43,547 bases of DNA, taken from positions 1 to 43,547 of the forward strand of contig JAAYZF010000196.1 of assembly GCA_012514975.1 (NCBI GenBank). Reading direction: 5' to 3'. This stretch comes from a bacterium (GTDB lineage Bacteria > Auribacterota > UBA3054 > JAAYZF01). Below, piece after piece: positions 1 through 43,547 of the stretch. A model generated the notes under the pieces. The model was not told where the DNA came from, searched no databases, and worked only from the letters and a program-made list of their open reading frames with translations. Every line of letters starts with the position of its first letter. Position 1 is the first letter of the stretch. Made by a program: the position numbers and the translations under genes.

Positions 1-2
1 CG

Positions 3-1148
3 ATGAACATCATCACCTTTCTCAACAGGAAAACGCTGATCACGGCCGCCGGCGCGCTCGCGCTGCTCGCACTCATCCTCTGGCAGGCGGGCGTCTTCAC
101 CACGGGCCGCATCGCGCCCGGACGGACCGCGCTGGCCCCTGTCGCGGCAACCGGCGCCGCCGCCGTCGTCGAACAGGTGACGCTGCCCGTGACCTACCGC
201 GCGGTCGGCACGGTGAGCAGCCGCACCATGGTGGACATCTCGCCGCGCGTGGTGGCCCGCGTGCTCGAAATGCCTGCACGCTCGGGCGACCGGGTGAAGA
301 AGGGCGACCTGCTCGTCAAACTGGACGATGCCGACCTCTCCGCATCGGTGAACCAGGCGGCCGAGCGCCTCAAGGCCGCCCAGGCGGGCGTCACCGCCTC
401 GGGCGAAAAGGTGCAGCAGGTGCGCGCGGCGTTCGAGCTGGCATCGAGCGACGCCGGCCGCACCCGCCAGCTCGCCGCCTCGGGCGCCGTGTCACAGCAG
501 GCGCTTGATGCCGCCGAATCGGCATACCGCCAGGCTCGTGCCGCGCTCGCCCAGGCGGAACAGCAACAGTCGGCGGCCCAGGCCGATGCGGACGGCGCCG
601 CGCAGGCTCTCCGCCAGGCGCAGGCTGTCCTCGACTACACCACTATCACAAGCCCGATGGACGGCGTTCTCGCTGAGCGGCTGGCCGATCCGGGAGACTT
701 GGCTAGCCCGGGCAACATCCTCCTCCGCTTGTTTGACCCGGCCAGGCTGATGCTTGAAGTCCCCGTGCGCGAAGGCCTGGTCTCGCGCATCAAAATCGGC
801 GAGCAGGTGCCGTTCACCGTCGACGCGCTCGGCAGAACGCTTTACGGCGAACTGCGCGAAACAGTTCCCGCCGTCGACCCGGGCAGCAGGACCTTTATGG
901 TGAGAATCTGCATCGGCGAGGAGCCGGGGCTCATGCCGGGCATGTTCGGCGTGCTCGAACTGCCCATGGGCACACGCACGGCCGTGGTGGTGCCGGAGGA
1001 TGCCGTTGTCCGCGTCGGCCAGCTCGAATACGTGCGTGCGCAACTCGGTGAGCGCACGGCGCGCCTGCTCGTCCGCACCATTCCCGCGGGCGCCGGCCGG
1101 CGTGAGGTTGTCACCGGCGCCTCTCCTGGGATGACGATCTACCGCTGA
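3..1148 (+). CDS. HlyD/RND-type efflux periplasmic adaptor (membrane fusion protein)
   Basis: N-terminal TM segment, lipoyl/barrel-sandwich motif (VVARVLEMPARSGDRVKKGDLLVKLDD), Ala/Gln-rich coiled-coil hairpin, 'TTITSPMDGVLAERLADPGDLASPG' second half-lipoyl motif. Confidence 0.85.
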   Translation: MNIITFLNRKTLITAAGALALLALILWQAGVFTTGRIAPGRTALAPVAATGAAAVVEQVTLPVTYRAVGTVSSRTMVDISPRVVARVLEMPARSGDRVKKGDLLVKLDDADLSASVNQAAERLKAAQAGVTASGEKVQQVRAAFELASSDAGRTRQLAASGAVSQQALDAAESAYRQARAALAQAEQQQSAAQADADGAAQALRQAQAVLDYTTITSPMDGVLAERLADPGDLASPGNILLRLFDPARLMLEVPVREGLVSRIKIGEQVPFTVDALGRTLYGELRETVPAVDPGSRTFMVRICIGEEPGLMPGMFGVLELPMGTRTAVVVPEDAVVRVGQLEYVRAQLGERTARLLVRTIPAGAGRREVVTGASPGMTIYR

Positions 1149-1233
1149 CGGGCGTTGCTCCATGGCGCGGCCCCGTCGCCGCCGCCGCCCCGGCGGCTTC
1201 CCTCCATGCCTGCGGCACCGCGTGCCAGCCTGT

Positions 1234-1262
1234 TTGCTTCACGCCGTTGATTATGGTAAGAT
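1234..1262 (+). promoter_or_regulatory. Putative promoter of SUMF1-fold gene
   Basis: TTGCTT 1234-1239, 17-nt spacer, TGG-TAAGAT (-10 at 1257-1262). Confidence 0.45.
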
Positions 1263-1338
1263 GGGTATGTCGCCGCACCACCCCATCAGCGCCACGGCAC
1301 CTGCCTGCGCCGATGGCCACCTTCACAAGGAGGACCGC

Positions 1339-2667
1339 ATGAACATCCGCATCCGCACTATGGCGTTCACGGCCGCCGTACTGGCAACGTGCATCCTGCA
1401 TGCCGGCATCTCCACGCCCGTCTGGCCGCAGACACGGAAGGGCAAGTCCAAGCTCAAACTGGCAGAGGTGCCGATGACGCCGCCGCTGGTCGCCGAGCTC
1501 GCCTACACGAATCTCCTGTCGATTATGCAGTCAAACGTCCTGCTGGGCGTGTCGGCCGGCCCATTCTCCCTTGAGCCGAAGGTGAAGCGGAAGACGGGCG
1601 AGATCAAGATGTGGAGCTACAGCGAGAAAGACCGGGCCACGAAGTTCAAGGTGAAGATCAAAGTGCTCGCCAAGAACGGGAAGTTCAAGATGAAGATCAG
1701 CCAGGCGCTGCCCGAGAGCGTTGTTGTCTGCGCGCCAGGCAAGGCAGCGGTCGTGAATGAGCTCGCCACCATCGCGGGCGGCGTGTTTCTCATGGGCGCG
1801 TCAAACCAGTACTACTCCCCGAGCAGCCCTGAGAACATCGTGCACCAGGTCAATGTCAGCGCCTTTATGATCGAGAAATGCGAAGTGTCGAACGGCCGGA
1901 TGTGCCAGGTGCTCCAATGGGCGTACGACCACGGGCTGCTCAACGCATCGGCAACGTCGCTCCAGAACAGCGAAGGCACGCCGCAGACGCTGATCAATCT
2001 TGCCAACTATGCGTGCGACATCACGTTCGCCAACGGCGTGTTCCTGGTGAAGAACGGGCGCGAGGGGTTCCCGTGCTCCGTCGCCACCTGGTACGGCGCG
2101 CTGGCGTACTGCAATTACAGGAGCGATATCGAGGGATTCACCCGCTGCATCGATTTCACCACGTGGAGCTGTGACGTGGCCCGCACGGGATACCGCCTTC
2201 CCACCGAGGCGGAATGGGAAAAGGCGGCGCGCGGCGGCCTCGTCGCACAGTGGTACCCATGGCCCGGCGCCGGCGGGGTGTGCACCGATCACATCGACGG
2301 CAGCAAGGCCGACTATTATCTCAGCGGCGGCACATTCCACAGCGATCTTGCCGTGTGCGGCTATTACAACGGCGGCCAGCTCCCCCCTGGCGGCGACATG
2401 GCCAACGGCTACGGCCTCTACGACATGGCCGGCAATGCGCAGGAATGGTGCTGGGACTGGTACAAGCAGGATTTCTACAAGGATGCTGCCGCCACGGCGC
2501 CCGACACGATGGGCCCGGTGCAGGACGGCGCCCTGTTCTACAAGGTCGTCCGCGGCGGCGGATGGGGCATGCAGTCGCATGCCCTGCGCTGCGCCGCGCG
2601 CGATGACGCGTTGCCGACGGACAGCGCGTACCGCGGCATCGGCTTTCGCTGCGTCCGCAGGCCGTGA
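1339..2667 (+). CDS. SUMF1/formylglycine-generating-enzyme-fold protein, secreted
   Basis: SD AAGGAGG before ATG 1339, signal-peptide-like N-terminus, 'GGVFLMGASNQ', 'YRLPTEAEWEKAARGG', 'GLYDMAGNAQEWCWDWY', 'VVRGGGWG', 'GFRCVR' typical of the FGE-sulfatase fold. ORF track starts upstream at 1162; 1339 preferred. Confidence 0.85.
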   Translation: MNIRIRTMAFTAAVLATCILHAGISTPVWPQTRKGKSKLKLAEVPMTPPLVAELAYTNLLSIMQSNVLLGVSAGPFSLEPKVKRKTGEIKMWSYSEKDRATKFKVKIKVLAKNGKFKMKISQALPESVVVCAPGKAAVVNELATIAGGVFLMGASNQYYSPSSPENIVHQVNVSAFMIEKCEVSNGRMCQVLQWAYDHGLLNASATSLQNSEGTPQTLINLANYACDITFANGVFLVKNGREGFPCSVATWYGALAYCNYRSDIEGFTRCIDFTTWSCDVARTGYRLPTEAEWEKAARGGLVAQWYPWPGAGGVCTDHIDGSKADYYLSGGTFHSDLAVCGYYNGGQLPPGGDMANGYGLYDMAGNAQEWCWDWYKQDFYKDAAATAPDTMGPVQDGALFYKVVRGGGWGMQSHALRCAARDDALPTDSAYRGIGFRCVRRP

Positions 2668-2713
2668 GGCAGGATCGGCCACACTGGTCGCCGGAGCCGG
2701 CGCATCGGCCAGC

Positions 2714-4160
<1,447 letters not shown>

Positions 4161-4230
4161 CACCGCACGCGGCCCGCCGCACTGCCGCGCCGGAATACCT
4201 GCCATAACCTGTGTATGACTGAGGTGTGCC

Positions 4231-5166
4231 ATGGCCATCTGCAACAGCATCATCGACACCGTGGGCGACACGCCCCTCGTGCGTCTCAACCGCCTGGCTG
4301 CCGGCCTCGGCGCCACCGTTGCCGTGAAACTGGAGTCCAACAATCCCCTCGGCAGCGTGAAAGACCGCATCGGCGTTGCCATGATCGATGCCGCGGAGAA
4401 ACAGGGCCTGCTCAAGCCCGGCGGCACGATCATCGAGCCCACAAGCGGCAACACCGGCATCGCGCTCGCCTTCGTCGCCGCGGCGCGCGGCTACAACCTC
4501 ATCCTCACCATGCCCGAGACCATGAGCGTCGAGCGGCGCAAACTGCTCAGGTTCTTCGGCGCCGAGCTCGTGCTCACGCCCGGCGAGAAGGGCATGCGCG
4601 GCGCTGTGGACAAGGCCGAGGAGATTCTTGCCGCCACACCGGGCGCCTTCATGCCGCAGCAGTTCAAGAACCCGGCCAACCCGGACATCCATCGCAGGAC
4701 CACGGCCGAGGAAATCTGGCGCGACACCGACGGCAAGGTTGATATCATCGTGGCCGGCGTCGGCACGGGCGGCACATTGACAGGCATCGCCGGCGCGCTG
4801 AAGAAGCGCAAGGCGTCGTTCAAGGCCATCGCGGTTGAGCCCGCCGATTCCGCCGTCCTGTCGGGCGGCGCCGCGGCGCCCCACAAGATTCAGGGCCTCG
4901 GCGCCGGGTTCGTGCCTGATGTGCTCCAGCGCGACCTTGTCGACGAGGTGATCACCGTGAAGCACGAGGACGCCGGCGAGACGGCGCGGCAGCTTGCACG
5001 GCAGGAGGGCATCCTCGCCGGCATCTCCGCGGGCGCGAACGTATGGGCCGCGCTCCAGGTGGCCGGGCGGCCGGAGAACGCGGGGAAGCTGGTCGTCACG
5101 GTCATCTGCGATACCGGCGAGCGCTACCTGTCGACATGGCTGTTCCAGGACGCGTCGGTGGAGTGA
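4231..5166 (+). CDS. cysK: Cysteine synthase (O-acetylserine sulfhydrylase)
   Basis: '[10 protein letters not shown]', '[20 protein letters not shown]', '[20 protein letters not shown]', '[12 protein letters not shown]', '[12 protein letters not shown]'. Confidence 0.95.
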
Positions 5167-5179
5167 GGCGAGGGGGGGC

Positions 5180-5208
5180 TTGACGCGGCGCGAATAATCA
5201 GGTATACT
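5180..5208 (+). promoter_or_regulatory. Promoter upstream of two hairpins, downstream of cysK
   Basis: TTGACG 5180-5185, 17-nt spacer, TATACT 5203-5208. Confidence 0.6.
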
Positions 5209-5228
5209 AGTACCAGAATAAGGGATAA

Positions 5229-5279
5229 GGGGCGCCCGGAGCGCCCCGCCGGTCATCCACGCAGGGGCGCAGCCCCTGC
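5229..5279. repeat. Two tight GC hairpins (cysK terminator or small-RNA/leader element)
   Basis: GGGGCGC-CCGGA-GCGCCCC (5229-5247) and GCAGGGGC-GCA-GCCCCTGC (5261-5279). Confidence 0.7.
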
Positions 5280-5299
5280 TCCGCGGCGGCAGGCGAGTC

Positions 5300-5328
5300 T
5301 TGACAGGCGCGGGCGAATGCGCTATAAT
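5300..5328 (+). promoter_or_regulatory. Promoter of rubredoxin gene
   Basis: TTGACA 5300-5305, 17-nt spacer, TATAAT 5323-5328 (consensus). Confidence 0.75.
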
Positions 5329-5375
5329 GCCCGCGGTTTCAGTACGTGGTTAACCAGGAAGTGAGGAGTCCTGTC

Positions 5376-5534
5376 ATGAAAAAATACGTCTGCCAGGTGT
5401 GCGGCTACGTCTATGATCCCGAAGTCGGCGACCCGGACAGCGGTATCGAGCCGGGCACCAGCTTCGAAGACCTGCCCGAAGAATGGGTATGCCCGGGATG
5501 CGGCGTGAACAAGGACATGTTCTCGCCCGAGTAG
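5376..5534 (+). CDS. Rubredoxin
   Basis: 52 aa '[52 protein letters not shown]' with two CxxC(G) knuckles. Confidence 0.97.
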
Positions 5535-5585
5535 CGCACCCGGCGGCGCTGCGCCGGCGCAACGCCGCACACTGATCGTCAACCA

Positions 5586-5620
5586 ACGCAGCCGCGGGGT
5601 TTCCCGGCTGCGTTTTGTTT
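5586..5620 (+). terminator. Rho-independent terminator after rubredoxin
   Basis: AACGCAGCCG...CGGCTGCGTT stem followed by TTGTTT. Confidence 0.8.
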
Positions 5621-5637
5621 CAACAACGGTGGCTCGC

Positions 5638-7269
5638 ATGTCCAACGAGCAGCGCTTCAGAGGCATTCCCGTCAGCGGCGGCGTCGCCGTCGCGCGCGCC
5701 TGCCTGCTCAACGAGTACCGTCACAGCGACGCCGAGCCCCGCGCCATCGCCCGCGAGGAGATTCCGCGCGAGCAGCAACGCCTCCACACCGCTCTGGATC
5801 GCGTGGCCCAGCGGCTCGGGCAGGTGAAGGAGCAGGTGGCCGCACGCCTCGGCACGGCCGAAGCCGAAATATTCGTCGCGCAGAAACTGATCGTCGAGGA
5901 CGTCAGTCTCCGTACCGCCATGGACGAAATCATCGCGCGCGAAGCATGCAACGCCGAGGCGGCCGCGGCATCGGCGCTCGATGCGTTCGAACGGCGCCTG
6001 CGTGCCGTCGAGGACGAGTACCTCAGCGCGCGCGCCTCGGACATCACCGAGATCAAACGCTGCGTGCTTGACGCGCTCGGCAGCATGAACCCGCTGCTGC
6101 GCTGTGAGGGGCAAGATTCCTGCGAGCATGGGCGCAATCGCGTCGTCGTCGCCCTCGAATTGACGCCCGCCATGACCCTCGAGCTCGATGCGGAGCAGGC
6201 CCGTGCGTTCGTCACCGAGCGGGGCGGCAGAACGTCCCACGCGGCCATCCTTGCCCGCGCGCTTGGCATCCCGGCCGTCACCGGCATTCCGCGCGTGCAT
6301 GAGCAGATTCCGTGCGGCACCACCGTCCTCGTCAACGGCGATACCGGCGAGGTCGTTACATCCCCGTCCGCCAACACGCTCGCCCGCCATCCGGTGACCA
6401 GCCGCGCCCGCACCGTCACCGCCGGTGACGAGCCGGTCGAGAGCTTTGCCGTGATGGCGAACATCAACCTGAGCAGCGACGCCGGAGCCGCGCTCGAAGT
6501 GAAGGCTGAAGGCATCGGCCTCTACCGCACCGAGTTCGAATGCATTGCGGCGGGCCGGCTGCTTACCGAGGACGAGCAGTACGAGCGTTACGCCGCCGTG
6601 CTCGCGCACATGAAGGGCCGGCCGGTCTACTTCAGGCTGCTCGATGTGGGCGGGGACAAGCGCGCCCCGTTCCTCGACCTGCCGCCGGAGGAGAACCCGT
6701 ACCTCGGGTGCCGCGGCGCGCGCTTCCTGCTCGCGCGGCCGGATGTCCTCGCGCCGCAGGCCCGCGCGCTTGTCCGCGCATCGCGGCACGGCGTCGTCAA
6801 CGTCATCCATCCGATGATCGTCGATTTCGACCAGTTCATCGCGCTCAAAAACCTCTTTTCCGAATCAGCAAGCGGACTGCAAGGCGGCACCGTCCGCCAT
6901 GGCATCATGTTCGAAGTGCCGTCTGCCTGCCTTCAGGCTGCCGCGCTCCTCGAGGAGGCGGACTTCGCGACCATCGGCAGCAACGACCTGATCCAGTACC
7001 TGTTCGTCGTCGATCGGGACAACGAAGCGGTGGCGCGCGATTACACGCCCGACAGGCCGGTGTTCTGGGACGTGCTCAGAGCCCTGGCCGACGCGGCGCG
7101 CGCGGCGGGCAAGCCGCTGTCGCTCTGCGGCGAGATCGGCGGGGATCCGCGCTATATAAGCAGATTGATGGACCTCGGGATCACCAGCGTCAGCGCGAGC
7201 GTGCGCCTTGTCGCACGGGTGCGCACGGCCGCGCGGAACTACCGTGCGGGCAACAACTACACAATCTGA
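5638..7269 (+). CDS. ptsI: Phosphoenolpyruvate-protein phosphotransferase (PTS enzyme I)
   Basis: 'GGRTSHAAILARALGIPAVTG' phospho-His motif, 'GIGLYRTEFE', 'GGDKRAPFL', 'GIMFEVPSACL', 'IGSNDLIQYLFVVDR', 'LCGEIGGDP'. GTG 5629 is an alternative start. Confidence 0.9.
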   Translation: MSNEQRFRGIPVSGGVAVARACLLNEYRHSDAEPRAIAREEIPREQQRLHTALDRVAQRLGQVKEQVAARLGTAEAEIFVAQKLIVEDVSLRTAMDEIIAREACNAEAAAASALDAFERRLRAVEDEYLSARASDITEIKRCVLDALGSMNPLLRCEGQDSCEHGRNRVVVALELTPAMTLELDAEQARAFVTERGGRTSHAAILARALGIPAVTGIPRVHEQIPCGTTVLVNGDTGEVVTSPSANTLARHPVTSRARTVTAGDEPVESFAVMANINLSSDAGAALEVKAEGIGLYRTEFECIAAGRLLTEDEQYERYAAVLAHMKGRPVYFRLLDVGGDKRAPFLDLPPEENPYLGCRGARFLLARPDVLAPQARALVRASRHGVVNVIHPMIVDFDQFIALKNLFSESASGLQGGTVRHGIMFEVPSACLQAAALLEEADFATIGSNDLIQYLFVVDRDNEAVARDYTPDRPVFWDVLRALADAARAAGKPLSLCGEIGGDPRYISRLMDLGITSVSASVRLVARVRTAARNYRAGNNYTI

Positions 7270-7334
7270 CCGCCGCACCGCCCGCGGCGGCCCGCGGGCG
7301 CGGAGCGGCTAACCACCTGCTGAGGGAGACACCC

Positions 7335-7853
7335 ATGAGTGCAACAACCGAACGCGTCACATTCAAAGGCAGTCCGCTTACCCTGGCGGGCACCCTCGTC
7401 TCCGTGGGGGACACGGCGCCCGGGTTCTCGGCGCTTGCCAACGATCTCTCCCCGGTGACCCTGGCGGCGCTTGCGGGAAAGGTCGCCGTCGTCTTCTCGG
7501 TGCCGTCGCTCGACACGGCCGTCTGCGACGTCGAGACGCGGCGTTTCAACCAGGAGGCCGTGAAGCTGAGCCCGGCAGTCGAGGTGTGGTGCATCAGCAT
7601 GGACCTGCCGTTCGCCCAGGCGCGCTGGTGCGGCGCGTCAGGCGTCGAGCGCGTCAGGACGGCGTCCGACCATCGCGATGCGTCGTTCGGCCTGGCCTAC
7701 GGCGTGCTCGTCAAGGAGCTCCGCCTGCTCGCCCGCGCGGTGTTTGTGATCGACAAGGCCGGGAAGGTCGCCTACAAGCAGCTCGTGCCGGAGATCACCG
7801 CCGAGCCTGATTACGCGGCCGCTGTACAGGCGGTGACAAAATTGGTATACTAG
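7335..7853 (+). CDS. tpx: Thiol peroxidase (atypical 2-Cys peroxiredoxin)
   Basis: 'VTFKGSPLTLAGTLVSVGDTAPGF', 'PSLDTAVCDVETRRFN', 'SMDLPFAQARWCG', 'LVPEITAEPDY'. Confidence 0.93.
   Translation: MSATTERVTFKGSPLTLAGTLVSVGDTAPGFSALANDLSPVTLAALAGKVAVVFSVPSLDTAVCDVETRRFNQEAVKLSPAVEVWCISMDLPFAQARWCGASGVERVRTASDHRDASFGLAYGVLVKELRLLARAVFVIDKAGKVAYKQLVPEITAEPDYAAAVQAVTKLVY
7823..7851 (+). promoter_or_regulatory. Promoter of ferritin gene (inside tpx 3' end)
   Basis: TGTACA 7823-7828, 17-nt spacer, TGG-TATACT (7846-7851). Confidence 0.55.
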
Positions 7854-7891
7854 CACCGAAATAGCATGTTAACAATTTACAGGGAGGCACC

Positions 7892-8386
7892 ATGCTCAGT
7901 CAAGCGGTTCTCAAGGCGCTCAACGACCAGATCAACTTCGAGCTCTACTCGGGCTACATCTATCTCTCGATGGCTGCGTACTTCGAGACGAAGAACCTCA
8001 AGGGCTGTGCCACCTGGATGCGCGCCCAGGCCAAGGAGGAACATTCCCACGCCATGCGCATCTACGACTTCATCGTCAAGCGCATGGGCGCCGTCAAACT
8101 CGCCGCGATTGCCGGGCCCAAAACCGCATGGGAATCCCCGCTCGCTGCGTTCCAGGACGCGCTCAAGCACGAACAGGCTGTCACCAAACGGATCAACAGT
8201 CTCGTCGCCCTCGCCGGGAAGGAGAACGACACCGCCACAGGCATCTTCCTCCAGTGGTTCGTCACCGAACAGCTCGAGGAGGAGGAGCAGACGGACGAGA
8301 TCGTCCAGAAGCTCAGGATGATCAAGGACTCGGCCAACGGGCTGTTCATGATCGACCATGCGCTCGGCAAGCGCACGGAAGGCTGA
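7892..8386 (+). CDS. Ferritin (FtnA-like)
   Basis: 'ALNDQINFELYSGYIYLSMAAYFE', 'EEHSHAMRIYDFI', 'FLQWFVTEQLEEEEQ' diiron ferritin motifs. Confidence 0.94.
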   Translation: MLSQAVLKALNDQINFELYSGYIYLSMAAYFETKNLKGCATWMRAQAKEEHSHAMRIYDFIVKRMGAVKLAAIAGPKTAWESPLAAFQDALKHEQAVTKRINSLVALAGKENDTATGIFLQWFVTEQLEEEEQTDEIVQKLRMIKDSANGLFMIDHALGKRTEG

Positions 8387-8461
8387 TTCCCCGGCGGATG
8401 AGTGACCGCCTGGCTGCACCCGGCGGAACGGCCGGGCCCTTCCATGGCTGCGGCGTTCGTG

Positions 8462-8491
8462 TTGTCTATCCGGCTCGATAACGGGTATACT
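8462..8491 (+). promoter_or_regulatory. Promoter of zwf (predicted leaderless)
   Basis: TTGTCT 8462-8467, 18-nt spacer, TATACT 8486-8491; ATG starts 8498. Confidence 0.55.
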
Positions 8492-8497
8492 AGTGGC

Positions 8498-10120
8498 ATG
8501 GCGGCAGTCCCGTACATCACCGTCTCGGACAACCTGTGCATCGAGCAGGTGCCTGATGCATGCGGCCTTGTCGTCTTCGGCGCGACCGGCGACCTGACGC
8601 ACCGGAAGCTTCTTCCCTCGCTCTTCGGCCTGCAGTGCAAGAGGCTCCTGCCGGCGCAGTTCTTCCTCCTGGGCTGTGGGCGTACGGCATTGTCGGACGA
8701 GTCGTTCCGTGCGTCCGTGCGTGACACGCTTCGCGCCCTCCCGGAGAACGATGAGGGCATGGTCGCCTCCTTTTGCGCGCGATGCTGGTACCAGCAGGGG
8801 GTCTATGACTCGCCGGCGCTGTATGCGGCGCTGCGCGACCGCATGCGCGGGCTTCACGCCGCGAACGGCACGCACGGCAACACCGTGTTCTACCTCTCCA
8901 CGCCCCCGTCCGTCTATGGCGCCATCGTCGCCCGCCTCGGCGCCGCGCGCCTTGCAGCGGAGCACGAGGACGGCAACGGCTGGATGCGCGTCATCGTCGA
9001 GAAGCCGCACGGAAGAGACCTTGCCACCGCGCGCGAGCTTGCACGCGCCCTGCGCGTGGCGCTCGCCGAGACGCAGATATACCGCATTGACCACTACCTC
9101 GGCAAGGAGACCGTCCAGAACATCCTGATCTTCCGGTTCGCCAATGCGGTCTTCGAGCCGCTGTGGAACCGTCAGTACATTGACAACGTACAGATCACCG
9201 CCGCCGAATGCATGGGTGTCGAGCACCGCGCGGGGTACTTCGAGCAGGCGGGCATGCTGCGCGACTTCTTCCAGAATCACCTGCTGCAGATGCTTGCGCT
9301 GGTGGCGATGGAGCCGCCCGCCTCGTCGGAGGCGCCGCGCATGCACGACGGCAAGGCGCAGTTGCTGCGTTCGCTCCGCCCGTTCGATCCGGCGACCCTC
9401 GAGCAGCAGATCATACGCGGCCAGTACGCGGCGGGCACGGTCAGGAACATGACGGCGCCGGGCTACCGGGACGAGCCCGGCGTGGCGGGGTCGTCGATCG
9501 TGGAGACGTACGTCGCCGCCCGGCTGTTCATCGACAACTGGCGGTGGCAGGGGGTGCCGTTCTACCTGCGCGCGGGCAAGCGCCTCCCGCGACGGTGCAG
9601 CGAGATCGCCGTCACGTTCAAGCACGTGCCGCATTCCGTGTTCCAGCCGCTGCAGCCTGAGAATCTCGCGCCCAACGCGCTCGTGTTCAACGTCCAGCCC
9701 GACGAGGGCATCGCCCTGTCGATCCAGGCGAAGCATCCGGGCCCGCGGCTGTGCATGAGCACGCTCACCATGAATTTCAGCTATCGTTCCGTGTTCCATG
9801 CCGACCCGCCGGAGGCATACGAACGCCTTCTGCTGGACTGCATGCTGGGCGACCAGACGCTGTTCATCCGCGAGGACAGCGTCGAGACCACCTGGTCGCT
9901 CCTTCAGCCCGTGCTGGACACATGGCGTGTGTGTTCGGCCGAACACCAGCTCCATTCCTACGCGGCCGGCTCCTGGGGGCCCGATGCGGCTGACGCGTTG
10001 CCGGCGCTCGACGGGCGGCAGTGGCGTGCGCTGTGCGTCGAGCATCCGTGCGAGGAATGCAGACTGACGCGCACCACGGCTCCCGGGTGCAGTGCGATCT
10101 CCAAGGGCAGTGCGCCATGA
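8498..10120 (+). CDS. zwf: Glucose-6-phosphate 1-dehydrogenase
   Basis: '[21 protein letters not shown]', '[15 protein letters not shown]', '[41 protein letters not shown]', 'YLRAGKRL'. Start moved to ATG 8498 from 8402. Confidence 0.95.
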
Positions 10121-13107
10121 ACGCCACAGACAAGCATACACCCGCCTGTTGCGGCTGGATGACATGGCTGGTCGTCGCCCTCGGCGTCCTGCTCAGCCTG
10201 AGCGCGTTTGTCGTCCTGCATCGTGCTGAGCGGAACCTTGTGGAAGCCGAGGCCGAGCGTGCCGGTTTCGCCTGCGTCCAGGCAGCCAAGCGCGCAGTTG
10301 ACCGCTACATCCAGACACTCGAAGCCATGCGCGCCCTGTACTATTCGAGCGAAATGGTCACGCGCGACGAATTCGAGCTGTTTGCCCGCCAGGAGCACCT
10401 CTGGCATGCGGACACCGCCGTGCTCGGCTGGGCGCCCCGTGTTCCCGCTTCAGAGCGCGCGCAGTATGAAGCTGCCGCGCAGCGCGACGGCCTTGCCAGT
10501 TTCTTCATCAGTGAACTCACCGCGGAGAGCGCATGCGTCCCAGCGTCCCGCCGCGACACCTACTACCCGGTCTATTACATCCACCCGCCGGAGACGCACA
10601 AGCGCCTGCTTGGTTTCGACATTGCGAGCGAACCCGTTCGCTGCCGGGCGTACGAGAGCGCGCGTGACAGCGGCATGAGCGCCATCACTCCGCCGCTCCC
10701 TCCTCTGCACGACCAGGCGCCGGCCCGCGGTGTCACCATGTTCATGCCCCTGTACCGCGGACGCTGCATTCCCGGGACGATTGATGCCAGGCGCGCGGAA
10801 TTCATGGGATGCGTGCTCGCGCGTCTCGACTGCGCTGCCGTCATGGCCGCCGTGGCACGCGAATCGAGCGCCGGCGCGCTCTACTTCCGCGTGACCGATC
10901 CACGGGCGGAGGCGGGCGGGGAGGATGTCTACCGCGGCTCCCCGCTGCGGCCGGACGCTGCGGCGCCGAAGCCGGACACCTGGTTCCTTGCTCCCGTGCT
11001 CGTCCACACGTACCAGATACCCGTGGCCGACGCCGTGTGGAGCGTTGAGGTCATGCCGGTCGCCCCGTTGCGCCTCGATGCCGCACGCCGTCATTCATGG
11101 CTGGTGCTTGCCATCGGGCTGCTTGTCACCGCACTCGTCGCCTCGCATCACCGGGACACGGAATTCCGGAGCCGCGAGCTCGAACGCAGCAACCAGATGC
11201 TCCGCGGCGAGATCGCCGACCGCCAGCGCGCCGAGGCGGTCGTCGCCTCGAGCGAGGAGCGCTACCGCATGCTGTTTGCCCTGTCCCCGAGCGGCATCCT
11301 GCTCGAGAACGCCGAGGGCGTCATCCTGGACGCAAACCCCGCGCTGTGCGCTTCCTTCGGCTACACCCGCGATGAGCTCGTGGGCGCAGACGTCAGCATG
11401 TTTGTCCCCGGTGACGGCGCGGGCATCGTCAAGGCACACATTGCACGCATCCTTGCCGGGGAAACACTCCACCATGAGGTCTGCAACATCCGCAAGGACG
11501 GCACGCTCTGCGACATGGAACTGCTGGAGACGAAGGCTACGCTGCCCGGCGGCGCCGAATGCATCCTTGTCGTTGCCAATGACATCAGCACTCGGAAACG
11601 CGCGGAAGAGCAGTTGCGCCGCAGCGAAGAGCGCATGCGCGCCATCCTCAGCGCCCAGCCGGACCTGATGTTCAGGCTCAAGCGCGACTCCACCTGTGTC
11701 GATTTCCATTCGATCTCGCAGGAGCTTCTGCTTTCGCCGGAGGAATTCCTTGGCAAGCGGTTCTGCGACGTGCTCCCGCCAGCCATTGCGCGCATGACGC
11801 TCGAGCACATCGAGCGCGTGTTCGACAAGGGAGGGGTCTCGGTCTACGAATACACCCTTCCGGCGCACGGCGGGAACCGTGTCTTCGAGGCACGCATGGT
11901 CGTGAGCGGCCCCGACGAGGTGCTCGCCATCGTGCGGGATGTCACCGACACGCGCCACCGCGATCAGGAGACTGCCAGGACGCAGCGGCTCGAATCCCTC
12001 GGCCTCCTCGCCGGCGGCATCGCCCATGACTTCAACAACATCCTGACGACCATACTCGGCAACATCTCGCTGGCGAAGATGGCGGACTCGTGGAGCGAGG
12101 AGGACCGGCAGCGGCTCCTCGCAGACGCGGAACGCGGCGCGGCACGCGCAAAAGACCTTACGCAGCAACTGCTCACGTTCGCCAAGGGCGGCATGCCCGT
12201 CAAGCAGTCTGCCTCGCTTGCCGAGATTCTCACGGAGGCTGCAACATTTGCCCTTCGCGGTTCATCCTCGCGCCATGACGTGCGCTTTCCCCCCGGCCTC
12301 TGGCACGCGGAAGTCGATCCCGGGCAGATCGGCCAGGTCGTTCACAATCTCGTCATCAACGCCGACCAGGCGATGCCGAACGGCGGTGTGGTCTCCATCA
12401 ACGCGGAGAACATACTCCTTGACGAGCAGAGCATCCTGCCGCTCAAGCCGGGGCCCTACGTGCATATCAGCGTCTCAGACACGGGGCTTGGCGTGCCGCC
12501 CGAGCACCTCGAACGCATTTTCGACCCCTATTTCACGACCAAGCAGAAGGGCAGCGGCCTCGGCCTTACCACCGTCTTCTCCATCATCAAGAAGCACGGC
12601 GGACACATCGCCGTCGAGTCCTGCGTCGGCGCCGGCACGACCTTCCATATCCACGTCCCCGCGCTCCCGGAAAGCGACACCGGCGCCGCCATCTCCGCCC
12701 CGGCGCCTGCCCGGGTCGAGGCATTCCACAGCCGCATCCTTGTCATGGACGACGAGGAATCAATCCGCGCGGTTGTCTCGCTGATGCTTAACAAGGCGGG
12801 ATGCCGAGTGCAAGGCGTGCGCGACGGCGGTGAAGCCATCGCCGCGTTCACCGCGGCTAAAGACGCCGCAGACCCCTTCGACGTGGTGCTCCTTGACCTC
12901 ACCATCCCGGGCGGAATGGGCGGCAGGGAAACACTTGCGAAACTCAGGGAACTCGATCCGCACGTCAAGGCCATTGTCTCCAGCGGGTATTCCAATGACC
13001 CTGTCCTCGCCTCGTACCGGGAGTATGGCTTCGCCGGCGTCGTCGCCAAACCCTTCCGCCAGGAAGACCTTCTCAATGCCATAGGCGCTGTGCTCGCGGC
13101 GGGCTGA
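10117..13107 (+). CDS. Hybrid sensor histidine kinase: CHASE - PAS - PAS - HisKA/HATPase_c - REC
   Basis: TM segments flanking a CHASE-like sensor region, two PAS repeats ('[23 protein letters not shown]', '[19 protein letters not shown]'), H-box '[15 protein letters not shown]', '[16 protein letters not shown]', '[16 protein letters not shown]', REC '[11 protein letters not shown]...[14 protein letters not shown]'. ATGA overlap with zwf stop. Confidence 0.92.
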
Positions 13108-13113
13108 CCGCGC

Positions 13114-13131
13114 CTGCCGGCGGCCCGGCAG
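13114..13131. terminator. Hairpin between convergent genes (possible bidirectional terminator)
   Basis: CTGCCGG-CGGC-CCGGCAG in the 26-bp convergent gap; no poly-T. Confidence 0.4.
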
Positions 13132-13133
13132 CG

Positions 13134-15095
13134 CTACCACGCGTGCCTTCCTGCGCTTTGCTGCTCGACCCACGCGCGGTTCGCCGCCGCCTTCGGGCTG
13201 GGCGACACGCGGAGCACCGTGTCCCACGCGGCGAGCGCCTCGTCATAGCGGCGCAGACACTGCAGTGTGTATGCGCGGTTGAACAGCGAATCCGTGTCGT
13301 CCGGATGGCGCGCGAGCCATTCGTCGTACAATGCCAGCGCCTGGAGATGGAGGCCTGACGAGAGGTAGCTGAGGCCGAGATGGAGGATCAGCTCCCTGTC
13401 GTCCGCAAGCGTCCGCCGGGCGTGCTCCAGATCGGCCGCCGCTTCGGCATGGCGGCCGAGCTTGTAGTACGCAATGCCGCGCAATTTGCGGAAGGGCGCG
13501 CTCTCGGGCTTGTCCGTGATGATCCCGTCGAGCGGGCCTATCGACTCGGCGTACATACCGCGCTTCTGCAGGTCGTACACCAGCCAGGTGACCACCGCGC
13601 CGTGCTTCGAGTCGAGCTGGTAGGCGTGGCGGAAGTGGCTGTCCGCGTCCGCGTCGCGGCCCATTGCCCGGTAGAGGATGCCCAGGTTGATGTGGACGTA
13701 GAGATAGTCCGGCCAGAGCCGCCTGCATTCCAGGAAGTGCTCTTCAGCCTTCTCGTAGTTGCCCCGGGCCATGTATTCGAGCCCGAGGTTCATCTGCGCG
13801 CGTCCGCTCGACGGCGCATGTTCGACGGCGACCTGCCAGAGGCGAAGGTTGTCCGCCCAGATGGCGTTTTCGGCGCGTGACGCGTGAATGTACCACGCGG
13901 CCGCGACGGCGCAGAAGCCCGCGCAGGCAATCCCGGCGGCGCGCGGTGTCCACACGCGTGCCAGCGCCTTCCACGCATGCCCGAGCAACGCCGCGGCGGC
14001 AACGCACACGCCCGGCAGCGCGATGTACGGCCGGTGGTAGTTGATCGGCTGGTTAAGATCAGTAAAGGTCTGCTCGGGAATCAACGCGATGAAATACCAG
14101 AGCAGGCCGAACGTCACCACGGGCAGCCGCCGCCTTCCGCAGAGGACCAGTGCGTACAGCGAGGCGAGCGTGCCGATGGCGAGCAGGCTGCGCGGGTCGC
14201 TCACCGCCGTCACGCCGAAGTCCACCGGATCGATCGGAAACGCGGTCGGGAAAAGAAACTGCCTGAGGTAATGGACCTGGCCGCGCGCGTGCGTCGCAAG
14301 CTTGTCCGCCAGCGTGCCTGAGGTGAACACGGGCGCGAGCGCATCCATGCCGATGAACAACTTGACGCGCAAAGCGTACAACAGCACAACCGCGGCAAAC
14401 AGCGCGACCGGCACAACGCGCCGGGCGCGGCTCACCGGCGCCGCCGCCCTGCCCCAGTCCCATGCCTCGTACGCGATGAACAGCAGGCCGAGCGTGCCGC
14501 CGATGTCCTTGCTCATCACGCTCAGCACCATGCACGCGCAGACGGGCACATACCACGCCCAGTGCCGCGTCCGTGCGTGCAGGTAGAGCGCAAAGCCCAG
14601 CAGATAGAACAGCGTTGCCAGGGATGCCGCGCGGCACATCGTGTAGTTCACCGTCTCCGCGTTGACCGGCGCGACGACGAACCATGCCGCGCCGGCGCAC
14701 GCCGCGAGCATCGCCGGCAGCGCATCCGCGCCCAGCCACTCGCGCACGAGCCGGCGTGCTATGAGCCAGATCAACATGCCGCACACGATGTGGATGGCGA
14801 GATTGACCGCGTGATATCCATACGGGCGGAGCTCGCACACGGCGTAGTTCAGCGCGAGCGAGAGCGTGAAGACCGGGCGGTATGTCAGGTTGTTCCTGCT
14901 CGAAGAGAAGGTCGTGGTGTCGTGGAAGAAACGGGGGATGTTCTTCAGGGACCTGATCGCGTAGTTCGAGACGAGCACGTGGCTGTCGTCAAAATAGAAC
15001 CCGTTCGCCAGCGAGTTCGAAAAGGCGAGCACGCCGAGACAGGCGATGCCGGCAAGACAGCCAAGCGTCAGAAGGCGGGTGCGCAACGCGTTCAT
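13134..15095 (-). CDS. TMTC-like multi-pass GT-C membrane protein with C-terminal TPR repeats (candidate O-glycosyltransferase)
   Basis: 'GFYFDDSHVLVSNYAIRSLKNIPRFFHDTT' (early acidic DD loop), 'YRPVFTLSLALNYAVCELRPYGYHAVNLAIHI', many TM helices, then TPRs ('AQMNLGLEYMARGNYEKAEEHFLECRRLWPD', 'VHINLGILYRAMGRDADADSHF'). Confidence 0.75.
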   Translation of the reverse strand: MNALRTRLLTLGCLAGIACLGVLAFSNSLANGFYFDDSHVLVSNYAIRSLKNIPRFFHDTTTFSSSRNNLTYRPVFTLSLALNYAVCELRPYGYHAVNLAIHIVCGMLIWLIARRLVREWLGADALPAMLAACAGAAWFVVAPVNAETVNYTMCRAASLATLFYLLGFALYLHARTRHWAWYVPVCACMVLSVMSKDIGGTLGLLFIAYEAWDWGRAAAPVSRARRVVPVALFAAVVLLYALRVKLFIGMDALAPVFTSGTLADKLATHARGQVHYLRQFLFPTAFPIDPVDFGVTAVSDPRSLLAIGTLASLYALVLCGRRRLPVVTFGLLWYFIALIPEQTFTDLNQPINYHRPYIALPGVCVAAAALLGHAWKALARVWTPRAAGIACAGFCAVAAAWYIHASRAENAIWADNLRLWQVAVEHAPSSGRAQMNLGLEYMARGNYEKAEEHFLECRRLWPDYLYVHINLGILYRAMGRDADADSHFRHAYQLDSKHGAVVTWLVYDLQKRGMYAESIGPLDGIITDKPESAPFRKLRGIAYYKLGRHAEAAADLEHARRTLADDRELILHLGLSYLSSGLHLQALALYDEWLARHPDDTDSLFNRAYTLQCLRRYDEALAAWDTVLRVSPSPKAAANRAWVEQQSAGRHAW

Positions 15096-15748
15096 GGGTC
15101 CACACCGGTTGTTGATGATGTACGCGCCCGTTTCCCCGCGAGCACGAACACCGAAAACGACAGCGGCCGGAACAGGCCGAAGTATCCCCGCGCCAGCCGC
15201 GCCAGCCCGGCCGTACGCAGACAACGGTCAAGCGCGCGGTTCGAGAAGAAGCGGATGTGCGGCCCCGTCGGGTCAAAGTGCCTGTCAAACCAGACAGCAA
15301 CGAGCACAAGGTTCTTGAGGAAGCCGTGATAGGGCGTGGTGATGAGCAGCCGGCCGCCGGGCTTGAGCACGCGGGCCATCTCGCGGAACAGGGCCTCCGT
15401 GTCGTACACATGTTCGATGACCTCGGTCGCGAGGATGAAATCGACCGAGGCATCCGCAAGCGGCAGCGGGGCGCCATCGGCGATGCGGTGGAACGCGGCA
15501 TGCGGCGCGGCCTTCGCCGCAAGGTCAAGCGCGGCCTGCGAGACGTCCACACCGGTGAAGCGCGCCTGTGGGTTCAACGCGCTCATGGCGCAGACGAACC
15601 GGCCGTCGCCGCACCCGACATCGAGGATGTGCACGCCCGGCTCGCGCGGGATGAACCGGCTGAGCTTCGGCCATTTGCGCTGGAAATCCTTCACCTGCGC
15701 GGCCGTCTCGAGCCAGTACCGTTCGTAGAAGGAGTGTGCGGTGGTCAT
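15092..15748 (-). CDS. Class I SAM-dependent methyltransferase (UbiG-like)
   Basis: 'VHILDVGCGDGRFVCAMSAL', 'DFILATEVIEHVYDTEALFREMARVLKPGGRLLITTPYHG'. Confidence 0.9.
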   Translation of the reverse strand: MTTAHSFYERYWLETAAQVKDFQRKWPKLSRFIPREPGVHILDVGCGDGRFVCAMSALNPQARFTGVDVSQAALDLAAKAAPHAAFHRIADGAPLPLADASVDFILATEVIEHVYDTEALFREMARVLKPGGRLLITTPYHGFLKNLVLVAVWFDRHFDPTGPHIRFFSNRALDRCLRTAGLARLARGYFGLFRPLSFSVFVLAGKRARTSSTTGVDP

Positions 15749-16221
15749 AGGGAGTCAAGGTATGCCTTCAGTGCGCGACAAATGCCGCTGTCTTCGACTG
15801 AGACGCGCTTGCATGTCCATGGCGTGCCGAGCGCCTCCAGAATGGCTTCATCGAGCGCGGCCGTGTCCTCGACCGCGGGCACGCCGTATCTTTCGCGCAG
15901 CGCCCGTGCGTGGAGGACCTGGTGGTCGTTGATGTGCTCGCCGCGGGCGGCCGTTCGCGGCACGAGAATGAACGGCGTGCCGCGCATGAGCAGCTCGATG
16001 ACCGTGCCGCTGCCGCAGTGCGTGACCACGAGCGCGGCGCGCGCCATGTCCGCCTCGAGCGACGGCGCGAAGCGGTACCACGCGGCGGCGCGCGGGTGGC
16101 ACGTCGAGTGGCCGGTCTGGATGACCACCTCGTGCTCCGGGTGTGCGGCGGCGAACGCGTCGAGCGCGGCTACCAGCCGGTTGAACGGCGCGTCATGAGT
16201 GCCCACGGTGCCGAGGATCAC
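15745..16221 (-). CDS. Alg13/PssE-like glycosyltransferase C-terminal (catalytic) subunit
   Basis: 'MILGTVGTHDAPFNRLVAALDAFA', 'VVTHCGSGTVIELLMRGTPFILVPR...HINDHQVLHARAL' (GT28-C fold donor-binding motif). Confidence 0.85.
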   Translation of the reverse strand: MILGTVGTHDAPFNRLVAALDAFAAAHPEHEVVIQTGHSTCHPRAAAWYRFAPSLEADMARAALVVTHCGSGTVIELLMRGTPFILVPRTAARGEHINDHQVLHARALRERYGVPAVEDTAALDEAILEALGTPWTCKRVSVEDSGICRALKAYLDSL

Positions 16222-16676
16222 AGCAGTCCTCCGTGAAATTCCGCGCGCGGGCCGTACGCGGCGAGCGTCTCCCTGTTCTGCACATAGAAGCGGTTCGAGA
16301 CCGGGTAGAGCAGCCGGCCCGTCAGCGTCGGCGTGTCGAACTGCGCGGTGATCTCGATGAACACGCGCCTGGCGCCGAAGAGCAGCGCCCAGAAGAACGC
16401 GATGAGCGCCGGCTCAGAGCCTGTCGAGACCACCACGTCCGGCCGCTCGCGCCAGAAGGCCCTCCACATGATCCACGCCGCCGGCAGGGCCTTGAGCACG
16501 TTGCGCGGGAAGTGCGGCACAAGGTACTTCCGGCACCCGAGCGCGCGCGTCCGCTCGCAGTCGTACGTGATCAGGAACCAGTTGTGCGCCTCGTACGCGG
16601 GCTTCATCAGCAGAAGCTCGGTCAGGTGTCCGCCGTGCGAGCACACAAGGCACACGGTGAGCTTTTGCGCGTTCAT
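16218..16676 (-). CDS. Alg14/PssD-like membrane-anchoring glycosyltransferase subunit
   Basis: 'LTVCLVCSHGGHLTELLLMKPAYE', 'PDVVVSTGSEPALIAFFWALLFGARRVFIEITAQFDTPTLTGRLLYPVSNRFYVQN' matches PssD/Alg14. ATG 16682 is an alternative start. Confidence 0.85.
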   Translation of the reverse strand: MNAQKLTVCLVCSHGGHLTELLLMKPAYEAHNWFLITYDCERTRALGCRKYLVPHFPRNVLKALPAAWIMWRAFWRERPDVVVSTGSEPALIAFFWALLFGARRVFIEITAQFDTPTLTGRLLYPVSNRFYVQNRETLAAYGPRAEFHGGLL

Positions 16677-17773
16677 TACCATCTGATCAACGGGTATGCC
16701 AGCTTCCAGTACAGCGCCAGCAGCGGGTTCGCCACGTGGCGCAACAGCGGGTTCTCGACGCGCGCGTCGGCGAAGACGACGCGCGGCGTCGCCAGGCGCA
16801 GCAGCTCGCGGTCGCTCACCGTGCGCAGCGCCTGCACGCGCTTCCGCTTCCGCAGCCAGTGGGCGAGGGCGCCCGGGCGGCACCAGTAGAACATCGCGCG
16901 CAGCTTCTCGCGCAGCCACCCCTGCGCCGTCGCCAGCACGAGCAGACCGCACTCCATCGTCACGCCCATCGGCAGGAGGAGCAGCAGCGTGCGCCAGCGG
17001 TAGTACAACAGCAGCACGGCCCAGCGGTTGCGTTCGAGGAAGTAGTACTTGCCCGCCGTGCGCGCGAAGTGATACTTGTGGAAGAACACCGCGTCGCGCA
17101 CGACCGCCGTGCGATACCCCGCGATGCGCAGCCGCAGGGAGTACTCGAGGTCCTCCTGGTAGAGGAAGAAACCCTCGTCAAGCATGCCAACCTCGCGGCA
17201 CACGCGCGTTCTCAAGAGCACCGCGCAGCCGCTTGCGGAGCCCGTTTCCTCGACCGTGTCCATGATGAGGTCCGCCCGGCGCGTCCGGTACTGTCCGCAG
17301 TGTCCAAAGCCGAGGTACTGGAAGGCCTGGCGCGCGGTGTTCACCAGGTGCGTCTCGGGATGAAGCAGGATGAGCGGCTGCGCGGCGCCAAGGCTCGCCG
17401 TGCGCTCCATCGCGTCGACGAGGCGACCGATGCAGCCCGCCTCGACGTACCCGTCGTCGTTGTGCAGGAAGACGTATTCACAGCCATGGCCGGCCGCCCA
17501 GGCGATGCCCGCGTTGACGCCCGCGCCGTACCCGCGGTTCTCCTGCTGCGCGAGAAGAGCCGTCTCGAGCGGCGACGCGCCTGCCTCCGCGGCAAGCGTG
17601 CGCTCGATGAAGCCGGCCGACGAGCCGTATCCGGGCGCGGGATTGTCGACCACCACCAGCGCCAGCCGCTCCGCCGGATACGCGCAGTGCAGCAACGCGC
17701 GCACGGCGTCCGGCAGGTGCTCGTCGCAGTGGTACGACACATAGATGACTGCCACGCGTGGAAGGATGCTCAT
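16676..17773 (-). CDS. GT2 family glycosyltransferase (rhamnosyltransferase-like)
   Basis: 'VAVIYVSYHCDEHLPDAVRALLHCAYPAERLALVVVDNPAPG', 'ENRGYGAGVNAGIAWAAGHGCEYVFLHNDDGYVEAG', 'DEGFFLYQEDLEYSLRLRIAGYR'. Possible GTG start at 17782 (GTGA overlap). Confidence 0.9.
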   Translation of the reverse strand: MSILPRVAVIYVSYHCDEHLPDAVRALLHCAYPAERLALVVVDNPAPGYGSSAGFIERTLAAEAGASPLETALLAQQENRGYGAGVNAGIAWAAGHGCEYVFLHNDDGYVEAGCIGRLVDAMERTASLGAAQPLILLHPETHLVNTARQAFQYLGFGHCGQYRTRRADLIMDTVEETGSASGCAVLLRTRVCREVGMLDEGFFLYQEDLEYSLRLRIAGYRTAVVRDAVFFHKYHFARTAGKYYFLERNRWAVLLLYYRWRTLLLLLPMGVTMECGLLVLATAQGWLREKLRAMFYWCRPGALAHWLRKRKRVQALRTVSDRELLRLATPRVVFADARVENPLLRHVANPLLALYWKLAYPLIRW

Positions 17774-17778
17774 TGCGT

Positions 17779-18168
17779 TCACGTGTGCGCATCGCGCCCG
17801 CTGTCCCGGCGCTCGAGCTCCCGCACCCTGAGTTCGAGCAGGGCGAGCGACTGCGCCAGATCCCGGTTCTTGTCTGACAGTGACGAGATGACGACGGAAA
17901 ACTGGATCAGGATGAGCAGGTGCGCCATGAGCAGGATCAGCAGCAGCGCCGAGGGCGAATACGCAATGCCGATCATCGCGCTCAACGAGTCCATCGCCGT
18001 GCGCGAGACGGAGAAGAACAGGAACGCGACGCCGAAGAACAACCAGAGCAGCGAGTACTCGATCCGCAGATGCTTCGAGCGCATCAGGTGGAAGACAAAC
18101 AGCAGGAAACACAGGCTGGCGATCACGCCGATGTACTGGATGCGTACGATGTCGACAGGCGGAGTCAT
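17779..18168 (-). CDS. DUF2304 family small membrane protein
   Basis: ~129 aa, three TM helices with 'LLFVFHLMRSKHLRIEYSLLWLFFGVAFLFFS', cytosolic coiled-coil tail; directly downstream of a DPM1-like GT2. Confidence 0.8.
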   Translation of the reverse strand: MTPPVDIVRIQYIGVIASLCFLLFVFHLMRSKHLRIEYSLLWLFFGVAFLFFSVSRTAMDSLSAMIGIAYSPSALLLILLMAHLLILIQFSVVISSLSDKNRDLAQSLALLELRVRELERRDSGRDAHT

Positions 18169-18875
18169 GAGCGTTCCTTGCGTGCTGCGCGGGTGACCGT
18201 GACGAACAGGGCAATCAGCACTTTCACCATGTAGTATGCGGCGCGCACCCCGCGGATGGAAGAGGCGCCCCCGGCGCGTTCGCGCATGGACACCGGCACC
18301 TCGGCGATGCGCAGGCCGTTCCTGCCCATCAGGATCACGGCTTCCGGCTCCGGGTAATCGTGCGGATACTCCCGCGCGAGCAGCCCGATCGCCCGCCCGT
18401 TGTAGGCGCGGAATCCCGAAGTGTTGTCCGTGATGCGCTGATGGATGAGCAGCCGGTTGACCGCCTCGAACAGGCGGATGCCCGCGCGCCGCGCAGGCGT
18501 TGACTTGTACCCGTCCGTCCCGAGGAACCGCGAGCCGATGACGGCGTCGGCAGTGCCGGCCTCGATCGGCGCAACGAGCTTCGCGATCTCCGCCGCGCAG
18601 TGCTGCCCATCGCCGTCGAATTGCAGCGCGACGGCATACCCGTGATCGAGCGCGTAGCGAAACCCCGTCTGCACCGCGCCGCCGATGCCAAGGTTCACCG
18701 GCAGGGTGACCACCGTTGCGCCGGCTTCCCGTGCGCGCATGGCCGTGGCATCGGTCGACCCGTCGTTGACCACGAGCACATCGACCGCCGGCGCGTTGCA
18801 CGCAAGGTCGGCCAGCACGCTCTGGACGGCGTCCTGCTCGTTGAACGCAGGCACTATGGCAAGTGGTCTCCGCAT
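18165..18875 (-). CDS. GT2 family polyprenyl-phosphate (dolichol-P-mannose synthase/DPM1-like) glycosyltransferase
   Basis: '[20 protein letters not shown]', '[13 protein letters not shown]', '[32 protein letters not shown]', 'VIGSRFLG', '[10 protein letters not shown]', 'RAGGASSI'. Confidence 0.92.
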
Positions 18876-18921
18876 CGGGCCCCGATCAGCCCGCAGCATG
18901 TTTCGCATGCGCCGGCCCGCT

Positions 18922-18950
18922 ATGATACCATCACGCGCCCCGGGTGTCAA
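18922..18950 (-). promoter_or_regulatory. Sigma70-type promoter for the glycan operon
   Basis: On minus strand TTGACA (18950-18945), 17-nt spacer, TATCAT (18927-18922). Confidence 0.65.
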
Positions 18951-18971
18951 CGCCGCATCGTTCCCGGACAG

Positions 18972-19000
18972 TTTACATGCGCGCCCGAGTCTGCTATAAT
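18972..19000 (+). promoter_or_regulatory. Sigma70-type promoter for the ABC exporter
   Basis: TTTACA 18972-18977, 17-nt spacer, TATAAT 18995-19000; ATG at 19011. Confidence 0.7.
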
Positions 19001-19010
19001 CAGGAAGGTT

Positions 19011-21221
19011 ATGCGGTTGAACACACCATTGCCTCCCCGTGTCGCAGCGGCGTTCGCCGCCGCGCTTCCGCCCGGCGAGCACGTCATACTGTCCTGCATC
19101 GGGGACCTGACGCTTTCCCGCGCGTTCGGCCCGTGCTATGTTGCGGTGACGCGGACATGCGTGGCCGTCGCGGACGACGGCACGCCGCCGCGCGTGCTGC
19201 GCCTCTCCGGCATCGCCGAGGTCAAGACGCTCGAACTGTTCGGCTCGGGCGCCCTTGCCGCCGTGGGCGGCGGGGACGAGACGGTTCTCTGCTACTACTC
19301 GAAGGCCTGCGTCCCCGAGTTCGCCGTTCTGTGCCGCGCGATGAACGACGTGATCAAGGGACGCGAGCCCGTGCTTCCCGACGAGCACGAGGCGGCCTAC
19401 TGCGCCAAGTGCGGCGCGCCGCTGCCCGAGCGCGGACAGCACTGCCCGCTGTGCGTGCCCACGCTCACCATTTTCCGCAGAATCATCGGCTTGCTTGCGC
19501 CGTACCGCGTGCGCACGTTCATCCTGATGGCTGCGACGCTCGTCACGGTCGCCACGCAGATGGTTCCGCCATATCTTACCAAGCGCATCTTCGACAACGT
19601 CATCGAGAAGAAGCAGTACGGCACGCTGCCCCTCTGGATCGGCGGGATGGTCGCCTGCGCCGTCGTCCGCCTCGTGGCGCGCTACCTTGGCGACGGGCTC
19701 GTCTCGTGGCTCGGCGGGAGGATCGTGGCGGACCTGCGCGCGCGGCTGCACACCCGGCTCCTTCTGCTCCGGCTCAACTACTTCGACAAGCGCGGCTCGG
19801 GCGAGACGGTGAGCCGCGTGATGTACGACACGACCGAGCTGTTTCACTTCCTCAACGACGGCCTGCCGTATTTCCTGACGAACTGCATCCTCTTCGTCTC
19901 GATCGCCGTCGTGCTGCTCATGCTCGATGTGCGCCTGGCGCTGCTGGTGTTCTTCCCCGTGCCGCTGCTGCTGGTGGGCAGCAGGTGGTTCTGGCGGCGG
20001 TTGATCCCGCTGTTCCACAAGCGCGGCAGCAGGATCGACACGCTGCACTCGATACTCAACGAATCGATCGAAGGCATCACCGCCATCAAGTCGTTCTCGC
20101 GCGAGAACTCGCGCAGCCGCCTGTTCGGCGGCGTGAACGAACACGTCTTCCGCGCCAATTTCGGCATCGACAGCACCTTCATCGGCTTCTCCGAGATGAT
20201 GTTCTTCATCATGTCGCTGGGCGTGACGGGCGTCTGGTACTTCTCCGCGCGACGCATCGTGAATGCCGATCCCACGCTCACCTTCGGCACCGTCCTCGCC
20301 TTCGTCGGCTACATCTGGCTCTTCTACGGCCCGCTCCAGTGGTTCACCGCCGTCATGAACTGGATGACCCACGCCTTCGCCGGCGCCGAACGCATCTTCA
20401 CCATCCTTGACACAGTGCCCGAGACGTACGACGCGCCCAACGCCATTCCCGTGCCGCGCATCCGAGGCGCCATCGCGTTCAATGACGTGCGTTTCAGCTA
20501 CGAGCGCGGCAAGGAGATCATCAAAGGCGTCACGTTCGACATCGCCCCCGGCCAGATGATCGGCCTCGTCGGGAAATCCGGCGCGGGCAAGAGCACCATC
20601 ATCAAACTCATCTGCCGGTTCTACGACGTCGATGCCGGCCTCATCACCATCGACGGCCATCCGGTCGGCGATCTCAAGATCAACGACCTGCGCGGACAGA
20701 TCGGCCTGGTGTCCCAGGAGCCCTTCCTGTTCAACGCGAGCATTCTCGAGAACATCCGGTACAGCAAGCCCGACGCTTCGTTCGCGGAAGTCGTCAACGC
20801 CGCCCGCGCAGCCCGCGCGCACGAGTTCATCCTGGGCAAGGAGGAGGGGTACGACACGCTCATCGGCGAACGCGGCGCCCAGCTCTCCGGCGGCGAACGC
20901 CAGCGCATCGCCATCGCCCGCGCCATCCTGCACAACCCGCCGATCCTCATCCTCGACGAGGCCACCTCGTCCATCGACCTTGAAACCGAGAAGGCCATCC
21001 AGGAGGCCATCTCAAACCTCATCCAGGGCCGCACCACCATCGCCATCGCCCACCGGCTGACCACCCTGCGCCACGCCAGCAAGCTCATCGTCCTGGATGA
21101 AGGCAGAGTCGCGGAGATGGGCACGCATGACGAGCTGGTGGCGCGCGACGGCCAGTATGCGCGGCTCGTGCGCGTGCAGAACGAGCTGAGCGCGCTGCGG
21201 TCCCAGGCATGGAGCGAGTAA
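19011..21221 (+). CDS. ABC transporter, fused permease/ATPase, with extra N-terminal domain and Cys4 zinc-ribbon-like knuckle
   Basis: N-terminal ~130 aa then '[18 protein letters not shown]'; type I exporter TMD; Walker A '[16 protein letters not shown]', Q-loop, '[16 protein letters not shown]', Walker B '[14 protein letters not shown]', 'AHRLTTL'. Start moved to ATG 19011 from 18600. Confidence 0.93.
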
Positions 21222-21232
21222 GGAATGCATCG

Positions 21233-21703
21233 ATGAGCCCGGCAGACTCAATCATCTTCACACGCAAGGGCGACCGCGTGCTCATGACGCGCGACGGGGC
21301 CGGCGAAACGCCTGTGACGCTTGCCTGGGCGCGCCCCGTCTCGAGCATCGGCCGCGAAGTCGCCGTCCTCGATGAGAAGGGGCACGAACTCCTCATGCTC
21401 GATTCGCTCGACGAGCTCGAACCCGCATCGCGCGCCGTCGCCGCTGAGGAACTGGGACGCCGCTATCTCGTCGCCGTCATCACCCGCGTCGTCCGCACCC
21501 GCTCGCACTACGGCGAGCGCTACTGGGATGTCGAGACGGACCGCGGGCCGCGCTCGTTCGTCATCAAGAGCCCCGCCGTCCACATCCACTGGATTTCCGA
21601 CGACCGCCTGGTCATCAAGGACACCTTCGGCAACCGGTTCGAAATCCCTTCGCTCCGCCGTCTCGATCCCGCGTCGCGCGCCGAGGTCGAGAGAATACTC
21701 TGA
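21233..21703 (+). CDS. DUF1854 family protein
   Basis: Immediately downstream of the ABC exporter; 'RRYLVAVITRVVRTRSHYGERYWDVETDRGPRSFVIKSPAVHIHWISDDRLVIKDTFGNRFEIPSLRRLDPASRAEVERIL' is DUF1854-like. Confidence 0.8.
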   Translation: MSPADSIIFTRKGDRVLMTRDGAGETPVTLAWARPVSSIGREVAVLDEKGHELLMLDSLDELEPASRAVAAEELGRRYLVAVITRVVRTRSHYGERYWDVETDRGPRSFVIKSPAVHIHWISDDRLVIKDTFGNRFEIPSLRRLDPASRAEVERIL

Positions 21704-21794
21704 CGTACACGCGGCCAGCCACTGCAGACGCCGATCCTGCGCCGTACAGCGGCCCGGCACATCTTCCTATACCTTGGTCTGGAGCAATGAGAAC

Positions 21795-22274
21795 ATGGTC
21801 CCCAAGAACACAATCTGTCTCTGGTATGACGGAACCGCACTGGACGCCGCAACGTTCTACGCCGCGACGTTCCCGGACAGCTCGGTGGGAACGGTCCTTC
21901 GCGCGCCTGCCGACTATCCCGCGGGCAAGCAGGGCGATGTCTTGACGGTCGAGTTCACCGTGATCGGCATCCCTTGCCTCGGCCTGAACGGCGGCCCGGA
22001 GTTCACGCACAACGAGGCCTTCTCGTTCCAGGTGGCGACTGACGACCAGGCCGAGACGGACCGCTTGTGGAACGCGGTCGTGGGCAACGGCGGGCAGGAG
22101 AGCGCCTGCGGCTGGTGCAAGGACAAGTGGGGCCTGTCGTGGCAGATCACGCCGCGCGCGCTCACTGCCGCAATCGCCGATCCCGATCCCGCCGCAGCCA
22201 AGCGCGCTTTCGAGGCGATGATGCAGATGACAAAGATCGACATCGCGGCGATCGAAGCGGCCCGGCGCGGCTGA
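21795..22274 (+). CDS. VOC/PhnB-like glyoxalase-superfamily protein
   Basis: 'NTICLWYDGTALDAATFYAATFPDSSVGTVLRAP', 'VEFTVIGIPCLGLNGGPEFTHNEAFSFQVATDDQAETDRLWNAVV', 'CGWCKDKWGLSWQITP'. Confidence 0.9.
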   Translation: MVPKNTICLWYDGTALDAATFYAATFPDSSVGTVLRAPADYPAGKQGDVLTVEFTVIGIPCLGLNGGPEFTHNEAFSFQVATDDQAETDRLWNAVVGNGGQESACGWCKDKWGLSWQITPRALTAAIADPDPAAAKRAFEAMMQMTKIDIAAIEAARRG

Positions 22275-22617
22275 CACGCAGGAACCTCCGTGTGCGATGG
22301 CCGCGAACTGCTCCGGCTAGGGCGAGCGGGGGGCAGGTGACGCATGAAAGGCACACCGGACATCGGCGGCCTGTTCTGGCATCATATAAGCGGTGTTATA
22401 CGCTTATTACCGCGGTTGGAGACGCCCATGACGCCTGAATAACTGCGCACACGCCAGGCGGCGCTCGAACGCGCCCGAATCCGCAGTGGGCACGGCCTCC
22501 ATGAAGGGAGCTGAGATGCTGCATTGACGGGCGCAAAGCACCCATCCGCGCAATCCGTAGTTCACCACCCTTGTTGACCTCTAGAGAAAAGCGCTGGGGA
22601 CTTACTACTTCAGCACT

Positions 22618-22646
22618 TTTACACATGGCAGCGGGTCTGCTATAAT
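22618..22646 (+). promoter_or_regulatory. Sigma70-type promoter for uvrA-like gene
   Basis: TTTACA 22618-22623, 17-nt spacer, TATAAT 22641-22646; ATG at 22667. Confidence 0.65.
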
Positions 22647-22666
22647 CATACTAGACCTGAATTACT

Positions 22667-25600
22667 ATGCCAGAAGCGACCATTGATATCCGCGGCGCGC
22701 GCCAGAACAACCTCAAAGGGTTCGATCTCGCCCTGCCGCTCAATGAGCTCATCGTCGTCACCGGCGTCAGCGGCTCCGGCAAGTCCTCGCTCGCGTTCGA
22801 CACCATCTACGCCGAAGGCCAGCGCCGGTACGTCGAGACATTCTCGCCGTACGCGCGCCAGTTCCTCGAACGCATGGACAAACCGCGGGCTGACCGCATC
22901 GACGGCATTCCGCCCGCCATCGCCATCGACCAGACGAATCCCGTCCGCACGTCGCGCTCGACCGTGGGGACGATGACCGAGCTTAATGACCACATCAAGC
23001 TCCTGTTCGCGCGGGCGGCGCGGTTGTACTGCCGCGCCTGCGGCCGCCGCGTCGAGCGCGATACGCCCGAGAGCATTTTCCAGCGCGTGTGCGAGGCAAT
23101 GGCGCCGCGCGGCGATGCCGCGTTGCTCGTCACGTTCCCCGCGCGCATCCGCCCCGGCTCGTCACCAGACGAGGCGCGCGCGCTGCTCGCGCGGGACGGC
23201 TACACCCGGTTCCTGCCCCTGGAGGGCGACGCGCTCGAAGTGGTGCAGGACCGTCTGCGATTCTCACCTGCGCAGCGCACGCGTTTCGTCGAGGACATCG
23301 AGGCGGCGTTCGAGCACGGCGGCGGCCGCGTGGCCATCCGGCCAATCGGCCCGGACGGCCAGCCCGAGGCGCCGTTGCCCTTCTCCGCGGACCTTCACTG
23401 CGCCGCGTGCGACATCCATTACCGCGACCCGGTGCCGAACACCTTCTCGTTCAACTCGCCCATCGGCGCGTGCGACATATGCCGCGGTTTCGGCCGCGTG
23501 ATCGGGATCGATTACGACCTCGTGATTCCCGACAAGGCAAAAACGCTCGCGGGGGGCGCGGTCAAACCGTGGCAGTCTGCCAGCCAGCATGAATGCCAGG
23601 ACGACCTGCTGAAATCTGCGAAGCGGCGCGGCATCCCCGTTGATGTCCCATGGTACAAGCTCACCGATGCACAGCGCGCATGGGTGATCGACGGCGAGGG
23701 CCGCTGGGAGGATGGCCTCTGGTATGGCGTCAAACGGTTCTTCGAATGGCTCGAAGCGCGCAGCTACCGCATGCACATCCGCGTCCTGCTCTCGCGCTAC
23801 CGTGCCTATCGCACCTGCACCGCCTGCGGCGGCGCGCGGCTCAAGCCCGAGTCGCTTCTCTGGCGGATCGGCCCGGAGGCGGGGATGACGATGCACCAGG
23901 TGCAGGCGCTGCCGATCAGCGACTGCGCGGCATTCTTCCACACTCTGCCCCTCCCCGCCGCCGTCGATGAGGCAACAGCGCTGCTGCTTGGCGAAATCCG
24001 CACGCGTCTGGACTACCTGATCGAGGTGGGCCTCGGCTATCTGACGCTCGACCGGCAGTCACGCACGCTCAGCGGCGGGGAAGTGCAGCGCATCAACCTT
24101 ACCACGGCGCTGGGCACCTCGCTGGTCAACACGCTCTTCGTGCTTGACGAACCGAGCATCGGCCTGCATCCGCGTGATATCAGCCGCCTTGTCGGCGTGC
24201 TGCACCGGCTGCGCGACGCGGGCAACACGCTCATTGTTGTCGAGCACGACCCCGAGGTGATCCGCGCGGCGGACCGTGTGATCGATCTTGGCCCCGGCCC
24301 GGGCGAACGCGGAGGAGAGATCGTGTTCCAGGGCAGCGTGCGCGCACTGCTCCGCTCGCGGCGTTCGCTGACGGCGCAGTATCTCTCGGGCAGGCGGACG
24401 GTGGTCGAATCGGCGCGGCAGCCGCGTGCGCCAGGGGAGGACGGTTCGCTGCGCATTCTTGGCGCACGGGCGCACAACCTGAAGGACATCGACGTCACGA
24501 TCCCGCTGCATCGCCTTGTGTGCATCACGGGCGTGAGCGGCTCGGGCAAGTCCACCATGGTGCAGGATGTGCTCTATTACGGGCTGCGCACGCTGAAAAG
24601 CATGCCGCTCGAACAGCCGGGCGCGCACCGTGCAATCGAGGGGCATGAGCAGATCACCGACGTCGTGCTCGTCGACCAGTCGCCGATCGGGAAGACGACG
24701 CGGTCGAATCCCGCGAGTTACGTTGGCGCGCTTGATCCGATCCGCGCGCTGTTCGCCCGTGAGCCGCTGGCGCGCGAACGCACGTATACTGCGGGAACGT
24801 TCAGCTTCAATGCCGGCACGGGCCGCTGCCCCGCGTGCAGCGGCAACGGGTTCCAGCACATCGAGATGCAGTTCCTCAGCGACGTCTATCTCCGCTGCCC
24901 CGACTGCGACGGGAAACGATACCGGCAGGAAGTGCTCGACGTCACGCTCGACCCGCCCGCGAACGCGGCGGCCACCGGCGCGCGCGCCACGCCGCAGTCC
25001 ATTGCCGATGTGCTCGACATGACCGTGAGCGAAGCGCGGGCGTTCTTTGCAGCGCATCCGGACGTGCTGCGCGGGCTCGAACCGCTCGACGCGGTCGGCC
25101 TCGGCTACATGAAACTTGGCCAGCCCGTGCCGACGCTCAGCGGCGGCGAGGCGCAGCGGCTGAAACTTGCCGGCCATCTTGCCACTGCCGTCCGCCCGGG
25201 TGACGAACGGCACACGCTGTTCCTGTTTGACGAGCCCACGACGGGACTGCATTTCGACGACATCGCCACGCTGCTGCGCGCGCTGCATGAACTCGTCGCA
25301 CGCGGCCATTCGGTCATCGTGATCGAACACAATCTCGATGTCATCCGCGCGGCCGACTGGATCATCGATCTCGGCCCTGAAGGCGGCGACGCGGGCGGCC
25401 GCATCGTGTACAAGGGCATGCCGGCGGACATTGCCGCGTGCGCGGAAAGCCATACCGGCGCTGCATTGCGGGCCGCGAGTGCGCCGATGCCTGAGCCGCC
25501 GCGCACGCGCGGCGCAGCGCGCGCAACCCGCCAGCCGCAGCGTATTCGCGTCCATAACGCCCGCGAACACAACCTCAAAGGCATCGACCTCTCCATCCCG

Positions 25601-28144
25601 CGCGATACGCTTACCGTCATCACCGGCGTCAGCGGCAGCGGCAAGAGCACCGTCGCGTTTGACATCCTCTTCGGCGAGGGCCAGCGCCGCTATCTCGAAT
25701 CGCTCAACGCGTATGCACGCCAGTTCGTCCAGCCTGCCGCGCGGCCCGACGTGGACGCGTTGTACGGCATCCCGCCCACCGTTGCCATCGAGCAGCGCAT
25801 CAGCCGCGGCGGCCGGAAGAGCACGGTGGCGACGGTGACGGAGCTGCATCATTTCCTGCGGCTGCTGTTCGTCAAGCTGGGTGTGCAACACTGCCCGGAC
25901 TGCAATGTGCCCATCCGGCCCCAGAGTGTTGACATGATCGCCGCGCAACTGCTGCGCGACTGCCGCGGGAAGCGCGTGACGATCCTTGCGCCGCTGGTTC
26001 GTGCGCGGAAAGGGTACTACACCGACCTCGCTGCCTGGGCCGCCGGGAAAGGCATCACCCACCTGCGTGTCGACGGCGTGATGACCCCTGTCGCGCCATG
26101 GCCGCGTCTCGACCGTTTTCGCGAGCATGACATCGAGATGCCCGTCGGCGCCATTGACGTCTCTCCCGCCGCGGCCGTGGAGCTGCGCGCGCTCATCGCG
26201 CGGGCGGCCGGCGCGGGTAAAGGCGTGCTGCACGCGCTTCCCGCGCGCGGCCGCGCCGTGGTGCTCTCGACTCTTCGCGCCTGCCCGTCGTGCGGCCGCG
26301 GCTTCACCGAGCTTGACCCGCGGCTCTTTTCATACAACTCGAAGCATGGATGGTGCACGGAATGCTACGGCACCGGCTTGCAGTTGCGCGGCTTCGACGA
26401 GGAGCAGACCGGCGAGGAAATCTGGTGGAACGCCTGGTGGGACGGCCCGGAGAAGCCCTGCCCCGCGTGCCACGGCAGGCGCCTGCGGCCCGAGGCGCTC
26501 GCCGTGCGCTACCGCGGGCGGACGATTGACGACTACGCCGCCCTGTCCGTCCGTGGTGCCGCCGCGCTGTTCGCCGCACTGCGTCTCGACGGGCGCGAGG
26601 AGCAAATCGCGCGTGATATCGTCGCGGAAATCCGCGCACGGCTCGCCTTCCTCGGCGAGGTGGGCCTTGCGTACCTCACGCTCGACCGCGCGGCACCCAC
26701 GCTCAGCGGCGGCGAGGCGCAGCGCATCCGCCTTGCGGCCCAACTCGGCTCGAATCTCCGCGGTGTATGTTATATTCTCGACGAGCCGACTATCGGGCTC
26801 CATGCGCGCGACAACCGCATGCTTCTTCACACGCTCGAGGGCCTGCAGGCCAAGGGCAACACCGTCGTCGTGGTCGAGCATGACGATGAGACGATCCGTC
26901 GCGCGGGCCACGTGATCGATCTTGGCCCCGGTGCGGGCCGCGCGGGGGGCGAGGTGGTCGCCGCGGGAAGCGTCGCGAAACTCATGCGCTCGCCGCGTTC
27001 GGTGACGGGCCGTCTCCTGCGCGCGCCATTGCGCCATCCGTTTGTGGCTCAGCGTCCGGTGACGGGCCGCACGCCGTCGTTGCGCATCGAGCGCGCCTGC
27101 CTGCACAACCTGCGCAACGTCACCGCACGCGTTCCCCTCGGCCGTCTTGTCTGCGTCACCGGCGTAAGCGGAAGCGGCAAGAGCACCCTCGTGCGCGACA
27201 TCCTTCATGATAACCTTGCCCGCATGCTCGCCCGTGCAGGCCGCCGTGCGCGCACGGCGTTCGTGCCCTCATGCTGCAAAGCGCTGCGCGGCGCAGACCG
27301 CGTCGCCCGCGTGCTCGAAGTCGACCAGACGCCCATCGGCAAGACGCCGCGCTCATGCCCCGCCACATACGTCGGCATCTGGGATGACATCCGCCGCATC
27401 TTCGCCGGCACAGCCGAGGCGCGCATGCGCGGCTACGGCCCCTCGCGCTTCTCGTTCAACACCAAGGGCGGCCGGTGCGAACAGTGCGAAGGCCAGGGCG
27501 TGAGGAAAATCGAGATGAGCTTCCTGCCCGACGTCACCGTCAAATGTGACGCCTGCGGCGGCGCGCGGTTCGGCCAGGAGACGCTTGCCGTCCATTTCAA
27601 AGGTGCGAGCATCGCGAATGTGCTCGCGATGAGCGTTGACGAAGCCGCGGCGTTCTTCGCCGCGCATGCGTCCGTCAGCCATGCGCTGCGGCTGCTGCAG
27701 GACGTGGGCCTCGGCTATCTCGCCCTTGGACAGCAGAGCCCGACGCTCAGCGGCGGCGAGGCGCAGCGCATCAAGCTCGTGCGCGAACTCGCCAGGACGA
27801 AGCCCGCGGATGAAGCGCCGCGCCCCGATGCCCGCAGGGCCGCCCCGGCCGCCGGCACGCTCTACGTGCTTGATGAACCGACCATCGGGCTTCACATGGC
27901 CGACGTCGAAAAGCTGGTCCGCGTCCTCCACCGCCTCGTCGACGCGGGCCACAGCGTCGTGATCATCGAGCACAACCTCGATGTCATCGCCGAGGCTGAC
28001 TGGGTGATCGATCTTGGCCCCGAGGGAGGCGACGAGGGAGGCCGGATCGTCGCTTGCGGCCCGCCGGAGCAGGTGGCGCGCGCGAAGCGCACGTCGCACA
28101 CGGGTGCCGTGCTCGCCGGGTTCCTCAAGGCGCGAACACGCTGA
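22667..28144 (+). CDS. uvrA: Double-length UvrA (two tandem UvrA modules in one polypeptide)
   Basis: 1825 aa; four Walker A motifs GVSGSGKS(S/T), four LSGGE(V/A)QR signatures, two 'GRC..C.G.G...IEM.FL.DV...C..C.G.R(Y/F)' zinc modules. Confidence 0.95.
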
Positions 28145-28336
28145 GTTCCTTCTCGTGCGCCACGTAGTGCGTGCCCGCGCCCATAGTGTGCCCGTGAGGG
28201 CATCCGGAGCCGCAACACAGTGCGGCGTCTGTACGCGCATCTCTGTCCGCCGGGTTGCCAATGCGAATCTGAAAACAGTACACTAGAAGAGCCGGAAAGC
28301 CTGAACAGGCTGCATTACCAACGGCAAGGAGAATCA

Positions 28337-28819
28337 ATGACCATCGCGATTGGCTGCGACCACGGCGGGTACGCGCTGAAGACCATCCTCGTGCCCTTCC
28401 TCGAACAGAAAGGCATCACTGTCCGCGATGCCGGCGCGCATTCCACTGAGATCGTGCGCTATCCGTACTATGCGGCCGAAGTCGCCCGGGCCGTCGCGCG
28501 CGGAGAGGCCGACCGCGGCATCCTCATCTGCTCGACCGGCATCGGCATGAGCATGATCGCCAACAAGTTCAAGGGAATCCGCGCCGCGCTCTGCACCGAC
28601 ACCTACATGGCGAAGATGACCCGCGCGCACAACGACGCCAACATCCTCTGCCTCGGCGGCCGCATCACGGGCGACATGCTCGCGATGGACATCGTCGAGA
28701 CGTGGCTGGCGACGCCCTACGAGGGTGGCCGCCACGACATCTCGCTCGGCCTTATCCGCGACGCCGAAACGGCGATGACCAACGGCGAGCCCTGGGAGCC
28801 GAAAGGGACGCGTCGCTGA
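28337..28819 (+). CDS. rpiB: Ribose-5-phosphate isomerase B (RpiB/LacAB family)
   Basis: 'MTIAIGCDHGGYALKTILVPFL', 'GILICSTGIGMSMIANKFKGIRAALCTD', 'RAHNDANILCLGGRITG'. Confidence 0.95.
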   Translation: MTIAIGCDHGGYALKTILVPFLEQKGITVRDAGAHSTEIVRYPYYAAEVARAVARGEADRGILICSTGIGMSMIANKFKGIRAALCTDTYMAKMTRAHNDANILCLGGRITGDMLAMDIVETWLATPYEGGRHDISLGLIRDAETAMTNGEPWEPKGTRR

Positions 28820-28870
28820 GCGCCGCCACGGGGCCGCTCAATCCCGTGCGCCTCCCAGCTCCCCTTCGCA

Positions 28871-28975
28871 GCGATGGGCGGGATCACGACAAGCGCGGTG
28901 ACGCGAGTGAAGGAGCGTCTGGAGCGCAAACAGAAGCGCAATCGCGCGTTCCGGCGGCGCATCGAAACCATATGA
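28871..28975 (+). pseudogene. 3' relic of a REP-associated tyrosine transposase (RAYT)
   Basis: Frame from 28871 reads AMGGITTSAVTRVKERLERKQKRNRAFRRRIETI*, aligning to intact RAYT C-terminus AMGGITTSAITHAKRLMEEKLRKSTAFQRRVAAL. Confidence 0.75.
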
Positions 28976-29038
28976 AGGTCAATAGTCAGTCCCTGACCCT
29001 ACCACGCCCTGGCAAGATCCCCCCTGAGGTGTTTTGAT

Positions 29039-29581
29039 ATGGATAGCGCACGTTATGCATGGTCCCGGTATGGAGCCGTTCTCTTGTTAGTTGCCCTGCT
29101 GGCATTGCTGTGTGTTGCTCTTGCGGGGTGCGAAGCTGGCACTAAGGTCACCGTTATGGTCTCCCTTCCGCCCAATGTTGAGTATGGCGAAGGCCACACA
29201 GAGTCAGTCTCAGATACAAACCTGATGGCCGTGATCGCTGAGCGCGTTGATCTTGCTGCTACATCATCTGGCTTCAATCGTGATCACCAGTTAGAACGCA
29301 GTCTCGAGGCGGATTCAGGTGACAGGCTCAGCGCCATGCGGCATGAACGACTCATAGCAGTCTACATTAGGTTGCATAGGAATGTCCCTGGTTGGTCTCG
29401 CATCATGCTGTGGTCTCTTCGTGAAGCGTCAGCCAATATCGCCAGGGTTGATGTACTCGAATGGCATACGAGCCTCACTTCGCCCAGCCGTTTGTTCCTT
29501 GAGAGGCTGCAATCAGAATGTTCAGGTGAATTCGTGACGCAAGTTTCGCCAACGAATGTGCCGCCCAGTAAGTATGAGTAA
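29039..29581 (+). CDS. Putative lipoprotein, unknown function
   Basis: 180 aa; TM-like N-terminus ending in lipobox 'VALAGC'; no recognised domain. Confidence 0.55.
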   Translation: MDSARYAWSRYGAVLLLVALLALLCVALAGCEAGTKVTVMVSLPPNVEYGEGHTESVSDTNLMAVIAERVDLAATSSGFNRDHQLERSLEADSGDRLSAMRHERLIAVYIRLHRNVPGWSRIMLWSLREASANIARVDVLEWHTSLTSPSRLFLERLQSECSGEFVTQVSPTNVPPSKYE

Positions 29582-29631
29582 CTAGAGTGCATTCTGCTTG
29601 GTCGAAGAAGGTCATCGGCGGTCAGACCAGT

Positions 29632-29775
29632 GATGAACGATCCTACCTCTATGACGGACTGGACTGCATCGCTGAAGTGAGCCCGGCGGGGCTGGTGTAC
29701 CGGGAGTTCATGCGCGTCGGGAACGTCGGCGGCGTGGTTGCCGAGTTTATTGGCAACGATCCAACTGCGAGGGAA
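29632..29775 (+). pseudogene. Fragment of RHS/YD-repeat core protein
   Basis: Frame of ORF 29587-29823: 'SYLYDGLDCIAEVSPAGLVYREFMRVGNVGGVVAEF' resembles the RHS core motif (YxYDGxNxIxE...); coding ends at the transposon terminal repeat. Confidence 0.55.
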
Positions 29776-29801
29776 GGGTCAGGACTTGAATATAGACTTT
29801 T
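29776..29801. repeat. Left terminal inverted repeat of RAYT unit
   Basis: gggtcaggacttgaatatagactttt. Confidence 0.9.
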
Positions 29802-29821
29802 ACGGGCGGTTTTGGTATACT
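29793..29821 (+). promoter_or_regulatory. RAYT promoter with -35 inside the terminal repeat
   Basis: TAGACT 29793-29798 (within the TIR), 17-nt spacer, extended -10 TGG-TATACT (29816-29821); ATG 29828. Confidence 0.5.
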
Positions 29822-29827
29822 AAGGCC

Positions 29828-30832
29828 ATGGCACGACCGCTTCGCTTCCAGGATGCAGGACTGTGGTACCACGTCACCAACCGCGGCAACAACCGCGAGA
29901 ACGTGTTCGTGGATGACGAGGACTGTCAGCGCTTCCTTGACGTGCTGGGCGCGAGCGCTGCGCTGTTCGGCGTCGAGGTGCATGCCTACGTGATCATGAC
30001 CAACCATTACCACCTGTTCGTCCGCACGCCCGAGGCGAACCTCAGCAGGTTCATGCAGCATGTGCAGGTGTCGTTCATCGCATGGTACAACCGGCACCAT
30101 GATCGGTCGGGTCATGTCTTCCAGGGCAGATACAAGGCGCAGATCGTCGATCGAGACGGCTATGGCACGGCGGTCTCGCGCTACATCCATCTGAATCCGG
30201 TGAAAGTGAGCGGGGCGACCGGCAGGACGCTGCAGGAGCGCCGACGGCACCTGCGCGGGTACCGCTGGAGCAGCTACCGCGCGTATCTGGGCCTGAGTCC
30301 AAAGCCGGAGTGGCTGTCGCTGAGCGATATCCACGAGAAGTTCGGAGCGGAGAAGGACTGGCGGAGAGGCTATGCGGCCTACGTCGAGCAGGGGCTGCTG
30401 AAAGATGTCGAGGATCCGTTCGAGCATGTCCGCGGGCAGGCGGTGATGGGCAGCGAGCGCTTCATGGAGCGGCTGCAGCGGCTGATCCGCACGCACGGGG
30501 TAAAGGACCGGAATGCCACGGGGAGTGTGCGGCAGGTGAGCGGCATGGGGATCGAAGAAGTAGTGGGGGCGGTGGCGAAGGCGTACGGGGTGAAGGAGGA
30601 AGAGCTGCGGCGGGCGCGGTCGTCACAGCGGGAAGCGCGGCAGGTAGCGCTGTGGCTGTTGGCGCGGCACAGCCGCGGGCGGTTGAGCGGGCGGGAGATT
30701 GGAGAAGCCATGGGCGGGATCACGACGAGCGCGATCACGCACGCGAAGCGGCTGATGGAGGAGAAGCTGCGGAAGAGCACGGCGTTCCAGCGGCGCGTCG
30801 CCGCGCTCCAAAAGTCTATATTCAAGTCCTGA
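29828..30832 (+). CDS. REP-associated tyrosine transposase (Y1_Tnp family, HUH)
   Basis: 'MARPLRFQDAGLWYHVTNRGNNRENVFVDDEDCQRFLDVL', HUH-type 'YVIMTNHYHLFVRTPEANLSRFMQ', 'RSGHVFQGRYKAQIVDRDGYGTAVSRYIHLNPVK'. Confidence 0.93.
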   Translation: MARPLRFQDAGLWYHVTNRGNNRENVFVDDEDCQRFLDVLGASAALFGVEVHAYVIMTNHYHLFVRTPEANLSRFMQHVQVSFIAWYNRHHDRSGHVFQGRYKAQIVDRDGYGTAVSRYIHLNPVKVSGATGRTLQERRRHLRGYRWSSYRAYLGLSPKPEWLSLSDIHEKFGAEKDWRRGYAAYVEQGLLKDVEDPFEHVRGQAVMGSERFMERLQRLIRTHGVKDRNATGSVRQVSGMGIEEVVGAVAKAYGVKEEELRRARSSQREARQVALWLLARHSRGRLSGREIGEAMGGITTSAITHAKRLMEEKLRKSTAFQRRVAALQKSIFKS

Positions 30833-30835
30833 CCC
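30810..30835. repeat. Right terminal inverted repeat of RAYT unit
   Basis: aaaagtctatattcaagtcctgaccc, perfect reverse complement of 29776-29801. Confidence 0.9.
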
Positions 30836-30870
30836 CGGCATCGGATCCCGGCATCGCGACCCCAGCATCG
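30831..30870. repeat. Three 13-bp imperfect direct repeats GAYCCCRGCATCG
   Basis: 30831-30843 gaccccggcatcg; 30844-30856 gatcccggcatcg; 30858-30870 gaccccagcatcg. Confidence 0.7.
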
Positions 30871-31149
30871 GAGATGCGGCCCGGTTCGCGTTCAATGGGG
30901 CGCTGAAGATCAATCCAGAAAACGAAGCGGCGTTGAGTGCATGCGGCAATGCGCAACCATACGGTCTCGCTGAAGAGAGATGGCATGGAATCAGCCGCAA
31001 CGCTGCCCTCCTGCGCCCGCGACGTGACATGCACGATGCGGGCGCGGCTCCTTGTGCCCTTGCGGCCTTGAACGGCACGGCTGACGTCGGTACTCCGAGC
31101 GCGCGGAGGCGCGGCTGAAGGCGGTGCTCTGAACACACGCGGTACACTC

Positions 31150-31179
31150 TTGCCCCTGCAGCCGGTTTCATGGTATACT
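31150..31179 (+). promoter_or_regulatory. Putative promoter of GH-A/PEP-CTERM gene
   Basis: TTGCCC 31150-31155, 18-nt spacer, extended -10 TGG-TATACT (31174-31179). Confidence 0.5.
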
Positions 31180-31227
31180 ATTAGGACCGGCACACGCTGG
31201 ATACGGCTATCATACCAACGGAACCAC

Positions 31228-33975
31228 ATGAAGGCACTAGAGACACTTGGCGTCCTCCTGCTGATCATCTGCGCAATGGCGCTGCCCGCGGCGGGCGTTG
31301 ACGTGTATCCCGAGAGCGCGATCAACTACACGGCGGTCGAGGGCGGGTATCTGCACCTGTACGCCAACAATGCCTCGTGGGGGCCTTCGTGGGCGTACTT
31401 CAGCTTCGGCGGCTCCGCAATCGTGAGCAACGGCCACAGGTACTATGACTACACCGCCACCATCGGCGGCACCACGAACAAGATACGCATGCGCCACGAG
31501 TGCTGGCAGCCCGTATCGAACCAGGTGGCCATGTGGTTCGAGCTGACACCGCAGCAGGACGCGCTCGTGGTGATGATCGCGTGCGCGGTCAACGGGTACA
31601 AGCCGGTGTTTGCAGGCGGCACGGCCTACGGCATCTCGCCCGAGGGGCAGACGAACACCGCCGCACTGCCGCTCAGCGTCATCGGCACGCTCGGCGCGTC
31701 AGTCTCGCGCGTCATCCTTCGCGCGACGAACGGGATGGAGGAGATCATCGACATCGACCCGCCGCGCCGCATCACCATGGACAGCCAGGCGCGCATCGAG
31801 CTGGCATCGGGCGCGCTCACGGCGGGCGTGCCGCTTGCCACGACGCTTACGTTCACCTTTCCTGGCGCGGCCACGTTTTTCGCGAACGAGCAGGAGAGCT
31901 GGATCGAGTCCGATACCAACAACTGGTTCGCCTATCCCGTCGGGCCGGGCGGCGTGCCTGTCGACCTGAGTTTTCTCAACAAGGACGAGGGCGGGAATTT
32001 CATACCTGCCGGGGCGCATGGATTCGTGGCGGCGACGAACGGCAATTTCGTGTTCGAGGACGGGACGCCCGCGCGGTTCTGGGGCTTGAACTGCACCGCC
32101 GGCGCCGCGCTCAGCGGCACCAACCGCGCGGCACAGCTTGCCACCCGCCTTGCGCGCCTCGGCGTCAATGTCGTGCGCCTGCACCACCTGGACAGTTGGG
32201 CCTCGCCCATCATCGATTACAACCATCCTGACGGCACGACCCAGCATCTCTACGAGCCCTCGATGACCAATCTTGATGCCATGATCCACCAGATGAAACT
32301 CCGTGGCATCTACACCGTGCTCGACCCGTGGGTGCAGCGCTGCTTCAAGCCGGCCGACGGCGTGGCTGACTACGGCCATTACGGCGAGCGCAACAATTTC
32401 TATCTTCATCCGTGGGTTTACATGGATGCCCGCATGCAGGAGCTGATCGGCCTGACGTGGTCGCAGATATGGAACCACGTGAACGTGTACACGGGCGTCG
32501 CCTACAAGGACGAGCCGGCGATCATCATCACCGAGGTGATCAACGAGGGCCTGATGCAGCGCGGCGCGAACAGCGTTTCGCGCAACCCGTGGATCACGAC
32601 ATTCACCAACGGCTACGAAGTCTGGGCGCGCCTCAACGGCTGGAAGACGAACGTCGGCATGACCATCATCAGCCAGAACTACGGTGAAGCGAACCTGCGG
32701 TATTACAACTACGTCCATCACAATTTCTACGACGCCATGGTTGCCCGCTTCCGCGCCATCGGCCTGCGCATCCCGATCAACGCGAACAACTGGAGCGCGT
32801 GGCCATGGGAGGTCCTCGCACAGTCAGGCTACAGCTTCATGGACAGCCATCATTATTACGGCGGCGACCAGATCGGCCCCGGCTCCGGCCTCGGCGGCCT
32901 GTGGCTCTCGCATCCGCCGGGCATGCCCGAATCGCCCTTTGGCAAATTCGCCGTGCACGCCCTTCCCGGCGCGGCGCTCACCTCGAGCGAATGCGGCAAC
33001 AACCCGCCCAAGACGTACCGCTCGGCCTATTCGCTCGGCCTTGCCGCCGTCGCTTCGTTCCAGGACTGGGACGGGTTCACCGGCTATGCCTACAGCCAGG
33101 CGGGCAGCCCGGGCAGCACGCTCAGCGCGTATGAATGGGAGACCGACCCCGCATCCATTGCGTCGATTGCAGCGGGCGCGCTGGTCTACCGCCGCGGCGA
33201 CGTGCGTCCGGCCGGGCAGACCGTCGGTTTCACTCATTCGAACGCCGAGCTGTGGGACCTCCCGTGGCAGAACGGCGGCGAGAAAAACCTGCGCAACACG
33301 CGCGGCTTCAACACCATGATCGAGCAGCACAAGGTGCTTGTCTCGCTCTCCAACGCGTTCCCAAGCGGCGTGACGACCTTCACGAATTTCACGGTCGCCC
33401 AAGCATTCGCCTACTCGAACACAACGACCGAGGTGACAAGTGACACCGGCGAGCTGTGGCGCGACTGGGGCCGCGGCGTCGGCCTCATCAACACGCCGCG
33501 GACGCAGGCGGCATACGGCAATCTTGGCATAGCCAGCCAGGCGTTCTCGACGGCGGACTGTACGTTCAACATCAGCACTCCCTACGCCGTTGTCTCGCTG
33601 AGCAGCCTGGTCGACGCGCCCATCAGCAATTCATACCATTGGCTGCTTGTGGCGGTGGCACGCGCGGAAAACTACGGCCAGGCGGCCAACCATGCCATGA
33701 CGCGCATCACGCGCACAGGCGCCGCGCCCGTGATGAGCGAACCTGTCGTCGGAACGCTCAGCGCGCGGCTCGGCGCGGGCAGCGTCGTGATGTATCCCAT
33801 CCGCGTCAACGGCACGCGCGGCCCCGCCGTTCCCCTCGCGGTGACGGGCGGTGTCGCCACCATCGACCTGAAGGCGGAGCACCAGACCATCTTCTACGAG
33901 ATAACCGTCATACCTGAGCCTGGCATGATAGCGATGGGGCTGGGGCTCTGTCTGTTGGGCCATGCCAGGCGCTGA
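31228..33975 (+). CDS. Secreted GH-A-clan-like glycoside hydrolase with PEP-CTERM-like C-terminus
   Basis: Signal peptide; extra N-terminal domain (~230 aa); 'EDGTPARFWGLNC', 'VVRLHHLDSW', 'IITEVINEG' (putative acid/base), 'TSSECGNN' (putative nucleophile), C-terminal 'VIPEPGMIAMGLGLCLLGHARR'. Confidence 0.75.
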   Translation: MKALETLGVLLLIICAMALPAAGVDVYPESAINYTAVEGGYLHLYANNASWGPSWAYFSFGGSAIVSNGHRYYDYTATIGGTTNKIRMRHECWQPVSNQVAMWFELTPQQDALVVMIACAVNGYKPVFAGGTAYGISPEGQTNTAALPLSVIGTLGASVSRVILRATNGMEEIIDIDPPRRITMDSQARIELASGALTAGVPLATTLTFTFPGAATFFANEQESWIESDTNNWFAYPVGPGGVPVDLSFLNKDEGGNFIPAGAHGFVAATNGNFVFEDGTPARFWGLNCTAGAALSGTNRAAQLATRLARLGVNVVRLHHLDSWASPIIDYNHPDGTTQHLYEPSMTNLDAMIHQMKLRGIYTVLDPWVQRCFKPADGVADYGHYGERNNFYLHPWVYMDARMQELIGLTWSQIWNHVNVYTGVAYKDEPAIIITEVINEGLMQRGANSVSRNPWITTFTNGYEVWARLNGWKTNVGMTIISQNYGEANLRYYNYVHHNFYDAMVARFRAIGLRIPINANNWSAWPWEVLAQSGYSFMDSHHYYGGDQIGPGSGLGGLWLSHPPGMPESPFGKFAVHALPGAALTSSECGNNPPKTYRSAYSLGLAAVASFQDWDGFTGYAYSQAGSPGSTLSAYEWETDPASIASIAAGALVYRRGDVRPAGQTVGFTHSNAELWDLPWQNGGEKNLRNTRGFNTMIEQHKVLVSLSNAFPSGVTTFTNFTVAQAFAYSNTTTEVTSDTGELWRDWGRGVGLINTPRTQAAYGNLGIASQAFSTADCTFNISTPYAVVSLSSLVDAPISNSYHWLLVAVARAENYGQAANHAMTRITRTGAAPVMSEPVVGTLSARLGAGSVVMYPIRVNGTRGPAVPLAVTGGVATIDLKAEHQTIFYEITVIPEPGMIAMGLGLCLLGHARR

Positions 33976-33999
33976 TCACCCTCTGCAATCGGAACACAC

Positions 34000-36168
34000 A
34001 TGAAGTATCCGCGGACAATCGCCCTGCTATTGCCTGCTGCCGCGATGATGGCCCTGCCTTTGGCGGGCGACGTCGTTTCAGACACCAACAACTGGTTTGC
34101 CTATCCCGTGGGGCCGAGCGGCGTGCCGGTCGACCTGAGTTTCCTGAGCAAGGATGCAGCAGGGAATTTCGTTCCCGCGGGCGCCCATGGATTTCTCGTC
34201 GCGACGAACGGCAATTTCATGTTCGAGGACGGCACGCCCGCGCGGTTCTGGGGCTTGAACTGCACTGCCGGCGCAGCCCTCGGCGGCCCGACCCGCGCGG
34301 CCCAGCTCGCCGACCGGTTTGCGCGCATGGGCTTGAACGTTGTCCGTCTGCACCATCTGGACAGTTGGTATTCACCCATCATCGACTACAACCATTCCGA
34401 CGGCACGACCCAGCATCTCAGCGAGCAGTCAATGGCCCGGCTCGATGCGCTGATCTACCAGTTCAAACTGCGCGGTATCTACACCGTGCTCGACCCGTGG
34501 GTGCAGCGCTGCTTCAAGGCCGGCGACGGCGTGGCCGACTATGGCCATTACGGTGAGCGCGGCAACTTCTACCTGCATCCGTGGGTCTACATGGACCCGC
34601 GCATGCAGGAGCTCGTCGGCCAGACGTGGTCGCAGATATGGAATCGTGTGAACACCTACACGGGCGTCGCGTACAAGGACGAACCGGCGATCATCATCAC
34701 CGAGGTGATCAACGAGGGCATGATGCAGCGCGGCGCGAACCATGTGTCGCGCAACCCGTGGATCACGACGTTCACCAACGGCTACGAAGTCTGGGCGCGC
34801 CTCAAGGGCCAGAAGACCAACGTCGGCATGAGCATCATCAGCCAGAACTACGGCGAAGCCAACCTCCGCTACTACATTGATGTCTGTCACGCGTTCTATG
34901 GCGCCATGATCGCCCGGCTCCGCGCCATCGGCCTGCGTATCCCGATCAACGCGAACAACTGGAGCTCGTGGCCCTGGGAGATACTCTCGCAGGCCGGCTA
35001 CAGCTTCATGGACACCCACAACTATTACGGCGGCGACCAGATCGGCCCCGGCTCCGGCCTCGGTGGACTATGGCTTTCGCATCCGCCCGGGTTGTATGGC
35101 TCGCCGTTCGGCACATTCGCCGTCCATGCCCTTCCCGGCGCGGCGCTGACCTCGAGCGAATGGGGGAACAACCCGCCGAAAACGTATCGCGCGGCCTATC
35201 CGCTCGGTGTCGCCGCAATCGCGGCGTTCCAGGACTGGGATGGCTTCACCGGCTACGCGTACAGCCAGTCGGCAAGCCCCGCCAGCACGCTCAGCGCGTA
35301 TGAGTGGGAGGCAGATCCTGTCTCGGTTGCCTCGATGGCCGCGGGCGCGCTGGTCTACCGCCGCCGCGACGTGCGCACGGCGCAGCACACCGTCGGGTTC
35401 ACCTATCTGAACGCCGACCTGTGGACGCTTCCATGGCAGAACAACCGCGAGAGGGATTTGCGCAACACGCGCGGGTTCAACACCATGATCGAAACGCACA
35501 AGGTGCTTGTCTCCCTGACGAACACCATGCCCGCCGGCGTCGTGACCATCACGAACTTCACCGTTGGCCAGGCGTTCGCCTACCAGAACACGTCGACCGA
35601 AGTGCTGAGCGACACGGGCGAGCTGTGGCGCGACTGGGGCAGGGGGGTCGGCCTCATCAACACGCCGCGGACGCAGGCGGCATACGGCAACCTTGGCATT
35701 GCCAGCCAGGCGTTCTCGACGGCGGACTGTACGTTCAACATCAGCACGCCCTACGCGGTCGTCTCGCTCAGCAGCCTTGTTGACGCGCCGATCAGCAACT
35801 CGTACCACTGGCTGCTCACCGCGGCCGCCCGTGCGGAAAACTACGGCCAGGCGGCCAATGACACCACGACCAGCATCGCCCGCACCGGCAGCTCGCCCGT
35901 CATGTGCGAACCGGTGGTCGGCACGCTCAGCGCGCGGCTCGGCCCTGACAGCATCGTGATGCATCCCGTCCGCGTGAACGGCACGCGCGGCCCCGCCATC
36001 ACTCTCGCGGTGACGAACGGCATCGCGACCATTGATCTGAAGGCGGAGCACAGGACCGTTTTCTACGAGATCATGGTGATCCCCGAGCCCGCCATTGCCG
36101 GCGCCTGCGCCATGCTGCTCGCCGTGCGCGGCCTGGCACGCCGTGCGCGGCGGATGCATCGCCAATGA
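34000..36168 (+). CDS. Paralogue of 31228-33975 lacking its N-terminal domain; secreted GH-A-like, PEP-CTERM-like tail
   Basis: Collinear with residues from 'SDTNNWFAYPVGP' to the C-terminus; 'IITEVINEG', 'TSSEWGNN', C-terminal 'VIPEPAIAGACAMLLAVRGLARRARRMHRQ'. Confidence 0.75.
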   Translation: MKYPRTIALLLPAAAMMALPLAGDVVSDTNNWFAYPVGPSGVPVDLSFLSKDAAGNFVPAGAHGFLVATNGNFMFEDGTPARFWGLNCTAGAALGGPTRAAQLADRFARMGLNVVRLHHLDSWYSPIIDYNHSDGTTQHLSEQSMARLDALIYQFKLRGIYTVLDPWVQRCFKAGDGVADYGHYGERGNFYLHPWVYMDPRMQELVGQTWSQIWNRVNTYTGVAYKDEPAIIITEVINEGMMQRGANHVSRNPWITTFTNGYEVWARLKGQKTNVGMSIISQNYGEANLRYYIDVCHAFYGAMIARLRAIGLRIPINANNWSSWPWEILSQAGYSFMDTHNYYGGDQIGPGSGLGGLWLSHPPGLYGSPFGTFAVHALPGAALTSSEWGNNPPKTYRAAYPLGVAAIAAFQDWDGFTGYAYSQSASPASTLSAYEWEADPVSVASMAAGALVYRRRDVRTAQHTVGFTYLNADLWTLPWQNNRERDLRNTRGFNTMIETHKVLVSLTNTMPAGVVTITNFTVGQAFAYQNTSTEVLSDTGELWRDWGRGVGLINTPRTQAAYGNLGIASQAFSTADCTFNISTPYAVVSLSSLVDAPISNSYHWLLTAAARAENYGQAANDTTTSIARTGSSPVMCEPVVGTLSARLGPDSIVMHPVRVNGTRGPAITLAVTNGIATIDLKAEHRTVFYEIMVIPEPAIAGACAMLLAVRGLARRARRMHRQ

Positions 36169-36198
36169 GGACGTGAGCTCCCCGGCTGCGTTCACCCC

Positions 36199-38286
36199 AT
36201 GCCCAGTCACTTCATGACCATACGCACGAAACGTGGTGTTCTTGCCGCCGTTGCCGCGCTCTCCGCCGCCGCGTGTTTCGCGTTGCCTGTCGCCACGAGT
36301 CTCAGCGCCAAGAACGTCGCACGGCACGATGTGCTTGAGATCACGTTCGTCCACTCGAACGAGTATGAGAATCCGTTCATGGATGCGGCTGTCGATGTTG
36401 TCTTCACCTCTGCCGGCGGCAGGGAGATGCGGGTGGGAGGATTCTACCACGGCTCGGATGAAGCCCCGGTGGTCATGGCCGTCACCCAGGCGAACGGGCG
36501 GGCGGAGCTTGGCTATGCATACCGGCGGCATGACCTGTGGAAAGCCAGGCTGGCCGTGCCGGAGACGGGCGAGTGGTCGTATGTGTTCACATTCACGAAC
36601 ATGGCCGGGGGCCGCGCGACTGGCAGCGGCAGATTCGCCTGCACGGCCGGCGGCGCGGCGTGCCATGGCTTCCTGCGCATCAATCCATCGAACGCGTTCC
36701 GCTGGGTGCATGACGACGGCACGCCGTTCTACGGCGTCGGCCTGCAGGAATGCCTTGGGGACAACGGGCGCAGCGGCTCATTGCTCGCCGGCATGAACCT
36801 TGAAGGGCCATTCCGCGAGAACCGGCCGGCCTCATGGCCGCCACTGCCGGAAGGCCCGCTTTTCCTACAGGGCCCCGGCGGCGGGCTGGTGAACGGAGAC
36901 ATTTATTTCCGCCGCTACACGCAGTGCGGGTTCAACCTGTTCCGCTACTCACAGAACAACTGCTCGCCGAAGCTGTTCAACGAATACGACCGTTATCTCC
37001 CGCATGAATGCCGCATGGTTGACGAACTGCTTCAGCGTGTCCGCGCATACGGCTTGCGCGTGATGTACGGCCTGTTTGGCTACCAGAACGTGCATCAGGA
37101 CGCGCCTGAGGATGAACGGAAGATGGCCGGGGTAAAGCGGTTCGTCAAATACAGCGTCGACCGCTGGGGCGCCTATGCCGACATCTGGCAGTTGCTCAAC
37201 GAGCAGGTCGCCACGAGCGCCTGGTATGCCGTCATCGTGCCGTATCTGCGCAGCATAGACCCCTATCGTCATCCTGTCACCACGAGCTGGGAACGGCCCG
37301 AGCTCGACGGCATCGACGTCAACGCGCCTCATGCATACCAGACCGAGCATCCGCTCATCTCGGACAGCATGACCGCGCGCAACGCGGCGCGATGGAAGGC
37401 GTTCGGCAAACCCGTCATCGTCGGCGAGGAAGGCAATCGCGTCGTCATGACCAATGCCCCGCCCGGCTCCGGCGGCGTATGGGACCCGGCGTCCGCGCAG
37501 CGCATGCGCGTGCGCCTCTGGGCGGCCCTGTTCAACGAGATGTCGTTCATATTCTGGAACACGAGCTATGCCAAGGACGGCCACTACATGAACATCTGGC
37601 TCGGGCCGTACGAGCGCCAGCATGTTTCGGCGCTTCAGGCCTTCTCCCGCCGCCTTGATGCCGCGGTGAAGATGGCCACGCCCGTGCTCTCGGACACGAA
37701 CACCGCGCGCGCCTATGGCCTCGCGTCGGCGGAATGCGCGGCAGCCTATCTCTTCCATTCGTCCACGCACACCGCGCCGCTCGCCAATCTGGCGGTCACG
37801 ATCGACGTTCCGCGTGACGGCGCGGCGTACTGGTACAATCCCGCCGATGGCGCGATCGTCACTGCCATGACCGCCGCGGCGGGCATTCAGACGTTCACCG
37901 CGCCGTCCTTCGTGGTTGACCTTGCGCTTCTTGTCACCGCCGCGGGCGCGCCGGACAACGACAATGACGGCGCGGGCAACGATGTCGATCAGGATGATGA
38001 CAACGACGGCGTGCCTGACACTTTCGACGTCTTCCCCCTCGAACCCTCCGAGTCCAAAGACACCGATGGCGACATGATCGGCGACGCCACCGATGCCGAT
38101 GACGACGGCGATGGCATCCCTGACGACGCCAATGCCAACGGGATTCCTGATTTCAAGGAGATGGACATGGATGGCGACGGCGTCCCCAGGGCACACGCAC
38201 TCCCGTGGGACGCCTTCCCGGACGACCCCAACGAATGGCGCGATGCGGATGCCAACGGCATCGGCGACAACGCACAATGCCCCTGA
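36199..38286 (+). CDS. DUF5060-like N-terminal domain + GH-A-like glycoside hydrolase with Asp-rich TSP3-type tail
   Basis: 'DVLEITFVHSNEYENPFMDAAVDVVFT...VGGFYHG', 'WSYVFTFTNMAGG', 'RWVHDDGTPFYGVGLQECLGD', 'IWQLLNEQ' and 'PVIVGEEGN', tail 'DNDNDGAGNDVDQDDDNDGVPDTFDVFP...DTDGDMIGDATDADDDGDGIPDD'. Confidence 0.75.
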   Translation: MPSHFMTIRTKRGVLAAVAALSAAACFALPVATSLSAKNVARHDVLEITFVHSNEYENPFMDAAVDVVFTSAGGREMRVGGFYHGSDEAPVVMAVTQANGRAELGYAYRRHDLWKARLAVPETGEWSYVFTFTNMAGGRATGSGRFACTAGGAACHGFLRINPSNAFRWVHDDGTPFYGVGLQECLGDNGRSGSLLAGMNLEGPFRENRPASWPPLPEGPLFLQGPGGGLVNGDIYFRRYTQCGFNLFRYSQNNCSPKLFNEYDRYLPHECRMVDELLQRVRAYGLRVMYGLFGYQNVHQDAPEDERKMAGVKRFVKYSVDRWGAYADIWQLLNEQVATSAWYAVIVPYLRSIDPYRHPVTTSWERPELDGIDVNAPHAYQTEHPLISDSMTARNAARWKAFGKPVIVGEEGNRVVMTNAPPGSGGVWDPASAQRMRVRLWAALFNEMSFIFWNTSYAKDGHYMNIWLGPYERQHVSALQAFSRRLDAAVKMATPVLSDTNTARAYGLASAECAAAYLFHSSTHTAPLANLAVTIDVPRDGAAYWYNPADGAIVTAMTAAAGIQTFTAPSFVVDLALLVTAAGAPDNDNDGAGNDVDQDDDNDGVPDTFDVFPLEPSESKDTDGDMIGDATDADDDGDGIPDDANANGIPDFKEMDMDGDGVPRAHALPWDAFPDDPNEWRDADANGIGDNAQCP

Positions 38287-38504
38287 CAGTCAGGCACGGT
38301 GGCTGACCCAGTTCCGGCGGCAGAACTGGACGCGCCGCATAGGCACAGGGCGCGGAAGGGATTCGCGATGCTTGACGGCCGTCGATCCCGCTGGACTGCG
38401 CGGAATCACCGTCTACATTGGCGTGCGGCGGTTGTGCGTGGAAGATCCCGGCGTTGCGCGCACGAAACGCGCAGGCGGTTCAACACCCGCGCACCCGGCA
38501 ATCA

Positions 38505-38540
38505 TGAATCCGTTGCGCCGCCGTGTGCGCAACGGATTCA
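38505..38540. repeat. 14-bp perfect inverted repeat (8-nt loop) directly upstream of a promoter
   Basis: TGAATCCGTTGCGC-CGCCGTGT-GCGCAACGGATTCA. Confidence 0.85.
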
Positions 38541-38541
38541 G

Positions 38542-38570
38542 TTTACACCGCGGCCGCAATACGCTATAAT
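38542..38570 (+). promoter_or_regulatory. Sigma70-type promoter pointing antisense into panD toward the lolC-like gene
   Basis: TTTACA 38542-38547, 17-nt spacer, TATAAT 38565-38570. Confidence 0.65.
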
Positions 38571-38572
38571 CT

Positions 38573-38926
38573 TCAGGCAGGCCGCGGCTGGTTGCGGTCG
38601 TCGACAAAGACGATGCGCGGGGTGTGCGTGGCGATCTCGTGCTCGGCGAGGGATGCGAAGGCGATGATGATGACCATATCGCCCACTTCGGCGAGATGGG
38701 CTGCGGCGCCGAGGATGTTGACATTGCCGCTGCCACGCGGCTCGGGCACGACGTACGTTTCGAACCGTTCGCCGTTCGCGATATTGGCGACAAGCACTTT
38801 CTCGTACGTCACAATGCCCGCGGCATCCATCAGGTTCTCGTCAATGCCGATGGACCCGACGTAATCTACGGAACACGCGGTGACGCGCACGCGGTGGAGT
38901 TTGGACTTCAGCAGTGTTCTGTTCAT
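38573..38926 (-). CDS. panD: Aspartate 1-decarboxylase (pyruvoyl)
   Basis: 'LKSKLHRVRVTACSVDYVGSIGIDENLMDAAGI' with Gly-Ser self-cleavage site, 'YEKVLVANIANGERFETYVV', 'NGAAAHLAEVGDMVIIIAF'-type core. Confidence 0.94.
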   Translation of the reverse strand: MNRTLLKSKLHRVRVTACSVDYVGSIGIDENLMDAAGIVTYEKVLVANIANGERFETYVVPEPRGSGNVNILGAAAHLAEVGDMVIIIAFASLAEHEIATHTPRIVFVDDRNQPRPA

Positions 38927-38937
38927 ACAGCGTTAGC

Positions 38938-38966
38938 ATTGTACCTAATCCGCACGGGAATTGCAA
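38938..38966 (-). promoter_or_regulatory. Putative panD promoter
   Basis: On minus strand TTGCAA (38966-38961), 17-nt spacer, TACAAT (38943-38938). Confidence 0.5.
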
Positions 38967-38969
38967 CCC

Positions 38970-40205
38970 ATGTACGAAGTGATGTTCGGCTTGCGCTACC
39001 TGCTCCGCTCGAAGAGCCATCGCGGGTTCATCTCGTTCTTCACATTCATCTCGGTCATCTGCGTGTTCATCGGCGTCGCGGCGCTGATCGTCGTGCTGTC
39101 CGTCATGACCGGCTTCGAGATCGAGCTGAAGAAGAAGCTCCTCGGCATGTACTCTGACCTGACCGTGTGGACGGCCGGGAAGAATGTACTCGGCGACTGG
39201 GAGCGCGTGGTCGACGAGCTGACGAACACGCCGCATGTGGTTGGCGCCTCGCCCTACGTCACCGGGCCGCTCGTCGTCGGCTCGATGCGGCGCGCGAGCC
39301 CCCTGGTCATCCTTGCCGCCGACACGCCGCTCGAACGCCGGGTGTCGCGCATCGAGTCGTATCTCAAGGCCGGAACACTCGATATCACCGACAGCCAGAT
39401 CGTGATCGGCGACCAGATGGCCCGGCAGCGCGGCCTGCGCATCGGCGACAAAGTGAGCGTCGTTTCGCTGGCCACCGTGCAGACGCCCGAGGGGCCCATG
39501 CCCATCCGCCTCACGCTCGATGTCGCCGGCATATTCCACACGGGCAACTACGACTACGACTCGAACCTCGGGTACGTCACCCTGGCGACGGGGCAGCACT
39601 TCTTCCGGCTCGGCTCCGGCGTCCACGCGATCAAGGTGAAGCTCGACGACGTCAACAAGGTCGAGGAGATGCACGCGGCGCTCCAGGAGAAGCTCGGGTA
39701 CGAGTACACCGTGCAGACGTGGATGGACCAGAACCCGTCGCTGCTCCGCGCCGTGCACATGGAGAAGCGTGTCATGTTCATCATCCTGATGCTGATAAGC
39801 CTGGTCGCGGCGCTGAACATTGTGAGCACGCTGGTGATGGTGGTGATGCAGAAGACCAAGGACATCGGCATCCTTCGCGCGCTGGGCGCGACGTCGCTGT
39901 CGGTCCGCGCCATCTTCACGCTCCAGGGCTTGTTCATCGCGCTGATCGGCGCCGTGCTCGGCGTGGCGGGCGGCGTGGTCGTGGCAATGAATGTCGACCG
40001 GCTGTCCAAGTTCGTCGAGAAGCAGACCGGGTTCTCCTTCTTCCCGTCGGATGTCTACTACTTTGACGCCATCCCCTCGCAGGTCGTGCCAGGCGATGTT
40101 GCCATTGTCGCCGCATGCGCGATCGGCCTGTGCCTTCTTGCCTCGTTGTTCCCGGCTGCGCTGGCTGCGCGGCTCGACCCGGTCGACGCGCTGCGGTACG
40201 AATGA
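38970..40205 (+). CDS. ABC transporter permease, LolC/LolE (lipoprotein-releasing) family
   Basis: 'YEVMFGLRYLLRSKSHRGFISFFTFISVICVFIGVAALIVVLSVMTGFEIELKKKLLGM', 'MFIILMLISLVAALNIVSTLVMVVMQKTKDIGILRALGAT', 'GLFIALIGAVLGVAGGVV'. Confidence 0.92.
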   Translation: MYEVMFGLRYLLRSKSHRGFISFFTFISVICVFIGVAALIVVLSVMTGFEIELKKKLLGMYSDLTVWTAGKNVLGDWERVVDELTNTPHVVGASPYVTGPLVVGSMRRASPLVILAADTPLERRVSRIESYLKAGTLDITDSQIVIGDQMARQRGLRIGDKVSVVSLATVQTPEGPMPIRLTLDVAGIFHTGNYDYDSNLGYVTLATGQHFFRLGSGVHAIKVKLDDVNKVEEMHAALQEKLGYEYTVQTWMDQNPSLLRAVHMEKRVMFIILMLISLVAALNIVSTLVMVVMQKTKDIGILRALGATSLSVRAIFTLQGLFIALIGAVLGVAGGVVVAMNVDRLSKFVEKQTGFSFFPSDVYYFDAIPSQVVPGDVAIVAACAIGLCLLASLFPAALAARLDPVDALRYE

Positions 40206-40224
40206 CGCCGGGAGCAACGTAGGA

Positions 40225-40366
40225 GGGACATCCTTGTCCCGACCAAATCTGTTGCTGCAAGACGCAACAGATTTGTGATACCGCACATCAACTGATCGGC
40301 GCACGGATGCGCCTCCTATCCGTGCGAACGCCGCGTTGCGGGCGCCCTCCAGTGCCCGCAACGCGG
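40225..40366. repeat. Cluster of four consecutive inverted repeats
   Basis: 40225-40240 GGGACA/TGTCCC; 40244-40275 CAAATCTGTTGC/GCAACAGATTTG; 40300-40326 CGCACGGAT/ATCCGTGCG; 40331-40366 CCGCGTTGCGGGC/GCCCGCAACGCGG. Confidence 0.85.
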
Positions 40367-40465
40367 TGAGGCGGTGGTGAACGCGTGCCCGACACGTATA
40401 CGCGATTCCGCCTCATTTCTTGCAGTCGCATTGCATTTTCCCGCCGTTTGTGCCACAATCTTTCC

Positions 40466-40948
40466 GTGCGGAACCACACAACGTCATCAACAGGTATCGT
40501 CCTCGCCGTCTGTATCAGCGGGCGGAAAGGCATGCGAAAGCACAGTGTTGCCGAGGCAGCCTGCCTTGCGGGCCATGGCATTGAAGGCGATGCGCATGCG
40601 GGCGACCCAGTGCGCCAGGTGTCATTTCTTGCGGCACGGGACATCGCCGATATGGAGCGTCGTGGCGTGACGGTAACGCCGGGCGCCTTCGCCGAGAATG
40701 TGGTTCTGGACGGCGATCTGTTCGAACGCGTTGAAGTGGGCGACACGCTGGACATCACGGACGGCCCTGCGTTTGTCGTCACGCAGATCGGGAAAGACTG
40801 TCATAATGACGGATGCGCGATCAAGCGCCAGACGGGCACGTGCGTCATGCCGACGCGCGGCGTGTTTGCCCGCGTGACGCGCGGCGGCATGCTCCGCCCC
40901 GGCCAGCAGATCGTGGCGATGAAGGCGGGCACCGCGGCTGCTCAGTGA
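40466..40948 (+). CDS. MOSC domain protein
   Basis: 'VLAVCISGRKGMRKHSVAEAACLAGHGIEGDAHAGDPVRQVSFLA', 'GAFAENVVLDG', 'TQIGKDCHNDGCAIKRQTGTCVMPTRGVFARVTRGG'. GTG 40466 preferred; ORF opens at 40385. Confidence 0.88.
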   Translation: MRNHTTSSTGIVLAVCISGRKGMRKHSVAEAACLAGHGIEGDAHAGDPVRQVSFLAARDIADMERRGVTVTPGAFAENVVLDGDLFERVEVGDTLDITDGPAFVVTQIGKDCHNDGCAIKRQTGTCVMPTRGVFARVTRGGMLRPGQQIVAMKAGTAAAQ

Positions 40949-42525
40949 CGCCGGCGGACGAAGGCGGCGAGGAGGTCGTGCATCTCGCGCACGCCGGTCG
41001 CGTACGCGACGGTGAGGTAGACTGCCATGCCGCAGGTCAACGGCACGATCACGCGAACCATCCTGCCCATGAGTGTGTCCGCGGCAGTCACTTGGGACAT
41101 CCAGGTGCCTGCCACCCATACCGTCACGCCCATGAGCACGGTAAGCAGCGCGATGCGGACGCATGAGGCGAACACCTCGCGCAGGCCCAGTGGCCCGCAT
41201 TGTCTGCGCAGGATGACCATCAGCACGATCACGTTGACGTACGCGCAGATGCTGCTCGAGAGCGCGAGCCCGCGTTCCTCCATGAACTGCATGAGCGTGT
41301 AGTTCAGGATCACGTTGAGCGCAAGCACGCAGATGCCGACGCGGACGGGCGTCTTCGTATCCTTGCGCGCATAGAAGGTGGGCACGATGATCTTGGCGAG
41401 CGAGAAGCCGATCAGTCCGGGGGCATACATGTACAGCGCACGCGACGTGTAATACGTGCTTGCGGCATCAAACCTGCCCCGCTCGAAGAGCAGGCGCACC
41501 AGCGGCTCGCCGATGAGAATGAGGCCGAGCGCGGCGGGCGCCATGATGAACATGATGTGCCTGAGCGCGAAGCCGAGTGCGACGACGATGCCCTTGTGGT
41601 CGTTCTTTGCCGCGAAGAAGCTCATCGTGGGCAGCACGGCGGTGGCGAGCGCGATGCCGAACATGCCGAGCGGGAGCTCGACGAGCCGGTCGGCGTTGGT
41701 CAGCACCGCCGCGCCACGGTCGTTGAGGCCCATGGCCATGAAGCGGTCGATCAGGATGTTGATCTGCGAGGCGCCCGCGCCGATGAGCGCCGGGCCCATC
41801 AGCGTCAACACACGGCGCACGAAGGGATGCCGCCAGTCGAACCGGGGGGTGAAGCGGAATCCGCGGCGTCGCAGCTCGGGAACCTGGAGATAGAGCTGCA
41901 GCGCCCCGCCCACAATCACGGCGATGGCCAGCGCATATATCTGGCGCTCCATCGGCGGCGCGATGAATCTCACGCCAACGAGCGCGCCTGCAATCATGCT
42001 CAGATTCAGGTACACCGGCGCGAGAGCGGGCCGGGTGAAATGCCCGAGCGTGTTGAGCATTGCGCTCAACAGCGCCGTGACGCAGATCAGCACCACATAG
42101 GGGATCGTGACGCAGGTGAGCAGGAATGTCAGATGAACCCGCGCAGGCACTGGCAGCACCCATGCGAGCACCAGGCATGCCGCCGCGACCGCCACGGAAA
42201 GCGCGGTGAGGAACGACGCCAGCAGCGTCAGCACGACGTTGGCGAGCGCAAACGCCTGCTCCCTGCCGTTGTGATGAAGCTCCTCTGCGAACAGCGGCAC
42301 GAACGAGCTCGCCATCGCCCCTTCGCCGAACAGGCGGCGGAACGTGTTGGGGATCGCATAGGCGACGGTGAACGCCGAGCTCACCCACGTGGTGCCGAAC
42401 GCGTAGGCAACCACGGCGTCGCGTACATAGCCCAGCACGCGGCAGACGCCTGTGGCGGCGCTATTGATGCCCGCGGCGCGGGTGACTTTGTGATGGGTCT
42501 CAGGCATTGGCACACAAGGGGGCAT
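40942..42525 (-). CDS. murJ: Lipid II flippase MurJ/MviN
   Basis: ~14 TM; 'GYVRDAVVAYAFGTTWVSSAFTVAYAIPNTFRRLFGEGAMASSFVPLFAE', 'VLTNADRLVELPLGMFGIALATAVLPTMS', 'RLLFERGRFDAAST', 'APGLIGFSLAKIIVPTFYARKDTKTPVRVG'. ATG 42507 is an alternative start. Confidence 0.95.
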   Translation of the reverse strand: MPPCVPMPETHHKVTRAAGINSAATGVCRVLGYVRDAVVAYAFGTTWVSSAFTVAYAIPNTFRRLFGEGAMASSFVPLFAEELHHNGREQAFALANVVLTLLASFLTALSVAVAAACLVLAWVLPVPARVHLTFLLTCVTIPYVVLICVTALLSAMLNTLGHFTRPALAPVYLNLSMIAGALVGVRFIAPPMERQIYALAIAVIVGGALQLYLQVPELRRRGFRFTPRFDWRHPFVRRVLTLMGPALIGAGASQINILIDRFMAMGLNDRGAAVLTNADRLVELPLGMFGIALATAVLPTMSFFAAKNDHKGIVVALGFALRHIMFIMAPAALGLILIGEPLVRLLFERGRFDAASTYYTSRALYMYAPGLIGFSLAKIIVPTFYARKDTKTPVRVGICVLALNVILNYTLMQFMEERGLALSSSICAYVNVIVLMVILRRQCGPLGLREVFASCVRIALLTVLMGVTVWVAGTWMSQVTAADTLMGRMVRVIVPLTCGMAVYLTVAYATGVREMHDLLAAFVRRRH

Positions 42526-42558
42526 GCCGCGGCCCGGCGTGCGCGGCGCAGGCGGCGG

Positions 42559-43314
42559 TCATTTCTCAAACCAGTTCAGCTCGTCCCGCAGGCCGACCAC
42601 GTCGCCGATGATGATGATGGCGGGCACCTTGACGTGGAGCGCGTCCTTTTTGGCGAGCTCGGCGAGTTCGGCGAGTGTGCCGCACAACGTCTCCTGCTCG
42701 GCCGACGTGCCGCAACTGACGACCGCGGCGGGCGTGCGCGGATCGCGGCCGTGCGCGATCATGTTCTCGACGATCATGGGCAGATTCGTCAGCCCCATGA
42801 AGAACACCAGGGTCGAAACGCCGGTCGCCACCCTGGCCCAGTCGATGTCCGTGTACTTCTTGTTCAGGTCCGTATGGCCCGTGGCGAAGCCAAGCGTCGA
42901 CGAGTAGCCGCGATAGGTGAGGGGAATGCCCGCGTAGGCCGCGGCGGCGATGGCGGACGTGATGCCGGGCACGATGTCGAACGGAATCCCTGCGCGCCGG
43001 ACGGCGCGGGCGATCTCGCCGCCAAGGCCGAAGATGAACGGGTCGCCCTCCTGCACGACGGCGACCGTCCTGCCCGCGCGTGCGCGCGCGACGATCTCCT
43101 TGTTCAGCGAATCGAGCAGCGAGGGGTTCTCGGTGATCGTCTCCTCGATGCGCACGATCTCCGCGCCGGGCCTGGCGTGCGCGAGCACGTCGGGATGGAC
43201 GGTTTCATCGTGGAAGACAACGTCGCTTTCGCGCAGCCGTGCGAGGCCCTTCAGCGTGATCAACTCCGGGTCGCCCGGGCCCGCGCCAATGATATGGACA
43301 AGACCGTTGGACAT
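42559..43314 (-). CDS. cobA: Uroporphyrinogen-III C-methyltransferase
   Basis: 'VHIIGAGPGDPELITLKGLARLRESDVVFHD', 'VQEGDPFIFGLGGEIA', 'PFDIVPGITSAIAAAAYAGIPLTYR'. Confidence 0.93.
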   Translation of the reverse strand: MSNGLVHIIGAGPGDPELITLKGLARLRESDVVFHDETVHPDVLAHARPGAEIVRIEETITENPSLLDSLNKEIVARARAGRTVAVVQEGDPFIFGLGGEIARAVRRAGIPFDIVPGITSAIAAAAYAGIPLTYRGYSSTLGFATGHTDLNKKYTDIDWARVATGVSTLVFFMGLTNLPMIVENMIAHGRDPRTPAAVVSCGTSAEQETLCGTLAELAELAKKDALHVKVPAIIIIGDVVGLRDELNWFEK

Positions 43315-43367
43315 GGCTCACCTCTCAATCCGGTTTCTCGATGCCGTCTCGTTGCCGGAACGGAGAG

Positions 43368-43376
43368 ATTATACCA
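43368..43376 (-). promoter_or_regulatory. Extended -10 (TGGTATAAT) upstream of cobA
   Basis: Reverse complement of attatacca; -35 weak (GTGACC, ~18-nt spacer). Confidence 0.45.
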
Positions 43377-43393
43377 AAAAGCCATGGATGCGG

Positions 43394-43547
43394 TCACTTC
43401 CTGTTCAGAATCACCCGGTCGACAAACGTGTCCGCGGCGCCCTGTGGCGGCTCGTTGACGGCTGCGGTGGTGGATTCGAGAATCTGCCGTTCCTTCTCCA
43501 TCACGCCTTGGCTCGGCGTCACCTTGCGCGGCGTGAGGAAGACGACG
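43394..43547 (-). CDS. Partial: C-terminal end of a secretin-like protein (GspD/PilQ family)
   Basis: Minus-strand translation VVFLTPRKVTPSQGVMEKERQILESTTAAVNEPPQGAADTFVDRVILNRK*; 'VFLTPR' resembles the secretin C-terminal strand. Runs off the window edge. Confidence 0.55.
   Translation of the reverse strand, partial: VVFLTPRKVTPSQGVMEKERQILESTTAAVNEPPQGAADTFVDRVILNRK

Follow-up and report, generated by a model that had tools for sequence, protein, structure and literature searches.

Bacterial systems that charge polyprenyl monophosphate with a sugar are documented in GacI/GacJ and WpsA/WpsB, which make C55-P-GlcNAc and in which the small membrane protein raises activity (PMC10821137, PMC8035078, PMC8327497); known synthases of the GacI/GacJ type use UDP-GlcNAc for this reaction. 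In lactococci, the C55-P-sugar is elongated by the next cytoplasmic glycosyltransferase, followed by export and a proposed GT-C transfer (PMC10821137). The two-subunit enzymes EpsE/EpsF and Alg14/13 attach a sugar in beta-1,4 linkage to acceptors that are lipid-linked (PMC8993221). Eukaryotic TMTC proteins, known from animals, O-mannosylate proteins with a polyprenyl-P-mannose donor, and recruitment of the protein substrate has been proposed as the role of the TPRs in TMTC1–4 (PMC11292533). Bacterial TMTC homologs are already known from sequence, with no donor or acceptor assigned to them in the literature found. In the locus described here, one such homolog shares a likely transcript with a recognizable donor pathway.

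The locus consists of seven minus-strand genes (18875–13134) in a window of 43,547 nt, the whole stretch of bacterial DNA that was analyzed. The first-pass annotation had listed these genes in this order, tightly overlapping behind a TTGACA-17-TATCAT promoter; all seven calls were confirmed, the Pfam domain assignments hold, and the promoter-like site was found upstream. The features, in the direction of transcription, are as follows.
18922..18950, minus strand: promoter-like site TTGACA-17-TATCAT, 47 nt upstream of the first ATG; 11/12 matches with TG before the second hexamer, a consensus match only
18165..18875, minus strand: gtA, DPM1-like GT2, candidate polyprenyl-phosphate sugar synthase; 236 aa, DGDGQ at residues 87–91, Pfam GT2 3.6e-20
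17779..18168, minus strand: DUF2304 small membrane protein, GacJ/WpsB-like putative partner of gtA; 129 aa, 3 TM, PF10066 1.1e-22, ATGA overlap with gtA
16676..17782, minus strand: gtB, GT2, candidate elongating glycosyltransferase; 368 aa, GTG start, PF13641 2.7e-12
16218..16676, minus strand: Alg14/PssD-like subunit; 152 aa, PF08660 (Alg14) 1.4e-8
15745..16221, minus strand: Alg13/PssE-like catalytic subunit; 158 aa, GTG start, PF04101 (Glyco_tran_28_C) 9.6e-17
15092..15748, minus strand: SAM-dependent methyltransferase; 218 aa, PF08241 (Methyltransf_11) 1.5e-24
13806..15095, minus strand: TMTC-like GT-C membrane domain of the last protein; residues 1–430, with D36 D37, Y72 R73 P74, K196, and R355
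13134..13805, minus strand: C-terminal TPR domain of the last protein, predicted periplasmic; approximately residues 431–653, Pfam TPR_1 1.4e-21
Starts overlap the preceding stops by 1 to 4 nt at every junction, through 4-nt ATGA or GTGA overlaps and a single TAATG, and one transcription unit is therefore very likely. Sites of the TTGACA-TATCAT type occurred twice in an 8-kb scan (0.9 expected in shuffles), both within a single divergent intergenic region; the second, divergent site, likewise a consensus match only, would serve an ABC transporter gene on the opposite strand. G+C content (61–69%) and third-position G+C (83–91%) of the seven genes are similar to those of the flanks, and the operon thus carries no compositional sign of recent acquisition.

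The first two genes, gtA followed directly by DUF2304, have the GacI/GacJ-type arrangement, and the DGDGQ metal motif of gtA fits the DxDxQ described for WpsA. The closest solved sequence relative of gtA is dolichol monophosphate mannose synthase (PDB 5mlz, E 9.9e-9); relatives 37 to 47% identical to gtA mostly lie near a DUF2304 gene. Three hydrophobic segments were found in the DUF2304 protein. The best NCBIfam match of gtA, PpgS (polyprenyl-phospho-N-acetylgalactosaminyl synthase), scored 111 bits, far under its 370-bit cut-off, and so the sugar specificity of PpgS is not transferable to gtA. By analogy with the characterized pairs, the identification of gtA and DUF2304 as the known donor module, predicted to make a polyprenyl-monophosphate sugar, is supported. 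A GT-C transferase is encoded together with this synthase, as in multicomponent transmembrane glycosylation systems.

gtB reached 37 bits with the rhamnosyltransferase model TIGR01556, far under cut-off, and the Alg14-like and Alg13-like proteins missed the NCBIfam equivalog cut-offs of PssD (107.1 versus 110 bits) and PssE (95.3 versus 120 bits), respectively. Since all specificity models fall below their cut-offs, the sugars of the operon glycan cannot be named. By the same kind of analogy, gtB and the Alg14/Alg13-like pair would elongate the lipid-linked sugar in the cytoplasm. The methyltransferase may act on the resulting glycan. The donor half, a lipid-P-sugar synthase with its DUF2304 partner and subsequent elongation, is in this way backed by homology and published precedent.

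The last gene (15095–13134, minus strand) overlaps the methyltransferase gene by 4 nt. In Pfam and NCBIfam, its product matched TPRs only and the GT-C domain was without a match; TMTC_DUF1736 (PF08409) did not match the protein at E 10, nor any other in the whole genome. The GT-C assignment, unseen by Pfam, was recovered by profile comparison and structure prediction. When profiles were compared, the GT-C half aligned end to end with TMTC-like proteins, among them carriers of the TMTC_DUF1736 signature (hhalign probability 100%, E 3.3e-43). A single BLASTP comparison with one TMTC-like protein, encoded in a related genome, gave 23% identity across 418 aa (E 1e-18). One further relative, found via the family profile, scores above the curated cut-offs for both TMTC_DUF1736 and PMT. 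PDB sequences searched with profiles of the GT-C half and of the TMTC-like set gave no match. Fold searching with the full-length model was dominated by the TPRs, and a second AlphaFold model, of residues 1 to 430, was therefore built from nine sequences, with moderate confidence (pTM 0.76, mean pLDDT 68). Foldseek with this model returned AftA, ArnT with undecaprenyl phosphate, and PIG-U at high probability and Emb proteins at lower probability, with E-values that were weak (>0.001, best 2.5e-3) because of the model's mean pLDDT. These matches, PIG-U among them, are all GT-C folds, so the search did not place the domain outside the GT-C superfamily.

The predicted topology of the last protein, with 11 TM segments and periplasmic TPRs, agrees with that of TMTC proteins and obeys the positive-inside rule (14 K/R in 49 inside loop residues versus 11 in 144 outside). 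This topology puts D36 D37 and the TPRs outside, together with the arginine loop and a loop resembling that of DUF1736. The acidic DD loop that had been singled out for checking corresponds to D36 D37 in the predicted first outer loop, and this pair is invariant among 9 relatives, as are R73, R155, K196, R355, and Y357. The TMTC motifs M1 to M7 (PMC7801869) are preserved in part: the protein keeps DD, YRP, K with an acid and T, the loop D, and the loop R and Y, but has A at position 157 where RxD would require D, lacks the complete SHKSYRP and the glutamate of ERxxY, and has KD for KE. The TPR region was modeled as a superhelix with high pLDDT and matches the TPRs of OGT. A relationship of the N-terminal 430 residues to TMTC, as first suggested from the sequence, is supported by homology and by the topology of the model.

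These features suggest a four-step pathway. gtA, with its DUF2304 partner, would load one sugar on polyprenyl monophosphate at the cytoplasmic side; gtB and the Alg14/Alg13-like pair would add more sugars, one of which the methyltransferase may methylate; a protein encoded outside the operon would flip the lipid-linked glycan; and, in the periplasm, the TMTC-like GT-C domain would pass it on to an acceptor, for which the likeliest candidate is a surface or secreted protein that the TPR superhelix would bring in. The first two steps are precedented, by analogy, in other bacteria, whereas the flippase, the sugar identity, and the target of methylation are parts that we infer, and the protein acceptor even more so. 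A donor pathway coupled to GT-C transfer is, in our assessment, highly probable. The full reading, in which a protein acceptor is recruited by the TPRs, is held tentatively, at slightly below an even chance, because every characterized system found with such a donor layout acts on polysaccharide. The earlier proposal is thereby partly supported: homology and precedent favor an operon that makes a lipid-linked sugar, whereas its transfer to secreted proteins has against it the polysaccharide decoration carried out by the characterized GacIJKL and WpsA-J layouts.

Relatives were examined among genomes of 44 species of the phylum. The same whole operon occurs in none of these relatives, being confined within this set to its own species, and co-conservation is consequently unusable as evidence; gtB, the Alg14-like gene, and the GT-C gene had only distant matches in the order, class, and phylum. 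In a single scan of genome contigs with the last protein, the matches were limited to one TMTC-like protein from Gemmataceae and one TPR lipoprotein, the latter unrelated. Plasmid and phage collections gave no GT-C match, with only generic GT2 matches to gtB on plasmids, and a motif scan of viral contigs gave no match. DUF2304 is present in 11 of the 44 genomes, usually beside or near a gtA relative, and is followed by differing proteins. In L035 and L037 a GT2 and then a PMT_2 GT-C come next, in L041 a Wzx flippase, and in L040 a DUF5695 protein. L042 and L043 have a multi-pass protein with F5/8C at its end; the gtA relative is not adjacent in L042 and is separated from DUF2304 by a radical SAM gene in L043. 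In L044, which has the same gene order, the multi-pass protein ends in laminin-G, and Ns interrupt the DUF2304 gene. The multi-pass proteins of L042 to L044, to which Pfam assigns no GT-C family, are candidate GT-C proteins by their size and hydrophobicity. Because the proteins after DUF2304 differ, the acceptor-binding module seems exchangeable, which suggests a fixed donor module with interchangeable C-terminal acceptor modules. Conservation of the operon, looked for as had been advised, was thus not found; on the other hand, in none of the relatives examined do these genes sit within a Wzx/Wzy locus, although Wzx comes directly behind DUF2304 in one of them.

The same comparison bears on a serious rival, somewhat less than even in probability and plausible nonetheless, in which the donor pathway and GT-C transfer are as proposed but end on a glycan, be it LPS, a surface polysaccharide, or a glycolipid, after the manner of the GacIJKL, WpsA-J, and Gtr systems, and the TPR domain docks to a partner protein instead of the substrate. 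Besides the polysaccharide acceptors of all characterized systems of similar layout, the F5/8C or laminin-G ends of the relatives' proteins, modules that are often carbohydrate-binding, are consistent with this explanation, as are the Wzx and lipid A acyltransferase genes that follow in one relative. The window protein, however, carries TPRs in place of a carbohydrate-binding module, which would favor a protein as acceptor; its GT-C domain lies closer to TMTC, with known protein substrates, than to the PMT_2/GacL type, which Pfam would probably recognize; and no polymerase or polysaccharide locus adjoins the operon.

The remainder of the genome, in an assembly that is 76% complete, bears on the flippase and on the pairing of donor and transferase. 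No flippase is encoded within the operon, and a GtrA-type protein had no match in this assembly; two Wzx-type genes lie elsewhere, and flippase function could therefore be supplied in trans. The divergent ABC transporter was left aside as a flippase candidate: its best match is the cyanophycin-associated ABC family, it is transcribed in the opposite direction, and it adjoins DUF1854. The genome also encodes several further DPM1-like GT2 proteins, as well as two additional TMTC-like proteins whose contigs show no match to DUF2304, and GT-C/TPR paralogs in the order pair with TMEM260-like proteins. These observations would fit a last protein that uses another lipid-linked sugar, or another partner, and merely shares the transcript. 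We regard this as improbable, given the overlap with the methyltransferase gene and the likely transcript shared with gtA-DUF2304, a DUF2304 gene that is the only one found in the genome, and the GT-C or large multi-pass genes that follow DUF2304 in several relatives. That the operon is a fragment of an ordinary Wzx/Wzy exopolysaccharide locus, of which PssD/PssE-like proteins and GT2 enzymes are typical, is very unlikely, as the annotated flanks, with a histidine kinase and zwf at one end and the cyanophycin-associated ABC transporter at the other, include neither an initiating phosphoglycosyltransferase nor Wzx, Wzy, or an export gene.

Two PEP-CTERM hydrolases in the window had been named as conceivable targets of the operon. 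PEP-CTERM-like tails are indeed present on two proteins (31150–33975 and 34000–36168), but Pfam detected no hydrolase domain in either (E 1e-5). Nothing ties these proteins to the operon, and literature titles and abstracts on PEP-CTERM and glycosylation contained no link between TMTC-like proteins and PEP-CTERM substrates. An exosortase is present in the genome.

The operon can be cloned and so offers a concrete way to test which substrates bacterial TMTC-like proteins transfer and whether their TPRs select a protein. The variety of C-terminal modules behind DUF2304 in relatives also suggests a simple rule by which the acceptors of such systems could be predicted. A bolder proposal, which we consider doubtful, is that TMTC forms a family of oligosaccharyltransferases in bacteria. 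In this view, a TMTC-type enzyme would take an oligosaccharide that has been preassembled and methyl-capped on polyprenyl monophosphate and transfer it en bloc to proteins, and an exchangeable C-terminal module would set the acceptor.

Among known systems, WpsA/WpsB-WpsC…WpsG-WpsJ of lactococci (PMC10821137) and GacI/GacJ/GacK/GacL of group A Streptococcus share with this operon a GT2 adjacent to a DUF2304-type small membrane protein and a GT-C transferring from a polyprenyl-P donor, and Wps also has further cytoplasmic glycosyltransferases. In contrast to both, the operon lacks a flippase and adds an Alg14/Alg13-like pair and a methyltransferase, and its GT-C is TMTC-like with TPRs, whereas the known systems add to rhamnan. 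The Alg14/Alg13-like proteins are reminiscent of PssD/PssE, EpsE/EpsF, and Alg14/Alg13 as a split two-subunit GT-B pair encoded by adjacent overlapping genes, but the acceptor here would be a lipid monophosphate glycan and not a diphosphate. Eukaryotic TMTC1–4 (CAZy GT105) resemble the last protein in a GT-C domain with 11 predicted TM segments, an acidic DD in the first outer loop, YRP, K with an acid, a loop arginine, and C-terminal TPRs on the outer side; they differ in that the protein described here has no Pfam TMTC match and several changed motifs, and in that its donor may be an oligosaccharide.

Two divergent genes adjoin the operon in the window, and three loci in relatives carry a large multi-pass membrane protein gene behind the gene for DUF2304, the small membrane protein:

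Window 19035-21703, + strand: cyanophycin-associated ABC transporter and DUF1854 gene, divergent from the operon, both matching NCBIfam models under the cut-offs
L042 10125-12497: large multi-pass membrane protein, behind DUF2304
L043 7241-9649: large multi-pass membrane protein, behind DUF2304
L044 7109-9760: large multi-pass membrane protein, behind DUF2304

C-terminal ends of these multi-pass proteins consist of F5/8C (L042, L043) or laminin-G (L044) domains, and their membrane parts received no Pfam assignment.

In the window, two neighbouring genes (31150-36168, + strand) end in PEP-CTERM-like tails and contain no Pfam domain at E 1e-5; the first-pass annotation had named their products as conceivable glycosylation targets, and nothing was found that ties them to the operon. 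On another contig of the same assembly (C172; L009), a further TMTC-like GT-C/TPR gene adjoins a gene for a protein with such a tail (437-2623 and 2723-3340).

TMTC-like proteins were also observed on viral contigs. Ten IMG/VR contigs (L056-L062, L064-L066) encode short GT-C proteins matching the family profile, in open frames of 337-419 aa. On viral contig L055, a TMTC-like GT-C/TPR gene (2088-3875) lies just ahead of genes resembling small and large terminase.

On contig C408 (L048) of the window's own assembly, a TMEM260-like gene is followed directly by a TMTC-like GT-C/TPR gene (5701-7584 and 7581-9089), an order also observed in L050, L051, and L054; L049 and L053 share the L048 layout, with the TMTC-like gene directly behind a partner gene. 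In a Pfam scan of L048-L051 and L054, the partner matched PF11028 in all but L049, which gave no match. The TMTC-like/TMEM260-like pair is recurrent across the order, and each of its two adjacent genes is homologous to a different family of animal O-mannosyltransferases.
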